From Anaerolineales bacterium (GTDB taxonomy: Bacteria > Chloroflexota > Anaerolineae > Anaerolineales > UBA11579), in assembly GCA_026129305.1 (NCBI GenBank), contig JAHCII010000001.1, positions 154,270-218,269 on the forward strand: 64,000 bases of DNA, in the 5' to 3' direction. A model generated the notes under the pieces. That model was not told the origin of the DNA. It ran no database searches and saw only the letters and a list, made by a program, of their open reading frames with translations. The position numbers and the translations under genes were made by a program. Shown here piece after piece: positions 1 through 64,000 of this stretch. Numbering within the stretch: the first letter of the stretch is position 1; the number at the start of each line of letters is the position of its first letter.

Positions 1-1692
1 ATCTTCAACAAGCGGCCAGATGCGCTGCAAAAGGTCATTGAGTATTACGAACAACGCGCCCCGGTGGAGGAGGAGACCAAAGCCAACCCAATGGAAGGCA
101 TGACCCCCGAGGAACGCCTGCATTGGAGCATCTTGCACCGCCACAAAGACGGCGTGGAAGCCGCCATCGACGAAGTCATCGCCCGCAAGGAATTTCCCAA
201 CGACCATGAGGCCGCGGTACACCTGCTGAACAACACCTTGCTGCCGGGCATGAAAGAAGTCGGTGACAAGTTCGGCGCCGGCGAGCTGATCCTGCCGTTC
301 GTGCTGCAGTCCGCCGAAGTGATGAAGAAGACCGTCGCCCACCTGGAGAATTATCTGGAGAAGGTCGAGGGCATCAGCAAAGGCAAAGTGGTGCTGGCCA
401 CCGTCTACGGCGACGTGCACGACATCGGCAAGAATCTGGTCAAGACCATCCTGGTCAACAACGGCTACGAGGTTTTTGATCTGGGCAAGCAAGTACCGGC
501 CGAGACGATCATCAGCAAGGCCGAAGAGGTCAAGGCCACCGCTATCGGCCTCAGCGCCCTGCTGGTCAGCACCAGCAAGCAGATGCCGCTGATCGTCAAC
601 GAGTTGCAGCGCCGCGGACTGGACTACCCTGTGCTGATCGGCGGTGCGGCGATCAACCGCCGCTTCGGTTGGCGCATCCTCTACACCGAAGACCAAAAGC
701 CCTACCACTCCGGCGTCTTTTACTGTCAGGACGCCTTCGAGGGCCTGGAAACCATGGACCAGCTGATCGACGGCCCGCGCCGCGAGCTGCTTATGGAAGA
801 CATCTTCACCAAGGCGGCCCGCGAACTGACCCGCGAGTCTAAGCCCCGCCGTACGGCAGCGGTCGGCGGCCGCTCGGCGGTGAAGCCGGCCGAGAACATC
901 CCCACGCCGCCCAAATGGGGCGTACACCTGGTGCCGCAAATGCCGCTGGAGACTGTCTTCGAGTGCTTATACAAGAACGAACTCTTCCGCCTCTCCTGGG
1001 GCGCCAAAAACAAACAGGGCGACGAATGGAAACAGATCGAAGCCGAGTTTGAAGCCCGCCTGGCGCGCATGCAGAAGGAAGCCCGCCAAACCGGCTGGCT
1101 AAAACCGCAAGCCGTATATGGCTACTGGCCGGCCCAGGCGGAAGGCGACAGCCTGATCGTCTACGACCCGGCCAGCCTGGACGGGGGCAAACCGCGCCAG
1201 CTGACCCGCTTCGAATTTCCGCGCCAAGAGAGCGGCGACCTGCTCTGCCTGGCGGACTACTTCGCCCCGGTGGAAAGCGGGCGCATGGACATCGTCGCCT
1301 TCCAGGTCGTTACCGTGGGCCAGGAAGCCAGCGAACGCTTTGAGGCGCTGCAGGCGGCCAACGATTACACCGAAGGCTATTTCCTGCACGGTCTGGCCGT
1401 GCAAACCGCCGAGGCGACTGCGGAGTACCTGCACCGCCACATCCGCCGCGAACTGGGGCTGGACGCCAAGCGCGGCAAGCGCTACTCCTGGGGTTACCCA
1501 GCCATCCCGGAACTGGAAGACCACGCCAAAGTGTGGAGCCTGCTGCCCGCCGAAAAGGAACTGGGCGTGTCGCTCACCGAGTCTTATCAGCTGGTGCCAG
1601 AGCAATCCACGGCGGCCATCATCCTGCACCACCCCGAAGCCAAATACTACAGCGTGGGCGAAAGCCGCGTGGAACAATTGATGCGGGCATGA
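1..1692 (+). CDS. metH: Cobalamin-dependent methionine synthase, C-terminal part (5' end outside window)
   Basis: The frame is open from base 1, so the start lies upstream; 563 codons are visible. MetH moves the methyl group of 5-methyltetrahydrofolate to homocysteine through cobalamin in the cytoplasm. Visible residues ~35-115 form the helical cap. The B12-binding Rossmann domain follows, with the axial-ligand signature DVHDIGKN (His codon at 418-420). The rest is the AdoMet-dependent reactivation domain, ending with the motif RYSWGYPAIPELEDH (family pattern RxxxGY). The homocysteine- and folate-binding modules would lie upstream. The next gene starts inside the stop codon (ATGA), and a homocysteine methyltransferase/MTHFR fusion follows, so this is a methionine/one-carbon operon. 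Confidence 0.96.
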   Translation: MFNKRPDALQKVIEYYEQRAPVEEETKANPMEGMTPEERLHWSILHRHKDGVEAAIDEVIARKEFPNDHEAAVHLLNNTLLPGMKEVGDKFGAGELILPFVLQSAEVMKKTVAHLENYLEKVEGISKGKVVLATVYGDVHDIGKNLVKTILVNNGYEVFDLGKQVPAETIISKAEEVKATAIGLSALLVSTSKQMPLIVNELQRRGLDYPVLIGGAAINRRFGWRILYTEDQKPYHSGVFYCQDAFEGLETMDQLIDGPRRELLMEDIFTKAARELTRESKPRRTAAVGGRSAVKPAENIPTPPKWGVHLVPQMPLETVFECLYKNELFRLSWGAKNKQGDEWKQIEAEFEARLARMQKEARQTGWLKPQAVYGYWPAQAEGDSLIVYDPASLDGGKPRQLTRFEFPRQESGDLLCLADYFAPVESGRMDIVAFQVVTVGQEASERFEALQAANDYTEGYFLHGLAVQTAEATAEYLHRHIRRELGLDAKRGKRYSWGYPAIPELEDHAKVWSLLPAEKELGVSLTESYQLVPEQSTAAIILHHPEAKYYSVGESRVEQLMRA

Positions 1693-2249
1693 AAAACGAC
1701 CCTCTCGTAGGGGCGGGTTTGAAACCCGCCCCTGAATACATAGCCGCAAAAACCGCGCGCCGCAAATCATTGCGTTTGCCCGAATATGATTACAGCTCGC
1801 CGGGAGCCTATTTCTTCACTATCTGTACCTACAAAAGAGAATACTCCTTGGGACGCGTCCAGGAAGAGAAAGTGGTTCTAAGCCCGGCTGGCGAACAAGT
1901 TCAACAAGTTTGGGATGAATTGGCCCAGCATTATGCAAACATCCAGTTCGACGAATTTGTCATCATGCCAAATCACGTGCACGGCATTGTTTTGATTCTC
2001 GACAATTCGGAAGCCGTAGGGGCGGGTTTGAAACCCGCCCCTACTACAAAGCACGGATTGCCTGAAGTCGTCCGTGGTTTCAAAACATTCTCCGCCCGCA
2101 AGGCAAACGAAATCCGTGGCATGTCTGGTGCCGCCTTCTGGCAACGCGGCTATTACGAGCACGTCATCCGCAATGAAGATGACCTCTACCAACATCAAGA
2201 ATACATCCTTAGCAATCCCCTTAAATGGGCTTTGGACGAATATCACTAA
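1689..2249 (+). CDS. REP-associated tyrosine transposase (RAYT, Y1 HUH family)
   Basis: A 186-residue single-strand DNA transposase-like protein. The HUH metal-binding motif is NHVHG (His96, His98). The probable catalytic tyrosine is in GYYEHVIRNEDD (Tyr155 or Tyr156), and the C-terminal EYILSNPLKW is typical of RAYTs. The start is the ATG at 1689, overlapping the metH stop by four bases. The stop TAA shares its last base with the ATG of the next gene. Two copies of a perfect palindrome lie inside the reading frame, both translated as VGAGLKPAP: one at residues 7-15 near the N-terminus and one at ~110-118, after the HUH motif. RAYTs normally act on REP palindromes. Whether this protein tolerates the internal insertion and is active cannot be told from sequence. 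Confidence 0.9.
   Translation: MKNDPLVGAGLKPAPEYIAAKTARRKSLRLPEYDYSSPGAYFFTICTYKREYSLGRVQEEKVVLSPAGEQVQQVWDELAQHYANIQFDEFVIMPNHVHGIVLILDNSEAVGAGLKPAPTTKHGLPEVVRGFKTFSARKANEIRGMSGAAFWQRGYYEHVIRNEDDLYQHQEYILSNPLKWALDEYH
1709..1733 (+). repeat. REP-like palindrome, copy 1
   Basis: Two 12-base arms (AGGGGCGGGTTT and its complement) are perfectly paired around a single G at 1721. The repeat lies inside the RAYT reading frame near its start and is read as VGAGLKPAP. It matches copy 2 at 2016-2044 over its whole length. Confidence 0.9.
2016..2044 (+). repeat. REP-like palindrome, copy 2
   Basis: Two perfect 14-base arms (GTAGGGGCGGGTTT and its complement) surround a single G at 2030. The repeat lies within the RAYT reading frame, in phase, and encodes the same VGAGLKPAP peptide as copy 1. 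Confidence 0.9.
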
Positions 2250-4093
2250 TGGCAAAAATAGATTTTCTCGACACTTTGCAACAATCCACCCTGCTCGCCG
2301 ACGGAGCGATGGGTACCGTGCTGCACGAGCAGGGCGTGGATTTCACGCGCTGCTTTGACGAACTCAATCTCTCCCAGCCTGAACTGGTGCAGCAGATCCA
2401 TGCCACCTATCTGGCGGCCGGCGCCCAGATCATCATGAGCAACACCTTCGGCAGCAACCGCTTCCGCCTGGTGGAGCACGGCCTGCAAGACAAGGCCGCC
2501 GAGATCAGCCAGGCGGGCGTTCAATTAGCCCGCCAAGCTGTGGCTGCTTCCGGCAAAGACGCCCTGGTGGCAGCCGATGTCGGCCCGCTGGGCGTGCGCC
2601 TGGCGCCCTTTGGCCGCGTGGATCCGGACGAGGCCCGCGCCGCCTTCGAGGAACAGCTGGGCGGCTTATTGGCTGGCAAACCAGACCTGATCATCATCGA
2701 GACGATGACCGACCTGCATGAGGCGCGTGAAGCGTTGAAAGCCTCCCAGGCGCTCAGCGATCTGCCCGTGGTGGTCTCGATGACCTTCACCCGCGACGAC
2801 CGAACTCTATTGGGCGACACGCCAGCCAAAGTCGCTCGGAAGCTGCATGAGGCTGGTGCCGATCTGATCGGTATCAACTGTTCCGGCGGGCCGGCCCAGC
2901 TGTTGCGCATCCTTAAACAGATGCGCGCCGCCGTGCCGGATGCGCAGTTCTCCGTGATGCCCAATGCGGGCTGGCCGGAGCAAGCCGGCGGACGCATCCG
3001 CTACCCCGCTGGGCCGGACTATTTCGGCCAGTACGCGGTGGCCTTCCGCCAGGCGGGCGCGGCCCTCATTGGCGGCTGCTGCGGCACCACCCCAGAACAT
3101 ATCCAAGCCATGCGCGATGCGTTGGACAACCCGGGCGCCATCAGTGCTCTGGCCAACGGGCAGATCAGCGTGGTCGAGCCGCGTGAACCGCTGGCCGGGC
3201 CGGACAAAGGCTCGCAGCTGGCGGAGAAGATCGCCGCGGGCAAGTTTGTCTCCGCAGTGGAAATGGACCCGCCGCGCGGGCTGTCCACCTACAAACTGCA
3301 AGCCGGGGCGGACCTGCTGGCCGAATCCGGCGTGGACGTGATCAACGTGGCCGACAGCCCCATGGCGCGTATGCGCATGAGCCCTTGGGCGGTCTGCGAC
3401 CTGATCCAGCGTCATGTGGGCGTGGAGACCACACTGCACTTCCCCACCCGCGGCCGCAACCTGCTGCGCGTGCAGGGCGACCTGCTGGCGGCCCATGCGC
3501 TGGGCGTGCGCAATGTCTTTGTGGTCATGGGCGACCCGACCTCGATTGGCGATTACCCCGACGCGATGGACAACTACGACCTGGCCCCCACGGGTCTGAT
3601 CAAGCTGATCAAGCAGCAGTTCAACACAGGGCGCGACCACGCTGGGGCCGAAATCGGCCAGCCCACCGCCTTCCATGTCGGTGCGGCACTTAACCTGGCC
3701 CCGCCGGACGCAGAGCGTGAGGCCAAGCTGTTAGCGCGCAAACTGCGCAATGGGGCTGATTTCTTCCTCACACAGCCGGTCTACGACCCGGCCCAAGCGC
3801 GCCAGTTTTTGGAGCAGCACGCCGAAAACCTGGAAAAGCCGCTGCTGGTCGGCATCCTGCCGTTGTTCGGCGTGCGCCATGCCAACTTTCTGCACAACGA
3901 AGTCCCCGGCATCATCATCCCGGCTGAGATCCGCCAGCGTATGGAAGCCGCCGGCAACCAGGGCCCGCAAGAGGGCGTGCGGATTGCCATCGAGCTCATC
4001 GAGCAGATCCGGGCCTGGGGCGCCGGCGTCTACTTGATGCCCGCTTTCAACCGTTTTGACCTGGCAGCTCAGATCTTAGAGTCGATCAGTTAA
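2249..4093 (+). CDS. Bifunctional homocysteine S-methyltransferase / 5,10-methylenetetrahydrofolate reductase
   Basis: A 614-residue fusion. Residues ~10-310 are the zinc-dependent homocysteine methyltransferase barrel; the three zinc cysteines are visible in GINCSGG (Cys211) and GGCCGTT (Cys277, Cys278). Residues ~333-614 are the flavin MTHFR barrel (FVSAVEMDPPRG, VFVVMGDP, FFLTQPVYD). The C-terminal half makes 5-methyl-THF, the substrate of the upstream metH; the N-terminal half methylates homocysteine from another donor. The start chosen is ATG 2249, sharing one base with the RAYT stop; an in-frame ATG at 2225 would run further into the RAYT gene and adds nothing conserved. Naming varies for this fusion, so no symbol is given. 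Confidence 0.93.
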   Translation: MAKIDFLDTLQQSTLLADGAMGTVLHEQGVDFTRCFDELNLSQPELVQQIHATYLAAGAQIIMSNTFGSNRFRLVEHGLQDKAAEISQAGVQLARQAVAASGKDALVAADVGPLGVRLAPFGRVDPDEARAAFEEQLGGLLAGKPDLIIIETMTDLHEAREALKASQALSDLPVVVSMTFTRDDRTLLGDTPAKVARKLHEAGADLIGINCSGGPAQLLRILKQMRAAVPDAQFSVMPNAGWPEQAGGRIRYPAGPDYFGQYAVAFRQAGAALIGGCCGTTPEHIQAMRDALDNPGAISALANGQISVVEPREPLAGPDKGSQLAEKIAAGKFVSAVEMDPPRGLSTYKLQAGADLLAESGVDVINVADSPMARMRMSPWAVCDLIQRHVGVETTLHFPTRGRNLLRVQGDLLAAHALGVRNVFVVMGDPTSIGDYPDAMDNYDLAPTGLIKLIKQQFNTGRDHAGAEIGQPTAFHVGAALNLAPPDAEREAKLLARKLRNGADFFLTQPVYDPAQARQFLEQHAENLEKPLLVGILPLFGVRHANFLHNEVPGIIIPAEIRQRMEAAGNQGPQEGVRIAIELIEQIRAWGAGVYLMPAFNRFDLAAQILESIS

Positions 4094-4101
4094 GGAGAAA
4101 C

Positions 4102-5049
4102 ATGGAAACTCGCCGCTTGGGCCGTTCGGGCCTTAAAGTCAGTGAACTTTCTTTCGGTGCCTGGGTGACCTTCGGCTCGCAGATCGAAGACAAGACTGCC
4201 GACACCCTGATCCATTACGCCTACGAGCAGGGCGTTAACTTTTTTGACAATGCCGATGTGTACGCCAAAGGCGAGGCCGAGAGGACCATGGCCAAGGCCA
4301 TCCGCGGCCTGCCGCGTGAGGCGCTGGTCATCTCCAGCAAGGTCTTCTGGCCGACCATGCCCGGCCCCAACGGTCGCGGTCTCTCGCGCAAGCACATCAC
4401 CGAATCGATCCATGCCTCGCTCAAGCGGCTGGAGACGGACTACGTCGACCTGTATTTCTGCCATCGCTTCGACCCCGAAACGCCGGTGGAGGAAGTGGTC
4501 TTTACCATGAACACGCTGATCCAACAGGGCAAGCTGCTCTATTGGGGCACCTCGGAGTGGAGCGGCGCGCAGATCAGCGAAGCACACGGTATTGCCCGGC
4601 AGTATGGGCTGATTCCGCCCAGCATGGAGCAACCGCAGTACCACATGCTGCACCGTCACCAGGTGGAAAAGGACCTGGCGCCGGTCTGCGAGAGCCTCGG
4701 CATCGGCCTGACCACTTTCAGCCCGCTGGCCTCGGGCGTGCTCTCAGGCAAGTACAACCAGGGCATCCCCGCCGGCAGCCGCGCCACTCTGGAGGGCATG
4801 GGCTGGGTCACTGACCGCCTGCAGCAGGGCGGCGTCGAGAAGCTCAAGCAACTGAATGAAGTGGCTGGTGATCTGGGCATCAGCATGGCCCAACTGGCCA
4901 TCGCCTGGATTCTGCGGCGCAAAGAGGTCAGCAGCGTGATCACTGGCGCCACCAAGTTGGAGCAGCTGCAAGACAACCTCAAGGCGGCCGAAGCGGTCAG
5001 CAAGCTGGACGATAGCGTGCTGGAACGTATTGACACGATCCTGGGTTAG
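4102..5049 (+). CDS. Aldo/keto reductase (voltage-gated K+ channel beta-subunit-like family)
   Basis: A 315-residue NADPH-dependent oxidoreductase with a TIM-barrel fold. The catalytic tetrad is complete: Asp49 and Tyr54 in FFDNADVY, Lys80 in VISSK and His121 in YFCHRFDP. The SPLASGVLSGKY segment and C-terminal cofactor region (VITGATKLEQLQDN) are typical of the AKR6/YghZ group. A good Shine-Dalgarno AAGGAG lies 8 bases after the previous stop, so it is probably the last gene of the met operon. The natural substrate is unknown; detoxification of small aldehydes is a generic possibility. It converges on the next gene with a four-base gap. Confidence 0.9.
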   Translation: METRRLGRSGLKVSELSFGAWVTFGSQIEDKTADTLIHYAYEQGVNFFDNADVYAKGEAERTMAKAIRGLPREALVISSKVFWPTMPGPNGRGLSRKHITESIHASLKRLETDYVDLYFCHRFDPETPVEEVVFTMNTLIQQGKLLYWGTSEWSGAQISEAHGIARQYGLIPPSMEQPQYHMLHRHQVEKDLAPVCESLGIGLTTFSPLASGVLSGKYNQGIPAGSRATLEGMGWVTDRLQQGGVEKLKQLNEVAGDLGISMAQLAIAWILRRKEVSSVITGATKLEQLQDNLKAAEAVSKLDDSVLERIDTILG

Positions 5050-5053
5050 CGGG

Positions 5054-5407
5054 TTACTTTTTTCTAGCCTTTTTGATTTTCGCCTTGGGTGGCTGCCCTT
5101 CCAAAATAGCCATGCGCCTGGCCAGTTCAGTCAGACGCACATCCATCTCGCGTTGGCGGCTGTACAAGCCCAGCCAAAGAAAGGCCAGCCCACTGAGGCC
5201 CAGATACATCACCAAGTCTGTGCCGCGGCCCACACCTAGGAAATGAGCCAGCTCGGTGGCCCAATCAGGCTTGGCCACCAAGACCACCGCTGCTAGCGCC
5301 AGCCCAGTCAGCAGCACTCGATCCCACAATCGGGTTCGCAGGCGATTGAAATAGAAGAACAACCCAGTCAGCGCGGAAAATATCAATAAGAATTGAATTG
5401 GGGTCAT
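5054..5407 (-). CDS. DUF2304 small membrane protein
   Basis: 117 residues with about three hydrophobic helices, followed by a basic C-terminal tail. The layout (TM helices, then a short REMDVRLTELARRMAILE amphipathic region) matches DUF2304 proteins. These are almost always encoded beside a GT2 polyprenyl-phosphate glycosyltransferase, as here: the start overlaps the stop of the GT2 gene by four bases (ATGA). The role is probably to accompany that enzyme at the membrane; biochemical function is not established for the family. Confidence 0.8.
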   Translation of the reverse strand: MTPIQFLLIFSALTGLFFYFNRLRTRLWDRVLLTGLALAAVVLVAKPDWATELAHFLGVGRGTDLVMYLGLSGLAFLWLGLYSRQREMDVRLTELARRMAILEGQPPKAKIKKARKK

Positions 5408-6105
5408 CGCAATATCCGTTTGATCAGCAAGTCCACAAATACATCAAAAGCATGCCAGAAACGCTGTCCTTTGTGCAACGAATACTCAGTATAGTGAATA
5501 CGCGTGGGCCGTTCCACAAAACGTAGTTGCTGGGTGTGGATCTGTTGCAGAATCTCGGTAGCATGGGCAAAGCCGTTCTCGCGCAGCATGATCTTTTCGG
5601 CGGCGCGGCGGGTGAGCGCACGCGCGCCATTATGCGCATCGCTCAACCACAGCCCTGTCATCAGCCAGTTGACGAAGATGGCACCCTTCAGTAGCACTCG
5701 GCGGGAAGGCGGCACCGCCTGCAGGTCGGCTTCTCGCAGAAAGCGCGAGCCCAAAACCACATCAGCTTCGCCATTCAATAAGGGTTCCAGCATTCCGGGA
5801 ATATCCTCCAAGCTATGCTGGCCATCCGCATCAAAGTGCACGATGTAGTCGGCGCCAGCCTGCAGTGCGTAGCTCATCCCGGTTTGCAGTGCAGCCCCTT
5901 GGCCTAGGTTAAAAGGATGGCGCAGGCGGTGCACCAGCAAACTGGCCAACTGTTCCCAGGTGTTGTCACGCGAGCCATCATCCACGACCACTATGGAATA
6001 ACCGGTGGATAATAATGGTTTAAGGCTAGCGCGCAGCACACGACCTTCGTTGTAGGCCGGAATAGTCACGAAGACTTTGGGCAAGGGGACTAAAATTTTG
6101 GGCAC
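5404..6105 (-). CDS. GT2 family glycosyltransferase (polyprenyl-phosphate sugar synthase type)
   Basis: 233 residues, no membrane helices. It has the GT-A fold markers IPAYNEG near the N-terminus, VVVDDGSRDNT, and the DxD-like HFDADGQH. The C-terminal part (YSLHKGQRFWHAFDVFVDLL) resembles dolichyl/undecaprenyl-phosphate mannose or glucose synthases. It probably charges a lipid phosphate with one sugar for the GT39-like membrane enzyme encoded five bases upstream. The start is GTG at 6105, the only reasonable start before IPAYNEG. Confidence 0.85.
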   Translation of the reverse strand: MPKILVPLPKVFVTIPAYNEGRVLRASLKPLLSTGYSIVVVDDGSRDNTWEQLASLLVHRLRHPFNLGQGAALQTGMSYALQAGADYIVHFDADGQHSLEDIPGMLEPLLNGEADVVLGSRFLREADLQAVPPSRRVLLKGAIFVNWLMTGLWLSDAHNGARALTRRAAEKIMLRENGFAHATEILQQIHTQQLRFVERPTRIHYTEYSLHKGQRFWHAFDVFVDLLIKRILR

Positions 6106-6110
6106 GCGTC

Positions 6111-7913
6111 TCAGCGAGGAGGAATTCGAATAAGGGAGTAGTGCGCTTCAGTAAATATGATTTTGTAGGTATCCCCCTCCAACATGGACTGGATTTCTTG
6201 CTGTATCCGCTCATCGGCATCAGGCAGAGGCACCAACATCAAGGTAACCTCTGGGTGGCGCAGTAAGGATTCTTGATAGGAATCATAATCCACGAAAAGT
6301 TCGTTGATCCAAGTGCCTTCCAAACCCGGCAACCAATCGGTAGGATAATTGGTCAACATCGGCTGTGGGCCATCCTGCCAAAAGAAGCTGTATAACCTTC
6401 GGTTTAGCTCGGGTTCATAAATCTGCTTTTGCAAAGCGACCTGACGTTCAATCAAGCTCTGCCCATGGTAGCGCAAACTGACTAGCCCTAACACTAGGCT
6501 TGCGAGCAAAAGTATGGCATACAAAGGTGCATACAACGGACGGGTTTTTCGACGGAGGCCTGCAATGTTCTCGAGCCAACCTTCCAAAGCCTTGCCACTA
6601 ACCACGGCCAGCGGGGGTAAAGCCACAGCCAAGTTGCGGACTTCATAGCCAAGGAAAAACGCCCAAAGAATAGAAAAGGGCAGCACTAACATCACCAGCA
6701 AATGCTGCATCGGCTTTCTAAGTACAGGTAGCGAAAGAATGGCAAAACCATATAGGTACACAAAGGGGCCAACTAAAGCCATGGCTGACATAAACCGTTC
6801 TGCCATGGTCATATCACCGTAGATGTCGCTAATCACGTATTGAATATTGGACTCGTTTCCACCATACCAAATACGGTATTGCATATAGGCATACCAAGGG
6901 AACACCAACACAAGAATAGCCAGAATGTGCCAGCCTAGTAACTTCAGCGTCTCTTTCCACGCGAAGTCCTTACGCTGGCGCAGGATCCAGAGGAAGGCCA
7001 ACAGGGGGTACAAAGCCACAATATAAAGCCCAGTTTGTTTGGTCACGGCAGCAGATGCTGTCGCCAAACTCCCTAACAGGAGTGTCGTACGAAGTTCTCC
7101 AGCATTCTTGGCTTCCTCCGCCACCAGCAAGCTATAGATTGCCATCAGGCTAAAGCAGGCTACTGGAATATCCACATAGCCGTCTGCAATGTATTTGCTA
7201 AACAAATAGCCGATCATGTAGACAACCAACGCACTGGAAAACATGTAGCCAAAGGACTTTTTGCGCAATCCCAAGTCAAAGAACATCAAGCCAATAGCCA
7301 GAAGAAACAAAGGCATGATGCTTTTGCCAAAGAACTTCACTGCGACCGTGCCGATGAACTTATAGCCAATCGAATACGTGATTGGGATGAGTTGCGGGTA
7401 TTCCCAAGTGTCTCCAGGGAAACGGTTTTCTGCCCACTTCTCCGCCCAGCGATCCCAAGAGGCCCAAGCATCCCAAGTTTGAAATACGGTATCAAAATTG
7501 GCTATCCAAACCCAGACCACCCAAGTCAACGCAGTGACTGCCAGCAGGCCAAAGAAAACATAGAATACAGAAGGCCAAAAATCTTTTTGTAACCTGCTAC
7601 TCAACGAACGTATGCCATCTGTAGCAGCGGCTTTGATTCTCGTTTCGAAATTGCCCCAGCGAACTGACAACTGATCCCGGTAGAGCCAAACCAAAAGCGC
7701 CACTTGCAATGCAAACAAGACCAACACTACAGAACGCAGGTAAATGCCCAATGCAACCAATACCAATACAGCAGTGTGGTTGGCCAGTAAACTGAGCATA
7801 AAAATGTAGACTGCCTGCTGAATGGGAGTGCGCCTGCCAGGAAAAAGCCGGATAAACAACAAACCCGGCAAAGCAACTACTTGGAAAACAGAAAGTACGC
7901 CTAGAAACAACAT
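6111..7913 (-). CDS. GT39-like polytopic membrane glycosyltransferase
   Basis: 600 residues with about a dozen hydrophobic helices and a soluble C-terminal part of ~130 residues. The first large extracytoplasmic loop carries WDAWASWDRWAEKWAENR, with the acidic residues expected in a GT-C catalytic loop. GT-C enzymes use lipid-phosphate sugars, which fits the GT2/DUF2304 pair encoded directly downstream. The exact acceptor (protein, lipid or polymer) cannot be seen. It is the first gene of a three-gene minus-strand unit behind a strong hairpin. Confidence 0.75.
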   Translation of the reverse strand: MLFLGVLSVFQVVALPGLLFIRLFPGRRTPIQQAVYIFMLSLLANHTAVLVLVALGIYLRSVVLVLFALQVALLVWLYRDQLSVRWGNFETRIKAAATDGIRSLSSRLQKDFWPSVFYVFFGLLAVTALTWVVWVWIANFDTVFQTWDAWASWDRWAEKWAENRFPGDTWEYPQLIPITYSIGYKFIGTVAVKFFGKSIMPLFLLAIGLMFFDLGLRKKSFGYMFSSALVVYMIGYLFSKYIADGYVDIPVACFSLMAIYSLLVAEEAKNAGELRTTLLLGSLATASAAVTKQTGLYIVALYPLLAFLWILRQRKDFAWKETLKLLGWHILAILVLVFPWYAYMQYRIWYGGNESNIQYVISDIYGDMTMAERFMSAMALVGPFVYLYGFAILSLPVLRKPMQHLLVMLVLPFSILWAFFLGYEVRNLAVALPPLAVVSGKALEGWLENIAGLRRKTRPLYAPLYAILLLASLVLGLVSLRYHGQSLIERQVALQKQIYEPELNRRLYSFFWQDGPQPMLTNYPTDWLPGLEGTWINELFVDYDSYQESLLRHPEVTLMLVPLPDADERIQQEIQSMLEGDTYKIIFTEAHYSLIRIPPR

Positions 7914-7946
7914 GTTTGGTTAGTTTACCCGCTTATTGAGGATGCA

Positions 7947-7989
7947 GATCAAGCCCGAGCTGTGGGGAGCACACAGCTCAGGCTTGATC
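7947..7989 (-). terminator. Strong stem-loop between pheT and the GT39-like gene
   Basis: Two 18-base arms (7947-7964 and 7972-7989) surround a seven-base loop. The single mismatch becomes a G-U pair only in minus-strand RNA, which favours a role in the pheT transcript. There is no U-run after the stem, so it may be a terminator aided by other factors, or a 3'-end protecting structure. Confidence 0.55.
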
Positions 7990-7997
7990 TGAAAGCC

Positions 7998-10529
7998 CTA
8001 AGCCCGCAGTTGCGCGCCCAGCTCCTGCTCCAGGCGGCGGATGATACGTTGGCGTAGCTTGGCCACGTCCTCATCCGTCAGAGTGCGCTCCGCGTTTTGG
8101 TAGGTGAGCTGGTAGGCCAGGCTCTTCTTTCCCACCCCAATCTGCTCACCGCGAAAGACGTCGAACAGCGCCAAACCCGTCAGCAGCTTGCCGCCTGTCT
8201 GGCGAATCAAGGCCTCCACCTGACCCGCCGGCAGGCTTTCGTCGACCACCAGCGCCAAGTCTTCCAGCACCGGCGGATAAGCGGGCACACTCTGGCTGTC
8301 AAAGCGTTCTGGCACCAGATCATAGATTGTGTCCAGATTGAGCGCAGCCGCCTGCACCGGGTCGCCGCCCAGGTCGTATTCAGTTTGCACTTGCGGATGC
8401 AATTCGCCGAATACGCCCAGAGGCTGGTCGTCCGCCAGTACTCGGGCGCATTTGCCCGGGTGGAAGGCGGGATGTGCGGCGGGTTCGAACTGCAGTTCAC
8501 GCAAACCCAGGCTGTTGAGCAAAGTACTCACTGCACCCTTGATGTCATAGAAATCCTGGGTGTCACCGTCGCCACTTTGCCAGTGAGCTGGCTGGCGCGG
8601 CCCGCGCAGGGCCAGCACCAGGCGGGGCAGCTCATCCGGCAGCGGGCCGCTTTCGGAGGCACGGAAGACCGGGCCGATCTCGAAGAAGGCCAGCCGCTCG
8701 CGAATATTGGCATTGCGCTCCACGATCTCCAGCACAGAAGCCAGCAAGCTCTTGCGCAGCACGGTGCGTTCCTGCGAAATCGGGTTGCTCAGCCGGGTAT
8801 AGGGTTTGTCGTCCGGTGGGGTGCCGGCGGGCAGGCGGCGCGCCTCCTGCTCTGGGCTGGTCAGGCGATAAGTGGCAACTTCCTGCAAGCCTTGGCGCAC
8901 CAGCAGGTCACGGATGCGCTCTTCGATCTCCAGGCTGCGGTTGGCGCGTTGCGGGGGCAAGTCGTCGCCCAGGCGTGTGGCCGGGATGTTGTCATAGCCG
9001 TAGATGCGGGCCACTTCTTCCATCAGGTCAGCCTTGCCGATCACGCCTTCGCCAATGTCGAGACGGTGGTCAGGGGAAGTTACCGTCAAGGTTTCGCCCT
9101 GGGTTTTGACTTCAAAGCCCAGCCGCTGCAAAATATCACTGAGTTGGCCGGTGGAAAGCTCCACGCCCAGCCAGCGCCGTGCATCCTGCGGGCTGATCTG
9201 CACCACGCTGGACTGCGGCGGCAGGGGAAATTCGTCCACCAGATCCGCGGCTACCTGGCCGCCGGCCCACTGACGCATCAGCTCCAGCCCGCGTTGCACG
9301 CCGCGCGGCGCCATGGCCGGGTGCACGCCGCGTGAGAAGCGGTAGCCGGCCTCAGAACTCAGACGTTGGGCATTCAAGGTTTTGCGGATGTTGATGAAGT
9401 TCCAAGCCGCGCCTTCCAGCAGCACAGTGCGCGTGTTTTCGGTGACTTCGCTCTCCAGCCCACCCATCACGCCGCCCAGCGAGAGCGAGCCAGCCGTGTC
9501 ACACACCAGCACGGTGAAGTCGTCCAGCTTGCGCTGCACGCCATCCAGGGTGGTTATCATCTCGCCGCTCTTGGCGCGGCGGGTGCTGATCACCGGCGGC
9601 TGGCCGCCGGCGCGCTGCACCAGCACGTCGTAGTCAAAGGCGTGCAGCGGCTCACCCAGCTCCAGCATGGCGTAGTTGGTGGCGTCAACGATATTGTTGA
9701 TCGGACGCATGCCCGCCAGGGTCAGCCGACGGCGCACCCATTCCGGGCTGGGCTGGATCTGGATCTCGCGGATCAGACCCAGCACAAAGCGCGGGTTCAG
9801 TTCTGGTTCGCTGATCTCAATGCGGGCCGCGCCCTCGATCTTAGGGCCATCAGTCTGCACTTCAATTGGCATGGGCTTCAGCGGGCGTTGCAGCAAGGCG
9901 CTCACCTCACGCGCCACGCCATAGATATTGGCGTCGCGGGCAATGTTGGGCGTAATGGCAATATCAAAGACCGCATCGCCCAGCACATCCGCCAACGGCG
10001 TGCCAGCCACGGCTTCTGCATTCAGGAAGAGGATGCCTTCGTGCTCTTCTGAGATGCCCAGCTCTTTTTCAGAACAGACCATCGAGTACGACTCCACCCC
10101 GCGGATCTTGGTGCGCTTGAGGATCATCTTATTCAAGCCGGCCTGGTGACCGTCATACAACTCGGCGCCTTCTTTGGCATAAGCCACCTTCAACGGCGGC
10201 TTAAGCTCACCCTGGCCTTTGTATTCGAACAAATTGGGCGCACCGGTCAGGACGCTGTGCTCTTTTTCACCATCGAATAGACGGCAAAGCACCAACCGGT
10301 CCGCATCCGGGTGCGGACCGACTTCGCGGATCTCGCCCACCACAATCTTCTCGCGGTCCCAGGCCAGACCGCTGAGCTTGGCCAGCTGCTGGCCGCTGGG
10401 GATGGGCAGACCAAGATAGCGAATCTCTTCCACCTCCAGCCCCGCCATGGTCAACGTATGGGCCAGGTCCTCAATGGCGACACCCTCGAGGTCAACGAAG
10501 TCTTTGAGCCAGGAAATTGGTACTTTCAT
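7998..10529 (-). CDS. pheT: Phenylalanyl-tRNA synthetase beta subunit
   Basis: 843 residues, full length for the bacterial beta chain. In order: an N-terminal segment, the EMAP-like tRNA-binding OB fold (~60-170, with GPHPDADRL), the B3/B4 editing domain (~215-410, AFDYDVL and SLGGVMGG), B5 (~430-510), the catalytic-like core with VARIYGYDNIP, and the C-terminal FDX-ACB anticodon domain (~750-843). It pairs with PheS as an (alpha-beta)2 enzyme that charges tRNA-Phe. The start ATG shares one base with the pheS stop (TAATG), so translation is coupled. It is under the same T-box as pheS. Confidence 0.97.
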   Translation of the reverse strand: MKVPISWLKDFVDLEGVAIEDLAHTLTMAGLEVEEIRYLGLPIPSGQQLAKLSGLAWDREKIVVGEIREVGPHPDADRLVLCRLFDGEKEHSVLTGAPNLFEYKGQGELKPPLKVAYAKEGAELYDGHQAGLNKMILKRTKIRGVESYSMVCSEKELGISEEHEGILFLNAEAVAGTPLADVLGDAVFDIAITPNIARDANIYGVAREVSALLQRPLKPMPIEVQTDGPKIEGAARIEISEPELNPRFVLGLIREIQIQPSPEWVRRRLTLAGMRPINNIVDATNYAMLELGEPLHAFDYDVLVQRAGGQPPVISTRRAKSGEMITTLDGVQRKLDDFTVLVCDTAGSLSLGGVMGGLESEVTENTRTVLLEGAAWNFINIRKTLNAQRLSSEAGYRFSRGVHPAMAPRGVQRGLELMRQWAGGQVAADLVDEFPLPPQSSVVQISPQDARRWLGVELSTGQLSDILQRLGFEVKTQGETLTVTSPDHRLDIGEGVIGKADLMEEVARIYGYDNIPATRLGDDLPPQRANRSLEIEERIRDLLVRQGLQEVATYRLTSPEQEARRLPAGTPPDDKPYTRLSNPISQERTVLRKSLLASVLEIVERNANIRERLAFFEIGPVFRASESGPLPDELPRLVLALRGPRQPAHWQSGDGDTQDFYDIKGAVSTLLNSLGLRELQFEPAAHPAFHPGKCARVLADDQPLGVFGELHPQVQTEYDLGGDPVQAAALNLDTIYDLVPERFDSQSVPAYPPVLEDLALVVDESLPAGQVEALIRQTGGKLLTGLALFDVFRGEQIGVGKKSLAYQLTYQNAERTLTDEDVAKLRQRIIRRLEQELGAQLRA

Positions 10530-11584
10530 TAGAACTGCTCCAAAAAGCGTAGGTCATTGCGCCAAAAATAGCGGATGTCTTCGATGCGGTAGCGCAGCAT
10601 AGTCAGACGCTCCGGTCCCATGCCGAAGGCAAAGCCGCTGTAGCGTTCCGGGTCGTAGCCGCCATTGCGCAGCACATTGGGGTGCACCATGCCGCTGCCC
10701 AAGATCTCCAGCCAGCCGCTGTGCTTGCACACCGAGCAGCCTTTGCCGCCACAGACAAAGCACTCGACATCCATCTCGGCGCTGGGCTCGGTGAAGGGGA
10801 AATGCGAGGCGCGGAAACGCGTGCGCACATCGGCGTTGAAGAAGCGCCGGGCAAAGTCGGTCAACGTGCCCTTCAGGTCGCCGAAGGTGATGTCTTCGCC
10901 CACCGCCAGCCCCTCGACCTGGGTGAACTGTACTTCCGAGCGGGCGCTGACCTGCTCATAGCGGTAGCACATGCCGGGCAGCACGATGCGCACTGGCGGC
11001 GGATTCTCCGGGCTCTCCGCCGAGAACTCACGCATGGCGTGGATCTGTCCAGCGGAAGTATGCGTACGCATCAGCAGTGGATTGTCTGCGCTGCCGCCCT
11101 CCACGTAGAAGGAATCCTGCATCTCGCGCGCCGGGTGATTGGGCGGGAAGTTCAGCAGCAGGAAGTTGTATTCATCGGTTTCTACATCCCGCGAGCGGTA
11201 GACCTGGAAACCCATCTCGGCGAAGATGGCATTGATGCGCCGCAGGGTTTGTGTGATGGGGTGCAGGCGGCCCAGGGGCATAGCGCGGCCGGGCAGGGTC
11301 ACGTCCAGGCGCTCTGTATCCAGGGCCTGCTGCAACTTATCAGCTTGCAAGGCGGCCTTGCGTTCTTCAAAAGCGGCCTCCAGAGCCTGCTTGACCTGGT
11401 TGATCTTTTGGCCCGCCTGAGGGCGCTCTTCAGCGCTCAAGCCGCCCAGCTGCTTCAGGCTTTGGGTCAGCACAGCGTTCTTCCCCAAATACTGGCTGCG
11501 CCATTCCTCCAGCCCGGCCTGGTCAATCACTTGAGCGGCGGCGGCTAGGGCCCCTTTATGGATCTTGTCTAGTTCTGCAAGCAT
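10529..11584 (-). CDS. pheS: Phenylalanyl-tRNA synthetase alpha subunit
   Basis: 351 residues. The first ~85 form the helical tRNA-binding arm. The class II catalytic domain carries RTHTSAGQIHAM (motif 2 region), GLAVGEDITFGDLKG and motif 3 FGMGPERLTMLRY. It also has a CxxC-x5-CxxC-like segment (CFVCGGKGCSVCKHSG), commonly seen in PheS of several phyla. Shine-Dalgarno AGGAGAG precedes ATG 11584. It is first gene of the pheST operon and lies directly behind a T-box antitermination leader. Confidence 0.97.
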   Translation of the reverse strand: MLAELDKIHKGALAAAAQVIDQAGLEEWRSQYLGKNAVLTQSLKQLGGLSAEERPQAGQKINQVKQALEAAFEERKAALQADKLQQALDTERLDVTLPGRAMPLGRLHPITQTLRRINAIFAEMGFQVYRSRDVETDEYNFLLLNFPPNHPAREMQDSFYVEGGSADNPLLMRTHTSAGQIHAMREFSAESPENPPPVRIVLPGMCYRYEQVSARSEVQFTQVEGLAVGEDITFGDLKGTLTDFARRFFNADVRTRFRASHFPFTEPSAEMDVECFVCGGKGCSVCKHSGWLEILGSGMVHPNVLRNGGYDPERYSGFAFGMGPERLTMLRYRIEDIRYFWRNDLRFLEQF

Positions 11585-11599
11585 CTTCTCTCCTGTTTA

Positions 11600-11906
11600 A
11601 TGGTGAACGGGCGATTAAACAAAAACTCCCGTCCCAAACTCGGGACGAGAGCGCAGCTCCCGCGGTACCACCCAACTTGTGCGCCATATTGGCGACCTCT
11701 CTGGCCAACAGCCTTGCGGCGATTTGGCAGTCCGGGTAACGGCGGACATACGGCCGGGGCTACTAAACTGCGTGTGCAGCAATTGACCCGGGCAGCTCGA
11801 GAGGGAACTTCAGCGGCTTTCCACAGAGCGGGGGTTGCAGTCCGGACTTCCGGCCCCCGCCTCCCTGGCAGTTTCCAGCGGCGTACTTTCCTCTGTCTTC
11901 GCCTGT
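11600..11906 (-). promoter_or_regulatory. T-box leader controlling pheST
   Basis: Read on the minus strand, the ~300-base leader contains the T-box consensus GGGTGGTACCGCG (11661-11674). An intrinsic terminator follows at 11621-11651, and a long structured stem-I region lies upstream. A TTC triplet at 11805-11807 (minus strand, within AAGTTCCC) is a candidate Phe specifier. Uncharged tRNA-Phe would pair with the specifier and the T-box bulge and stabilise the antiterminator. The specifier is my reading and has not been folded. Confidence 0.93.
11621..11651 (-). terminator. T-box intrinsic terminator
   Basis: On the minus strand a stem with arms near CTCTCGTCCCG and GGGACGGGAG and an AGTTT loop is followed by TTTTT. 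It is the regulated terminator of the T-box leader; the T-box sequence just upstream can pair with the 5' arm to form the antiterminator. Confidence 0.92.
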
Positions 11907-11912
11907 GGTGTG

Positions 11913-11941
11913 ATTATCCGCAAAAAGCAACTGGCTGTCAA
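11913..11941 (-). promoter_or_regulatory. Sigma-70 type promoter of the T-box/pheST unit
   Basis: On the minus strand TTGACA (11936-11941) is separated by exactly 17 bases from GATAAT (11913-11918). Transcription would start near 11906, at the beginning of the T-box leader and just past the stop of the upstream oxidoreductase gene. Confidence 0.85.
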
Positions 11942-11950
11942 CCCGCAGGA

Positions 11951-12895
11951 TTAGAACTGCAGCAAGACATTCCCACTTTTGCCCTCATCTACATGCTGAT
12001 GGGCTTTGACCACATTCTCAAAGGGATATACCTCTTCGTTGACCACTTTTAGCGCCTTGCTCTCCACCAAGGAAAGAAGGTAGGCGATGTCTTCCTTGCG
12101 TTCCGGGGCGCTGTCGCCGATGATTTGTTTGTCTACCAGGGTGCGAAGTAGTTCGGGGAGACCGCCCGCGATCAGGACCAACTTGCCCTGCGGTTTCAGC
12201 AAGGCTTTGCCTTGTGCAATCGAAAGACGTCCGCTGGTATCCAGCACCAGGTCGTATACACCGCCGGCCACCTCCTTGGTATAGTCGATCACGCGATTGG
12301 CACCCAGCCTGGCGACCAAGTCAGTTTTTCCGGGGCGGGTGGCGGCAGTCACCTCAGCGCCGAGGTACTTGGCGAGTTGCACCGCATTGCTCCCCACCGC
12401 GCCCGAGGCGCCATGAATGAGTACCTGTTTACCGGGGCCAATCTGGCCCTTGTCACGCAGGAAGTGCAGCGCAGTGGTGCCACCGAAGAGGACGCCGGCA
12501 GCGTCTTGGTGACTGACTGCTTTGGGTTTCTTGACAACGGCTTTGTCCTGAGAGATGGCCAGGTATTCGGCATGCGTGCCCATCTGAGTACCGGTCATGC
12601 CGCAGACCTCATCGCCAACTTGAAACTCGGTTACGTTGGCGCCGGCCGCCTCCACCACGCCGGAAAAGGTGTTCCCCAGCACGGCGTTCCTGGGTTTGGA
12701 ATTGCCAAAAGCCAAACGGGCCAACAACCCAAAACCCTTGGGGAAGCGAGCCGCGCGGATGCGTACATCCGCGGCAGTCACTGCGCTGGAATGTATTTTC
12801 ACGAGAATTTCGTTGTCTTTGGGTTGAGGTTGGGCGACCTCTTGAATGGTGACGACTTCCGGCGAACCATACTGGGTTACATGGGCAGCTTTCAT
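11951..12895 (-). CDS. NAD(P)-dependent MDR-family oxidoreductase (quinone oxidoreductase-like)
   Basis: 314 residues from ATG 12895; the in-frame extension to 12955 shows no conservation. The N-terminal GroES-like domain starts MKAAHVTQYGSPEVV. The Rossmann domain has VLIHGASGAVGSNAVQLAKYLGA (nucleotide-binding AxGxVG). The zinc-type cysteine cluster is absent, so it belongs with zinc-independent quinone/enone reductases. No Shine-Dalgarno precedes the start; a possible -10 (TACGAT on the minus strand) ends seven bases before ATG, suggesting a leaderless mRNA. The substrate is unknown. Confidence 0.85.
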   Translation of the reverse strand: MKAAHVTQYGSPEVVTIQEVAQPQPKDNEILVKIHSSAVTAADVRIRAARFPKGFGLLARLAFGNSKPRNAVLGNTFSGVVEAAGANVTEFQVGDEVCGMTGTQMGTHAEYLAISQDKAVVKKPKAVSHQDAAGVLFGGTTALHFLRDKGQIGPGKQVLIHGASGAVGSNAVQLAKYLGAEVTAATRPGKTDLVARLGANRVIDYTKEVAGGVYDLVLDTSGRLSIAQGKALLKPQGKLVLIAGGLPELLRTLVDKQIIGDSAPERKEDIAYLLSLVESKALKVVNEEVYPFENVVKAHQHVDEGKSGNVLLQF

Positions 12896-12967
12896 GGGCG
12901 AAATCGTAGCACGCCACTTGCCAACCATTGTTAATGCCTTGTAAAGGATGTACAAACTCGTGGAGTA

Positions 12968-12973
12968 TATAAT
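12968..12973 (+). promoter_or_regulatory. -10 box for the parvulin lipoprotein gene
   Basis: A perfect TATAAT lies eight bases before the ATG at 12982, with no Shine-Dalgarno between. No good -35 is visible at normal spacing. Transcription would begin at or next to the start codon. Confidence 0.6.
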
Positions 12974-12981
12974 TGCCGACG

Positions 12982-13866
12982 ATGATCTTCCGCCAACTCA
13001 CAGCCATACTCCTCTGCAGCTTCCTGCTGGCCGCCTGCGGCGCCCCGGCAGCCGGTCCAGCAGCTGAAGCCAGCCTGCCCGCCCCGGAACAAGCCACCCC
13101 GACGCCCACTCTGTCCGCTCCGGTAGCGCTGGTCAATGACGAGGCTGTTTCCAGCGCCAGCTACAACCTGCACCTGGCGCAGTACCAGGCTGCCCAGGCC
13201 AACTTTGGCACACTTCTGGCAACAGGAGATGTGCCGCAGACCGTGCTGGACGACCTGATCAGCCGTATGTTATTGGCCCAGGGCGCCCGCACCCAGGGCT
13301 ATGTGCTGGACGAAGCCACGCTGCAGCAACGCCTGGCCGCGGCAGTGGAAGCCGCCGGCGGCCCTGATGCCTTTGAGGCCTGGCTGGCTGAGCAGGGTTA
13401 CACCGCTGACCTCTTCCGCCAGGAACTGGCGCTGGAGATCGAAGCGGGCTGGATGCGCGAGCAAATCACCAGCGCCGTGCCGCACAGCGCGGAACAGGTG
13501 TTGGCCCGCCAGGTGCTGCTGGCCGACCAATTCTCGGCCGACCGCCTGCTGTCGCAGCTCAGCGGCGGCACCAGCTTCCAGCAGATCGTTAACAACAACG
13601 ATGGCCTGGGGCTGGGTTACCTGGGCTGGTTCCCGCGGGGTTACCTGCTTCAGCCTGCCGTGGAGGAGGCCGCCTTTGGTCTGCAGCCCGGCCAGGTCAG
13701 CCTGGTGGTGGAGACCCCGCTGGGGTTCCACCTGATCGAGGTGCTGGACCGCCAGGCCGACCGACCGCTAACGCCGCGGGCCCGCCAGGCGCTGCAAAGC
13801 CTGGCGCTGCAGGACTGGCTGGCCGGTCAGCGCGGCCAGACCCGTGTGGAGATTTTGCTACCCTGA
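12982..13866 (+). CDS. Parvulin-type peptidyl-prolyl isomerase lipoprotein (PrsA/SurA-like)
   Basis: 294 residues. The signal peptide ends in the lipobox LLAAC (Cys19), so the protein is lipid-anchored outside the membrane. A helical SurA-N-like region (~45-170) precedes a compact parvulin domain (~175-270) with LGYLGWFPRGYL, AAFGLQPGQVS and GFHLIEVLDR, the usual core blocks. It probably assists folding of secreted proteins. The start is ATG 12982; an in-frame TTG at 12973 overlaps the -10 box. Nearby bases suggest a leaderless transcript. It may be co-transcribed with the following membrane-anchored protein, 37 bases on. Confidence 0.88.
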   Translation: MIFRQLTAILLCSFLLAACGAPAAGPAAEASLPAPEQATPTPTLSAPVALVNDEAVSSASYNLHLAQYQAAQANFGTLLATGDVPQTVLDDLISRMLLAQGARTQGYVLDEATLQQRLAAAVEAAGGPDAFEAWLAEQGYTADLFRQELALEIEAGWMREQITSAVPHSAEQVLARQVLLADQFSADRLLSQLSGGTSFQQIVNNNDGLGLGYLGWFPRGYLLQPAVEEAAFGLQPGQVSLVVETPLGFHLIEVLDRQADRPLTPRARQALQSLALQDWLAGQRGQTRVEILLP

Positions 13867-13903
13867 TTCAGCCTTCAGTCTAGAATTGGGGAACGGAGCA
13901 AGC

Positions 13904-14566
13904 ATGGACGAGTTTGATTTCAAAGAGACCCCCGAAAAGACGCCTTTCCGCCTCGGCGCTGCGCTGCTTAATTGCGCCACGCTATTCCTAACTCTGGGTG
14001 CACTGGCCCTGATTGGTTTTTATGCGGCAATATTCCTCAACCCGTTCAGCGAGCTGAACCCACTGCCTCCCGTGGTCGTGGTGCCCACCGCGCTGCCCAC
14101 CGAGCCGCCGACACAGCCGACCACGCAGCCGGAGGAACCCACCGGCACCCCGGAACCCACCGCTACGGCTACTCCACAACCAGTGATCAGCTACGATCTG
14201 CAGGCGGGCGACAACCCCAGCCGCATGAACTCCACTATCTTTTATCCGGAACTGGGATGCAACTTCATGGCGGTCACCGGCCAGGTCTTCGACAACGGCC
14301 CGGTGGCTGGTCTGCAAGTGCACATTACCGGCAGCCTCAACGGCGAGCCTATTGACAAAATCGGCCTGACCGGCGCTGCCACCCAATACGGCTTTGGCCA
14401 ATACTACGAAGTGCAATTGAGCAGCCAGCCGATCGCTTCGGAGAATACCCTGCAGGCCACCCTGCTGAACGCCGAGGGCCAGCCCATCTCCGCCGCACAC
14501 AGCTTCAGCACGGCGGCCAGCTGCGAAGAGAACCTGATCATGATCAATTTCAGCAAACTGCCCTAA
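13904..14566 (+). CDS. Membrane-anchored protein with Pro/Thr-rich linker, unknown function
   Basis: 220 residues. One N-terminal membrane helix (~20-45) is followed by a P/T-rich linker (PTEPPTQPTTQPEEPTGTPE, about 50 residues) and an extracytoplasmic beta-rich domain of ~130 residues starting PELGCNFMAVTGQVFDN, with two cysteines that could form a disulfide. Proteins of this layout are common in Anaerolineae but I know no function. The start ATG 13904 follows GGAGCAAGC; the upstream in-frame extension overlaps the previous gene and lacks support. It is followed by a strong terminator. Confidence 0.75.
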   Translation: MDEFDFKETPEKTPFRLGAALLNCATLFLTLGALALIGFYAAIFLNPFSELNPLPPVVVVPTALPTEPPTQPTTQPEEPTGTPEPTATATPQPVISYDLQAGDNPSRMNSTIFYPELGCNFMAVTGQVFDNGPVAGLQVHITGSLNGEPIDKIGLTGAATQYGFGQYYEVQLSSQPIASENTLQATLLNAEGQPISAAHSFSTAASCEENLIMINFSKLP

Positions 14567-14590
14567 CGACGCATCTCCACAAAAATAAAC

Positions 14591-14616
14591 AGGCGGCCTA
14601 ATAGGCCGCCTTTTTT
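14591..14616 (+). terminator. Intrinsic terminator, probably bidirectional
   Basis: A perfect nine-base stem (AGGCGGCCT with its complement) around AAT is followed by TTTTTT on the plus strand. On the minus strand the stem is followed by GTTTATTTTT, so it can also end the convergent DegT transcript. Confidence 0.9.
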
Positions 14617-14630
14617 GGTGAGGTCGCCGG

Positions 14631-15797
14631 TCAGGCCAGGGCGCGGGCCAGTTCCTGGCAAACAATATCCACTTCTTCTTCGGTCATGACGCCGGAGAAG
14701 GGAATGGCCAGGCCGCGGTTGCCCAGGTCTTCGGTGATGGGGAAATCGCCGGCCTGATAGCCAAAACGCTCGATCATGAAGGGCTGCAGGTGGATCGGCG
14801 CAAAGTACGGGCGGCTGGGGATACGCGCTTCCAGCAAACGCTGCACCAGCTGGTCACGGTCCACGCCGGGGGCGACACGTACAGCGTACACAAACCAGCT
14901 CATACGGGTCGTGTCCGGGGCGACGTACTGCAGCTCGACGCCTGGCTGGTGCTGCAGGCGTGCCTGGTACCAGGCGGCCACCTGCTCTCGCCTGCGCAGC
15001 AACTCCTCCAGGCGGCCCATTTGCACGCGGCCGAGCGCGGCGCTCAGTTCGGTGATGCGGTAGTTGTAGCCCAGGTGGGTGTGCTGCAGCCAGGTGTCGC
15101 CAGGGGCGCGGCCTTGGTTGCGCAGCGCCCGCATGAAATCGGCGGCTTGGTCATCATCCGTAATGATCACGCCGCCTTCACCGGTGGTGATTTGCTTGTT
15201 GGGGTAAAAGGCATATACACCCATGTCTCCCAGTCGCCCGGCCAACTGGCCGCGGTACTCGGCGCCCAGCGCCTCACAGGAATCCTCAATGAGCGGCAGG
15301 CCGTATTGATCGGCGGTCTGCCGAATGGAAGTGAAGTCTGCCGGCTGGCCAAAAATGTCCACGGCCAAAATGGCTTTGAGCTGCCCGCCCTGCACACTGC
15401 GCCGCGGCAGCCAGCGCTGTGCTGCCGCGCCGCCGGCGCTCAGGTCGGCGGCGGCTTGCGCCACAACCTGGGGATCCAGGTTGCCGGTACGCGGGTCCAC
15501 ATCTACAAACACCGGCACAGCCTGCTCAAAAAGCATGACATTGCTGGAAGAAACAAAGGAGAACGGCGTGGTCAGCACCAGGTCGCCAGGGCCAATGCCG
15601 GCGGCGCGCACGCACAGGTGCAACCCAGCCGTGCCGGAATTGACCGAAATGGCATGTTTGGCGCCCGAAAAATGGCGCACTGCCTCTTCAAAGGCCGTAG
15701 TTTGCTCGCCCATGCTCAGCACGGGCGTGGCCAGCACCTCGGCCACAGCTTGTTGCTCTGCCGGGCCAATACTGGGACTGGACATGGGGACACGCAT
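14631..15797 (-). CDS. DegT/DnrJ/EryC1/StrS family sugar aminotransferase
   Basis: 388 residues from ATG 15797 (MRVPMSSPSIGPAE, a typical start for the family); a TTG twelve bases upstream is an alternative. The PLP lysine lies in FYPNKQITTGEGG. SVNSGTAGLHLCVRAAG binds the cofactor phosphate region, and EDSCEALGAEYRG carries the PLP-pyridine aspartate. The enzyme makes amino-deoxy NDP-sugars from keto-sugars using glutamate; none of the partner enzymes is adjacent. A minus-strand extended -10 (TGAGATAAT, near 15827-15835) lies just upstream, so it probably has its own promoter. Confidence 0.9.
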   Translation of the reverse strand: MRVPMSSPSIGPAEQQAVAEVLATPVLSMGEQTTAFEEAVRHFSGAKHAISVNSGTAGLHLCVRAAGIGPGDLVLTTPFSFVSSSNVMLFEQAVPVFVDVDPRTGNLDPQVVAQAAADLSAGGAAAQRWLPRRSVQGGQLKAILAVDIFGQPADFTSIRQTADQYGLPLIEDSCEALGAEYRGQLAGRLGDMGVYAFYPNKQITTGEGGVIITDDDQAADFMRALRNQGRAPGDTWLQHTHLGYNYRITELSAALGRVQMGRLEELLRRREQVAAWYQARLQHQPGVELQYVAPDTTRMSWFVYAVRVAPGVDRDQLVQRLLEARIPSRPYFAPIHLQPFMIERFGYQAGDFPITEDLGNRGLAIPFSGVMTEEEVDIVCQELARALA

Positions 15798-15832
15798 CGT
15801 ATTGCTCAAATTCGCCTCGGCCTGGGATTATC

Positions 15833-16663
15833 TCACAGCCATAACGTGGCTGCGCCGGACGCCAAGAAGGCGCCGCACAAGGTGCTCAGGAAATTAACCC
15901 AGTCATTGGAAAACCAGGGTAAGCCCCGGCGCAGCTGCGTGGTGGCGCCGCAAGTGTGCTGTGGGTGGCGTTCGGTCTCTTTCTTGCATTTGGGGCAATA
16001 GTAGCCAGCCTGCACGGTGGCACCCAAGTAAGAATCGATCAAGCTGCCCAGCAAGCCGGAGAAACCCACCAGCAGCGCCACCAGCAGCGGGTCCCGGCCC
16101 AGCAGCCAGCCAGCCAACACGCCGATCAGCAGCCCCGCCGCCAAGCCCACCAGGGTACCCAGCGCGCTGACCGCCCCAGAGGCGCCGGTGGGTGCGGGCG
16201 CACCAGTCGTCACCAGGCGCGGCGGGGTGCGGCTGAGCACTCCCAGCTCGGTGGCCCAGGTGTCGGCATTGGCCGTGGCCAGGGCGGCGGCAAAGGCCAG
16301 CCAGGCAACCGGCTGGCTCAGCCAGCCCATAGCCCCGGCCAGCAACGCCAGCAAGGCCGCGCCGCCATTGGCCAGTACTTGCACCCAATCTCGCTGACCC
16401 GTCTTGGAAAAGTCCTCCGACACCGCCTTTTTCTGGCGGTTAAAAGCGCGTGATAGGCCGCTGGATGAAGCAAAAAAGACCACAAGCAGCATGGCGGCCG
16501 GCAGCCCGCCCAATCCATAGGTCAGCCCGCCCAGCGCCGTGGCAACCACGGCCCCGCTGAGGTTGAGCGCGCCCAATCGCCAGCCCGCCAGGGCAATGAT
16601 TACCGCCAAACCGCTGCCAATCAGGATCCGGGTGGTGTCAAAACCAAATTGCACGTCCAACAT
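15833..16663 (-). CDS. DUF92 integral membrane protein (TMEM19/VTE6-like)
   Basis: 276 residues with about six membrane helices. Conserved blocks are AFAAALATANADTWATELG, SGAVSALGTLVG and a late loop YYCPKCKKETERHPQHTCG that looks like a small zinc ribbon. The plant relative VTE6 is a phytyl-phosphate kinase, so a polyprenyl-phosphate-related role is possible. ATG 16663 is chosen because AGGAG lies eight bases upstream; GTG 16669 is too close to it. DnaA-box-like repeats lie immediately upstream. Confidence 0.83.
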   Translation of the reverse strand: MLDVQFGFDTTRILIGSGLAVIIALAGWRLGALNLSGAVVATALGGLTYGLGGLPAAMLLVVFFASSSGLSRAFNRQKKAVSEDFSKTGQRDWVQVLANGGAALLALLAGAMGWLSQPVAWLAFAAALATANADTWATELGVLSRTPPRLVTTGAPAPTGASGAVSALGTLVGLAAGLLIGVLAGWLLGRDPLLVALLVGFSGLLGSLIDSYLGATVQAGYYCPKCKKETERHPQHTCGATTQLRRGLPWFSNDWVNFLSTLCGAFLASGAATLWL

Positions 16664-16673
16664 TCGCACTGCT

Positions 16674-16726
16674 CCTGTGGATAAGTATCGCCATCCTGTG
16701 GATAACTGCCTACGTCACGTGGGTAA
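16674..16726. repeat. Three DnaA-box-like repeats with 21-base spacing
   Basis: TGTGGATAA (the complement of the consensus DnaA box TTATCCACA) occurs at 16676-16684 and 16697-16705, each preceded by CC. A degenerate copy CGTGGGTAA is at 16718-16726. All three begin exactly 21 bases apart. They fill the gap between the DUF92 and PH-domain genes, and the third runs into the latter's 3' end. Confidence 0.7.
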
Positions 16727-17639
16727 CCAGGCTAAACAGCACCGCCACCAGGAAAAGCAAGCTGGTGACCAGGCTGGCGCCCCACAACACAGGTGCCAGC
16801 ACATTACCCTGCTTTTCGCGGTAAAACAGCAAACCCAGCACCAGATTGCCGAGATAAAAGAACAAATTGAGCATGGGCAGCAGGAAAAGCTGCATGCGGT
16901 TGACCATCGGCAGGGCCTGGCCGTCTGGAGCGAAGCCCAACGAAGCGCCCGCCACCAGCGGAGTCAGGGCGCCCACCAAGATCAGCACCACTACCGCGGC
17001 GACTGCGCCAGACACCAACAGTCCGCGCGGCAAGCGCTGCGCCCAAGCCTCTGCCAGCACAAAAGAAGGCATCACCGAATAGGCCGCCAATGGGCGCAGG
17101 CTGCCACGTTCAGACTGGCGCTTGTAAGTCGCCACGAAGGCAACCGGATCCTCAGGCGAGATAGCCACCACGCCATCCTTGGTGCCCAACAGCACCAGCT
17201 TTTGGGGATCGGCGGCCATAAACTCCACCGTGCCCAAGTCGGCATCGCTGGATTGGCCCATCAGCACGCCAGACCACGGCCAGCCGGGTGGCGTCAAAGA
17301 ACTCTCCAGCTCCTCCGCCCGGGCAACATCAACGATATGTGCATAGGGCATATCCAGTTGGCGCAGCCCCCAACTGAGGCGCAGGCCGTCACGGCCCAGC
17401 CAATAGGCCGATTGCAGCAAACCGTAGAGGCGATAGAACAGAATGGGCAGTGGCAGCGCGCAAAGCAGGGCCGCCACCACCAACAGGATGAGACCCAGTC
17501 CAGGCGGCTGGTCCAGCGCCGCGCTGAGGCAGACCACCAAAATGCTGGTGGCCAGCAAAGCCGCCGCGCCATGCAGCAACAGACCACGGCGGCGTGGCGG
17601 CGAGAACAAGACCCAGTTTCCGCTCGAAGGAACGCCCAT
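16710..17639 (-). CDS. Membrane protein with bacterial PH-like domain
   Basis: 309 residues. Two helices (~20-75) are followed by a soluble ~130-residue region with YWLGRDGLRLSWGLRQLDMP and LVLLGTKDGVVAISPEDP, the pattern of bacterial PH domains. Three more helices lie at the C-terminus (~205-305). The family is not characterised. ATG 17639 has GGAG five bases upstream. The gene diverges from the 17743 operon. Confidence 0.7.
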   Translation of the reverse strand: MGVPSSGNWVLFSPPRRRGLLLHGAAALLATSILVVCLSAALDQPPGLGLILLVVAALLCALPLPILFYRLYGLLQSAYWLGRDGLRLSWGLRQLDMPYAHIVDVARAEELESSLTPPGWPWSGVLMGQSSDADLGTVEFMAADPQKLVLLGTKDGVVAISPEDPVAFVATYKRQSERGSLRPLAAYSVMPSFVLAEAWAQRLPRGLLVSGAVAAVVVLILVGALTPLVAGASLGFAPDGQALPMVNRMQLFLLPMLNLFFYLGNLVLGLLFYREKQGNVLAPVLWGASLVTSLLFLVAVLFSLVTHVT

Positions 17640-17707
17640 TGAACTCCGTTATGTTAATCCAAAAGACCGCAAATTGGCCTGTTGGAGGGATGCGAAGGCG
17701 CTTCAGC

Positions 17708-17736
17708 TTGACCCTGACTATGCGCCCATATACAAT
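17708..17736 (+). promoter_or_regulatory. Sigma-70 type promoter of the 17743-25205 operon
   Basis: TTGACC (17708-17713) and TACAAT (17731-17736) are separated by 17 bases. The predicted start of transcription (~17743) coincides with the GTG start codon of the first gene, and no Shine-Dalgarno is present. Confidence 0.75.
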
Positions 17737-17742
17737 TCGCAT

Positions 17743-18015
17743 GTGTCTTTGCTGCATCCTCCAGCCACCCCTGCACCCAACCAGTCCAAAGCATGGGCCC
17801 AACACCTCAAGGCATTTGGCCTGGGGCGGCTGGCGGCCGCCTGTTTGCAGGCCGGGCGTGCCCTGACGCCGCTGGCGGCGCAGGCGCTCTACATCAGCGA
17901 ACCGCTGGTCAGCCCCTGGCTCTCCAAACAGGCGTTGGCTGACCTGGCGCAGCTTCTGGAAGAACCCGAGCAGACCGCGGCTTTTATTCAATGGCTGCAG
18001 GACGAATCCGAATGA
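17743..18015 (+). CDS. Small protein of unknown function, first gene of the eight-gene operon
   Basis: About 90 residues from GTG 17743. The frame stays open further upstream, but that part overlaps the divergent gene and the promoter. The visible protein is helical (AWAQHLKAFGLGRLAAACLQ; SEPLVSPWLSKQALADLAQL) with no membrane segment or known motif. The stop overlaps the next start (ATGA), tying it to the operon. The start rests on the promoter position and is uncertain. I do not recognise the family. Confidence 0.55.
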   Translation: MSLLHPPATPAPNQSKAWAQHLKAFGLGRLAAACLQAGRALTPLAAQALYISEPLVSPWLSKQALADLAQLLEEPEQTAAFIQWLQDESE

Positions 18016-18755
18016 CTTTTTCGGCTGAGCACCTGGTGGCCGTGGCCTTATTGTTATTGCTGCTGCTCTCCTTTGTGGGGCGAGACAATCCCAAACGCGC
18101 CTTTCGTTCCATCCCTGCTTTTAAAGAACTACGCCGCACCATCCAGCTCTCCGTGGAAGACGGCTCCCAACTGCAGATCAGCCTGGGGCACGGCGGCCTG
18201 CTGGGGCCGCACAGTGCAGCCGCCTTCGCCGGCCTAACCCTGCTGAACCAGATGGCGGACACCGCCGCAGACAGTGACCAGCCGCCCATCGCCACCGGCG
18301 GTGATGCCACGCTGATGCTGTTGGCGCAGGACACACTGCGCCACGCTTACTGGCGGCTGAAACTGCCGGAACAGTACCATCCCCACCTGGGCCGAGTGAC
18401 CGGGCTGACGCCGTTCTCCTACGCCGCCGGCAGCCTGGCGTTGATTCTGGACGGCTCCGTGTCCGCCAGTGCGCTGGTGGGCCACCACAGCCAGGAAGCC
18501 GGCCTGATCAGTTCTGCCAGCCAGCTGCGTAGCGCCTTCGTGCTGGGCGGCAGCCCAGACCTCAGCGGCCAGGCGCTGCTCTACGCCAGCGCGCAGGAGC
18601 CGCTGCTGGGCGAAGAGCTGTATGCGGCCGGCGCCTACTCGCAAGCCGGCCCGGCCCACCAGGCCAGCCTGCGAGCGCAAGATGTGCTGCGCTGGGTGAT
18701 CATCATCGCCATTCTGATCAGCGCCGGGTTGCCCCTGCTGGAGAGCCTGCTGTGA
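18012..18755 (+). CDS. Bitopic membrane protein, DUF6754-like
   Basis: 247 residues. A helix at each end (~10-22 and ~228-246) brackets a soluble domain with blocks SLGHGGLLGPHSAAAFAGL, TGGDATLMLLAQDTLRHAY, DGSVSASALVGHHSQEAGLI and EPLLGEELYAAGAYSQAG. I associate these blocks with DUF6754 from memory. No catalytic motif is recognised. ATG 18012 overlaps the previous stop by four bases, and the stop overlaps the next start (GTGA). Confidence 0.72.
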   Translation: MTFSAEHLVAVALLLLLLLSFVGRDNPKRAFRSIPAFKELRRTIQLSVEDGSQLQISLGHGGLLGPHSAAAFAGLTLLNQMADTAADSDQPPIATGGDATLMLLAQDTLRHAYWRLKLPEQYHPHLGRVTGLTPFSYAAGSLALILDGSVSASALVGHHSQEAGLISSASQLRSAFVLGGSPDLSGQALLYASAQEPLLGEELYAAGAYSQAGPAHQASLRAQDVLRWVIIIAILISAGLPLLESLL

Positions 18756-19372
18756 CCCGGCGTTTTAGCCTGCCGATCGCCGCAGCCGTGGCAGTGCTGG
18801 GTGGCGGCTTTGTGCTGGTCAGTCTGCTCATGCCGGGCCTGGAAGAAATGCGCAGCCGCGTACTGAACTGGGCAGTGCTTTTGGCGGCCTTGGCGCTGCT
18901 GCTCGGCTTGGCCAACCTGTTTCAGGTGCACTGGCAAAAAATCCGAGAGGGCAACCAACGCCTTTACAGCACCGTGCTGCTCATCGCCATGCTGGCCACC
19001 TTTGGCATAACCCTTTGGGAGGGCAGCCGGGCGGGAATCCCCATGTGGATATTTAGCCACATTCAACTGCCCATTGAAACCAGCCTGATGGCCGGCTTGG
19101 CCGCCAGCCTGACATTGGCGGCCGCCCGCCTGGTGCAACGGCGCAATACGCCGCTGGGCTATACCTTTTTGGTCACGCTATTTATTCTGCTATTGGGCAG
19201 CGGCCCACTTTTTGGACAAGAAATCCCCTTTTTGACCCAAAGAGTAGCGCCGATCATCAACAACTTCCTGGCTACCGGGGCCATGCGCGGCCTGCTAATC
19301 GGCGTGGCGCTGGGCAGTATGCTGACTGGCCTGCGGGTGCTGATCGGCGCCGACCGGCCTTACGGGGGTTAA
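18752..19372 (+). CDS. Polytopic membrane protein, unknown function
   Basis: 206 residues with about six predicted membrane helices (~7-28, 38-56, 70-88, 105-126, 132-152, 178-198) and short loops. There are no known motifs. The start is GTG 18752, overlapping the previous stop by four bases. Position and membrane content suggest it is a structural partner in the operon's complex; that is inference only. Confidence 0.72.
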   Translation: MTRRFSLPIAAAVAVLGGGFVLVSLLMPGLEEMRSRVLNWAVLLAALALLLGLANLFQVHWQKIREGNQRLYSTVLLIAMLATFGITLWEGSRAGIPMWIFSHIQLPIETSLMAGLAASLTLAAARLVQRRNTPLGYTFLVTLFILLLGSGPLFGQEIPFLTQRVAPIINNFLATGAMRGLLIGVALGSMLTGLRVLIGADRPYGG

Positions 19373-19378
19373 GCGCGC

Positions 19379-21040
19379 ATGAGCCACGGCCACCACGACC
19401 CCGAAGAGAACTTGCCGGATTGGCTGCGCGCCCTGCGCCGCCAGCAGGAAGAACAAGCCGGCCAGTCGCAGCCCGCCGCGGCGCCCGACCCGGCTGAGGA
19501 GCCGGACTGGCTGCAAGAGATCCGGCAGCGCTACCGCCCGGGGGCAACCAAGGCTGAGCCACAGGAACCCGCCGCGGGACCGTCAGAAGAAGAGCCGGCC
19601 CCCGCGCTGCAAGACACCCAGCCTCAGCTGCCGCTGCGCCTGGAACTAGCCGAAGAAGTGGCAGAACCTCCCGAACCCTGGCTGCCTTTTGAAGCTGAAG
19701 AACCGCTTGAGACTGAACCAGTGGATGAAGCCCTGGAATTGGCCGAACCCCAAGCGCGGCAGCCGTACGGCGATATACAAGAAGTTGAGCCGGCAGAGGA
19801 CAGCCTCGACCTGCCGGCGACGCCCACCTTCATTGATGAAAGCGATGAGACAGCTTTCCCCAGCACACCAGCTTTTTCCGAGGACCCCGATGACCTGCCA
19901 AGCGAGCCGGGCTGGCTGGAATCCCTACGCCCGATCGAAGACTTTCCCCATGAGGATGCCCGTTCAGCCGCCATGCTGCCCGAAGGGCCGCCGCAAGAAG
20001 GCCCGTTGGCAGGGCTGAGTGATGTGCTGCCCACCAGCCATCTGGTGGGCCAGATCGGTAAATCGGTCGAGTATTCCACCCGCCTGCAAGTCACCGGCAG
20101 CCAGCGGCAACACGCCGCCGTCTTGCAGGAACTGCTGCAAAGCGAAGAGCAGCGCAGCGCTGACCCTGTGGAGCGTCCTTTGGGCAACCGGCTGTTGGGG
20201 CTGCTGGGCAGTCTTTTGCTTATAGCTGCGGTGCTTGTCCCTCTGGTGACCGGATCGCAGTCCGCTGGCCGGCCAGACTCCACACAAGCCCCTGAAGTAC
20301 GCAATATTTTCAATAGCATTGATGTGCTCCCGGCCGGTGCGCCGGTGCTTGTGGCCTTTGACCTGCAACCGGCGCAATACGGCGAAGTCGCTCCGGCGGT
20401 TTCGGCGGTATTGGGCCACTTGCTGGATAAGCAGGCCCGGCTGGTCTTGCTCTCTACGCAGGAAAGCGGCCCAGCACTGGCAGAACGCCTGCTGGCAGAG
20501 CATCTGGGCAATACACCTCTGGTCTCCACCGGCAGCTACCTCAATCTAGGCTATCTTTCCGGCGGCAGTGCTGCCTTACGCAGCCTGACCAGCGACCCGC
20601 GCGGGGTAGTTCTTAGCGGCCCGGGGCGCAGCGACCCCTGGCAAACGCCTGCGCTGCAATCCATCCAGCATCTGCGTGACTTCGCCATGATCCTGGTGAT
20701 CGCCAGCGATGGGGACAGCGTGCGCGTTTGGATCGAACAAGCGGGCACACAACTCCCCGCCGGTTTGTACGCTATCACCAGCGCCCAGGCCCAACCCCTG
20801 CTGCGCACTTATCTACAGAGCAGCCCGCCCAGCCTGCGCGGGCTGGTCAGCGGCGTATCCGGAGCGGTAATTTACGAACGGCTGCGCGGCGATGTGGGCT
20901 TGGGCCGCCACTATTGGGACGCCTACAGCTACGGGCTGGGTGCCATGGTGCTGGTGATCTTGTTCGGCAGCCTGTACAGCCGCCTGGCACAAACCACAGA
21001 ACCCAAACCTGCCAAGCCAGGAGCCCCAAGTGGCGCCTGA
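19379..21040 (+). CDS. DWL-repeat membrane protein with extracytoplasmic domain
   Basis: 553 residues. The first ~270 are acidic, low-complexity and cytosolic, and carry repeated short motifs: PDWLRALRR, PDWLQEIRQR, EPWLPF, PGWLESLRP. A membrane helix (~279-299) leads to a ~220-residue extracytoplasmic domain (VLVAFDLQPAQYGEVAPAV, RLLAEHLGN). A second helix near ~515-535 ends the protein close to the C-terminus. The DWL elements look like docking motifs for a cytosolic partner. ATG 19379 lies six bases after the previous stop; the end overlaps the next gene by 11 bases. Function is unknown. Confidence 0.75.
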   Translation: MSHGHHDPEENLPDWLRALRRQQEEQAGQSQPAAAPDPAEEPDWLQEIRQRYRPGATKAEPQEPAAGPSEEEPAPALQDTQPQLPLRLELAEEVAEPPEPWLPFEAEEPLETEPVDEALELAEPQARQPYGDIQEVEPAEDSLDLPATPTFIDESDETAFPSTPAFSEDPDDLPSEPGWLESLRPIEDFPHEDARSAAMLPEGPPQEGPLAGLSDVLPTSHLVGQIGKSVEYSTRLQVTGSQRQHAAVLQELLQSEEQRSADPVERPLGNRLLGLLGSLLLIAAVLVPLVTGSQSAGRPDSTQAPEVRNIFNSIDVLPAGAPVLVAFDLQPAQYGEVAPAVSAVLGHLLDKQARLVLLSTQESGPALAERLLAEHLGNTPLVSTGSYLNLGYLSGGSAALRSLTSDPRGVVLSGPGRSDPWQTPALQSIQHLRDFAMILVIASDGDSVRVWIEQAGTQLPAGLYAITSAQAQPLLRTYLQSSPPSLRGLVSGVSGAVIYERLRGDVGLGRHYWDAYSYGLGAMVLVILFGSLYSRLAQTTEPKPAKPGAPSGA

Positions 21041-21746
21041 TCTGAACTTCGGGCTGGTGTTGGCGGCTGTGCTCAGCCTGTTGGCGCTCTCCTATGTCTT
21101 TGGCGAGCACCCGCTCTTGCGCGTGATGTTGTATCTGTTCATTGGCGTCTCGGCGGGGTATGCCGCGGCGGTGGTGGTCCAAGACGTGCTCCTGCCCCAG
21201 TTGGTTTTCCCGGTGCTGGATGAGCTGTTCGGTACACCCACCCTGGATCTGGGCGAGTTGGGCATCCGTATGGCGCTGGCCCTTTTGCTGCTGGCCAAGC
21301 TGTTTCCCAAAACCGCCCGCCTGGGCAACCCGGCCACCGCCTTGCTGGCCGGCGTGGGGGCCGCCCTGGCGGTGGCCGGGGCGGCGCAGGGCACCATCCT
21401 GCCGCAGGTGGCCGCCACTCGCAACATTTTCGATGTGACCACCCTGCAACTGGCCTTGCAAGGCGGCTACTATCTGGACGCGATTGAGGTCATTTTTAGC
21501 GGTCTGCTGCTGGTATTGGCCAGCGTGAGCACCCTGGCCTACTTCCATTTCGGCGCTACCAGCCGCGGCAAGCAGGAGCCGCAGCGCAGCCTGCTGGTCG
21601 ATTCGCTGGCCTGGTTGGGCAGCTTTTTTATCGCCATCGCCCTGGCGGCCTTGTTCCACGGCGTGCTGCTGGCTGCGCTGGCTGCGCTGGTGGAGCGCCT
21701 GGATTTCTTGCAAAGCACGCTGCGCCTGCTGTTGGGGATGCCATGA
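21030..21746 (+). CDS. Polytopic membrane protein, unknown function
   Basis: 238 residues from GTG 21030 with about seven hydrophobic helices (~8-25, 31-52, 78-95, 105-125, 150-165, 190-215). No motif is recognised. It overlaps the gene before by 11 bases and the MutL-like gene after by four (ATGA), so expression is tightly coupled. It resembles the 18752 product in size and style, but I see no clear sequence similarity. Confidence 0.72.
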   Translation: MAPDLNFGLVLAAVLSLLALSYVFGEHPLLRVMLYLFIGVSAGYAAAVVVQDVLLPQLVFPVLDELFGTPTLDLGELGIRMALALLLLAKLFPKTARLGNPATALLAGVGAALAVAGAAQGTILPQVAATRNIFDVTTLQLALQGGYYLDAIEVIFSGLLLVLASVSTLAYFHFGATSRGKQEPQRSLLVDSLAWLGSFFIAIALAALFHGVLLAALAALVERLDFLQSTLRLLLGMP

Positions 21747-23494
21747 ACGAGTCTGTGCAACACGGCCAATCCCTGATCGCCATTGATGTGGGTAGCGCCA
21801 ACACCCGCGCCCACTTCTTTGATGTCGTCGAAGGGCGCTATCGCTTCCTGGCCACTGGCGAAGTACCCAGCACCGGCGGCGCGCCGGCCTTTGACATCAA
21901 CCTCGGTGTACTGGAGGCGCTCAACCGCCTACAGGAACTGATCGGGCGCACCTTGGTCTCCAGCGAAGGGTTGCATATTTCGCCGGACAATGAAGGTGGC
22001 GTGGGCGCCAATGCGGTCAGCGCCAGCTTCTCCGCCGGGCAGCCGGTCAAACTGGTGACGGTCGGCCTGCTTGAAGGCGTTTCCCTGGACAGCGTCAACA
22101 AGCTGGCAGGCTCAAACTATTGCCAAGTGGTGGGCAGCTTTAACCTGAATGACCGCCGCAAACCTGAAGCCATTATTGATTCAATCTGCCAAAGCCTGCC
22201 AGACATGATCCTGATGGCGGGCGGCACCAACCGCGGCGCCTCACGCTCGGTGGTGCGTCTGGCCAACTACATTGCACTGGCGCTTAAGCTGATCCCCGAA
22301 GCCAGCCGTCCGCAGGTGCTTTTTGCCGGCAACGAAAGCCTGGCTGAAGAGCTGGACCAATTGCTGGGCGCGCTCACCAGAGTGCACCATGCGCCCAATA
22401 TTCGCCCCAGCCTGGACCAAGAGAACCTGACGCCTGCAGAACAGAAATTGCGCGAACTGGCTTTTGACGTACAGGCCAAACGGCTGACCGGACTGCAGGA
22501 GTTCCGAGGGCTGGCGGAAGGCGAGCTGCATCCTTCGGCTGCCGCCATGGGCCGTATTGTGCGCTTCTTTAGCACGGTGGTGGACCCGCCCAAGGGTGTA
22601 TTGGGGGTGGACCTGGGTGCGGCTCACACCACGGTGGCGGCCGCCTTTGGCGGCGACCAGCGCTTACGCGTCTTCTCGGATTTGGGCATTGGCGGCAGCC
22701 TGAGCGGCATGCTGGCAGAAACACACCTTTCACAGATCATGCGCTGGATTCCCTACGATCTCAGCGACGAAGCGGTCTTGGACTATTTGCACAACAAACC
22801 GCTCTTTCCCAACAGCCTGCCCACCTCGCTGGAAGAGCTGGCCATCGAACAGGCCGCTGCCCGCCAGGTGATGCGCCTGGCGATTGGTAAGAGCTTGGCG
22901 CTTCTGCCGCCAGACGCCATCTATCCTTTGCCTGGCACCGTGCCTTGGTTTGACCGTGTGCTGGTCAGCGGCGCGGCGGTCAGCCGGGCACCGCGGCTGG
23001 AGCAGAGCTTAATGATGATTCTGGACGCTCTGCAACCTGTAGGCATCGCCACCATCATTCTCGACCAGAATAACCTTAGTGCACCCTTGGGCGCAGCCGC
23101 CGGGTTGGACGCGCTGCTCGCCGTGCAGGTGCTGGAAAGCAATGCTTTCATGAATCTGGGCACGGTTATCTCGCCGGTCGGTCGCGGCCGCGGCGGGCCG
23201 CTGCTGCGCATCCAAGTGGTGCGTAATGGGCAGAAAGAGCCGGTAGTCGATGTGCACGAAGGCGGTTTACGCGTCATCCCCCTGCCGCAGGGCCAGGTTG
23301 CCGACCTCTATGTGCAGCCTCTGCAAAACGTCAATATTGGCCTGGGGCCTGGCCGCGGCGGTTGGGTGCGCCGGGTGGTGGGCGGCGCCTTTGGCCTGGT
23401 GATCGATGCGCGCGGCCGGCCAATTCAGGTGCCCAGCGCCTTTAACCAGCGGCGTGAGGCCCTGCTTGCCTGGCAAGAGGCTTTGAGGAGCTGA
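21743..23494 (+). CDS. ASKHA-fold ATPase of the MutL/GlmL (glutamate mutase L) type
   Basis: 583 residues, soluble. Two nucleotide-binding phosphate motifs are visible: IAIDVGSANTRAHFF (12-26) and VLGVDLGAAHTT (286-297). A MAGGTNRGA loop (158-166) and a late VLVSGAAVSRAP (~404-415) also fit the actin/Hsp70/sugar-kinase fold. The family is named after a protein near glutamate mutase genes and proposed to serve as a chaperone or reactivase. No mutase subunit is present here; the neighbours are membrane proteins. A motor or assembly ATPase for the operon's envelope complex is my inference. Confidence 0.83.
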   Translation: MNESVQHGQSLIAIDVGSANTRAHFFDVVEGRYRFLATGEVPSTGGAPAFDINLGVLEALNRLQELIGRTLVSSEGLHISPDNEGGVGANAVSASFSAGQPVKLVTVGLLEGVSLDSVNKLAGSNYCQVVGSFNLNDRRKPEAIIDSICQSLPDMILMAGGTNRGASRSVVRLANYIALALKLIPEASRPQVLFAGNESLAEELDQLLGALTRVHHAPNIRPSLDQENLTPAEQKLRELAFDVQAKRLTGLQEFRGLAEGELHPSAAAMGRIVRFFSTVVDPPKGVLGVDLGAAHTTVAAAFGGDQRLRVFSDLGIGGSLSGMLAETHLSQIMRWIPYDLSDEAVLDYLHNKPLFPNSLPTSLEELAIEQAAARQVMRLAIGKSLALLPPDAIYPLPGTVPWFDRVLVSGAAVSRAPRLEQSLMMILDALQPVGIATIILDQNNLSAPLGAAAGLDALLAVQVLESNAFMNLGTVISPVGRGRGGPLLRIQVVRNGQKEPVVDVHEGGLRVIPLPQGQVADLYVQPLQNVNIGLGPGRGGWVRRVVGGAFGLVIDARGRPIQVPSAFNQRREALLAWQEALRS

Positions 23495-23495
23495 G

Positions 23496-24563
23496 ATGCC
23501 CAACAGTCCTGCAGCTCCCATCAGCTACATGCAGCCGCTTATCCGGCTGCGCCGCACCCGCCGCCTGGATACCGAGGGCGAGGTGCTGGTCAGCGTGGGC
23601 CAGACAGTGGCCTCCGGCGAGCCGATTGCGCGCGGCACCCTGGCGGGCGGGCACCTGATGCTGGACGCGGCCAGGGCTTTGGGCCTGCCGCCAGAACGAG
23701 CCCAGCGAGAAATCTTGCGCCAACCTGGTGAGCAAGTCGAACCGGGAGATATTCTGGCGGGGCAGCGTAAGGTCGGGGCGCGGCAGTTGCGCGCTCCCGC
23801 GGCTGGCACCATCGCGGCGATCAGCGAGGGCCAGATCCTACTGCAGGTCAACGACGAACGTTCATTCCTGCCGGCGCGGGTTCCAGGGCAAATCGTAGAC
23901 GTACACCCCGGGTACGGCGCAACCATCGAATTTCGCGGCGCCTGGTTGCAGGGTGTGTGGGGCAACCGTCAGCTGGCAGAAGGTTACTTGCATCTAGTGG
24001 GCGAAAGTGGCACACAGCTGCTGACCGCCGACCAGGTGGATATGAGCTTGCGTGGCGCCATTTTGGTGGCCGGCCGCTGCGAACAAGCGCAATCTTTGGA
24101 ACTGGCTGCCCAGGTGCCGATCCGCGGGCTAATTCTGGGCAGCCTGGCCACCCACCTCGGCCCGCTGGCCGCCAAGCTGCCCTATCCTCTGATTTTGATA
24201 GAAGGCTTTGGCTCCACGCCACTGAACAGCGAAGCCTATCGCCTGTTGAGCGAGCTAGAGAATGAAGTGGCCACGCTCAACGCACAAAAATCTGATCCGG
24301 GCACTGGTGAACGGCCTGAAGTGCTGATCCCTGTCAAGGATGCAGGCATCCCGCCTGAAGCGTTGCCCCCACAAAGTTTCCGAGCAGGCCAATCGGTGCG
24401 CGTCCTGGTCGGGTCGCAGAAGGGCTTGCTGGGCGAGATCCTATCGATTTCCCTGGCGGGGGTGCCCTTGCCCAGCGGCTTACGCGCCTCTGCCGCTGAA
24501 ATAGTACTAGAGGATGGCAGTCAGATCAGAGCACCGCTGGTAAACTTGGAGCTTCTGGGGTAA
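23496..24563 (+). CDS. Barrel-sandwich (biotinyl/lipoyl-like) protein with C-terminal KOW-like motif
   Basis: 355 residues, no membrane helices. Residues ~25-130 hold two hammerhead-like half-repeats (VLVSVGQTVASGEPIARG; RQPGEQVEPGDILAGQRK; RAPAAGTIAAISEGQI) as in biotinyl/RnfC-type folds, but without a modifiable MKM or DKA lysine. The middle ~130 residues are unassigned. A stretch near 305-330 (GQSVRVLVGSQKGLLGEI) matches the KOW pattern of NusG/ribosomal proteins. It starts one base after the previous stop. The fold assignment is by eye; function is unknown. Confidence 0.7.
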   Translation: MPNSPAAPISYMQPLIRLRRTRRLDTEGEVLVSVGQTVASGEPIARGTLAGGHLMLDAARALGLPPERAQREILRQPGEQVEPGDILAGQRKVGARQLRAPAAGTIAAISEGQILLQVNDERSFLPARVPGQIVDVHPGYGATIEFRGAWLQGVWGNRQLAEGYLHLVGESGTQLLTADQVDMSLRGAILVAGRCEQAQSLELAAQVPIRGLILGSLATHLGPLAAKLPYPLILIEGFGSTPLNSEAYRLLSELENEVATLNAQKSDPGTGERPEVLIPVKDAGIPPEALPPQSFRAGQSVRVLVGSQKGLLGEILSISLAGVPLPSGLRASAAEIVLEDGSQIRAPLVNLELLG

Positions 24564-24581
24564 CTTCCCCAAAGGATCTGC

Positions 24582-25205
24582 ATGCTCGACGATCTTGATC
24601 TGGATATCCCCGAAGCCGGACCCCCGCCCAAAAAGCCTGCGAATCGCGGTTTCATCACCATCGTAGCGCTGATGGGCGGCTTGATGCTGCTGGCCTTGCT
24701 AGCCATGGTCTATTACGCCATGGTGGTCTTGCCTCAGCAACGTGCAGCCCTGCCACAGGCCACCCCGGCTGTCGAGCTAACCGAAACGCAAATTGTCGCC
24801 GAGATCCAGGCAACCGGTAGCGCCCAGCCAACCAACACGGGCACCCCTGAGCCGAGCAGCACAAACACCCTGCGGCCCACGGCGACAGAAACCCTGGTGC
24901 CCACTCAGATCACGCCGATCTTCACCAGTGCCGCACAGGCCCAGGCCGCCGAAAATGATGCCACCGCCACTGTGCATGCCCTGCTAACCCAGGCGGCACT
25001 GGCGCAGACCGAAGCGGTGGCCGGGACGCCGGAAGCCGGCGAGGCGGCCAGCGGAGAGGCTTCGTCTACACCCACGGCCACCGTAACGCCCAGCGCTCTG
25101 CCGCAAAGCGGCTTCGCCGATGAAGCCGGCGTGCCGGGTTTGCTGGCCGCGGCGGCTGTGCTAATCTTCTTGATCTTCACCGCGCGGCGTCTGCGCAGCG
25201 CATAA
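24582..25205 (+). CDS. Membrane protein with Thr/Pro linker and LPQSG sorting-signal-like C-terminus
   Basis: 207 residues. A cytosolic Pro-rich start is followed by a helix (~25-48), then a Thr/Ser/Pro/Ala-rich extracytoplasmic region of ~120 residues. The C-terminus has LPQSGF, a hydrophobic stretch and the basic tail ARRLRSA. That tail has the layout of sortase substrates (LPxTG), with S in place of T. AAGGA precedes ATG 24582. It is the last gene of the operon by spacing and composition. Confidence 0.72.
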   Translation: MLDDLDLDIPEAGPPPKKPANRGFITIVALMGGLMLLALLAMVYYAMVVLPQQRAALPQATPAVELTETQIVAEIQATGSAQPTNTGTPEPSSTNTLRPTATETLVPTQITPIFTSAAQAQAAENDATATVHALLTQAALAQTEAVAGTPEAGEAASGEASSTPTATVTPSALPQSGFADEAGVPGLLAAAAVLIFLIFTARRLRSA

Positions 25206-25243
25206 CCTTTAGAAATCCAATAAAAGGGGGCGAGTCACAGAAC

Positions 25244-25912
25244 ATGGAAATGAAGGACCGAATTCTCATTTTTTCTGGGGGCCTCCTTTTATTGCTATTT
25301 TCATTTCTGTTGCCAACCCCAGTTTTTTTAGTTGACAACGTAATACCTTTTCCATTCTGGGCACGTTGTGTGTCGTTAATCGCCAGTGTTGGATTTGTGT
25401 TTTTCAGTCTGTTTGATAAAAAATTTGCAAACAGGAGAAACTTATTTTTTGGATTTATAGCTTGGATCATCTTAATCTTCTTACTAACCATCCACTCGCC
25501 AGAAATATCCCCACCCATAAGCATAAATATACCGTTCTCGATTGCGGAACCCACTAAAGTATCCTCACGTAGTTTCCAATCACCTGAAGAAGTAGTAGAG
25601 GAGTACTTTAATTTAATTGCCTTAAACAACTATGATGAAGCATATGGTCTATTGAGTAAATCTTTAAAGAATACAGCTCAGTTCAATAGGGCAGAGTGGG
25701 AAACATTTAACAAAAATAATTACTTTAAATTATTGTCTGAACCATCAATTGAGAAAAGAGGCAATATTTTCCAAGTTAGATTTTCGGTAGGCGTACATCA
25801 ATTGTTTTCACCTAGACTGACGAATACTTGGACCTTTTGCGTATATCGCTCGCTTCCACTCATACAGTGGGAAATCCAAGACATCCAATTTGGGGGGAAA
25901 TCATGCTGGTAA
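25244..25912 (+). CDS. Unknown membrane protein with NTF2-like C-terminal domain, atypically AT-rich
   Basis: 222 residues. There are three hydrophobic helices in the first ~95 residues. A ~110-residue domain then begins SPEEVVEEYFNLIALNNYDEAYGLL, the usual opening of DUF4878/NTF2-like lumen domains. Codon use and base composition are plainly AT-richer than both flanks (roughly 35-40% GC by eye, against about 60%), pointing to recent acquisition. ATG 25244 and ATG 25250 are both possible starts. It converges on coaBC with a 23-base gap and no clear terminator. Confidence 0.7.
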   Translation: MEMKDRILIFSGGLLLLLFSFLLPTPVFLVDNVIPFPFWARCVSLIASVGFVFFSLFDKKFANRRNLFFGFIAWIILIFLLTIHSPEISPPISINIPFSIAEPTKVSSRSFQSPEEVVEEYFNLIALNNYDEAYGLLSKSLKNTAQFNRAEWETFNKNNYFKLLSEPSIEKRGNIFQVRFSVGVHQLFSPRLTNTWTFCVYRSLPLIQWEIQDIQFGGKSCW

Positions 25913-25935
25913 GCCCTTTAAAATTTGAGGGAAAT

Positions 25936-27138
25936 CTAGTAGAAGAATTTACCTAGACGCTCTACCACCACACGGGCGACTTCGTCTTTGCCCATCGACG
26001 GCAATTCCTGCACGCCCTGTTTGCTCACCAGCACGACCTGGTTGGTGTCCACCTCAAAGCCGGCATCGCTGGCGCTGATGTCGTTAGCCACGATCATGTC
26101 GACTTGCTTGGCCTTCAACTTCTTCTGCGCGTTTTGAAGCAAATCCTGGCTTTCGGCAGCAAAACCGATGATAGCTTTGAGCTTCCGGCTGCGGGTTTTG
26201 GTCACCGCCGCCAGAATATCCGGGTTGGCGACCAGTTCAATTTGCGGCGTCCCACCAGCGCGCTTGATCTTTTGCGCCGCACTGGCCTTGGGCCGAAAAT
26301 CAGCCACCGCGGCGGCCATCAGCAACGCATCGGCGTCTTTGGCCTGCTCCAGCACCTCGGCCAGCATCTCCTCGGCACTGCGCACCAGGCGCAGGTTTGT
26401 GCCTGTAGGTGCAGCCAGCGCCGTGGGACCGGAGACCAAGGTGACTTCTGCGCCAGCGTCTAATGCCGCCTGGGCCAATGCGTAGCCTTGCTTGCCTGAA
26501 GAACGGTTGGTAATGGCACGCACTGGGTCTATCGCTTCCTGCGTACCGCCAGCGGTGACCAGCACGCGGCGCCCTGCCAGCGCGCCGCCACGGGTCAGCA
26601 GGTAGCGGACCTGAGCGGTAATTTCGGCCGGCTCCACCATACGGCCCACGCCAGTCATGCCTGAAGCTAGATGACCGCTCTGTGGGCCAAGAATATGGGC
26701 GCCGCGCTCTGCCAGCTGGGCCAGGTTGGCCTGAGTGGCAGGACTGGCATACATGTCGCCGTCCATAGCCGGAGCCAGCACCCAGGGCGCCGTGCCAGTC
26801 AGGGCAGCCAGGGTCAGCAGGTTATCTGCCCGCCCCTGGGCCAATTTTGCCAGGGTATTGGCGGTGGCCGGGGCCACCAGGATCAAGTTGGCCTCTTTGC
26901 CGAGGCGCACATGCAACACATGGCCTTCGTTGCCCCACAGGTCGGCATCCACATAGGCGCGCCGTCCAGTGACAGACTGGAAGGTGAGCGGAGTGATGAA
27001 CTGGGCGGCCGCGGCGGTCAATACCACGTCCACCTCGGCGCCCAACTGGGTCAGCTTGGAGGCCAAGTCCGCCGCTTTGTAGCTGGCGATGGAGCCTGTG
27101 ACCCCCAGAACAATGCGTTTTTCCGTCAACACACTCAT
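25936..27138 (-). CDS. coaBC: Phosphopantothenoylcysteine decarboxylase / phosphopantothenate-cysteine ligase
   Basis: 400 residues. The N-terminal flavoprotein decarboxylase (CoaC, ~1-180) has LGVTGSIASYKAADL, the catalytic-type His76 in VLHVRLG and the FMN motif APATANT. The C-terminal ligase (CoaB, ~190-400) has VTAGGTQEAIDPVR, NRSSGKQGYALA and AAAVADFRP. Two CoaC positions differ from the textbook pattern: the PxMNxxMW motif reads PAMDGDMY (Asp126), and the ACG lid reads ASG (Ser159). It is the last gene of the pan/coa operon, three bases after the ATP-grasp gene, and performs steps 2-3 of CoA synthesis. Confidence 0.93.
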   Translation of the reverse strand: MSVLTEKRIVLGVTGSIASYKAADLASKLTQLGAEVDVVLTAAAAQFITPLTFQSVTGRRAYVDADLWGNEGHVLHVRLGKEANLILVAPATANTLAKLAQGRADNLLTLAALTGTAPWVLAPAMDGDMYASPATQANLAQLAERGAHILGPQSGHLASGMTGVGRMVEPAEITAQVRYLLTRGGALAGRRVLVTAGGTQEAIDPVRAITNRSSGKQGYALAQAALDAGAEVTLVSGPTALAAPTGTNLRLVRSAEEMLAEVLEQAKDADALLMAAAVADFRPKASAAQKIKRAGGTPQIELVANPDILAAVTKTRSRKLKAIIGFAAESQDLLQNAQKKLKAKQVDMIVANDISASDAGFEVDTNQVVLVSKQGVQELPSMGKDEVARVVVERLGKFFY

Positions 27139-27141
27139 GCC

Positions 27142-28014
27142 CTAATCGCTCCCGTCCAAACGAGTGACAACCGCATCTACCAAACGGACTGCCGCACCTG
27201 GGTCTAGTTCGAGAAACAGATACGGCTCAATCAGTTCCAGCTCCATCAGCAGCAGTTTGCCCTGGCGTTCAATGGCGTCCACGCGCGCATAGAGCAGGTC
27301 TGCCTCAATGGCCTCCAAGACGGCAGCCGCCTGCCCCACCAGGGCGGCTGGAGCCTCTGCCGCCGCGGCGCGGCCGCCAAAATCACGTTGCACGCGGAAA
27401 TCGCCGGCCTGGGGCTGCTTGATCACGGCGTGGCTGAACTGGCGATCAAAGAAGAGCAAAGACCACTCACCCTGGCTCTGAATTTCCGAGGCGAATGATT
27501 GCACAATCACGCCTCCAGCCCGCAGCATTTCGGCGAACCTGGGCTGCAACTCGACTGCAGTGGATGGGTCTACTCGCAGGGTTTCATGAGCCGCAGCGGA
27601 AACCATCGGCTTGATGACGCCCTCTTGCCAGTTCTTCTCCGCAAGCAAAGCTGACAGATCGACTTGTGCGCCTTGAGGCAACCAGACCGAGGGCAGCACC
27701 GCCACGCCCGCCTCTTGCAAGTCGCTCAGATATATCTTGTCCATGTTCCAGCGCAGCACATCCGTGGGGTTGGCCACCTGCACTTTGGCGGCGTCCAGCC
27801 TGTCCAGCCAGGCGACGAACTCTGCAGCGCGCAGGTGGTAATCCCAGGTGGAGCGCAGCACTACCAGATCGTAGGCTGTCCAATCCACCTCCGGGTCGTC
27901 CCAGCAACAGCCATCCACCTGCTGGGAGCGCCCGCGCAGGACATCCGCTGCCAGGGTATCCCCATCCGTCAGGTTGGGAAAGCTCTTGTCCGTGGCAAAG
28001 GCAATCCGGGCCAT
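27142..28014 (-). CDS. ATP-grasp domain protein (RimK/DcsG-like)
   Basis: 290 residues from ATG 28014, which shares one base with the coaX stop (TGATG). The N-terminal part (DWTAYDLVVLRSTWDYHLR) and the ATP-grasp core (GVIKPMVSAAAHET, VIVQSFASEIQSQGEWSLLF, LYARVDAIERQGKLLLMELELIEP) resemble small ATP-grasp ligases such as the cycloserine enzyme DcsG and RimK-type glutathione-synthetase folds. Placement between coaX and coaBC suggests a role tied to pantothenate or CoA, but CoaB ligase is already present, so the reaction is unknown. Confidence 0.82.
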   Translation of the reverse strand: MARIAFATDKSFPNLTDGDTLAADVLRGRSQQVDGCCWDDPEVDWTAYDLVVLRSTWDYHLRAAEFVAWLDRLDAAKVQVANPTDVLRWNMDKIYLSDLQEAGVAVLPSVWLPQGAQVDLSALLAEKNWQEGVIKPMVSAAAHETLRVDPSTAVELQPRFAEMLRAGGVIVQSFASEIQSQGEWSLLFFDRQFSHAVIKQPQAGDFRVQRDFGGRAAAAEAPAALVGQAAAVLEAIEADLLYARVDAIERQGKLLLMELELIEPYLFLELDPGAAVRLVDAVVTRLDGSD

Positions 28015-28778
28015 CAGTGATTCAGCCCCCACACAATGCGCAAACCATCCAGGGTCAGCCAAGGCGCCAGGATCTCGATCACGTCGGTTTCATTGGCGAT
28101 CAGTTCGGCCAAGCCGCCCGTGCCAATTACTTTCATACCCTCGCCCAGCTCAGCGCGAAAGCGGGCCACCAAACCTTCCACTAAGCCCACATAGCCAAAC
28201 AACAGGCCCGACTGCAGAGCGTGGGTGGTGTTGCGGCCCACCGCCGAAGGCGGCCTTTGCAGGTCGACCCGGCTCAGCTTGGCCCCGGCGGAGAATAGCG
28301 CCTCGGCGGCGATGCCAATCCCGGGGGCAATCGCCCCGCCCAAGTATTCGCCATCGACGGTGATGGCGTCAAAGGTGGTGCCGGTGCCAAAGTCCACCAC
28401 GCAGGCCGGGCCGCCGTACAGTTGCTGCACCGCGGCGCAGTCCACGATGCGGTCTGCGCCCACGGAGCGGGGGTCTTCGTACAGCACGCGCACGCCGGTC
28501 TTAACCCCAGCGTCCACCACCAGCGGGTCGTGCTGCAAATAATTGCGGCAGGCTTCCACGATCTTGCCGGTCAGCGGCGGCACCACCGACGCCATACAGA
28601 TGCCTCCCAGCTGGGCAACATCAATGCCTGCATGGTTAAGCATGCCGACAAACTGCAGGCCATACTGGTCGGGCATACTGCGGTGGTCGGTAGCAATCCG
28701 CCAGCGGGCTCCCAGCGTATCGCCGTCATACAGCCCCAGAGTAACGTTGGTGTTGCCTACGTCAACAGCTAAAAGCAT
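28014..28778 (-). CDS. coaX: Type III pantothenate kinase
   Basis: 254 residues from ATG 28778, with GAGGG at good distance; a TTG at 28790 overlaps the panC stop. ASKHA-fold kinase markers are DVGNTNVTLGLYDGD, GADRIVDCAA and VDFGTGTTFDAI. It phosphorylates pantothenate, first step of CoA synthesis, and is insensitive to CoA feedback in characterised members. It sits between panC and the ATP-grasp gene in the operon. Confidence 0.95.
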   Translation of the reverse strand: MLLAVDVGNTNVTLGLYDGDTLGARWRIATDHRSMPDQYGLQFVGMLNHAGIDVAQLGGICMASVVPPLTGKIVEACRNYLQHDPLVVDAGVKTGVRVLYEDPRSVGADRIVDCAAVQQLYGGPACVVDFGTGTTFDAITVDGEYLGGAIAPGIGIAAEALFSAGAKLSRVDLQRPPSAVGRNTTHALQSGLLFGYVGLVEGLVARFRAELGEGMKVIGTGGLAELIANETDVIEILAPWLTLDGLRIVWGLNH

Positions 28779-28786
28779 AGTGTCCC

Positions 28787-29620
28787 TCAATCCAAGACCA
28801 GGTTGTCGATCAAACGAGTGGAGCCAATATGAACCGCCATCGAGAGCAATGCGCCCTGCTCGACGTGCTCCAGTTCCTGCAAGCTAAGCGGGTGCGCGCA
28901 GGAGACATATTGAATGCGCGCCAGCGGCTCCGCCTCAATTGTGCCGCGCATCAAGCCGCGCAAAGCTTCAGCATTACGTTCGCCAGCCTTGTAGGCTATC
29001 TGGGCCGCCTGCAAGGCACGGAACAGCACAGTCGCCGCCATGCGCTGGTCGGTATTGAGGTAAGCATTGCGGCTGGACATGGCCAACCCGTCGGCCTCGC
29101 GCACGGTGGCGCCCACCACGATCTCCACCGGGATATTCAAATCACTCACCATCTGGCGGATCACGGCGACTTGCTGGGCATCCTTCTGTCCGAAATAGGC
29201 CATGTCAGGCTGCACCACATTGAACAGCTTGGCCACCACCGTGGCCACACCGCGGAAGTGCCCCGGGCGCATGGTCCCCTCCAGCGGAGCGCTGACACCC
29301 TCCACATCCACCCAAGTATTGAAGCCGGCAGGATAGATGACCTCAGGCGTAGGCAGCCAAACCAGGTCCACCCCGGCTTCTTGCAGTTTCTGCAAATCAG
29401 CCGGGGTGTCGCGGGGATATGCATCCAGATCTTCCGTGGGGGCAAACTGGGTCGGGTTCACGAAAATGCTGGCGACGACTGCATCGCAATCCTGCTTGGC
29501 CTGAGCCACCAGGGAAAGGTGACCTTGATGCAGAAAACCCATGGTGGGCACGAAGCCCAACCGGCCTTTGAGCCCGGCCCGCGCCTGGCGTAATTCTTCA
29601 ATAGTGACGGCTTGTTTCAT
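28787..29620 (-). CDS. panC: Pantothenate synthetase
   Basis: 277 residues from ATG 29620, overlapping the panE stop by four bases. The nucleotidyltransferase motifs are PTMGFLHQGHLSLV (HxGH), FVNPTQF, YFGQKDAQQ and SSRNAYL (KMSKS-equivalent). It joins pantoate and beta-alanine with ATP. No panD is in the window, so beta-alanine must come from elsewhere. Confidence 0.96.
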   Translation of the reverse strand: MKQAVTIEELRQARAGLKGRLGFVPTMGFLHQGHLSLVAQAKQDCDAVVASIFVNPTQFAPTEDLDAYPRDTPADLQKLQEAGVDLVWLPTPEVIYPAGFNTWVDVEGVSAPLEGTMRPGHFRGVATVVAKLFNVVQPDMAYFGQKDAQQVAVIRQMVSDLNIPVEIVVGATVREADGLAMSSRNAYLNTDQRMAATVLFRALQAAQIAYKAGERNAEALRGLMRGTIEAEPLARIQYVSCAHPLSLQELEHVEQGALLSMAVHIGSTRLIDNLVLD

Positions 29621-30534
29621 GTCGCTCCTTGCAACGCAGAGACCAACTTCCACATGGTTTCATTGACCGGGGCGGACAGCCCCACCCCGCGTGCAGCACG
29701 CACCACCGCTCCGCAGATGGCATCAATTTCTGTCGGGGCGCCCCGGCGTACGTCCTGCAGCATCGAGGACAGGTTGCCCGCAGTACGCTGGGCGACCTCT
29801 TCGGCGGCGACCGCTGGATCGCTGTGCGTCAGGGCAATGCCCTGTGCAGCGGCCACCGCCGCCACCTCCTGCGCCAACTGCCGGCACAGCTGGCGGGCGC
29901 CCGGCCGCTCCAGCAGTTCGCCGTTGGGCACATTCAGCAGGGCGCTCAAGGGATTGATCGCGGCGTTGATCACCAGTTTGCTCCAGGCCAGCCCAGTCAC
30001 ATTTTCTGCCAAGTCCACTTGAAAACCGGCTTGGCGAAGCATCTGGGCCAGACCTTCCTGCACAGGCTGAGCCGCCAAAGAAATATAGCCTTCACCGCCC
30101 CAGCGCACCTGGCCCGGCCCGACCAGCGTGGCCCCTACGGTAATCACCCCGTAGGCCACACGCTCTTCACCCAAGACCGCCGCCAAGGTCTCGCGGTTGC
30201 CCAGACCGTTCTGCAGGGTCAGCGCCAGGCCGTCCGGCGCCAGGCATTCTTGCAGCTGGGCCGCGGCGCGCGGGGTTTGCCAGGCCTTGACCAGCACCAA
30301 GGCCAGTTTTGCCCCTGTGAAATCGCCTGGTTCGTGGCTGGCGCGCAGCGGCCAGCTTTGCCGGCGGTCACCCTCCAGCAGGGTCACGCCCTCATGATTC
30401 AGTGCGTCTATCCCCTCGACCCAGGAGCCTAGAAGGTTCACTGCATAACCCGCCTGCGCCAGGCGGGCGGCAAACAGGCAGCCCAAGGCGCCGCTGCCTA
30501 CGATCAGAATGGGCTCAGGACTTGCTTTTGCCAT
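29617..30534 (-). CDS. panE: 2-dehydropantoate 2-reductase
   Basis: 305 residues. The N-terminal NADPH-binding motif is ILIVGSGALGCLFAARL. The central LTLQNGLGN and the helix with the catalytic lysine (TGLAWSKLVINAAINPLSAL) match the KPR family. It reduces ketopantoate to pantoate. The start overlaps the end of panB by 20 bases, the largest overlap in this operon. Confidence 0.94.
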   Translation of the reverse strand: MAKASPEPILIVGSGALGCLFAARLAQAGYAVNLLGSWVEGIDALNHEGVTLLEGDRRQSWPLRASHEPGDFTGAKLALVLVKAWQTPRAAAQLQECLAPDGLALTLQNGLGNRETLAAVLGEERVAYGVITVGATLVGPGQVRWGGEGYISLAAQPVQEGLAQMLRQAGFQVDLAENVTGLAWSKLVINAAINPLSALLNVPNGELLERPGARQLCRQLAQEVAAVAAAQGIALTHSDPAVAAEEVAQRTAGNLSSMLQDVRRGAPTEIDAICGAVVRAARGVGLSAPVNETMWKLVSALQGAT

Positions 30535-31414
30535 TCAGGTCTTTGAGCAGGGCCTGCCACTGCTCTTCTTTGATGGACACACTGTGTTCTTCGCCAGGGA
30601 AGCTGCGCTGCTCCACTTCGGCTTTGTAAGCCGCAAAGGCATCCGCCATGACAGCGTGCATATTGGCATACTTTTTGACAAACTTGGGCGTGAAGCGGTC
30701 GAACAGACCCAGCAGGTCATGCGTCACCAGCACCTGGCCGTCGCAGCCTACACCGGCGCCAATGCCTATGGTGGGGATGCTCAGCTCTTGGGAGATCCAT
30801 TCGGCCAAGCGGGCCGGCACCGATTCGAGCACCAGGCTGAATGCGCCCGCCTTCTGCAAAGCCAGGGCGTCCTCGATCAGTTTCTTTGCCGCCGAACTGG
30901 TGCGCGCCTGCGGGCGGAAACCTCCGAGGGTATTGACGCTCTGCGGGGTCAAACCCAGGTGGCCCATCACGGGGATGCCGGCCGCCACGATCTGGCGCAC
31001 AGCGTCGGCGCGCTCGCGGCCGCCCTCCAGCTTGACCGCGTCCATGCCGGCCTCCTGCAAAAAGCGACCGGCATTGGCCACCGCTTGTTCGACAGAGACC
31101 TGATACGACATGAACGGCAAGTCGCCCACCAGCAGCGCGGAATGTGCGCCGCGCGCCACGGCTCTGCAGTGGTGCAGCATGTCATCCATGGTGACGGCCA
31201 GCGTATTGGGGTAGCCTAATACCACCATACCCAGTGAATCGCCCACCAGGATGGCGTCAATACCCGCCTGGTCCACCGCCAGGGCCGTGGGATAGTCATA
31301 GGCGGTCAGCATGGTGATCGGCTGGCCGTCTTTCTTCTTTTGGCGGAAATCACGCACCGTCACTTTTGGGCGCGCCGCCTGTTGGTCTTGGGTCTTGGGA
31401 GCTTGTGTGGACAC
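30515..31414 (-). CDS. panB: 3-methyl-2-oxobutanoate hydroxymethyltransferase
   Basis: 299 residues from GTG 31414, with GGAGG at good spacing; the frame is open to 31486 but that part overlaps a terminator hairpin. TIM-barrel motifs are MLTAYDYPTALAVDQAG, VGDSLGMVVLGY (metal-binding Asp), GDLPFMSYQVS, VKLEGG and GIGAGVGCDGQVLV. It forms ketopantoate from 2-ketoisovalerate using methylene-THF. It is the first gene of the pan/coa operon. Confidence 0.95.
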   Translation of the reverse strand: MSTQAPKTQDQQAARPKVTVRDFRQKKKDGQPITMLTAYDYPTALAVDQAGIDAILVGDSLGMVVLGYPNTLAVTMDDMLHHCRAVARGAHSALLVGDLPFMSYQVSVEQAVANAGRFLQEAGMDAVKLEGGRERADAVRQIVAAGIPVMGHLGLTPQSVNTLGGFRPQARTSSAAKKLIEDALALQKAGAFSLVLESVPARLAEWISQELSIPTIGIGAGVGCDGQVLVTHDLLGLFDRFTPKFVKKYANMHAVMADAFAAYKAEVEQRSFPGEEHSVSIKEEQWQALLKDLNGKSKS

Positions 31415-31451
31415 GGTACCCTCCTCTATCGGTAGAGTTCGTATAAGTAAC

Positions 31452-31474
31452 AAAAACCTCTCCACTTGGAGAGG
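31452..31474 (-). terminator. Intrinsic terminator/attenuator in front of panB
   Basis: On the minus strand CCTCTCC-AAGT-GGAGAGG (31457-31474) is followed by TTTTT. It lies 38 bases before the panB start and ~95 bases after the upstream sulfotransferase. It may end that gene or, if the promoter-like sequence at 31539-31567 is real, act as a panB attenuator. Confidence 0.8.
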
Positions 31475-31538
31475 CGGTTGGGGCAAAACCCCAGGTTATG
31501 AACCGTCCCGGCTGCGATGCAGTCCAAGCAGTTTGTTG

Positions 31539-31567
31539 ATTATCTCTTAGTTACAGGCTTTGAGCAA
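31539..31567 (-). promoter_or_regulatory. Possible promoter of the pan/coa operon
   Basis: On the minus strand TTGCTC (31562-31567) is 17 bases from GATAAT (31539-31544). The -10 is good and the -35 is weak. A start near 31532 would give a ~118-base leader containing two small GC stems and the terminator at 31452-31474. Confidence 0.4.
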
Positions 31568-31569
31568 GG

Positions 31570-32292
31570 TTAAGGCGTGTAGCCCATTTCTTTCAAGTAG
31601 GGCTCAAAGGCCAGATTGGTAGTGTCCAACTGGTCTGGCGTGAGTTCGGTGCGGAAACGTTCTGCTTGGCCGACCTGAAAGTGCTGGCCCTTTACGCCTT
31701 TTTCCGAGCGGTAGAAGTCAATCGCTTCGCGCACCGCCGCGGCGTCCGGCTCAGCTTTAAGGAAACGAGCCAGCCCTGCCGCCTGGGTGTCATAATCCTC
31801 CAGCAGGTCCTCATAACGCATGATGTGCACACCGGGAATGGCGACCCAGTTGCGCCATATGCGCAGGTACAGCTTCATGAAATCAATGGCCTGCTGGATG
31901 GTTTCCAGACGGCTGAAGGCGTTGCTGCGGCCCGCCGCCCGGGCGCGCTGCCCATATTCATAGGCGGAGAGCAAAGCGGCGCGCGGATCACGGTAAATGT
32001 AGGTGACCTTCATGCGCCCACTGTCCATCAGACGGCGGGCCATGGCACTGGGCTGCGAATGGGTCTTGATGGCAAAAGTGTTGCCCAGCATGGCAGGCAC
32101 TAATACCGGGCCCAGACGCTTGATGCTCAGGCTGCCAATGTTGCAGTTCACTTCGGTCAGGATTGGAGCCAGCAGGAAACGTTTGCGGATCTGACGAGCG
32201 TCCTGCCCTCCGGCGGCAACCACAATGTCATGGGTCAGGTTGTAATGCCAGCCAGAACCCGCCCGCGGCATGCCCGCAACCAGGATGATCAT
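31570..32292 (-). CDS. Sulfotransferase-family protein (short)
   Basis: 240 residues. The PAPS 5'-phosphosulfate loop is GMPRAGSGWHYN near the N-terminus. The 3'-phosphate region is YIYRDPRAALLSAYEYG (~100-116), and the region IMRYEDLLEDY is typical of the family. It transfers sulfate from PAPS to a hydroxyl or amine of an unknown acceptor, probably a glycan given the island that begins here. PAPS would come from the Sat-CysC fusion at 55504-57246. Confidence 0.8.
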   Translation of the reverse strand: MIILVAGMPRAGSGWHYNLTHDIVVAAGGQDARQIRKRFLLAPILTEVNCNIGSLSIKRLGPVLVPAMLGNTFAIKTHSQPSAMARRLMDSGRMKVTYIYRDPRAALLSAYEYGQRARAAGRSNAFSRLETIQQAIDFMKLYLRIWRNWVAIPGVHIMRYEDLLEDYDTQAAGLARFLKAEPDAAAVREAIDFYRSEKGVKGQHFQVGQAERFRTELTPDQLDTTNLAFEPYLKEMGYTP

Positions 32293-32380
32293 AGACGGAT
32301 GCCTTGAAATGGAGTTTTCATAGAACAGGGGAGTAACGAAAAGTCAGGTAGGCATGTTACCATAGTTAAGGAGAGTGACC

Positions 32381-32617
32381 ATGCGGCGATTGCTGACTTT
32401 TGTATTAGGCTTACTAAGCGGTGCGCTGGTGGGCGCGGCGACCACCATCTTGTTGGCGCCAACCTCTGGCGAGGATTTGCGCAGCGATTTCCAAACGCGC
32501 TTCAGCCGTTTGCGTGAAGAGCTGCAGAGTGCGGCAGACGAACGCCGCGAAGAACTTGAGCGCCAGCTGGAAGCCATGCGCCACCCCCGACGGGAAATCC
32601 CACTGGAAGACCGCTAA
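32381..32617 (+). CDS. YtxH-domain small membrane protein
   Basis: 78 residues from ATG 32381 with the strong Shine-Dalgarno TAAGGAG. One N-terminal helix with small residues (LLSGALVGAATTILLAP) is followed by the SGEDLR turn and a charged helix of ~40 residues, the standard YtxH layout. It is probably a general envelope/stress-related protein. It is a lone plus-strand gene within minus-strand genes, closed by a bidirectional terminator. Confidence 0.82.
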   Translation: MRRLLTFVLGLLSGALVGAATTILLAPTSGEDLRSDFQTRFSRLREELQSAADERREELERQLEAMRHPRREIPLEDR

Positions 32618-32618
32618 C

Positions 32619-32662
32619 AACAACAAAAAAGCCCCTGGCTATGCAGGGGCTTTTTTGTTGTT
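32619..32662. terminator. Bidirectional intrinsic terminator
   Basis: Perfect 19-base arms (32619-32637 and 32644-32662) surround a six-base loop. The GC core GCCCCTG is flanked by A6 and T6 runs, so it works on both strands. It serves the YtxH gene and the convergent metalloprotease gene, whose stop codon overlaps the right arm. Confidence 0.93.
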
Positions 32663-34652
32663 ACTGGCCAAATGAGAAGTTGTAAGCTGCTGGTGTACGT
32701 GTAAAGCGCGTGCTGCCCATCACCACCAGAGTCACTTCGTCGCCGGCATCAAAGTCGAGGGGAATATCCAAGCTGTTGGCGCCGTCCAGAACATAGTTCG
32801 TCACCGTCACTTCGTCGCCATAAGCGATCAGCGCCAGGCGGAAAGTTTGCGGCAGTACATTCTGCACGCGGGCAAAGCCGTCCGCCTGCCAGCCACCATC
32901 TCCCAGCTCAAAGTCTTCAAAATACTCCAGGACCGGGATGGCGATATCGTCCACCAGCAGGCCTTCGCCATTCAAGGCAGCATCCGTAATGTATTCGAAA
33001 CGCAGCAAAACCTCTCGCCCGGCATAGGCCGAAAGGTCTACCGTCTCTTCAATCCAGCCGTCTGAGACGCCGGTGTAGGCATAACCGTAGTTATTGCCCA
33101 TCGGATTGCTGCTGGTGCCACTCGGCGTGCGCAGAAAGTCCCAATCATCGCCGCCATTGGTGGAAGCCAGAACATAGAGGTAATCCCAATCCTCTTCGAT
33201 GTCATACCAGGTCTGGTAGCTGAGCTCGATCGGCCCACTCACGCTGCCGAAGTTGAAAGCGCGGGTCAGGGTCATGTCCGACTCATCACCTTTGTTCGAC
33301 CAGAAAGCATAGTTCCCGGAATAAGGATCCTCGGGCAGCAAGGCCACGCTGTTGGCGCCATCGAAGTGCAGGGTTGCCTGGCCGGGGCAGCCGATGCGGA
33401 TGTAATCCACCCCGTATTGGCGCACATCCCGATGGTTGAGCTGGGATGTGCAGTTGCTCACATATTCGGTATCGCCGGGTTGGAAGTTCAGCACTTGCGG
33501 ATAGGTGGGATAGTCGTAACGCCCGTCCGAGACAGCGCGGTCTCCCAAATAATTGGCAACGGCCCAGTCCATGACGACATCATCCGCCTGGATCAGCTGA
33601 GCGCTGAGCGGATCCGTGGCGTTCAAATCCGCCAACACAGCATCTACGCTATCCAGGCCATTGGCCGGGTGGGCCACCAAAGCCTGAGTGGCCTGCTCCC
33701 CAAAGCGCTCCAGGAAGTAGGTCACGAACATAAAAGCCGCGCCGTAATGTGGAGTCGTGCTGTACGGGTCATTAGGCCAATCGTTCAGTTGCAAGTCCGG
33801 ATTGCTGACGTAATTCCAGATAAAGCCATCATGGAAATAGCCATTCAGCAGCGCCGCCAGTTCAGACATGCCTTCGTTCAACCAGCTAGTCTCATTGCGG
33901 TCGCGATACCAGTGGATCATGTGCTGGAATTCGTGGGCCAAAACACCATAGGTGTATTCATCGTCCAGCGGGCTGTTGTCAGCGTTGAAGACGAACATCT
34001 CCGCCGCGTTGGAGTAGGTCTGGGCTAAGGGGTTGACCGAGTCGGCCGAAGAAAAATAGCCCGCGGTGTTAAACCCGATGCCGCGCACGTACAAGATATA
34101 GATGTGCGGATCGTTGTCAATGCCGGGGATCCACTCATCACCAAAGAAGGCCCGGTTAGTGGGCACCATTTGGTTCTCAAAGGTTTGCGCCAGTCGCACC
34201 AGATCGGCTTCGTTGTAGCGCACCCCATCTTCGATGAAGAAGTACAGTTCATCGCCCCGATAGCGCAGGGTGGCCGAGACTTCAAAGGTTTCGTCGGTGT
34301 CGTTGTTGCTCACCCAAAAGCTGCGTTTGTCGCCCACCTGGTAGTAGCGTGCCGGGGCAGGAATGGTTTCAGGAATGTCCTCGATGCCCAGCAAACGATC
34401 GGCCAGTTCCAACGGATTATTTTCAGGAACAATCGTGTTTTGCAACGTCAGCAAAGTTTCATGCGTGGGCGGCTCACTATTCACAAATGGCGCCGCAGTG
34501 GGCGACTGCCTCCCAAGACCTGGGGTGTATTCATCCGCCCAGGTAGAGGACTCTTCCAGAAAGTTGGTGACAGTGTTGCAAGCCAGGCTGGTGACCAGCA
34601 GCAGACTGAGAAATAGAAGGTTAGTTCTTTTCACGATGAGCCTTCCAGGCAA
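32661..34652 (-). CDS. Secreted zinc metallopeptidase lipoprotein (gluzincin; M6/M30-like)
   Basis: 663 residues with a lipoprotein signal (lipobox TSLAC, Cys25). The catalytic zinc site is LAHEFQHMIHW (His240, Glu241, His244), with the third ligand likely Glu260 in WLNEGMSE. The C-terminal ~270 residues are beta-rich, with DEESD-type repeats of immune-inhibitor-A accessory domains (SYQTWYDIEEDWDYLYVL, LRFEYITDA). It probably cleaves extracellular proteins at the cell surface. The start is ATG 34652 or GTG 34634; either overlaps the end of the O-antigen ligase gene. Confidence 0.85.
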   Translation of the reverse strand: MPGRLIVKRTNLLFLSLLLVTSLACNTVTNFLEESSTWADEYTPGLGRQSPTAAPFVNSEPPTHETLLTLQNTIVPENNPLELADRLLGIEDIPETIPAPARYYQVGDKRSFWVSNNDTDETFEVSATLRYRGDELYFFIEDGVRYNEADLVRLAQTFENQMVPTNRAFFGDEWIPGIDNDPHIYILYVRGIGFNTAGYFSSADSVNPLAQTYSNAAEMFVFNADNSPLDDEYTYGVLAHEFQHMIHWYRDRNETSWLNEGMSELAALLNGYFHDGFIWNYVSNPDLQLNDWPNDPYSTTPHYGAAFMFVTYFLERFGEQATQALVAHPANGLDSVDAVLADLNATDPLSAQLIQADDVVMDWAVANYLGDRAVSDGRYDYPTYPQVLNFQPGDTEYVSNCTSQLNHRDVRQYGVDYIRIGCPGQATLHFDGANSVALLPEDPYSGNYAFWSNKGDESDMTLTRAFNFGSVSGPIELSYQTWYDIEEDWDYLYVLASTNGGDDWDFLRTPSGTSSNPMGNNYGYAYTGVSDGWIEETVDLSAYAGREVLLRFEYITDAALNGEGLLVDDIAIPVLEYFEDFELGDGGWQADGFARVQNVLPQTFRLALIAYGDEVTVTNYVLDGANSLDIPLDFDAGDEVTLVVMGSTRFTRTPAAYNFSFGQ

Positions 34653-36084
34653 ATGATTGGATTCCAGGAGTTAACCCTGCCAACATGCCGAGTGTTATCC
34701 ACATGATTGGGAATGTGAGCGAGTCTTGGGTGGCATTGCGCATGCTCAGTGCCACCAAGGCAAACAGCCCTGCCGTGGCGACAAACTGCAAGAATTTGTC
34801 GCCAGAGATGGCCATGCGACGTACAGAGGCAAAAAAGGACAAAAAGAAGGTCATAAACAACCAAAAACCGGGCAGGCCGGTTTCAGCCAGCAAGCGCACA
34901 TACAAACTCTTGATGTTGGGGATGAGGTTGGAACTGGGAACAAGGTGGCGCGCCGCATCGGGGGCTTGAATAATCCAGTCTGGATAATGCTCAAAAAGAT
35001 ACAGCCCCGCCGCCCCCAGGCCGACCCCGCTGATTGGGTGGGCCGAGAAAACTTCCCAACCTGCCAGGGCATACCCCAGGCGCGGTCCTGCGCTGATATT
35101 GATGATGTAGTCCAGAAGATTGTCTCGGCTGGCGAAATCCCACAGGCTGGCAAAGTAATCGTACTCAGCCAAAAAGCTGACTGTGGAAAAGAGGCCAAGC
35201 AGGACCAGCAACAGCAAGCCCAGGCGCAGCCCGGCAGCTGTCAGGCTACCCTGATGCAGCGGAGTGCGAAACCACTGCCAGGTAGCTGCCAGCCGGTCCC
35301 GCCCCATGATCACGCCCACCACAACAGTGGCAGCCAGGCCAATGATCAGGCCGCCGCGCGAGTATGAAAAGACCAGCACTGCCCAAGTCAGCCCGAGCAG
35401 CAACCATTCCACCCACTTCTGTTTAAACAACGACCGTCCCTTGAGCAAGGCAGCAAACAGCCAGGGTAAATAAAAGACATTGATCTGGTCGCCCAGCCAG
35501 GAAGGCTCATAAGCGAAGCCGCTGACCCGCCGCGGCACCAGCGGCCGGATCGAGATATACGACTGAAGATCACTGATCAGCCCGCGGGGGATCAGGTCTG
35601 TGTGCTGCGCCAGAGCCTGCACCAGACTCCAGGCAACCGTCAAGCCCAGGCCGGCGTAGATCCATTTGAGCGCTGTGTTCAGATCTGACTGGCCGCGCGT
35701 CATCCAAAAAGCGGCGAAAAAGAAGGCCAACCCGATCAAAAAGGAGAACCAGCCCCGCAAAACACGCTCTTCATAGATGGCATTGCGCAGGGGGATGGGT
35801 GCAAACAACACACCGATCAAGCTGGCCACCAATCCAAAAAGCACAAAGGCCATCAGCAGGTTGAAGTTCGGGGGCAGCGGCACCCGGCGATTTCTGAGAA
35901 AGATCAACAGCAGCACCGGCAGCAGTGCCAGCAGCGGGATGAAGGACAGAGGGCGCACCAGAGTGGCACCAAGAAAATCCGGCATATAGCGGAAGCTGGT
36001 TACAGGCACACTAAGCAACAGCAGGCCCCAGAGCAAGCGAGAGACTCGCTGCAAGTTGGGCATTGAGAAAAATTTGTCCATCAT
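34621..36084 (-). CDS. O-antigen ligase / Wzy-type membrane protein
   Basis: 487 residues with about 11-12 membrane helices and a large periplasm-side loop (~290-400). The loop carries HPISGVGLGAAGLYL and later LLAETGLPGFWLFM, the blocks of the Wzy_C/O-antigen ligase family. It joins or polymerises lipid-linked glycans outside the membrane. It overlaps the Wzz-like gene by four bases (ATGA), giving a polymerase/chain-length pair. Confidence 0.88.
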   Translation of the reverse strand: MMDKFFSMPNLQRVSRLLWGLLLLSVPVTSFRYMPDFLGATLVRPLSFIPLLALLPVLLLIFLRNRRVPLPPNFNLLMAFVLFGLVASLIGVLFAPIPLRNAIYEERVLRGWFSFLIGLAFFFAAFWMTRGQSDLNTALKWIYAGLGLTVAWSLVQALAQHTDLIPRGLISDLQSYISIRPLVPRRVSGFAYEPSWLGDQINVFYLPWLFAALLKGRSLFKQKWVEWLLLGLTWAVLVFSYSRGGLIIGLAATVVVGVIMGRDRLAATWQWFRTPLHQGSLTAAGLRLGLLLLVLLGLFSTVSFLAEYDYFASLWDFASRDNLLDYIINISAGPRLGYALAGWEVFSAHPISGVGLGAAGLYLFEHYPDWIIQAPDAARHLVPSSNLIPNIKSLYVRLLAETGLPGFWLFMTFFLSFFASVRRMAISGDKFLQFVATAGLFALVALSMRNATQDSLTFPIMWITLGMLAGLTPGIQSFAWKAHREKN

Positions 36085-36818
36085 GCAGGGCGTCTGGGGG
36101 CCAAGGTCAGCCAGAGCGGCGCCAGCAAGGCGCCCACCAATGAGCCCACAAAGAGGTGCAGCCCCTGGCCGGTGGCCCGCCCTGTCGGGACATCGGCCAG
36201 CTGTGCCGTGTATAGTTCCACATAAGGCGAAATGCCTTTGGTGTGCTCTGCCAAGTAGGCCAGCTCTTCTTTCAGCTCGCGCAAACGCGCCAGGTCCGGG
36301 TCAGCTTTTTGGGCCTCGCTATTGAGTTGTGCGCGCAGGATTTGCATCTCGGGGGTTACCGCCACCGCGGCGCGCGCCGCAGCCACGAAAGATTCTGCCC
36401 AATGGCTGGCCAGCGTTTGGGCCAGCGCTGGCTGTTGCGACAGCGCGTAAAAGTGCCAGCCGCCATCCGAGGGGTGGCTGAGCTGCAAATAGCCGGAGCG
36501 CAGTTCCCCAAGGTTTATCCCGCCCGCCTCACTGACCACAGCCAGGACAGTATCAGACCAAGCCAGCTCTTCTAGGCGTTCGGTTTCACGACCCAGGAAC
36601 TGGAACAATTCGCGGTCTTCAGCTGCGGGCCAGGCCTCTTCCAGGTTGTGGTCCACCACTACGGTGGCCTGGGCGCGGTACGGCGGCGGGAAGAGTTGAT
36701 ACGTGGCAAAACCCAACAGGGCGCCGAGCAACGCCCCAAACAACCAAAGGCGCCAAGCTTCCAGCCAGATGGTCAGCAAGTCTCGTTGTGGTTTTGCAGG
36801 ACGTCCAGATTTCGCCAT
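36081..36818 (-). CDS. Wzz-like polysaccharide chain-length determinant
   Basis: 245 residues. Membrane helices at ~24-46 and ~218-240 surround an extracytoplasmic helical domain. A Wzz start block, PPPYRAQATVVVDHN, follows helix 1. It has no tyrosine-kinase domain. Members set the length of polymers made by Wzy enzymes; the adjacent O-antigen ligase/Wzy gene fits. Confidence 0.8.
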   Translation of the reverse strand: MAKSGRPAKPQRDLLTIWLEAWRLWLFGALLGALLGFATYQLFPPPYRAQATVVVDHNLEEAWPAAEDRELFQFLGRETERLEELAWSDTVLAVVSEAGGINLGELRSGYLQLSHPSDGGWHFYALSQQPALAQTLASHWAESFVAAARAAVAVTPEMQILRAQLNSEAQKADPDLARLRELKEELAYLAEHTKGISPYVELYTAQLADVPTGRATGQGLHLFVGSLVGALLAPLWLTLAPRRPA

Positions 36819-36827
36819 AGCTTCCTT

Positions 36828-37604
36828 CTATTTGGCCAGCATCCGCCGGCGCCGGGCGTGGATCAGAGGAGCCACCAGGCGGCGCAGCCAATATTTGGCC
36901 ACAATTGGGGCCAGCCAGCCGCCGCCTTCACGCCAGTGCACCCGCAGCATTTCATCCCAAGCCCGCTGATCGTTCTGAATGGTTTTGGAATCTGCGTGCA
37001 GGCGGAACCGGGCCCATAGGCGCGGCAAATATTGTATCCGGCTGATCTTTGCCAAGCGCACCCATAAGTCATAGTCCATAGCGAACACGAAGGAGGGATC
37101 CAGCGGGCCAACCTGCCGCCATAGGTCGGCCCGCCAAAAGGCGGCCTGCTGCGGGATGTGCACATAGCCGCGACGCAGGCGAGCATAGTCGGTCTGCGCC
37201 GCGGGGAAGCGGCCAACTACGCGGCCGGTGGCGTCAATGTATTCTGCGTCGCCGTACACCAGGCCGGTTTGGGGATGCTCCTCCAGATAGGCGACTGCCT
37301 CCGCCACCGCATGGGGATGCAGCACATCGTCGGCATTCAGCCAGGCCAGGTAACGGCCCGTGCTGCGCGCAAAACCTTTGTTGATCGCATCGGTCTGGCC
37401 GTGGTCCGCCTCGCTTACCCACCAAGCCAGGCGTTGGGCGTGGCTGATAATGATCTCGCGGCTGCCATCTTGCGAGCCGCCGTCCACCACGATATATTCG
37501 ATATGGGGATAGCTCTGGTCGAAAACAGACTGCATGGTTTGCGGCAAATAAGCTGCTTGGTTAAACGAAGGTGTCACGATCGTGACAAGCGGTGCAGCGA
37601 CCAT
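36828..37604 (-). CDS. GT2 glycosyltransferase
   Basis: 258 residues from ATG 37604, which shares one base with the stop of the gene before it. GT-A markers are VTIVTPSFNQAAYLPQT, VVDGGSQDGS, DHGQTDAINKGFARSTG and the DxD-type LNADDVLHP. The first half is closely similar to the N-terminal domain of the adjacent 37604-39445 fusion, so the two may be a duplication. Sugar and acceptor are unknown. Confidence 0.88.
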   Translation of the reverse strand: MVAAPLVTIVTPSFNQAAYLPQTMQSVFDQSYPHIEYIVVDGGSQDGSREIIISHAQRLAWWVSEADHGQTDAINKGFARSTGRYLAWLNADDVLHPHAVAEAVAYLEEHPQTGLVYGDAEYIDATGRVVGRFPAAQTDYARLRRGYVHIPQQAAFWRADLWRQVGPLDPSFVFAMDYDLWVRLAKISRIQYLPRLWARFRLHADSKTIQNDQRAWDEMLRVHWREGGGWLAPIVAKYWLRRLVAPLIHARRRRMLAK

Positions 37605-39445
37605 CAGCCCCAATCCTGCGGGTTGTAGTAGTGACTGGAGATGCTGGCGGTGAGCTGACGAATACGCTCGATCTCCTCAGCAGACAAGCGCTGTTTCCAG
37701 TTTTCCAGGTTGGCCGCGCTGTCCAGGCGGGTGGAATAGATCGACCGCAGGGAAACTTCCTGTGGGTTGCCAGCCTCTGTGGCCTTCAGAATACCGGCCT
37801 CAACCCGTTCTGTAAAAGGCAGTTCCATTTCATCGTATAGATCCCGGAAACGTTCTAAGGGTTGGCGCGAGAGGTCTTCATGGCGCACGATATGGATCGC
37901 CGGATGCGACTTTTGCAATTCCAGAGCCACGCTGCAGATCATGCGCCACAGCAAGCTGCCCTGGCCGACCACATCATCAGGATGCTTCAGCGAGGCTTCC
38001 ATTTCACTTCGGAAGGGTTCCAACCAATCGCGCATTAATAGCGGCTGGACCAATAGGTCGTTGAAATTGAATTGCCAGCCAAGGCGCTTTAGACTGCTCA
38101 CAAAGGCCGCTGGGTGGCGCAACACAATCACAACATGACAATCGAGGCGCCTGGCAAACCAGGCGGCAGAAAAAACGGCAAAGGGGTCCTTAAGCAGTGC
38201 ATGTTGGCGGCGCAAACGACCAGCGAGAAAGATAGCCAGGTCGCGCCCCATTCGCAGGAAGTCCTTCCCAGAACGCAGCGAGCGAATCTCTCTCCATAGA
38301 CCATAGTTCAGTTGCAGGGTCTGGCGAAATGCGGGAAGGTACGCATCTTCATTGTCTGCACAGATGTAGGTGTACCAATAGGCCACTGGGGCGCCAAATA
38401 CACCCGGGCGATGGAATACGTTGAGCGGCTCGCTGATGTAAGCCAGGCTGTTGCTTAAAGCCAACATACGCCCGACCCAGGTAGTCCCAGAGCGGTGCAA
38501 ACCCGTCACCAAGATAGGGCGTTTTTCAGATGGCGATTTTGAGGCAAAAAGAAACCCCAAACCCAGGCTTAGAGCCAGGGCATAAAGAATAGACCGCAAC
38601 CTTTCCATGGCCATCGGTGGATAATACAAGAAACTTTTAAAGTAGTTCTTGAGCGCTGGCCACCCTTGCTTGTTTTCAAGAAAATAGCGAGCAGAAAAAC
38701 GATACGCCCCTGATTTCACCAGACGGCGGTTTGCTTGTATTTTTTCCGCCAGCACAGGTTCACCCTCGGCCCAAGCCAAAATGCGCAAGGCTTCGGCGCC
38801 AAAGTGCGAGGCTTTGGCCACGTTCTTGGCCGCCGGGTGGTGGCGGGCGGCGGCCCACACCTCCGGCACGTAACGCATCGGCGCCAGGCGCGCCAGACGC
38901 AGCCACAAATGATGGTCCAGTAGATAGTTGTAGCTCAGGTCCAGCTGCCCGGCGCTGAGCTGGATGAGGCGGCGCATAAACACAGTGGGCTGGCCGATGA
39001 TGCGGAAAGAGAGCAGGTCCAGCAGGTCATAGTCACGATAGCGAATGGTGTTGAAAACGCGCCCGACCCGGTCGATCGAATGCAAATCGCTGTAGACCAT
39101 GCCCGCTTTGGGGTTGTCCTGCAAAGCCCTGACCGCTTGGGAAACTGCCCCCGGCTGATAGACATCGTCCGAATTGAGCCAGGCAATCATCTCGCCCTTG
39201 GCGCGCGCCAGGCCTTTGTTGATCGCATCAGCCTGTCCCCGGTCGCGCTCGCTGACCCACCAGGTCAGCCGGTCGGCGTATTTGCGGACGATGTCCACGC
39301 TGCCATCATCGGAGCCCCCGTCTACCACCATGTACTCGATATTGGGGTAATCCTGCCCCAACACAGAGAGGATGGTCTCCTCCAGATAGGCCGCCTGGTT
39401 GTAAGACGGAGTAATGATCGAAACCAGGGGGTTGTCGTTAGGCAT
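37604..39445 (-). CDS. GT2 glycosyltransferase - sulfotransferase fusion
   Basis: 613 residues. Residues 1-~275 are a GT2 domain ([26 protein letters not shown], catalytic LNSDDVY at 90-96). A hydrophobic stretch (~286-300) follows. Residues ~309-613 are a sulfotransferase with the PAPS loop [10 protein letters not shown] (314-323), the 3'-phosphate region [19 protein letters not shown] and [14 protein letters not shown]. The same polypeptide could add a sugar and sulfate it, or hold a sulfotransferase at the membrane next to the glycosyltransferase. The reading frame is continuous with no sign of a sequencing join. Confidence 0.88.
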
Positions 39446-39447
39446 AG

Positions 39448-40974
39448 TTACTCGGCCGCAGGACGAAGGTCATAAATAATGTAGCCATCCCCCTGGTTAA
39501 GCACCGGGTAATGCGCATCCAAGTATTCAGCTAGTTCAGGCTGTTCGCGCAGCTGGTTAAACGCGGTGACCAGGAAGTAGCTCATGCCTTCCGTGCGGTC
39601 GAGGAAGAAGGCTTCAAATTCGGCGGGCTGGTTGCCGCGCAGGCCAGCCAGGTTCAACTCTGGGGTAGTAGGCCATAAGCTGACTGTGCGCCAGCCGTAG
39701 TAACTGAGCAGGTTGCCATAGGCAGATACCAAGCCGATCGTACGCCCATCTCGGGGGACAGCCTCGCCGACCCGTTCCCAATAGGGCGGTTCGTGGTGGT
39801 AACTCACCCCCAGCATGTCTGAGCGGGCGATCCAAGCGCCGAAGAAGGCTACCGCCAACATCAGTCCGGCAAAAGCAGCCCGCCATCCGCCTGGCTGTGT
39901 GGCCATATGGCGCACCAGCAGGTCCAGCAGCCCGGCCAGTGACAGGGCCGCCAAAGGCACCACGAACAAATGATAATAGTCGTGTGTGGTGGTTTGATGC
40001 GGCAGGGTAATGCCATAAAGCGCGTAGCCAGCCCAGGCGCCCAGCAGCAGCCAGCGGGCTCGGCCCCCAGCCGCCAGCGCGCCGCTCAGCGCGGCGCCCA
40101 GGGCAGCCACACCCAGCAGCCGGGTCAGGAAGAGCACCCAGCGCACATAAAAGCCCGGTTCCAGGGCCAGCGGCAGCAGGGCCACGATCCAGTTTTGGAC
40201 GTAGCCGCTGGAGGTCGCTTCCCCTTTGGTTAAGTAGTACAAGGCCGCCGGCAGCACACACACCGCCAGCATGGCCCACACCTGTTTGTCGCGCAAGGCC
40301 TGGCGCAGCGGCATCGCAGCCAGCACGACCGCGGCCATGACGCCCAAGGCAAAATAGGCGGCGAAGGCTTTGACCAGGATGGCCAGGCCTATGGCTGCGG
40401 CGGCCCACCAGGCCCACTTCCATTGGCGGTCAGCCGACCAACGATAAGCCGCGTACATGGCGGCCACCAGCAGGGCGGCCATCAGCGGGTCTGGCTGGAA
40501 GGAGCGACTGGCCACCACCCCAAAAGGCAAAAACAGGTAATAGGCCACAGCCAACAAGGCCGCCGCGGGGTGCGCAAAGCGCCGCGCCAAGGCGAACAGT
40601 GGCACGGCGGCCAGCACCCAAAACAATGAGGACAGAACCCGGGCCACCCACAACTGCTCACCGCCTACCAGCAGATATCCGCCGGCCACCAGACTCTCCA
40701 GGATCGGCGGTTCCAGGTCAGCGACGCTGTTGCGCATGTTGACTGCCTGCTGCTGGATGAACGCATCCGGGGAGGGCGAGAGCTGGTAGTAAATGCTGCG
40801 CGCCACTACCGCGCCGCGCAGCTGGCGGGTGGGGTGAAAGTCCAGGGGAGGGTCGGTCAAATCCACCAGACGCAGGCCAAAACCCAATACCATCAGGAGG
40901 ATCAAGAGGATTTCAGCCCAGCGCGCAGAAATGCGCGCTTGCCAGGCGGGGTTGTTGCGTTTGGCTTGTCTCAT
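39448..40974 (-). CDS. GT39-family (dolichyl-phosphate mannosyltransferase-like) membrane glycosyltransferase
   Basis: 508 residues with about ten helices. The first extracytoplasmic loop has [18 protein letters not shown] with acidic/His residues in the catalytic position, and [17 protein letters not shown] precedes helix 2, as in GT39/ArnT-like enzymes. [15 protein letters not shown] is another family block. It would use a lipid-phosphate sugar. It sits two bases before the GT2-sulfotransferase gene. Confidence 0.82.
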
Positions 40975-40982
40975 ACGAAGGG

Positions 40983-41798
40983 TCAGAACAAAGAATTATA
41001 GTCAACCTTGGGGAAGACTGTGAGCTTGCCGCCCAGGGTGGCGTCCAGCACCCGGCGACCGGCGGCTTCATAAGCGGCGCGCGCCATGGCGTAGGAGCGC
41101 TCGGACATATCCAGGTCGGGCAGTTGCCAGCGGAAGCCGGCCCCAAAATAGTCCTTGTTGAAATGATCTGCGTCGGCGCCTTGGGAAACCACGGTAGTGT
41201 TGGGTGTGCCCTTAGCACTGAAGCTGTGGTCCACGCCGATCAAAATCACCTCTTCAAAGCCCATGTGGAAGGCCAATTGCAAGGCCACATAAGTCACCGT
41301 GGCGCCTTCCCATACGCGCCCACTCACATCCCGAGCAAAAAGGGGGCGTTCGTAGGTGGTATGCAAAAAGGTGGTGTGCTCGTCCGGAGTGATAAAGCGC
41401 CGCGCCCGCCACGAGAGGAATTTGGGCAGTGGCAGCGCCTGAATATCCGCGGCCGACTGCTCGACCACCAGGTCATTGACGCACACAAAAAAGCTGGTGG
41501 GGAAACCCCACTCTGGGAAGGCGAGATAGACCCGGTTCATGCCAAAGGTGTATTCATTTTTGAGCCTGCTTACGTCTGTGTGCGCCAGACTGGGACCATT
41601 GCCCAGAATGAAGGCGCGCCGACCGGCATAGGCGCGCTTGTAAGTTGCCAGGCGCCGGCGACTGGCTCGTCGCCATGGGTGCCAGGCGGCCGCCGGCCAC
41701 AAGGCGGCGTGGCGCAATGCCAGCCAGGACTGGCGTCCGGCGGCCCACAGCGGGGCGGGCACCAGACGTTTGGCTTGGTGGCGCAAAGAAGAACTCAT
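40983..41798 (-). CDS. DUF115 (MptE-like / Maf-core) protein
   Basis: 271 residues. The conserved core is RAFILGNGPSLAHTDVSRL, then FGMNRVYLAFPEWGFPTSFF, LAFHMGFEEVILIGVDHSF and a C-terminal DMSERSYAMARAAYEAAGRRV. DUF115 occurs in archaeal MptE pterin enzymes, but also as the core of Maf proteins that put nonulosonic acids on flagellin. In this island the second meaning is more likely: a CMP-sugar-dependent transferase or helper. It overlaps the SDR gene by four bases. Confidence 0.8.
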   Translation of the reverse strand: MSSSLRHQAKRLVPAPLWAAGRQSWLALRHAALWPAAAWHPWRRASRRRLATYKRAYAGRRAFILGNGPSLAHTDVSRLKNEYTFGMNRVYLAFPEWGFPTSFFVCVNDLVVEQSAADIQALPLPKFLSWRARRFITPDEHTTFLHTTYERPLFARDVSGRVWEGATVTYVALQLAFHMGFEEVILIGVDHSFSAKGTPNTTVVSQGADADHFNKDYFGAGFRWQLPDLDMSERSYAMARAAYEAAGRRVLDATLGGKLTVFPKVDYNSLF

Positions 41799-42574
41799 TC
41801 AGTGCTGAGACGAGCCAGCGCGCCGCCGTCGGCGACGATTGATTGGCCGGTGATATAGCTGGAACGCGCAGCATCGGCCAGGAAGTAGATGACCTCAGCG
41901 ATCTCTGCGGGGGCCGCCAGGCGCTGCAGCAAGATCTTGCCAGCCAGGTCGGCCTTGCGTTGCTCGAGGCTGCCGCCAGCGACATGGCCGCGGCCAAGAC
42001 CGGCGGCCAGCATGGGTGTGTCCGTGGCACCGGGCAGCACCGCGTTGGCGCGCACGCCGTGCGGGGCGAATTCAATCGCCATCGCCCGGGTCAGCGCCAG
42101 CAAGCCGCCCTTGGTGCTGGCATATGCGCCAATTTCGGCCGAGGTGGCCTGGGCATGTACAGAAGACACATTGACCACCGCACCGCGCGCCTGCAGCAAA
42201 GCGGCATAAAAGGCTTTGACATACAAAAACGGTGCGCGTAGATTAACAGCGTGGACCCAGTCCCATTCTTCAAAGGAAGTTTCATTGATGGGCTTGGTGA
42301 TCTGCACGGCTGCATTGTTGACCAGGGCGTCCAGCCCGTTCGGGAGCTGGGCAATAAGCTCTGCAGCTACGGCATCGATCTGGGCCGGGTCCGCTGCGTC
42401 GCTGTGCAGGAATTCAACTTCAGCCGGCAGCACCGATTTAGGGCTCTCAATATCCAGCGCCCATACCTGCCAGCCCTGCTGGGCAAATAGCTCGGCCGCG
42501 GCCCGGCCTACCCCACCCGCGGCCCCGGTAACCAATACAGTTCGGCGTTTGTCCATCTTGGGTATTGTATCCAT
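41795..42574 (-). CDS. Short-chain dehydrogenase/reductase
   Basis: 259 residues; a second possible start is Met7 (42556). The classical SDR pattern is complete: VLVTGAAGGVGRAAA (cofactor), VNNAAVQ, Ser in NVSSVHAQ and YASTK (catalytic Tyr/Lys). The C-terminus ITGQSIVADGGALA is normal. It lies 15 bases after a D-2-hydroxyacid dehydrogenase and is followed by DUF115. It is probably part of the sugar-acid module at 40983-44245. The substrate is unknown. Confidence 0.88.
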   Translation of the reverse strand: MDTIPKMDKRRTVLVTGAAGGVGRAAAELFAQQGWQVWALDIESPKSVLPAEVEFLHSDAADPAQIDAVAAELIAQLPNGLDALVNNAAVQITKPINETSFEEWDWVHAVNLRAPFLYVKAFYAALLQARGAVVNVSSVHAQATSAEIGAYASTKGGLLALTRAMAIEFAPHGVRANAVLPGATDTPMLAAGLGRGHVAGGSLEQRKADLAGKILLQRLAAPAEIAEVIYFLADAARSSYITGQSIVADGGALARLSTE

Positions 42575-42589
42575 GCTGCTGTGGCCTGC

Positions 42590-43570
42590 TTAGGCCAGCG
42601 GGGGGTAATCCTCAGGACGCAGGCTGTCCGCCGCCAGCCCCAGGCCTTCCAGCAGATTGCGGATGGTGTTCCAATGCACCTGTTCCCAAGCGCGCGGGCT
42701 GGCATTGGAATTGTGGGCGGCCAGCAGCACGTTATCCATGGCCAGCAGTGGGCTGTCTTGCGGCAACGGCTCATGCTCAAACACATCCAAGCCGGCGCCG
42801 GCCAGCCGCCCGGCTTGCAGGGCTGCCACCAGGGCCTTCTCGTCCACCAGAGGGCCGCGGGCGGTGTTTACCAACACCGCCCCGGGCTTGACCTGAGCCA
42901 GAGTGCCAGCATTGATAATGTGCTGGCTGCTCGGATTGAGGTCGCAATTCAGGCTGATAAAGTCGGCTTCGGCCAGCAGATGCTCCAGGCTGGTCATTTG
43001 CACGGGCACGCTCTGCAGGAAATCAACGGGCATCTCAAGAACGTCATAGCCCAACAGGTGCATGCCAAAACCCTGAGCGCGACCCAGCACGGCCTTGCCG
43101 ATGCGGCCGACACCAATCACCCCCAGAGTGCATTCAGACAGCGAGCGGCCGGGCAGCTTCTCCCATTGGCCGGCTTTCATCGCCCGGTCCATCCAGGGCG
43201 ATTGGCGGGCAAAGGCGAGGATATAGCTCAGCACCGAATCGGCCACCGGCTCGGTGAAGGCGCCGGGCGTGTTGCGCACGGCAATGCCCAGCCGCGCAGC
43301 GGCGACCTGGTCGATCGAGTCGATGCCTGTGCCCCACTTGGAGATCACTTTGAGGCGCGGCGCGCAGGCAGCCAGCACTTCCGCCGTAAAGCGATCGTCG
43401 CCGCAAATGGCCCCATCGAACTGGCCGGCGTATTGCAAGATCTGCTCGGCTTCCATGCGCTCCTCGACTGGCGGGACAATCAATTCAATGCCGTAGCGGG
43501 CCAAGGCTGGGCGAAAACGCTCCACGGTGGGCAGCATGTAAGGGGCAGAAAGCATAACCGTCTTGGACAT
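42590..43570 (-). CDS. D-isomer-specific 2-hydroxyacid dehydrogenase (phosphoglycerate dehydrogenase-like)
   Basis: 326 residues. The NAD-binding motif is GVIGVGRIGKAVLGRAQGFG. The catalytic residues are Arg in NTARGPLVDE or the preceding loop, Glu in FEHEPLPQDSP and His in LLAAHNSNA. There is no C-terminal ACT regulatory domain, so it is unlikely to be the main serine-pathway enzyme. Its start directly follows the stop of the cytidylyltransferase gene, suggesting it makes or changes a 2-keto/2-hydroxy acid sugar precursor. Confidence 0.88.
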   Translation of the reverse strand: MSKTVMLSAPYMLPTVERFRPALARYGIELIVPPVEERMEAEQILQYAGQFDGAICGDDRFTAEVLAACAPRLKVISKWGTGIDSIDQVAAARLGIAVRNTPGAFTEPVADSVLSYILAFARQSPWMDRAMKAGQWEKLPGRSLSECTLGVIGVGRIGKAVLGRAQGFGMHLLGYDVLEMPVDFLQSVPVQMTSLEHLLAEADFISLNCDLNPSSQHIINAGTLAQVKPGAVLVNTARGPLVDEKALVAALQAGRLAGAGLDVFEHEPLPQDSPLLAMDNVLLAAHNSNASPRAWEQVHWNTIRNLLEGLGLAADSLRPEDYPPLA

Positions 43571-44245
43571 TTAACCTGCCTGGCGTTGGCGCATCAGAAA
43601 GTCAACCACTTGAAAGTCGAGCTCCTCATCTATATCCCAGGCTTCCGCACGCGGGATGGGGAACATCAGCGGCGCAGGGCCAATGCGATGGTCGTATTTT
43701 TCCAGGTTCTCACGCGTGAACAAATACAAACACGAATTCTCTTCATACACCGCTGGCAAATCCTGGGTGCGCAGTAATTCCCGCGGGTTGTGGTTAATGG
43801 CCGCCCCGGCGCCATCGTACAAGCGGGTTTGCAAGGCCGTAACCGTGAAGAGCGAATCTTTACTGGGGTCCGCCAAAAACGCCTGGATCGCCGCTTGAAT
43901 AGTAGCCGGCTGCAGCAGCGGATTGGTACTGTGGGTTTGCAAATACAAATCGGCCGGGACCTGTGCTGTATCGTGCAGCAGGATGGTGTTCATCGGGATT
44001 TCGCCGGCCCGCAAATGTTCGGGGCGCGTCAGCACGCGCACCGCTGGAAAGTCTTGCGACAGCCCCTGTTGGATGCTGGGGCTGTCTGTGTCCACCACCA
44101 CTTCACTGATCTGCGGGCAGGCCAACAAAGCTTCGATGATGTAATGGAACAGAGGTCGCCCAGCCAGCAGGCGATAGTTCTTGGCCGGCACGCGTTCCGA
44201 ATGTTCGCGCATGGGCACCAAAGCCACGATGCGGGGAGCCGTCAT
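43571..44245 (-). CDS. Acylneuraminate cytidylyltransferase-family protein
   Basis: 224 residues. The CTP-binding N-terminus is ALVPMREHSERVPAKNYRLL, a variant of the PARGGSKxxPxKN motif with Met-Arg-Glu-His in place of the Gly-rich loop. QTHSTNPLLQPATIQAA and the late PRAEAWDIDEELDF match the NeuA/KdsB family. It would activate a sugar acid as CMP derivative; it is distinct from the NeuA-HAD fusion at 53423. It is followed by two dehydrogenases in the same unit. Confidence 0.87.
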   Translation of the reverse strand: MTAPRIVALVPMREHSERVPAKNYRLLAGRPLFHYIIEALLACPQISEVVVDTDSPSIQQGLSQDFPAVRVLTRPEHLRAGEIPMNTILLHDTAQVPADLYLQTHSTNPLLQPATIQAAIQAFLADPSKDSLFTVTALQTRLYDGAGAAINHNPRELLRTQDLPAVYEENSCLYLFTRENLEKYDHRIGPAPLMFPIPRAEAWDIDEELDFQVVDFLMRQRQAG

Positions 44246-45222
44246 CAGCGCACGCTCGCCGGGTTTTCGCCGCGCCGGTCAGCAGCTCTGGCCCCACTTG
44301 TAGATTTTTTCTCCAAAGCACTGGGCGGATAATAGAAGACCTGCTGCAAAGCTGGGCTGGGGGTCAGGGGCCCGCGGTAACCGCGATAGGTGCCCCAGTA
44401 TTGCAGAAAACGAAAAGTGATAATGCCGCCCAGCTCGCGCAGCAGCACGCCCTGGCGCAGGGCGGCTTCCAGATCGGAGAAAACGCTGCGCACGAACAGG
44501 CTGAGCATATTGCCCAAACTAAAGCGGCTCTTGGGCAGGATCTGGCGCAGGGCCAGCGCCTCGCGGCGGTGTCGGTTAATTACCTGCGCCGGGCTCTCGT
44601 CATGCAGGTGCGCCACACCGGCCTCAGCTACATAGGCGATCTTGTAACCCTGCTCGCGCAAGGCTGAGGACCAAGCGATATCTTCCAGGCCAGTCAAGTG
44701 CTCATCATATGGCTGCGCTTTCCAAACAGACAGGCGCAAAGCCAGATTGGCGTTGTTGCAAAATGGGCTGGGCTGGTCCAGGTCGGTCTCTTCAGGAAAC
44801 CATTTGATGAAATGTTGGCCTTCGGAGAACTTGGTGCCTTCGCCGCCGCGTTGTTTTCCATAAGCAATCGCCACCACTGGATCGTCGAAAGGCGCAATCA
44901 AGTTGGCCAGCCATTCAGGACTGAGCGGCAGCACATGGGCGCTGGCTAGCACGGCGAATTCGCCGCGCGCTGCAGCCAGGCCCATATTCAGCGAACGGCC
45001 AAATGTGAAATCGCTCGGCTGGATGTGCAGGACGCGCACCGGATAACGCGCCGCAATCTCCAGCGTGGCGTCTGTGGAGCCAGAGTCGACCAGGATGATC
45101 TCGTAATCACGGAAACTTTGCTGCTCGATGGCCGCTAATAGATTGCCAAGATGCTTTTGCTCATTGAACGCCCGGATCACAAAGGACACGCGGGGATTCT
45201 TGGCGTTTGCAGGGGGCTGCAT
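44245..45222 (-). CDS. GT2 glycosyltransferase
   Basis: 325 residues. GT-A markers are VSFVIRAFNEQKHLGNLL, LVDSGSTDATLEIA and, in place of a plain DxD, LASAHVLPLSPEWL. The acceptor-side block TGLEDIAWSSALREQGY is typical of rhamnosyl/galactosyl-transferase-like GT2 enzymes. The C-terminus contains a hydrophobic patch that may touch the membrane. It shares one base with the cytidylyltransferase start. Confidence 0.85.
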   Translation of the reverse strand: MQPPANAKNPRVSFVIRAFNEQKHLGNLLAAIEQQSFRDYEIILVDSGSTDATLEIAARYPVRVLHIQPSDFTFGRSLNMGLAAARGEFAVLASAHVLPLSPEWLANLIAPFDDPVVAIAYGKQRGGEGTKFSEGQHFIKWFPEETDLDQPSPFCNNANLALRLSVWKAQPYDEHLTGLEDIAWSSALREQGYKIAYVAEAGVAHLHDESPAQVINRHRREALALRQILPKSRFSLGNMLSLFVRSVFSDLEAALRQGVLLRELGGIITFRFLQYWGTYRGYRGPLTPSPALQQVFYYPPSALEKKSTSGARAADRRGENPASVR

Positions 45223-45231
45223 GGCCGAATC

Positions 45232-46092
45232 TTACCAGTTCTGGTCTTTTTCGTACCCCAGGCGCTGCAACAGATCGCCAGTAACGGTTTTAAAGAGCTT
45301 TTTGTGAGCGGGGGTAAAGTGTTTCTTCCAGCCGCCTGAACGACCGCTGCGAAACGTAGGCGAATCTTCGGGCTGGATGGCGCGAGCAAGCACCTTCAGG
45401 CCGTTCTCCCGGCTGGAGCGGGTCTGAAAACCGCGCTGCAACGTGTAGTCCCAAATAAGACCCAGCTGGCCAAGAGTATCCTGCAAAAGGTCTTCGTAGC
45501 GCAGACTCAGCACGGCGGGCTGTTCCAACCAGCCCAGATAAGGTTCAAAGCGGGCGCGCACATCCGGAAAGGGTACTTCCAACTCTGGGCGACCGAGGAT
45601 ACTAACCTCGAGACGCTGATCAAAGCTTTTGAGTTGATGCATGTAGTACTCGTGGTGTACGTGCCGGCTGCTGATATCCGTGACATAAAAGACATGTGAG
45701 ACGACCACATCGCGCGGGTCCCGGTAAATAAAATATGCGGCCGCACCCGGTGAAGCAAGTTTGGATACCAACTGCGGCAAAGCATGCAAATGGCCATAGC
45801 CAATATCGCCGGGCTGCAAACGTTCTAAGTCAGCCAGAATGGCGTTCAGCGGCCGGGGTTGGCCGCTGGCGCCTTCAAAGGTCAGCACTGGCGGCATGCC
45901 GCTCGCTGCTACCGGTCCCAAACCAGAAAAACCGGCCAGGATTTGCGTCAGCAGGTGGGTTCCGCTCTTGGGGAAGGAATTGCCAAAAAGCCAGGGCATC
46001 TGTCCAATGGGCAGGCCCGCAAAGCGGGCCTGGGCCAACCAGCGGCGCAAGCGGCGCCGGGCCAGGCGGGCGGTGAAAGCGGGGCTTACCAT
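45232..46092 (-). CDS. Sulfotransferase, tandem copy A
   Basis: 286 residues. The PAPS loop is GNSFPKSGTHLLTQIL, the 3'-phosphate region YFIYRDPRDVVVSHVFYV, and LRYEDLLQDTLGQL is also present. The C-terminus FKTVTGDLLQRLGYEKDQNW is nearly identical to the next gene upstream (46086-46949), so the pair arose by tandem duplication. The whole fold is conserved, so both are likely active, perhaps on different positions of one glycan. It overlaps copy B by seven bases. Confidence 0.88.
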   Translation of the reverse strand: MVSPAFTARLARRRLRRWLAQARFAGLPIGQMPWLFGNSFPKSGTHLLTQILAGFSGLGPVAASGMPPVLTFEGASGQPRPLNAILADLERLQPGDIGYGHLHALPQLVSKLASPGAAAYFIYRDPRDVVVSHVFYVTDISSRHVHHEYYMHQLKSFDQRLEVSILGRPELEVPFPDVRARFEPYLGWLEQPAVLSLRYEDLLQDTLGQLGLIWDYTLQRGFQTRSSRENGLKVLARAIQPEDSPTFRSGRSGGWKKHFTPAHKKLFKTVTGDLLQRLGYEKDQNW

Positions 46093-46949
46093 TTGCGGTC
46101 TCGTTCGTACCCCAGACGCTGCAACAGGTCACCAGTGACCGTTTTGAAGTTTTGCTTGTTGGCTTCGGTGAAATGCTCGCTCCATTCGCCCGGTTGGCCG
46201 CGCCGGAACGTGCCCGAGGCACGCGGTTTGACCGCCGCGGTCAAAACATCAATGGCTTGTTGGCGTGGGGCCAGCGGAGTGAAGCCGTGCTCCGCCAAGT
46301 GGTCCAGCACACGGCCCAGGGCGGCGGGACGCTCCAGAATCAGGTCTTCAAACCGCAAGCTGCATACTGCCGGCTGCTGCAGCCAACCCAGGTAGTGCTC
46401 GTATTTAGCGGTGATCGATGAAAGCCGGGCAGTGTCCGTGTGCACCCCTTGAATGGCGGCATTGATGCGCTCTTCCACGCTGGAGAGTTCCTGGTTGTAG
46501 TATTCGTGCATGCTATGGCCCGCGTGCATTTGCGTGGCGTAAAAAACCTGTGAGACGATCACGTCACGCGGGTCGCGGTAAACAAAGAAAGCCGCAACGC
46601 CCGGTCGGGTTAGCTCTTCAATATAGGGATCACGCGCATGCAAATAACAGTAAGCAATATCGCCCGGCCCCAGCCGGCGCAGGTTGGCGACCACCTGCAC
46701 CTGCGGCAGGTTGTGGTTGGCCGCTGAACGGCTGAGCGGCGGCATGCCGGGGTCCACAAAGGGGCCAAGCTCCGTGAGGCCGTTAAGGATCTGGATCAGC
46801 AAGTGCGAGCCGGACTTGGGCATGGCGTTGCCCACCACGGCCGGGACCGACTGCGCCTGCTGCCGGCCCCAGCGCCGAGCGGCCTGCGCCCGGCGCCACT
46901 GCCAGCGCGCCTGTTTGAACGGCGTCTTAAGTGCAGTCAGCAGGCTCAT
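46086..46949 (-). CDS. Sulfotransferase, tandem copy B
   Basis: 287 residues. The PAPS loop is GNAMPKSGSHLLIQIL and the 3'-phosphate region FFVYRDPRDVIVSQVFYA; LRFEDLILERPAAL and FKTVTGDLLQRLGYERDRKW match copy A. The middle of the proteins, where acceptors bind, differs most. It overlaps the aminopeptidase gene by four bases (ATGA), so it is in one operon with the aminoacylation cassette. Confidence 0.88.
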   Translation of the reverse strand: MSLLTALKTPFKQARWQWRRAQAARRWGRQQAQSVPAVVGNAMPKSGSHLLIQILNGLTELGPFVDPGMPPLSRSAANHNLPQVQVVANLRRLGPGDIAYCYLHARDPYIEELTRPGVAAFFVYRDPRDVIVSQVFYATQMHAGHSMHEYYNQELSSVEERINAAIQGVHTDTARLSSITAKYEHYLGWLQQPAVCSLRFEDLILERPAALGRVLDHLAEHGFTPLAPRQQAIDVLTAAVKPRASGTFRRGQPGEWSEHFTEANKQNFKTVTGDLLQRLGYERDRKW

Positions 46950-48268
46950 GCAGCTCCCAGGTGCGGGTCGCTGGGTTGCGGCCGATCGCTAAGCGAGACC
47001 AGGCCCTTTTCAAGCAACGGATCCACCACCTCCATCACCTGCTCCAGACTGCAATCCAGCTCCAGGGCAATATCGGCAGCGCTGCGCGTCCCGTCAATGC
47101 GATCCATAATGCGAAAGTGGCGGCGGTGGCCCTCCGGGTCTTGGCGATAGTCCACCCACAGCCCAAAGCCGGAGGCAAAGATCTCACCTTTGTAGTGGTT
47201 GACCAGGTAGCGCGTCTGGTCAAAGGCGGCCAGCAATGCCAGCACCAGATCACGCGAAGCTTCCAGCCTTGGCTGTGAGACGATCTCTGGGTTGTCCAGA
47301 TCGGAGTGATATTGTGGATAAGGATAGAAGCGCGATGCGGGCAGCTGCGGGTCCACCACCCGTGAGAGCGAGAGCATGGGTACCCGTACGCCAGGCGCAT
47401 TGAATTGGCGCTCGTCATTGTCAATGATGGTGCGCATGGCGCCCACATAGGCCTCGGGCTCGCGTTGACGCAGCGCCAGCACCAGAGCGCCGTCGGCCGG
47501 GCTGTGGGCCTGGTGGGAGAGCTGTAAGCTATGCGGCGCATCGTTGCCCAGCATCTCCAAGAACAGCCCGCCGCGCATCTGCGCGATCAAAGGCTCATGC
47601 TGGCTGAGGTAAGCGATGGACCCCTGAGTTTCGGGAAAGACCAGGAAGCGCACGCCGTAGTGCGGCCTGGGACCGGCCAGCACGGTGCGCATCACGTCCA
47701 ACCCGACCACCACCCCGCTGAGATCATCGTTAACCTGCGCTGGGTGGTCTAGATGGGCAGCCAGCACAAAGCAATCCTCAACTTCACCGGGCACAAAGAC
47801 CTCGCCGATCTTAAGCGTGCCGGCTTCAAAGCGAGCCGCGATCTTCACCCGGTAGCTTTCTTGGTCCAGGCTGTCGATTAAAGTCTTGGGCGCACACAGG
47901 CCCCAATCACGCTGGTAATACTTGAAGACAAAGGGAGTAGCCTGCGCCAGGTGAGGATGGCTGTGCAAATGTTTGAGCAGTTCCTGGCGGCTGACTTCGC
48001 CCTCAAACGGTAGCGAGTACGAAACCACGTGCAGGGGACTGTCGGCCAGGTCGATCAAGCGGCGGCCGTCCAGGGTCTCCAAATAAGCTTCGTCACAACT
48101 CCATTTTTCTGGCACGGTCCAGGTCCAGATCTTGGTTCCGCTGGGCACTTCGTGGATGGTCATGGGCACTTCTTCGGCCAGGCGCGCCAGAGCGGCATCG
48201 TAGCCGTCCGAGACCAGATGGCGCGGTAGCCGCCACAGCTCCTCAATGAGCTCCAGCATGCTGCTCAT
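46946..48268 (-). CDS. DUF4910-type zinc aminopeptidase (M28-like)
   Basis: 440 residues from ATG 48268, which has GGAGG upstream; the open frame to 48394 runs into the neighbour and lacks conservation. The M28-like metal site is intact by eye: LAAHLDHPAQ (His, Asp), NDDLSGVV (Asp), FPETQGS (Glu) and QYHSDLDNP (His). A winged-helix-like C-terminus (~375-430) follows. Relatives are found in polysaccharide and natural-product clusters with unclear substrates. Next to an aminoacyl-carrier system, it may remove or trim amino-acyl groups. Confidence 0.85.
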   Translation of the reverse strand: MSSMLELIEELWRLPRHLVSDGYDAALARLAEEVPMTIHEVPSGTKIWTWTVPEKWSCDEAYLETLDGRRLIDLADSPLHVVSYSLPFEGEVSRQELLKHLHSHPHLAQATPFVFKYYQRDWGLCAPKTLIDSLDQESYRVKIAARFEAGTLKIGEVFVPGEVEDCFVLAAHLDHPAQVNDDLSGVVVGLDVMRTVLAGPRPHYGVRFLVFPETQGSIAYLSQHEPLIAQMRGGLFLEMLGNDAPHSLQLSHQAHSPADGALVLALRQREPEAYVGAMRTIIDNDERQFNAPGVRVPMLSLSRVVDPQLPASRFYPYPQYHSDLDNPEIVSQPRLEASRDLVLALLAAFDQTRYLVNHYKGEIFASGFGLWVDYRQDPEGHRRHFRIMDRIDGTRSAADIALELDCSLEQVMEVVDPLLEKGLVSLSDRPQPSDPHLGAA

Positions 48269-49035
48269 GCAACCTCCGGGCGGTTGGCCACCAAGGCCCA
48301 GGGGTCGGCGGCCAGCAGTGCATCCGTGGCAGTCACAAAGTCCGTCAGGCGGCAGGCGGCTACCTGCCCAAAGTGCAAGGGAGTTTGGCGCCATTGCCCG
48401 GCAGCTTGTAATGCTTCTTGAATCGGGGCCAGGCGCAGCTGGGGCTGGTACTGCTCATCCCGCACGAACATCAAATATTTCTTGGGCAGCCACTGCCCGC
48501 CAAGGTGCACGCGGGCATGAAAGTCTTTCCAATAGCGATACGGCACATTGGCGCGCTGTTCGCTGTAATGCACCATGGAGGCAGCTTGAATGTCAGCGCC
48601 TAGCAGCAGAAGTTTGAAGTCCAACTGCAGCATGCCTTCAAAGGCCGAGCCCTGATCAAAGGCGGAGCAGGTATCCGGCACGGCCAGCGCTTTGGCATGT
48701 TTCCCCAGCAAAGCCAGCGATTGCATGGGGTGGGTGGTGCGCAGGACCTTGGGTTGTGTGCGCACGAATTCAGAGAAGGCGCCCATACCTTGCGAAGGAG
48801 TGGCGTAAGGGTCATAGTCTTCGCCGCGGGCGAAGGCGAAATTAAAAGTCGGCACGGCCAGGGTGCCTTCCTCGCCAATCAGCTCACGCAGCGTGGCCAG
48901 CACCATTTCGAGCCCGCCCTGGGGGCGACCCAGCGGGTGCAAAGCTGAGTGCACCAGCAGGCCGTCGCCCGCTTGCACGCCGACGGTCTGTAAAGCCTGG
49001 CCCAATGCATCCACGGTCAGTTCCGGCAGCGGCAT
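48265..49035 (-). CDS. AAC(3)-family N-acetyltransferase
   Basis: 256 residues. Conserved blocks are LLVHSALHPLGRPQGG, GTLAVPTFNFAF, FSEFVRTQPKVLRTTHPMQS (with the family's SxHP-like core changed to THPM) and LLLGADIQAASMVHYSEQ. Although the family is named for aminoglycoside resistance, members in glycan loci acylate amino sugars. Here it lies between GNAT and aminopeptidase genes, so acylation of an amino group on the glycan is the likely role. Confidence 0.85.
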   Translation of the reverse strand: MPLPELTVDALGQALQTVGVQAGDGLLVHSALHPLGRPQGGLEMVLATLRELIGEEGTLAVPTFNFAFARGEDYDPYATPSQGMGAFSEFVRTQPKVLRTTHPMQSLALLGKHAKALAVPDTCSAFDQGSAFEGMLQLDFKLLLLGADIQAASMVHYSEQRANVPYRYWKDFHARVHLGGQWLPKKYLMFVRDEQYQPQLRLAPIQEALQAAGQWRQTPLHFGQVAACRLTDFVTATDALLAADPWALVANRPEVA

Positions 49036-49036
49036 G

Positions 49037-49507
49037 TTACAGCACCTTGCGCACCAGGGTCAGGTCAGTGGCAAAGCCCTGCTTGTGCCAAAAATCCAAC
49101 CCAGCCTGGTTGCCCACCTGCACCTGCACTTCCACAGAATGCAGGCCCAATTCACGGAATTTCTGCAAAGCCGTTTCGGTCAACTGCGCGCCCAAGCCGG
49201 AGCCGCGCAGTGATTCGTCTACATACAAATCGCTGATCTCGCCCACTTGCACAGCGCCCAAAAAGGCGGCGCTCTGCTTCACACGCGCCAGCAAAAAGGC
49301 GCCGGGCTGCCCCACAGGCCCGGCCACCCATAAAAAGCTAAAACGGCCCAAGCTGCGCTGAAAACTGCCAAGCCATTTCTCGGCCGCGTCCTCGGGCAGG
49401 GGAAAAGCCAACCCCAGGCTATGATGGAAGTGCTGCAAGCGCAGCCAGGCCGCCGCGGCCGCGGGCAGGTCGGCTTCTTCGGCGGAGCGCACCGGCCAAT
49501 CAGCCAT
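49037..49507 (-). CDS. GNAT-family acyltransferase
   Basis: 156 residues from ATG 49507, overlapping the previous gene by eight bases. The acetyl-CoA site is ISDLYVDESLRGSGLGAQL (RGSGLG as the R/QxxGxG/A motif). Fold ends with GLDFWHKQGFATD. It could use acetyl-CoA or, given the neighbours, move the aminoacyl group from the carrier protein to a sugar amine. That second role is inference from order only. Confidence 0.85.
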   Translation of the reverse strand: MADWPVRSAEEADLPAAAAAWLRLQHFHHSLGLAFPLPEDAAEKWLGSFQRSLGRFSFLWVAGPVGQPGAFLLARVKQSAAFLGAVQVGEISDLYVDESLRGSGLGAQLTETALQKFRELGLHSVEVQVQVGNQAGLDFWHKQGFATDLTLVRKVL

Positions 49508-50690
49508 GCAATGCCTCGCGCACCAGCGCCGGCCAGGCTGCGGGCTCCAGTCCATATTGGCTCAGGAAGGCATAAGCCAGGCGCTCAAGACCGAAAGCGA
49601 CACAGCCGGTGTGGGCAGGCTTGCCATCGGGCAGGGTGATGTTGAGGTGGCGGCCAAAGAAGTCCTGATGGTAATTGTAGGAACCCACCGCCAGCGAGCT
49701 GTCTTTGAACGGCAGTCGGGCGCGGATTTCATATTTGAGTTGAAAGGCGTTCTGGAAGGCGGCTTGCTTGCGGAACTCACCGACGAAAAAGGGGTCGTTG
49801 GCGCTCTCGACCAGGTAAGCCAGACCGATCTGTTCCAGGTAGGCGGCGACTTTCTGGCGGCCGCGCTCACGGTTCTCCAGCACGAAGTCGGCCGGGCCGA
49901 CGAAGATGATCTCGCGCATGGTGAAATCCCACAAGCGTTCCAGGGTGTTCAAGTTACTGGACTCGTAGCGGAAGCAGTGCCCCACCGCGGTGGCAGTCAG
50001 CTGGCCGCCGGGCAGCGGTCTGTCTGCCAGGGCAAAATAGTAGTGGTAGCACACCGCCGGGGAGAGCAGCGCCTGGATCTTGGAGAAAGCCTCTGGGGGC
50101 GCATTGAGACCAGTCTCTTCATAATGCGTGTGCTCGGCAAAGTCATTGATCACATGCAGGTCTTCACGCAGGTGCGTAGCAAAGGTCAACGAGTGGGGAA
50201 AAGCGCGGAAATACTTGACCCGATCCAGCTTCTCCGCGGAGATCAAGGTCGGAAAACGCTGCGGAGCGGCCTCAAATTCAGCGGCCAGGCGCACAAAATA
50301 GCGCTCAAAGACTTCGATCAGGCGCGTGACCAGTGGCCCCAACGAGTAAATGCCGGTGTGCTCGCGGCTCACTTCAGCGCGCGCCAACAGCTCAGGCATC
50401 GGGTCGGTGGCATACGGCACCGGGCGGGCCATGTGGTCTTCCAATATCTCTACCTTGGGGGGCAAGGCGCCGCTGGCCATATCCGCCACCACTTGCTGCA
50501 CCTTGGCCTCGAGTGCGCTCAATACCTTAGCGCTCAAGCTGCTGCGCAGCTGCAGTTGGACGCTGTCGCCGTCAGGCGCGATCTGCGCAGCTTCGATCGC
50601 CTCATCGACATAAGCCAATTTGGACTGCACTTGGCCCACCAAGTGGCTGGGAATGATTACCTGCAGTGCGAAGCGGTGTTCAGCCGCCAT
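49500..50690 (-). CDS. Amino acid:[carrier protein] ligase (class II aaRS-like)
   Basis: 396 residues. The N-terminal ~95 are small alpha/beta; the remainder is a class II aminoacyl-tRNA-synthetase core close to the atypical (zinc) seryl-tRNA synthetase. Motif 2 is CFRYE (239-243), motif 3 is GLERLAY (367-373). Candidate zinc ligands are Cys214, Glu260 and Cys363, the Cys/Glu/Cys set of that subgroup. There is no tRNA-binding domain. Known relatives load Gly or Ala onto the phosphopantetheine of a small carrier protein, and such a carrier is encoded next door with an 11-base overlap. Confidence 0.85.
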   Translation of the reverse strand: MAAEHRFALQVIIPSHLVGQVQSKLAYVDEAIEAAQIAPDGDSVQLQLRSSLSAKVLSALEAKVQQVVADMASGALPPKVEILEDHMARPVPYATDPMPELLARAEVSREHTGIYSLGPLVTRLIEVFERYFVRLAAEFEAAPQRFPTLISAEKLDRVKYFRAFPHSLTFATHLREDLHVINDFAEHTHYEETGLNAPPEAFSKIQALLSPAVCYHYYFALADRPLPGGQLTATAVGHCFRYESSNLNTLERLWDFTMREIIFVGPADFVLENRERGRQKVAAYLEQIGLAYLVESANDPFFVGEFRKQAAFQNAFQLKYEIRARLPFKDSSLAVGSYNYHQDFFGRHLNITLPDGKPAHTGCVAFGLERLAYAFLSQYGLEPAAWPALVREALHG

Positions 50691-50940
50691 TCGGCAACCC
50701 TTCTACATAGGCCAGGATCAGGGTCAGGCTGGTCAGCCCGCCAATCGTCTCTGCGGTGATTTGCACCCCATAGCGAGCTTCCAAAGCCAGCATCAGATCC
50801 ATATGTGCCATCGAATCCCATTGAGGCAACTCCCCCAATTGGGCATCCGCGCTGATCTCAGTCAAATCCACACGGAAAGTTTCGGCCAGCAAGGCACGCA
50901 ATTCATCCATCAAGGGGGTGTCCGTTATATCAGTGCTCAT
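50680..50940 (-). CDS. Acyl-carrier-like protein (aminoacyl carrier)
   Basis: 86 residues of four-helix carrier protein. The phosphopantetheine serine is Ser43 in WDSMAHMDLM. ALEARYGVQITAETIGGLTS matches helices 2-3. It would need a phosphopantetheinyl transferase, which is not in the window. It is the expected partner of the downstream aa:CP ligase; start and end coordinates make the two translationally coupled. Confidence 0.88.
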   Translation of the reverse strand: MSTDITDTPLMDELRALLAETFRVDLTEISADAQLGELPQWDSMAHMDLMLALEARYGVQITAETIGGLTSLTLILAYVEGLPNGG

Positions 50941-50949
50941 TTGGCAGTC

Positions 50950-52530
50950 TTATACCAGAAAAGGCCCGTCGTTTACCACGCCGTCGAGAACGGCCTGCAC
51001 CGCCGCTGAGTTTTCCGGCCGCAAAGCCTCTGCGGGGAAATCTTTGAAATGCACCAGACCCTTGGTAGTGTGCGGATACAGAAAATCGCCAAAGGGCAGC
51101 GCCGTCCGATACAGCTGGTAATACAACACCCGGCGCGCTTCGCTGACCATTTCAGCCGGCTGCGTCACGCTCTCAGCGGCCAGGAACTGATTCACCTGGT
51201 CCAAATATTCACCGGCAGACGCGGGATAGAAAACGGTCTTGTACTGGGTATAGCGCGCCGCCCCGGCGCTCAACACCGGTTTGCCCAAAATAGAAGCTTC
51301 CAGGCCAATAGAGGAGTTGTAGACCATCACAAAATGCGAACGCTGGATGAGCGCATAAGAGCTGAGGTACTCGGTGGCATCCACAAAAATCACATTGGGC
51401 AATTCAGCCACACGGTTGGCCTGCACCCACTCAGCCACGCTCTCGCGGCTCTTCTTCTTGCTGTTGGGGCGCATTTCATCCGGATGGGCGCGGATGACAA
51501 ACAATGTGTCTTGATGCTGGCGGATGATGGGCAGCAGGGCATCCAACCAGGCAAACATGTGGGCAAAGCGGGTATTGGCATGCACCTGGCTGGTATCAAA
51601 GATAACGTTGGTGAATATGGGTACGATGTGTTTGAACTGGGCGGCCATGCCTAGAAAAGCATCACCCAACTCTTGCATCTGCGGCCAAAACTGCACGCCC
51701 GCCATGCTAAAACGCCCCTGGAAGCGATTGCCCAGGTATTCATCCAACTGAGCATTTTGGGCACCATCCAGCTGGAAGTCAGCGGGAATATCCATAGGGT
51801 ACGCGGTAGCCTCTCCCTCAGTGAAAAAGGCGGTGAAGGGTCGCAAGCCAACTTCATGGGTGATGGTGCGCAGGCCGCGCCGCCGGGCGGCCAGGGCGGC
51901 GGTCGCCTCGGGGAACATGATGCCGTTGAAGAGCACGACCGCTTTGGGCTGCACCGCATCCAGCATCTGCTCAAATTCCTGGGCTACGTTGTATGCCGAG
52001 AGGATGTACTGCCGGAAGAAGATGCGTGTCTGCTTGTCATCTTCCAAGTGGTGGCGGCGCAGCGCCCAGCGCAAGCTGGGCAGCACCAGCTGGCCCAGCG
52101 GCCAGCCTTGGTAGTTGTACTCCGCCAGCTGCGCCAAATCCATGCCCTGAATAGCCGCCCCTATTTCAGCCCGCTCCTCAAAGCCAAACCAGCGCGTCTC
52201 CGCATCGGCATACAGGTGGCGGGACAATGCTATGCATTGGTCGCATTCGGGCTCTTCGTTGGGATCCAGCGCATTGGTGCCCAGCACGCAGCGGCGCATG
52301 CCGCTGTGGCAAACAAAATGTACAATGCGCACCCCGGCCAAACGCAGTCCCCAGGCCGACAAGATGGAGAAGGCCGCATTCTGACTAATGAAGCCCATAC
52401 GCGCTGAGGCGTTAAAAAACACCACTGCGGGGCCTTGCGGCTCCGCCTTGGTGGCCGTGCCCCGGGCAATGCGCCGGGCGCGGTAGGTGCTTAGCAGATT
52501 GCGCAGCTTGGAGGAGATGCGTGCAAACAA
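50950..52530 (-). CDS. Capsule-polysaccharide-type glycosyltransferase, unknown specificity
   Basis: 526 residues. No membrane helices. The N-terminal half (ARMGFISQNAAFSILSAWG) and central PKAVVLFNGIMFPEATAALA are in the style of GT-B surface-glycan enzymes. The C-terminal half has FVIRAHPDE and MVYNSSIGLEASILGKPVL, the donor-site block of capsule_synth/KpsS-like and CDP-glycerol-transferase-like families. It lies between the carrier protein and neuB, so it may attach the nonulosonate or its neighbour. Confidence 0.75.
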   Translation of the reverse strand: MFARISSKLRNLLSTYRARRIARGTATKAEPQGPAVVFFNASARMGFISQNAAFSILSAWGLRLAGVRIVHFVCHSGMRRCVLGTNALDPNEEPECDQCIALSRHLYADAETRWFGFEERAEIGAAIQGMDLAQLAEYNYQGWPLGQLVLPSLRWALRRHHLEDDKQTRIFFRQYILSAYNVAQEFEQMLDAVQPKAVVLFNGIMFPEATAALAARRRGLRTITHEVGLRPFTAFFTEGEATAYPMDIPADFQLDGAQNAQLDEYLGNRFQGRFSMAGVQFWPQMQELGDAFLGMAAQFKHIVPIFTNVIFDTSQVHANTRFAHMFAWLDALLPIIRQHQDTLFVIRAHPDEMRPNSKKKSRESVAEWVQANRVAELPNVIFVDATEYLSSYALIQRSHFVMVYNSSIGLEASILGKPVLSAGAARYTQYKTVFYPASAGEYLDQVNQFLAAESVTQPAEMVSEARRVLYYQLYRTALPFGDFLYPHTTKGLVHFKDFPAEALRPENSAAVQAVLDGVVNDGPFLV

Positions 52531-52553
52531 GGCGCTCCCCGGCCGGGCGCGTG

Positions 52554-53426
52554 CTATTGCACGCGGCGCATCTTTTTCAGCGAAGGCAATTCGCTGTCAT
52601 AGACGCGCTTCTTTCCGTCTCCCAGAGACTGCTCGGTCACCCGGATGTATTTGACCAGTTTCTGCAGACCGCCCGGTTCCACAGAGGCGGCCTGGTCAGT
52701 GCCCCACATGGCCCGGTCCAGGGTGATGTGACGCTCGACCAAGCAGGCACCCATGGCTACGGCCACGGCGGAGGTCACCAGGCCGACTTCATGGCCGGAA
52801 TAGCCCACCGGACAGGGATATTGTTCCTGCAATGTCTGGATCATGCGCAGGTTGAGCTCTTCCGGCTCGCAAGGGTAGGTGCTGGTGGTGTGGGTCAGTA
52901 CCAGATTGTCAGTATCCACCACATCCACCGAGGCCTTGATCTGCTCATCGGTCGACATACCGGTGGACAGGATAATTGGGCGGCCGGTCTTCTTGAGCTT
53001 GCGCAGCATTTCGTGGTCGGTCATGGCGGCGGAGGGCACTTTGTAGCACGGTGTGTCAAAGGCCTCCATAAAATCGATCGATTCCAAATCCCACACCGAG
53101 ACAAACCAGTCCATGCCTTTTTGCTTGCAGTGGGCATCAATCTCACGATAAGCCGCCTCGTCAAACTCCACTTTGTAGCGATAATCTAAGTAAGTAATGT
53201 AACCCCAAGGAGTCTCACGCATCTTATCGCGCTGGTCGGGAGGCGTGGCCAATTCCGGAGTGCGCTTTTGGAACTTGACTGCGTCGGCGCCGGCCCACTT
53301 GGCCAGGTCAATCAGCTGCTTAGCGACGTCAATATCGCCGTTGTGGTTAATGCCAATCTCGCCGATGATATAAGCAGGGTGACCATCGCCGACCATGCGC
53401 TTACCAAGCTGAATTTCACGCTTCAT
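52554..53426 (-). CDS. NeuB-family nonulosonate synthase without SAF domain
   Basis: 290 residues. TIM-barrel blocks are YIIGEIGINHNGDIDVAK, AVKFQKRTP, YKVPSAAMTD, ILSTGMSTDEQI, VGYSGHEVGL and VERHITLDRAMWGTDQAAS. They condense PEP with an N-acyl sugar to a nine-carbon acid (sialic, legionaminic or a related acid). Ordinary NeuB proteins are ~340-350 residues and end in an antifreeze-like SAF domain; this one stops after the barrel. It overlaps the NeuA-HAD gene by four bases. Confidence 0.88.
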   Translation of the reverse strand: MKREIQLGKRMVGDGHPAYIIGEIGINHNGDIDVAKQLIDLAKWAGADAVKFQKRTPELATPPDQRDKMRETPWGYITYLDYRYKVEFDEAAYREIDAHCKQKGMDWFVSVWDLESIDFMEAFDTPCYKVPSAAMTDHEMLRKLKKTGRPIILSTGMSTDEQIKASVDVVDTDNLVLTHTTSTYPCEPEELNLRMIQTLQEQYPCPVGYSGHEVGLVTSAVAVAMGACLVERHITLDRAMWGTDQAASVEPGGLQKLVKYIRVTEQSLGDGKKRVYDSELPSLKKMRRVQ

Positions 53427-54658
53427 CTGTTCTCCTTGGGGAGGTTCTCTAGAATTAAATCACAAAGCTCGCGGACTGCGCCGCGACCGCCAGGGTAGAT
53501 CAAAACCCTGTCTGCCTGGCGCAATACGGCTGGATGGGAGTCGCCCACCGCCACGGCGCAACCCACCAGAGGGAAGCAGGGCAGGTCGTTGGTGTCATTG
53601 CCAATATAAACCGTGTTTTCGGCCGCGATCTGTTTTTCAGCCAATATCTTCTTTAACAAAGTAGCTTTATCTTCAATGCCTTGATAATACTCAATGCCCA
53701 ACTTTTCACAGCGGCGCGCCACCACCGGGTTGGTCTCCATCGACATTACCAGGGTCTGCACCCCTGCTTTGCGCAATTGCAGCAAGCCCAGCCCATCGCC
53801 CCGGTTGGCGGCCACTTGTTCGCGGCCATCCTGATCCACCCAGACACGGTTGTCGGTCATCACGCCGTCGAAGTCCAGCACCAGCAAGCGCACCTCGGCG
53901 GGCAGCGGCCGCCGAGAGGCTCCGGGCCAGACCAGGTCCAATTCGCCTGAGGCGGCCAGCCACTCTGCCCGCTTCCAATCGTTGTGGGTATCAATATCCA
54001 CTGCATAGCGGGGGTCAATGTGCACCGGCCAGATCGACGCGCCGCTCATACTGCCTTTCAAAATCGTCGCCGCCCGAATGGCATCCACATGTCCGGTCTG
54101 CCAGTAGGCCGGCGGCAAGACCTGGCGGGGCGAGTTGTAAGGCTCCGGATTGCCATCCAAAGTCAGCAGGGGCTGCAACGCCTCGCCTTCGGTTACCCGC
54201 CACATCTTGTAAGGATTTTGGCCAGAGGGTACTACGCCGCGCACGGAATCGGCAGATGGGTGGTTGAGCAGAATCTCCACAGCTTCATCCACCAGGCCGT
54301 GCGGCCGCACCGGAGAGGTGGGGCGCAGCTGCACCACGATCTGAGGATGGTAGTCTTCGTTCTCCGCCAGCCAGCCCAAAGCATGCTGGAAGACTGGCAA
54401 ATCTTGAGTGCTGTCCTGAGCGAATTCAGCCGGGCGCAAGAAGGGTGCTTCGGCCCCATATTGGCGAACCAGCTCAGCCATTTCGGCATCGTCGGTGGAA
54501 ATGATGGTGCGGGTCACGCGCTGGGCTTGCACTCCGGCGGCGACACTATAGGCCAATAAAGGATGTCCCAGAAAGGGGAGTGCATTTTTACGCGGAATGC
54601 TCTTGGAGCCGCCGCGGGCGGGGATGATCGCCAGAACTTCCGGCTTCTTGGCACTCAC
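53423..54658 (-). CDS. CMP-nonulosonate synthetase - HAD phosphatase fusion
   Basis: 411 residues. Residues 1-~230 are the cytidylyltransferase (AIIPARGGSKSIPRKNALPF, QLRPTSPVRPHGL, PRYAVDIDTHNDW). Residues ~250-411 are a KdsC/KDO8P-phosphatase-like HAD domain (LLVLDFDGVMTDNRVW, VMSMETNPVVARR, YIGNDTNDLPCF). The HAD half would remove the 9-phosphate left by a NeuB acting on a 6-phosphate sugar, then the NeuA half activates the product. It pairs with neuB directly downstream and an SDR upstream. Confidence 0.9.
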   Translation of the reverse strand: MSAKKPEVLAIIPARGGSKSIPRKNALPFLGHPLLAYSVAAGVQAQRVTRTIISTDDAEMAELVRQYGAEAPFLRPAEFAQDSTQDLPVFQHALGWLAENEDYHPQIVVQLRPTSPVRPHGLVDEAVEILLNHPSADSVRGVVPSGQNPYKMWRVTEGEALQPLLTLDGNPEPYNSPRQVLPPAYWQTGHVDAIRAATILKGSMSGASIWPVHIDPRYAVDIDTHNDWKRAEWLAASGELDLVWPGASRRPLPAEVRLLVLDFDGVMTDNRVWVDQDGREQVAANRGDGLGLLQLRKAGVQTLVMSMETNPVVARRCEKLGIEYYQGIEDKATLLKKILAEKQIAAENTVYIGNDTNDLPCFPLVGCAVAVGDSHPAVLRQADRVLIYPGGRGAVRELCDLILENLPKENR

Positions 54659-55473
54659 CAGGCAGTCCAGCCCCCGTCCACGACCAGATTGGCGCCCGTC
54701 ATGTAGCTGGAAGCATCCGAGGCTAGGAAGAGCAGCGCGCCATTCATCTCATCCGGCTGGGCCATGCGCCCCAGAACTGTACGGGCAGAGTATTGCTGCA
54801 CAAAATGCTCGTCATGTCCGTTGAATACGCCCCCCGGTGTGAGGGCGTTCACGCGAAGGTTTTTGTCACCGTAATAGGTGGCCAGGTACTTGGTCAGCCC
54901 TAAAATGCCCGCTTTGGTGACGGTGTAATCCACCGGTTTGTACTGGGCAGGCTGACCCGGGCGTTGGTACAGACGTTGGTCTGGCCCGCCCAGGCCATAG
55001 GTGGAGCAGATATTGATAATCACACCGTGACCCTGAGAGAGCATGTACGCCACTGCGGCTTGCGAGCACAGGAAGGCGCCGGTCAAGTTAACTTTCAGTG
55101 CGGCTTCCCAGGTTTCCAACGCATAGTCTTCAAAGGCGCTGCTGTGTTTGCCCGCGCCGGATTCGTCGAACTTGGGATCCAGGGCGGCGCTGTTGACCAA
55201 GATGTCCAGGCTGCCGAACTGCTCGGCCGCGGCAGCAGCCATCGCCCGGGCAGAATCAGCCTGGCCCACGTCCGTTTGGTGGGCCGCCGCCCGCCCGCCG
55301 GCAGCGCGGATGCCCTCGACCACCGCTTCAGCAGCGCCCAGGTCCATGTCCGCCACCAGCACCGCCGCCCCGGCGGCGGCCAGGGTTTGGCAAAACTGGC
55401 GGCCAAGCAAGCCCGCGCCGCCGGTAACTACGGCAGCGCGGGCAGTCAGGTCAAAAGAAGGGAGTGCGGACAT
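54655..55473 (-). CDS. Short-chain dehydrogenase/reductase (PtmA-like context)
   Basis: 272 residues from ATG 55473; a TTG three codons upstream is less likely. SDR motifs are AVVTGGAGLLGRQF, VNSAALDPKF, Ser in NICSTYGLG and YTVTK. The C-terminus MTGANLVVDGGWTAW is normal. An SDR beside NeuB and NeuA recalls PtmA of legionaminic-acid pathways, which is why a sugar precursor is likely the substrate. It overlaps the NeuA-HAD gene by four bases. Confidence 0.87.
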   Translation of the reverse strand: MSALPSFDLTARAAVVTGGAGLLGRQFCQTLAAAGAAVLVADMDLGAAEAVVEGIRAAGGRAAAHQTDVGQADSARAMAAAAAEQFGSLDILVNSAALDPKFDESGAGKHSSAFEDYALETWEAALKVNLTGAFLCSQAAVAYMLSQGHGVIINICSTYGLGGPDQRLYQRPGQPAQYKPVDYTVTKAGILGLTKYLATYYGDKNLRVNALTPGGVFNGHDEHFVQQYSARTVLGRMAQPDEMNGALLFLASDASSYMTGANLVVDGGWTAW

Positions 55474-55503
55474 GGTGGGCAACGGGCTGCCCTGGTGTGC
55501 AGC

Positions 55504-57246
<1,743 letters not shown>

Positions 57247-57273
57247 TTAACTCCTAAAATGACCCGGCACAAA

Positions 57274-57299
57274 ACAGCCTGCGCAGAGTGGCAGGCTGT
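57274..57299 (-). promoter_or_regulatory. Leader hairpin upstream of sat-cysC
   Basis: Perfect nine-base arms (57274-57282, 57291-57299) surround an eight-base loop, followed on the minus strand by TTTTG. It lies within the presumed 5' leader of the PAPS synthase gene, with no upstream gene on that strand that would need a terminator, so it could be an attenuator. Confidence 0.45.
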
Positions 57300-57368
57300 C
57301 AAACGCGGGTGTTTACGGCAGAAATCATACCACCAAGGCCCCTAAACAGCTATATACGTCTGGTTGGT

Positions 57369-57374
57369 TATAAT
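57369..57374 (+). promoter_or_regulatory. -10 box for the tandem GT genes
   Basis: A perfect TATAAT ends nine bases before ATG 57384. No Shine-Dalgarno and no clear -35 are visible. The transcript would start at or within a few bases of the start codon. Confidence 0.55.
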
Positions 57375-57383
57375 CCCTTTCTT

Positions 57384-59015
57384 ATGTTAAAAGCGCCTGT
57401 GCTTTCTCCAAAGGCCGCTCGGCTTTTGGGCATTCTTGGTCTTATCGGCATCTTATTGGCTTTTGCCTTTTACTGCGCACGGTTTATTGAACGCACCAGC
57501 TTTGTCATAGATGAACAGCGCTATTACGCTCTATTTGACGATGCGATGATCTCGATGCAATACGCGCGCAACTTGGCCCATGGAGATGGCCTGGTATGGA
57601 ACGCCGGTGGCGAGCGCGTGGAGGGCTTTAGCAACCCTGGGTGGGTGCTGTTCATGGCTCTTTTTCACAAGCTGAGCTTGCCGCCCGAGACGGTCAGCCT
57701 GCCCATCCAGATCAGCAGCGCCATCTTTCTGGGCTTGAACATTGTGGTTGTTTGGCTGGTCGGCCGGCGCCTGCTAGCAAGCGAGCTGGCGGCGCTGCTG
57801 GCCGCCGGGCTGACGGCGTTCTATTTCCATCTCAACAACTGGGCCTTGCAGGGTATGGAAGTCGGCCTGCTGACGCTGCTGCTCAGCAGCGCGGTCTGGC
57901 TGGCACTGCGCGCCCGGGATGGCGGGCGCTTTTCGCTTTGGCCTTATGCTCTGCTGGCGCTGGGCACCTGGATACGGGTGGACATGCTGGTGCCCCTGAC
58001 CGCCCTGTGCATCCTGCAAGTCTGGCAGGATGCACCGTATCGCCGCCAGCATTTGCTCTGGGGCCTGGGGTTGCTGGCCGCTTCGCTGGCCCTGCAAACC
58101 AGCTTGCGTTATTGGTACTACGGAGAATTGGTGCCCAACACCTATACCCTCAAGGTTGCCGGTATCTCGCTGGCGGAACGCCTGCGCCGTGGTTTAGATG
58201 TTTTGGGCGGTTTCCTATGGGATTCGGGTTGGTTCCTGGCCCTGCTCCCGCTCTTGCTGCTGGCCTTCTGGCCAGACAAAGCGACGCTGCTTTTGTTTGC
58301 TTTGCTGGCTGGGCAGCTGGCTTACAGCATTTACGTCGGCGGCGACGCCTGGGAGCACAAAGGCGGCGCCAACCGCTTCATCGCCCTGGCCATGCCCTTG
58401 TTCTTTTTGCTTTTCGTGCAAGTGCTGGACAAACTGCGCCGCACGTTGCTGCAGTTGCGGCCAGACAACTGGACCGCCTTGGCCAGCCAGGGCGTGATGG
58501 CCGCGCTGGTCTTCACCAGTCTGTTCAGCTTCAATGTCATCCACGAGAACGACGCCCGCGACAAGTGGCTGACGATCAAGCGGCCGATCTTCGTCCCTGG
58601 CACAGAACGCTATACGCGGATCGGCCTGCTGATCAACCAGATCACTACGCCAGAAGCGCGCATTGCGGTGGCCACCGCAGGCAACATCATCTACTTTGCG
58701 GACCGCTACGGGATTGACATGCTGGGCAAGAGCGACAAAGTTATTGCAAGCAGCGCACCGCACAGCGTGGGCGGCACGCTCAGCAATGTAGAGGATACTT
58801 TCCGCCCGGGCCACAACAAATGGGACTACCAGCATTCCATCGTGCAGTTGCAACCGGACATTGTGGCTCAGATCTGGGGCAGCAGCCGCGAGATGGCGCC
58901 CTACTTGGAGGCAGGTGGCTTCGAACATTTTGAGCTGGAAGGCTTTGTGCTTTATATTCGTACAGATTCCAGCTATATCCTGTGGGACCAGGTAAACGCC
59001 CAAAGTGGAAAATAA
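57384..59015 (+). CDS. GT-C membrane glycosyltransferase (AftB/GT39-like), tandem copy 1
   Basis: 543 residues from ATG 57384; the open frame further upstream covers the promoter. About ten helices. The catalytic-loop signature ALFDDAMISMQYARNL follows helix 1, then WNAGGERVEGFSNPGW, and the mid-protein block YYGELVPNTYTLKVAG. The Asp-Asp pair and PNTYxxK block recall mycobacterial AftB arabinosyltransferases. The C-terminal ~130 residues are extracytoplasmic. Copy 2 follows at once. Confidence 0.8.
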   Translation: MLKAPVLSPKAARLLGILGLIGILLAFAFYCARFIERTSFVIDEQRYYALFDDAMISMQYARNLAHGDGLVWNAGGERVEGFSNPGWVLFMALFHKLSLPPETVSLPIQISSAIFLGLNIVVVWLVGRRLLASELAALLAAGLTAFYFHLNNWALQGMEVGLLTLLLSSAVWLALRARDGGRFSLWPYALLALGTWIRVDMLVPLTALCILQVWQDAPYRRQHLLWGLGLLAASLALQTSLRYWYYGELVPNTYTLKVAGISLAERLRRGLDVLGGFLWDSGWFLALLPLLLLAFWPDKATLLLFALLAGQLAYSIYVGGDAWEHKGGANRFIALAMPLFFLLFVQVLDKLRRTLLQLRPDNWTALASQGVMAALVFTSLFSFNVIHENDARDKWLTIKRPIFVPGTERYTRIGLLINQITTPEARIAVATAGNIIYFADRYGIDMLGKSDKVIASSAPHSVGGTLSNVEDTFRPGHNKWDYQHSIVQLQPDIVAQIWGSSREMAPYLEAGGFEHFELEGFVLYIRTDSSYILWDQVNAQSGK

Positions 59016-59052
59016 AATGGCTGCGCGGTCGTCCGCCAGTGGAGATACACAG

Positions 59053-60663
59053 ATGCAAAAACTCAGCTCAAGAACTTCAACTTTCTATTGGCTGGCGATG
59101 GTTGGCCTGTTGGTTGCTTTTCTGCTGTATGGATGGGCTTTTATCCAGCGGACACTTGTCGATATCGAGGGTCAACCTATTCACGCCTTGTTTGACGACG
59201 CCATGATCTCCATGCAGTTTGCCAAGAATTTCGCCCGCGGTGAGGGCTTGGTTTGGAATGCAGGTGGCGAGCGTGTGGAAGGCTTTAGCAATCCACTTTG
59301 GGTGCTAATCATGTCCAGCGTACATCTCCTGCCTGTGCCGCTGACCGAAACCAGTCTTTATGTTCAGTTGATCAGTTTGATTTGCCTGTTGCTAAACCTG
59401 TGGATGATCAAAGGCTTGGCCGAACATTTGTCAGCCAACCGGCTGGTGGCGTTGGTGGCCGTTTTTCTGACTGCCTTTTACTTCCCGCTCAACAATTGGA
59501 GCCTGCAAGGGATGGAAGTCGGCCTGCAAACCCTGCTGCTCAGCACGGCGTTGCTGCTGAGCTTGCGCGCGCTGCAACAGGATCACTTCCAACCTTGGGC
59601 GTATGTACTGCTGGGCCTGGGCGTTTTGCTGCGCATGGACACAGCCGCCCCAGCTATGGCACTAACGGCCGCCCTGGCTTGGATAGACCCAGCCCACCGT
59701 CGCCGGCACCTGCTGGCGGGTGTGGGTGCGGTGGGCGGTACATTGCTGGCGCTTACCCTTTGGCGGATGGTGTATTACGGGGATCCGCTGCCCAATACGT
59801 ATTACCTCAAACTAGGCACTGGCTCCAGTCTGTTGCGCATCAGTATCGGTTTGCGCCGCCTGTGGGATTTTCTGTGGGCTTCAAATTGGGCATTGTTCGC
59901 CTTGCCCTTGGGGCTGTTGATCCTCGACCGGCGCAAAGTATTGCTGGCTTTGCTGGCGGCCATCCTCGCTCAGGTGGGCTACAGTGTTTATGTGGGTGGC
60001 GACGCCTGGGAGCATGTAGGCGGCGCCAACCGCTTCATCGCAGTGGTAATGCCGCTGTTCTTCGTGTTGTACGCCCACACTCTTGGTGAATTCGTTTCAG
60101 CGGTACTGGCCAGCTTGAAAAAACGCCCGGCTTGGGCGCAGCCACTCATTCAGTTCGTGTTGGTTGTGTGGGCAGGGATGAGTCTGTTGAATTTCAATAC
60201 ACTCTCTGTACAAAATGCCTTCCGGGTATGGACGCTTCAAAACAAACCGGTGTTTGTTTCTGGCAGCGAACGTTATGTAGGCATGGGATTAACCCTGGCC
60301 GAACTAACCACCCCTGAAGCGACCATTGCTGTGGCGACTGCCGGCAATCTGCCCTATTTCTCCGAACGCACCAGTATTGACCTGCAGGGGAAAGTGGACC
60401 CGGTGATTGCCCGCCAGCCAGCCCACCTAAATGCCAGCCTCTTTGATCCTGGAAATTACCGCCCCGGTCACAACAAGTGGGATTATTCGTACTCGATTGG
60501 CGTGCTCAAGCCGGATGTGGTCGCACAGTTGATGGACGAAACCCAAGAAGAAGCCGAACCCTACCTGCGCGAGTATGAGAAATACGTTATCGGGGGTATC
60601 CCTTACTACTTCCGCAAAGATTCATCCCATGTATATTGGGAGTTGTTGCCAGCACAAGACTAA
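59053..60663 (+). CDS. GT-C membrane glycosyltransferase (AftB/GT39-like), tandem copy 2
   Basis: 536 residues from ATG 59053, which has GGAG eight bases upstream and aligns best with copy 1; ATG 59017 and GTG 59005 are in-frame alternatives. It repeats the signature ALFDDAMISMQFAKNF, WNAGGERVEGFSNPLW and YYGDPLPNTYYLKLG. Copies 1 and 2 are paralogues over their full length. Its stop overlaps the convergent Gfo/Idh gene by four bases. Confidence 0.8.
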   Translation: MQKLSSRTSTFYWLAMVGLLVAFLLYGWAFIQRTLVDIEGQPIHALFDDAMISMQFAKNFARGEGLVWNAGGERVEGFSNPLWVLIMSSVHLLPVPLTETSLYVQLISLICLLLNLWMIKGLAEHLSANRLVALVAVFLTAFYFPLNNWSLQGMEVGLQTLLLSTALLLSLRALQQDHFQPWAYVLLGLGVLLRMDTAAPAMALTAALAWIDPAHRRRHLLAGVGAVGGTLLALTLWRMVYYGDPLPNTYYLKLGTGSSLLRISIGLRRLWDFLWASNWALFALPLGLLILDRRKVLLALLAAILAQVGYSVYVGGDAWEHVGGANRFIAVVMPLFFVLYAHTLGEFVSAVLASLKKRPAWAQPLIQFVLVVWAGMSLLNFNTLSVQNAFRVWTLQNKPVFVSGSERYVGMGLTLAELTTPEATIAVATAGNLPYFSERTSIDLQGKVDPVIARQPAHLNASLFDPGNYRPGHNKWDYSYSIGVLKPDVVAQLMDETQEEAEPYLREYEKYVIGGIPYYFRKDSSHVYWELLPAQD

Positions 60664-61646
60664 GCCAATTCGATGCGGCGGCCCTCCGCCGCGGACTGGT
60701 GTACTGCCTCGACGATCCGTTGGGCTTGGATGCCGTCCTCCAACGTGCAGCGCGGCGTGGTTTCACCGTGGCTGACAGCAATGAAGTGGCGCATTTCGTC
60801 CAGAAATATGTCGTTACGATCAAAGTCGGGCGGCACCAGGAATTCCTGTGCGCCACCCTCAGCGGGCTGTACATATAGCGCTCCGCTGGGCGCATCCCAA
60901 TGCAGCAGCCCACGGCTGCAAATCACTTCCAGCCAGTGGGCGGCCGGCTGCTGCAGATAACTCAGATGCACAGAGGCCAGCACGCCGCTGGCAAACTCCA
61001 GGCCCACTTCAGCCTGGTCTTCGACTTCGATCTCCAGTTGGCCGCTGCGGCGAGTGCTGGCCCACAAGGCGCGCACATCACCCAGCAGCCAGCGCAGGTA
61101 ATCGAAGGGGTGGCTGAGGGTTAGCACCACTCCGCCGCCCAGGTCACGGCGCGCGCTGTAGCCCCGGCGATAATCTTCCCAGGGGTGCCAATTGGGCAGG
61201 TATTCGCCCCAATGCGCCCGGGCGGCCAGCGGCTGGCCCAGCTCGCCAGAGGCCAGCAGTTTGGCGGCCTGCTGCAAACCGGGGTGGAAGCGATATTGGA
61301 AACCGACCAGTGCCTGCCCGCCGCCGCTCACCAGGGCCGCCTGCAGCTCTGCCACGCGGGCCAACGAATGTGAGATGGGTTTTTCCATCATCAGGTGGCA
61401 ACCGGCGGCCGCCGCCGGAATGGCCACGTCAAAGTGTAGGGCAGTGGGGTTGGCTACAATGACCGCATCCGGTTTATGCGCCAGGGCCGCCTGCAGATCC
61501 GTCTCCACGGTGAAGCCATCCAATTCTTCATCCGGCAATGAACTGCTGCGCGTGCGATAGAAGAGCACATCCCTTTCGCCCAGTGTGCGCAAGTTGCGGA
61601 AGTGGCGGCGCCCGATCGAGCCGAAGCCGGCAATCAGGAATTTCAC
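60660..61646 (-). CDS. Gfo/Idh/MocA-family sugar oxidoreductase
   Basis: 328 residues from GTG 61646, one base after the preceding stop; the frame is open to 61844, inside the sulfotransferase gene. NAD(P)-binding KFLIAGFGSIGRRHFRNL opens the protein. The catalytic region is LMMEKPISHSLARV (EKP motif), and HPFDYLRWLLGD supplies the His-x3-D/Y block. It oxidises or reduces an NDP-sugar or free sugar; substrate unknown. Members are common in nonulosonate and amino-sugar pathways. Confidence 0.88.
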   Translation of the reverse strand: MKFLIAGFGSIGRRHFRNLRTLGERDVLFYRTRSSSLPDEELDGFTVETDLQAALAHKPDAVIVANPTALHFDVAIPAAAAGCHLMMEKPISHSLARVAELQAALVSGGGQALVGFQYRFHPGLQQAAKLLASGELGQPLAARAHWGEYLPNWHPWEDYRRGYSARRDLGGGVVLTLSHPFDYLRWLLGDVRALWASTRRSGQLEIEVEDQAEVGLEFASGVLASVHLSYLQQPAAHWLEVICSRGLLHWDAPSGALYVQPAEGGAQEFLVPPDFDRNDIFLDEMRHFIAVSHGETTPRCTLEDGIQAQRIVEAVHQSAAEGRRIELA

Positions 61647-61647
61647 G

Positions 61648-62670
61648 CTACCAATCCCCGCCTTGCTCATAGCCCCAGGTTTGCAGCACAGTCCCGGCAG
61701 TTTCTTTGAATATTTGCTTATCCCTCTCGGTGAATAACTGCTTCCAGGAGCCGCGCTTACCCTTTTCCAACAAAGCCGCCAGGTCTGGCGCCTTTTGGCT
61801 CTGCCAGTCCGCATCAGGGTTCTCGCCCATCTCAGCCTGGACACGGGCTTCCATGGTGTCCGGATTCACACCCAGGAAACTCCACAGCTTGGAGAGCATT
61901 TCGTAGGGTCGCGCCAATAAATCCTCATAGCGCAGCGAAAAATAGCGCGCCCCATACAGCTGGTGGCCTAATTTGTCAGTTTCGCTAACGTTTTCAGCCC
62001 AGCTCTTGGCCATGTGCTTAACCGCCTGGGGCGTGAACACGGACCGCTGGCCGGCGAAGAACGGCTCCGGGTTTTGGGCGAATTCATCACGCAGTTTCAG
62101 ATCCGCTTTGTTCAGGAATTGAACGCCGTCAATAAAGTTTTGAAAGCGGTGCGAGATCAGCGTGTCGCGCCCGTCTCGCACGATGTTAATCAGGCTGCCA
62201 TCCGGGTACAGGCGGTGCATCTCGCTGACGGCTTTGCCGCCCAGCAAAACATTGGGGCTCTTGTCGCCCACGACCTGCTTGCCCTCGCGCAAGGCGTCAC
62301 GCTCGAGGATGTAGTCGCTCATCGCTCGCAGGGCGACCGGCGACATATCCCGGCCACGGTTCCAGCGGTTGCTGCGCCGCCCCAGCCAGTCCTCGTACTT
62401 CTTGTCGGCCAGGATGCCACTGAGCAGCGGCGGGCGGGTGAAGAAGTGCGCCTGCCAGTTGCAGTGCACATCCGGGTGCACACGCACCAGGCGGGCCAGC
62501 AAGGTAGTGCCGGAGCGCGCATGCCCAAAAATGAAGAACTTGGGCATCGGAAAGAACTGGCGAATTTCAACCAAGTCCTCAGGGTGGATCGGAGGGACTT
62601 CGCGCAGTGCTCCGGTTTCACTTTTGCCGGTGAGCAGCACACGTACAGCGCGCTGAATGCGATTACTCAT
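61648..62670 (-). CDS. Sulfotransferase-family protein
   Basis: 340 residues from ATG 62670, overlapping the gene before by eight bases; the open frame extending to 62889 is a shadow of that gene. The PAPS loop is FIFGHARSGTTLLARL. The 3'-phosphate region is INIVRDGRDTLISHRFQNF, with SLRYEDLLARPYEML. The C-terminus IFKETAGTVLQTWGYEQGGDW is of the same type as the tandem pair at 45232-46949 but more distant. It is the fifth sulfotransferase domain in the island. Confidence 0.86.
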   Translation of the reverse strand: MSNRIQRAVRVLLTGKSETGALREVPPIHPEDLVEIRQFFPMPKFFIFGHARSGTTLLARLVRVHPDVHCNWQAHFFTRPPLLSGILADKKYEDWLGRRSNRWNRGRDMSPVALRAMSDYILERDALREGKQVVGDKSPNVLLGGKAVSEMHRLYPDGSLINIVRDGRDTLISHRFQNFIDGVQFLNKADLKLRDEFAQNPEPFFAGQRSVFTPQAVKHMAKSWAENVSETDKLGHQLYGARYFSLRYEDLLARPYEMLSKLWSFLGVNPDTMEARVQAEMGENPDADWQSQKAPDLAALLEKGKRGSWKQLFTERDKQIFKETAGTVLQTWGYEQGGDW

Positions 62671-64000
62671 CTTGTATTCCCATGCGAGAAAGCAGATAGT
62701 CTGCGGTACGCTGCCCGGCGCTGCCGTCAGTAAAAGCGCACTCGCGCTGCACAAACGCAGCCCGGGCTGCCTGGTCTGCCTGTGGGTCCTGTAAATAATG
62801 GTTGACCGCCGCAGCCAGTTCCGCGGTGGTATAAGCCACGCGCCCTGCTCCCGACTGACGGAAGCGGGAGTGCGTGGGCCAGTCGCCAATGCGCGAAAGT
62901 GGCAAGGTGAATTTGCCCGGCCAACCCAGCGGCGAGTCGATGCAAGCGCTGACCACCGGGCGGCCTTGTACTGAAGCCTCCACCACCATGGTGGAGTAGA
63001 CGGTCACGAATACATCGGAATAGGCCATCATTGAGGCTTTTTCAGGCATGTCTTCTCCCGAATAATAGCCTAAAGAGCCACCCAAGGGCACTGGCTCGAC
63101 CAAGTGCACATGCGGGAAGCGCTGCGCCAGGGCGCGGATCTGCTCGCGTTCGGCAGCGAAGCGCTCCACATCCATGAAGTGATTGGGGTGCAGGCGGATC
63201 AAGAGCTGGCTGGGCTCAGCCAGCTGCTGGCCGGAAACCAGCTCAGCCAGTGCTTCAATGTTCTGGATATTGGGCGAGAAGGTGATGAAGCTGCTGGCAT
63301 AAGAAATCAACTTGCGCTGCTGGTCCAGCCCATGCTGCACAAAGTACTGCTGGCGCGGCAGGCGCCACTCGTCACGAAAATAGCCGTCGTAAGAAGGAAT
63401 GCCGCCGATGTGGACTCGTTTTGTGTCCCAATCAGAGCCCTGGGTCAGCTCCTCTTTTTGCAGTTCAGACCAGCAGCTGATCCAGTCGACCGAGGCCCCG
63501 GGCAGGCTGTAGCTGCTGCTGTTGTCCCAGCCCACAATCACCGCCGCAGTCGGGACGCCGCGGGCGGCCGCCTCGCGCAATAGATAGCGGTCATGTCGCC
63601 AGCCTGGGGTGCTGGCCACGACCAGCTCCGGCTGATACTTGGCAAACAGGTCAGCATACAGATTGGGATTGAAGCGCCGCTGGGCACGCACCAGCGCGCG
63701 GCGTGCCCAGCGCCAATTGCGCAGGGCGGCCACCACCAGCTGCATCAGCGGGAACAGCCGCTTGCGCCGCGAATTGGCCTCGGCTTGCACCTGCTGGATA
63801 TAACTTTCCACCGCCTCCAGATTGATGCGCCGTGAGGCCCCAGCGCGGCGCAAAAAGTCCAGCCACCACTGCCAGAACGGGGAGACGGTTTTGAAGTAGC
63901 TTTCGGCCTGCGACAGGCGCAGTCCTTCCACCACCAAGCCGGGTCGCCCAAAACGCTGCTGGATCTGCTCGATCAGGCCGTCGTCGCTGAGCAGGACCAC
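62663..64000 (-). CDS. Capsule/CDP-glycerol-transferase-like glycosyltransferase, 5' end outside window
   Basis: The frame is open to the last base, so the N-terminus lies outside the window; 445 residues are visible. Recognisable blocks are VASTPGWRHDRYLLREAAARG, LLIRLHPNHFMDVERFAAER and VFVTVYSTMVVEASVQGRPVV, the donor-site region of capsule_synth/CDP-glycerol glycerophosphotransferase-like GT-B enzymes. It is the first visible gene of the terminal minus-strand unit with a sulfotransferase and an oxidoreductase. Confidence 0.72.
   Translation of the reverse strand: MVLLSDDGLIEQIQQRFGRPGLVVEGLRLSQAESYFKTVSPFWQWWLDFLRRAGASRRINLEAVESYIQQVQAEANSRRKRLFPLMQLVVAALRNWRWARRALVRAQRRFNPNLYADLFAKYQPELVVASTPGWRHDRYLLREAAARGVPTAAVIVGWDNSSSYSLPGASVDWISCWSELQKEELTQGSDWDTKRVHIGGIPSYDGYFRDEWRLPRQQYFVQHGLDQQRKLISYASSFITFSPNIQNIEALAELVSGQQLAEPSQLLIRLHPNHFMDVERFAAEREQIRALAQRFPHVHLVEPVPLGGSLGYYSGEDMPEKASMMAYSDVFVTVYSTMVVEASVQGRPVVSACIDSPLGWPGKFTLPLSRIGDWPTHSRFRQSGAGRVAYTTAELAAAVNHYLQDPQADQAARAAFVQRECAFTDGSAGQRTADYLLSRMGIQDE

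Follow-up and report, generated by a model that had tools for sequence, protein, structure and literature searches.

A class II synthetase-like ligase and its carrier protein in a nonulosonate island of Anaerolineales: a candidate module for the aminoacylation of surface glycans

Introduction

The amino acid:carrier-protein ligases raise a recurrent question: Where does the amino acid go once it has been loaded? Its destination is largely unknown so far, and the locus described here, which places such a ligase in the midst of genes for a nonulosonate-containing, sulfated glycan, may supply a function. The reading that we favor, at a probability of roughly 60%, is that the ligase belongs to a decoration module for this surface glycan, in which an amino acid would pass from the ligase to a carrier protein, then to an acyltransferase of AAC(3) type and finally to a sugar.

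The Cassette and Its Genomic Setting

The cassette lies at positions 46946-50940 of the window (the whole stretch of 64,000 nucleotides analyzed) in an Anaerolineales genome, and consists of five genes arranged head to tail on the minus strand. The first encodes an acyl or aminoacyl carrier protein of 86 aa (ACP, 50680..50940; PP-binding Pfam match of 28.8 bits, above cut-off) and is followed by the class II aminoacyl-tRNA synthetase-like ligase of 396 aa (49500..50690), a GNAT acyltransferase (49037..49555; Acetyltransf_1, 2.9e-13), an AAC(3)-type or Antibiotic_NAT acyltransferase (48265..49035; Pfam, 1.4e-37) and a DUF4910/DUF2172 metalloprotein resembling M28 peptidases (46946..48394; Pfam DUF4910, 1.2e-57). 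Matches in Pfam, NCBIfam and PDB back all five assignments, and the reading frames, their order and their common strand agree with the original prediction. Translational coupling is apparent in the overlap between the ACP stop and the ligase start, while the AAC(3) stop and the DUF4910 start share an ATGA (gcATGAgc). The DUF4910 frame probably starts at codon 43 (48268), giving a protein of ~440 aa instead of the 482 listed, and for the GNAT a start near 49507 is likely.

On the same strand, the genes around the cassette form the nonulosonate and sulfated-glycan island that had been predicted. Upstream lie, first and closest to the cassette, a Capsule_synth/epimerase-like protein of glycosyltransferase type (50950..52530; Pfam Capsule_synth, 3.1e-7), then a NeuB-type nonulosonate synthase in a short form without SAF domain (52554..53426; Pfam NeuB, 4.4e-78), a CMP-sugar synthetase with a fused HAD domain resembling KdsC/KDN-9-phosphatase (53423..54658; CTP_transf_3, 4.8e-17, plus HAD matches), a short-chain dehydrogenase (54655..55482; adh_short_C2, 6.9e-47) and a bifunctional ATP sulfurylase/APS kinase for PAPS supply (55504..57246; ATP-sulfurylase, 1.7e-82, APS_kinase, 2.4e-64). 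Downstream follow two sulfotransferases (46086-46949 and 45232-46092; Sulfotransfer_1, 4.2e-10 and 5.1e-11) and then, by Pfam, a GT2 glycosyltransferase, a second CMP-sugar synthetase and a 2-hydroxyacid dehydrogenase (42590..45222). The combination of NeuB with CMP-sugar synthetase identifies a nonulosonate biosynthesis locus, in which NeuB scores below the cut-offs for both NnaB and PseI. A phosphopantetheinyl transferase is encoded in the genome. Since the island contains no DegT aminotransferase, the two of the genome lying at 14649-15773 of the window and ~33 kb beyond its end, the acceptor amine is unaccounted for, a point against the favored reading.

The Ligase and Its Carrier Protein

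The ligase has a class II core homologous to that of Bll0957 and atypical SerRS, and both its top solved match (PDB 3mey/4h2s, E=2e-43; profile E=2.5e-60) and its top fold (AF2 model of pLDDT 87.5; Foldseek match to 4h2s_B, E=1.6e-23) are the glycine:[carrier protein] ligase of Bradyrhizobium. Its landmarks comprise the Cys/Glu/Cys zinc site (C214, E260 and C363) and the arginines of class II motif 2 (CFRYE, 239-243) and motif 3 (GLERLAY, 367-373). C214/E260/C363, R241/E243 and E369/R370 are invariant in all 53 sequences compared, C214, E260, C363, R241 and R370 having been checked also against the 3mey alignment. In the carrier, the phosphopantetheine site is Ser43 within WDS43M, and W41-D42-S43 is conserved without exception in the 41 ligase-linked ACPs. 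The zinc, ATP-motif and serine residues of the predicted pair are therefore intact. Because the ligase reaches only 179.5 bits against the curated cut-off of 357 bits for the NCBIfam equivalog NF005479, we file it as a divergent relative, not as a member of that equivalog.

Could the protein be a tRNA synthetase instead? It carries an extra N-terminal domain of ~85 aa and no counterpart of the large N-terminal domain with which SerRS of methanogen type binds tRNA, the profile alignment to SerRS running from ~residue 141 on. On account of this absence, the ACP encoded next door and the separate canonical SerRS in the genome, we reject a tRNA synthetase. In all likelihood, the ligase charges the adjoining small carrier protein with an amino acid.

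Recurrence of the Block in Chloroflexota

The same arrangement recurs in 41 Chloroflexota loci of public genomes and hence is not due to chance. In the loci where each partner could be tested, the ligase is accompanied by an adjacent ACP (39/39), an AAC(3) protein (31/31) and a DUF4910 protein (27/27), with the Capsule_synth/epimerase-like protein nearby in 31 of 33 loci. NeuB lies upstream in 24 of 28, and 20 of the 21 testable genomes have it no farther than ~5 kb from the ligase, so that the search for the cassette next to neuB elsewhere, which had been proposed, succeeded in many genomes. Relatives possess the same NeuB island without the ACP/ligase/AAC(3)/DUF4910 block; in these empty sites the island genes that flank the block on both sides run contiguous, and the GT2, second CMP-sugar synthetase and 2-hydroxyacid dehydrogenase genes are kept. 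The block is therefore a discrete, optional module. It is not a fixed unit of five genes, given that the GNAT is dispensable and comes in two subtypes, and the type of DUF4910 protein can be swapped.

The Transferase Accompanying the Ligase

The AAC(3) protein belongs to its superfamily by Pfam score (PF02522, 130 bits, above cut-off) and by its catalytic His and Glu, with His156, Glu159 and His102 invariant in 39 of 39 sequences. Its closest solved relative is FrbF (PDB 3sma), and it falls under every NCBIfam cut-off for AAC(3), hence it is not an AAC(3) resistance equivalog. In the phylogenetic tree, the AAC(3) proteins linked to the ligase (40 rows) form their own deep clade, separated with a support of 100 from the clade lacking the ligase (7 rows). 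The AAC(3) protein has thus diverged along with its association to the ligase, in line with the predicted specificity of the acyltransferase, and this pattern points to a changed acyl donor in the ligase-linked clade.

The most serious alternative, which we regard as unlikely, is that ACP, ligase and GNAT together make an aminoacyl donor which the GNAT itself transfers, while AAC(3) and DUF4910 constitute an unrelated pair using acetyl-CoA for N-acetylation or processing along the nonulosonate route. Relatives indeed have AAC(3)-DUF4910 pairs adjoining NeuB without ligase or ACP, so that AAC(3) could use acetyl-CoA in the cassette as well; moreover, in three Acidobacteriota genomes the GNAT directly follows the ligase and no AAC(3) is seen there. 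However, the GNAT is present in 31 of 35 testable loci and missing from five ligase loci overall (L040, L041, L043, L048 and L051), whereas AAC(3) is never absent. There the ligase is followed by AAC(3) and no GNAT is present, which makes AAC(3) the minimal partner of the ligase. The interchangeability of the two GNAT subtypes, the deep clade of ligase-linked AAC(3) and the presence of an MBOAT as alternative transferase in Acidobacteriota also argue against a transfer by the GNAT.

Related Ligases in Other Settings

Outside Chloroflexota, Acidobacteriota present an independent glycan setting with the order MBOAT-ACP-ligase-GNAT, and Lindowbacteria have ligase and ACP alongside sugar genes. 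Other related ligases have no glycan context: They occur with ACP and acyl-CoA dehydrogenase genes in Azospirillum and Priestia (in the order ACP-acyl-CoA dehydrogenase-ligase), with PKS/NRPS genes in Streptomyces, with NRPS genes in Amycolatopsis and with AurF and thioester-reductase-like genes in Acidobacteriota. The original prediction held that a cassette found away from glycan genes would speak against it; bare ligase-ACP pairs do lie beside NRPS/PKS or acyl-CoA dehydrogenase genes, but the five-gene cassette was not seen in such surroundings. These neighborhoods of acyl-CoA dehydrogenase, AurF and NRPS genes lend some credit to the notion that the carrier-bound amino acid is the precursor of a small secreted metabolite, its location in a glycan island being incidental. 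We hold this to be improbable, as the same glycan setting is kept in 41 Chloroflexota loci, neither an acyl-CoA dehydrogenase gene nor one for condensation or reduction was found in the cassette, and the island genes bordering the block at either end directly adjoin each other in relatives with the empty site.

The DUF4910 Protein

The fifth protein matches PF16254 and PF09940 above cut-off (195 and 90.9 bits) and PDB 3k9t with E=7.7e-52, which places it in the DUF4910 (CA_C2195) family. It keeps H217, D223 and H363, the three ligands of a single zinc, but where M28 peptidases have their catalytic Asp and Glu it carries Ala219 and Pro254, respectively; neither catalytic residue occurs at its column in any of the 36 DUF4910 sequences. 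On the strength of these replacements we reject an active aminopeptidase, and the name originally given to the gene is wrong in the catalytic sense. The proposal that its product trims the amino acid likewise lacks support, considering also the AAC(3)-DUF4910 pairs found next to NeuB where ligase and ACP are lacking. The least probable alternative of all is that the DUF4910 protein is the transacylase through which the carrier-bound amino acid reaches the amino sugar, a role tentatively suggested for CA_C2195 by Das et al. 2014 (PMC4000134), with AAC(3) and GNAT adding only acetyl groups: Its conserved zinc site and almost constant adjacency to AAC(3) are compatible with this role, yet it occurs next to NeuB just as well where neither ACP nor ligase is close (a motif scan of the DUF4910 loci without ligase retrieved no ACP), and in three ligase loci the DUF4910 protein is of a very different type. 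It is therefore not tied to the ligase in the way that AAC(3) is.

Proposed Pathway

Under the favored decoration pathway, the ligase would use ATP to activate an amino acid as aminoacyl-AMP, possibly glycine or alanine if its solved relative is a guide, and would then move the aminoacyl group onto the phosphopantetheine arm of the carrier encoded next to it. The GNAT, where present, may acetylate the alpha-amino group of the bound amino acid (cf. Leg5Ac7AcAla). AAC(3) of the ligase-linked clade would next take the aminoacyl or N-acetylaminoacyl group off the carrier and attach it, through an amine or hydroxyl, to one of the cytoplasmic sugars in the pathway, either before or after CMP activation, while the DUF4910 protein may act on the same sugar or linkage, other than as a classical peptidase. 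Because the conserved module links the ligase to a single acyltransferase clade and a single glycan island, the fate of the loaded amino acid can be addressed directly with no more than four or five small genes. The module would also provide a concrete role that can be annotated in many uncultured Anaerolineales.

Comparison with Known Systems

The closest known proteins are the amino acid:[carrier protein] ligases typified by Bradyrhizobium Bll0957 (PDB 3mey, 4h2s; Mocibob 2010, 2013, as reported via PMC9437257). The present ligase shares with them a class II core akin to that of SerRS of methanogen type, the zinc site, motifs 2 and 3 and a separate small carrier encoded nearby; it differs in having ~31% identity, the additional N-terminal domain and a score below the equivalog cut-off. 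Moreover, it has no acyl-CoA dehydrogenase partner and sits with AAC(3) and DUF4910 in a nonulosonate and sulfated-glycan island. We found no amino acid:carrier-protein ligase assigned to a glycan pathway in the open-access literature.

The CA_C2195 clusters (PMC4000134) combine a DUF4910-DUF2172 protein that likewise lacks the M28 catalytic residues with NeuB, CMP-sugar synthetase, ACP, N-acetyltransferases and an aminoacyl ligase, just as the present locus does. The ligase of Clostridium is of ATP-grasp type, whereas ours is of class II synthetase type and has an AAC(3) clade specific to it. As to the product, an alanyl-carrying legionaminic acid, Leg5Ac7AcAla, exists in Vibrio vulnificus, and is the kind of compound that the cassette is predicted to make; PMC7371886 names this product, not its charging enzyme. 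The AAC(3) protein shares the Antibiotic_NAT fold and the conserved His and Glu with FrbF and the aminoglycoside acetyltransferases (PDB 3sma and others), from which it is set apart by its low NCBIfam scores and by the proposed donor, an aminoacyl-ACP.

Carrier-based aminoacylation of surface glycans without tRNA is already known from Dlt, which D-alanylates teichoic acids, and from AlmEFG, which adds glycine to the lipid A of Vibrio cholerae (PMC3783018). To call the cassette a tRNA-free, ribosome-free route for surface glycans, as the original prediction did, therefore overstates its novelty, which is limited to the charging enzyme, the type of transferase and the likely acceptor: in essence, a charger of class II synthetase type and a predicted acceptor from the nonulosonate island. 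By analogy, the cassette would work like Dlt and AlmEFG, activating an amino acid, loading a carrier and modifying a surface glycan, without being a member of either system. If so, it would add a third, synthetase-derived chemistry to the carrier-based aminoacylation of cell surfaces. More tentatively, and with somewhat less than even odds, it may represent an overlooked general class present in several phyla (Chloroflexota, Acidobacteriota and perhaps Lindowbacteria and Myxococcota), where the core of a former class II synthetase has replaced the adenylation enzyme of Dlt and Alm, in combination with interchangeable transferases (AAC(3), MBOAT, hexapeptide or GNAT). Dlt and AlmEFG contrast with the cassette as follows: Its charger is a class II synthetase relative and not an NRPS-type adenylation protein such as DltA or AlmE; by Pfam, the cassette in the window has no membrane acyltransferase of MBOAT or LPLAT type, an MBOAT being present in the Acidobacteriota versions; and instead of MBOAT/DltD or LPLAT, the proposed transferase is a soluble protein of AAC(3) type, with a cytoplasmic sugar as the predicted acceptor.

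The Cassette and Its Glycan Island

In this segment, which comes from contig 1 of the genome of an Anaerolineales bacterium (Chloroflexota), all five open reading frames of the original prediction were found where it had placed them, at 46946-50940; they lie on the minus strand. They are translationally coupled, the stop of AAC(3) and the start of DUF4910 having ATGA in common, and belong by Pfam and NCBIfam to the families PP-binding (the carrier protein, ACP), class II aminoacyl-tRNA synthetase core/amino acid:carrier protein (aa:CP) ligase, GNAT, Antibiotic_NAT (AAC(3)) and DUF4910+DUF2172. The cassette is flanked by NeuB, a CMP-sugar synthetase fused with a KdsC/KDN-9-phosphatase-like HAD (CMPsyn/HAD, 53423-54658), a second CMP-sugar synthetase (CMPsyn2, within 42590-45222), a Capsule_synth-type protein (GT50950, 50950-52530), PAPS synthase, sulfotransferases, glycosyltransferases and dehydrogenases, neighbors which bear out the glycan setting claimed for it. 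The CMPsyn/HAD fusion suggests a 9-phosphate nonulosonate route.

Another single frame joins a GT2 glycosyltransferase with a sulfotransferase domain (37604-39445). A protein of 663 aa that carries an InhA-like MAM domain (32661-34652), encoded at the island's far end, is a candidate surface protein. The island continues beyond the window (L086, G000:C1:218270-238269) with a second, longer NeuB-type frame found by profile search and, judging from translations, SpsF-, dehydratase- and RmlD-like genes and a Wzm/Wzt-like ABC transporter pair. NeuB-type proteins of about 640 aa also occur at L054:5095-7014 and L072:5690-7600; the former combines NeuB, SAF and a xylose-isomerase-like TIM barrel (Pfam), the latter two of which are absent from the window NeuB (52554-53426).

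A Probable Carrier Protein Ligase

The closest solved relative of the ligase is the glycine:[carrier protein] ligase of Bradyrhizobium (3mey/4h2s, E=2e-43; profile 2.5e-60), and its AlphaFold2 model (pLDDT 87.5, pTM 0.85) finds as top fold match 4h2s_B (E=1.6e-23), the same enzyme in complex with its carrier protein. Residues C214, E260 and C363 line up with the Cys/Glu/Cys of the Bradyrhizobium enzyme and, together with the motif 2 and 3 residues, are invariant in 53/53 homologues. In profile comparison with methanogen-type SerRS, homology begins only past the large N-terminal domain of SerRS; the genome separately encodes a canonical SerRS, and elsewhere a phosphopantetheinyl transferase. 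Since the ligase scores under the curated NCBIfam equivalog cut-off, it is called a divergent relative with an extra N-terminal domain.

Distribution and the Empty Site

Within the genus set, 10 of 11 genomes have the ligase, as do 22/61 relatives; NeuB occurs in 48/61 of these relatives, with or without ligase. Across the phylum the ligase was found in only 10 of 400 sampled genomes, some as distant homologues. Over 41 Chloroflexota ligase loci, each gene being scored only where the flank sufficed, ACP (39/39), AAC(3) (31/31) and DUF4910 (27/27) always accompany the ligase, GNAT (31/35) and NeuB (24/28) less constantly. Measured by coordinates, the distance between NeuB and ligase stays within about 5 kb in 20 of 21 testable genomes; in the other it is about 12 kb. 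Ligases of NeuB islands form one clade (99/99), with deeper branches weakly supported.

Five loci (L146, L147, L148, L151, L152) keep CMPsyn/HAD-NeuB-GT50950 without the cassette block, four of them with an SDR upstream; the downstream CMPsyn2/2HADH/MAF genes are kept wherever the contig extends far enough, and the slot of the missing block holds other genes, for example a methyltransferase. Because relatives thus have the same NeuB island without it, the block is an optional decoration outside core sugar synthesis.

Which Enzyme Follows the Ligase

In several relatives an AAC(3)-DUF4910 pair adjoins NeuB where ACP and ligase were not detected; loci of this kind are L122, L124, L125, L126, L128 and L131, mostly beside NeuB. 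The pair is an older two-gene unit of nonulosonate loci. In the AAC(3) tree, a ligase-linked clade (n=40) is parted from a no-ligase clade (n=7) by a branch with support of 100, whereas DUF4910 has no matching split, three ligase loci having a different DUF4910 type. Judged by this division according to ligase presence, AAC(3), not the metalloprotein DUF4910, is the enzyme that tracks the ligase. Aligned to 3k9t (CA_C2195), DUF4910 keeps all three zinc ligands (H217, D223, H363) but has Ala219 and Pro254 at the positions of the catalytic Asp and Glu of M28 peptidases, a family feature according to Das et al. (PMC4000134), who suggested that such proteins take part in building modified polysaccharides, perhaps by moving an acyl group onto an amino sugar (transacylation).

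The zinc of aa:CP ligases binds the amino group of the substrate, so N-acetylation would come after loading. The ligase would charge ACP; GNAT, at loci having one, may cap the amine; AAC(3) would then transfer the acyl group carried on the pantetheine arm to a sugar. AAC(3) rather than GNAT is taken as the putative transferase, since no locus with sufficient flank lacks it and since in five loci it comes after the ligase without any GNAT. It is established that aa:CP ligases charge carriers with Gly or Ala (PMC9437257), and Leg5Ac7AcAla, mentioned in PMC7371886, is a known product of the predicted kind. No DegT aminotransferase was found inside the island, which leaves the predicted acceptor amine unaccounted for; the linkage is possibly an ester.

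Other Settings and Known Systems

Elsewhere the ligase keeps varied company. Lindowbacteria offer another sugar setting, ligase-ACP-formyltransferase with nucleotide-sugar genes; at L085:9935-15417, nucleotidyltransferase, GHMP kinase and RmlC type genes follow. In Myxococcota and Acidobacteriota, ACP-ligase is followed by hexapeptide transferases, and a third Acidobacteriota genome, besides the two described below, has ligase-GNAT at a contig edge. Nonglycan settings comprise NRPS in Amycolatopsis, PKS/NRPS on a Streptomyces plasmid, ACP-acyl-CoA dehydrogenase-ligase in Azospirillum and Priestia, and, in Acidobacteriota, ligase with AurF and thioester-reductase-like genes. Short ligase-like genes with a thioester-reductase-like gene occur at L142, L143 and L144, with an AurF-type N-oxygenase in two, possibly a small-molecule pathway of Acidobacteriota.

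Two Acidobacteriota genomes have the order MBOAT-ACP-ligase-GNAT (L074:8499-11720, L078:8540-11669), their MBOATs sharing 40% identity; glycosyltransferases surround the first set, and about 3 kb from the second there is a polysaccharide protein of the Wzz/GNVR type. This layout resembles Dlt, with a synthetase relative standing where Dlt has its adenylation enzyme. The Clostridium cluster of CA_C2195 contains NeuB and ACP, as the island in the window does, but its aminoacyl ligase is an ATP-grasp enzyme (PMC4000134). Carrier protein aminoacylation of surface glycans is already established in Dlt and AlmEFG (PMC3783018), and the literature reachable by search yielded no report of a nonulosonate island that pairs a charger derived from a synthetase with a transferase of the AAC(3) type. 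As far as that literature extends, it is this predicted combination that would be new relative to Dlt and AlmEFG.
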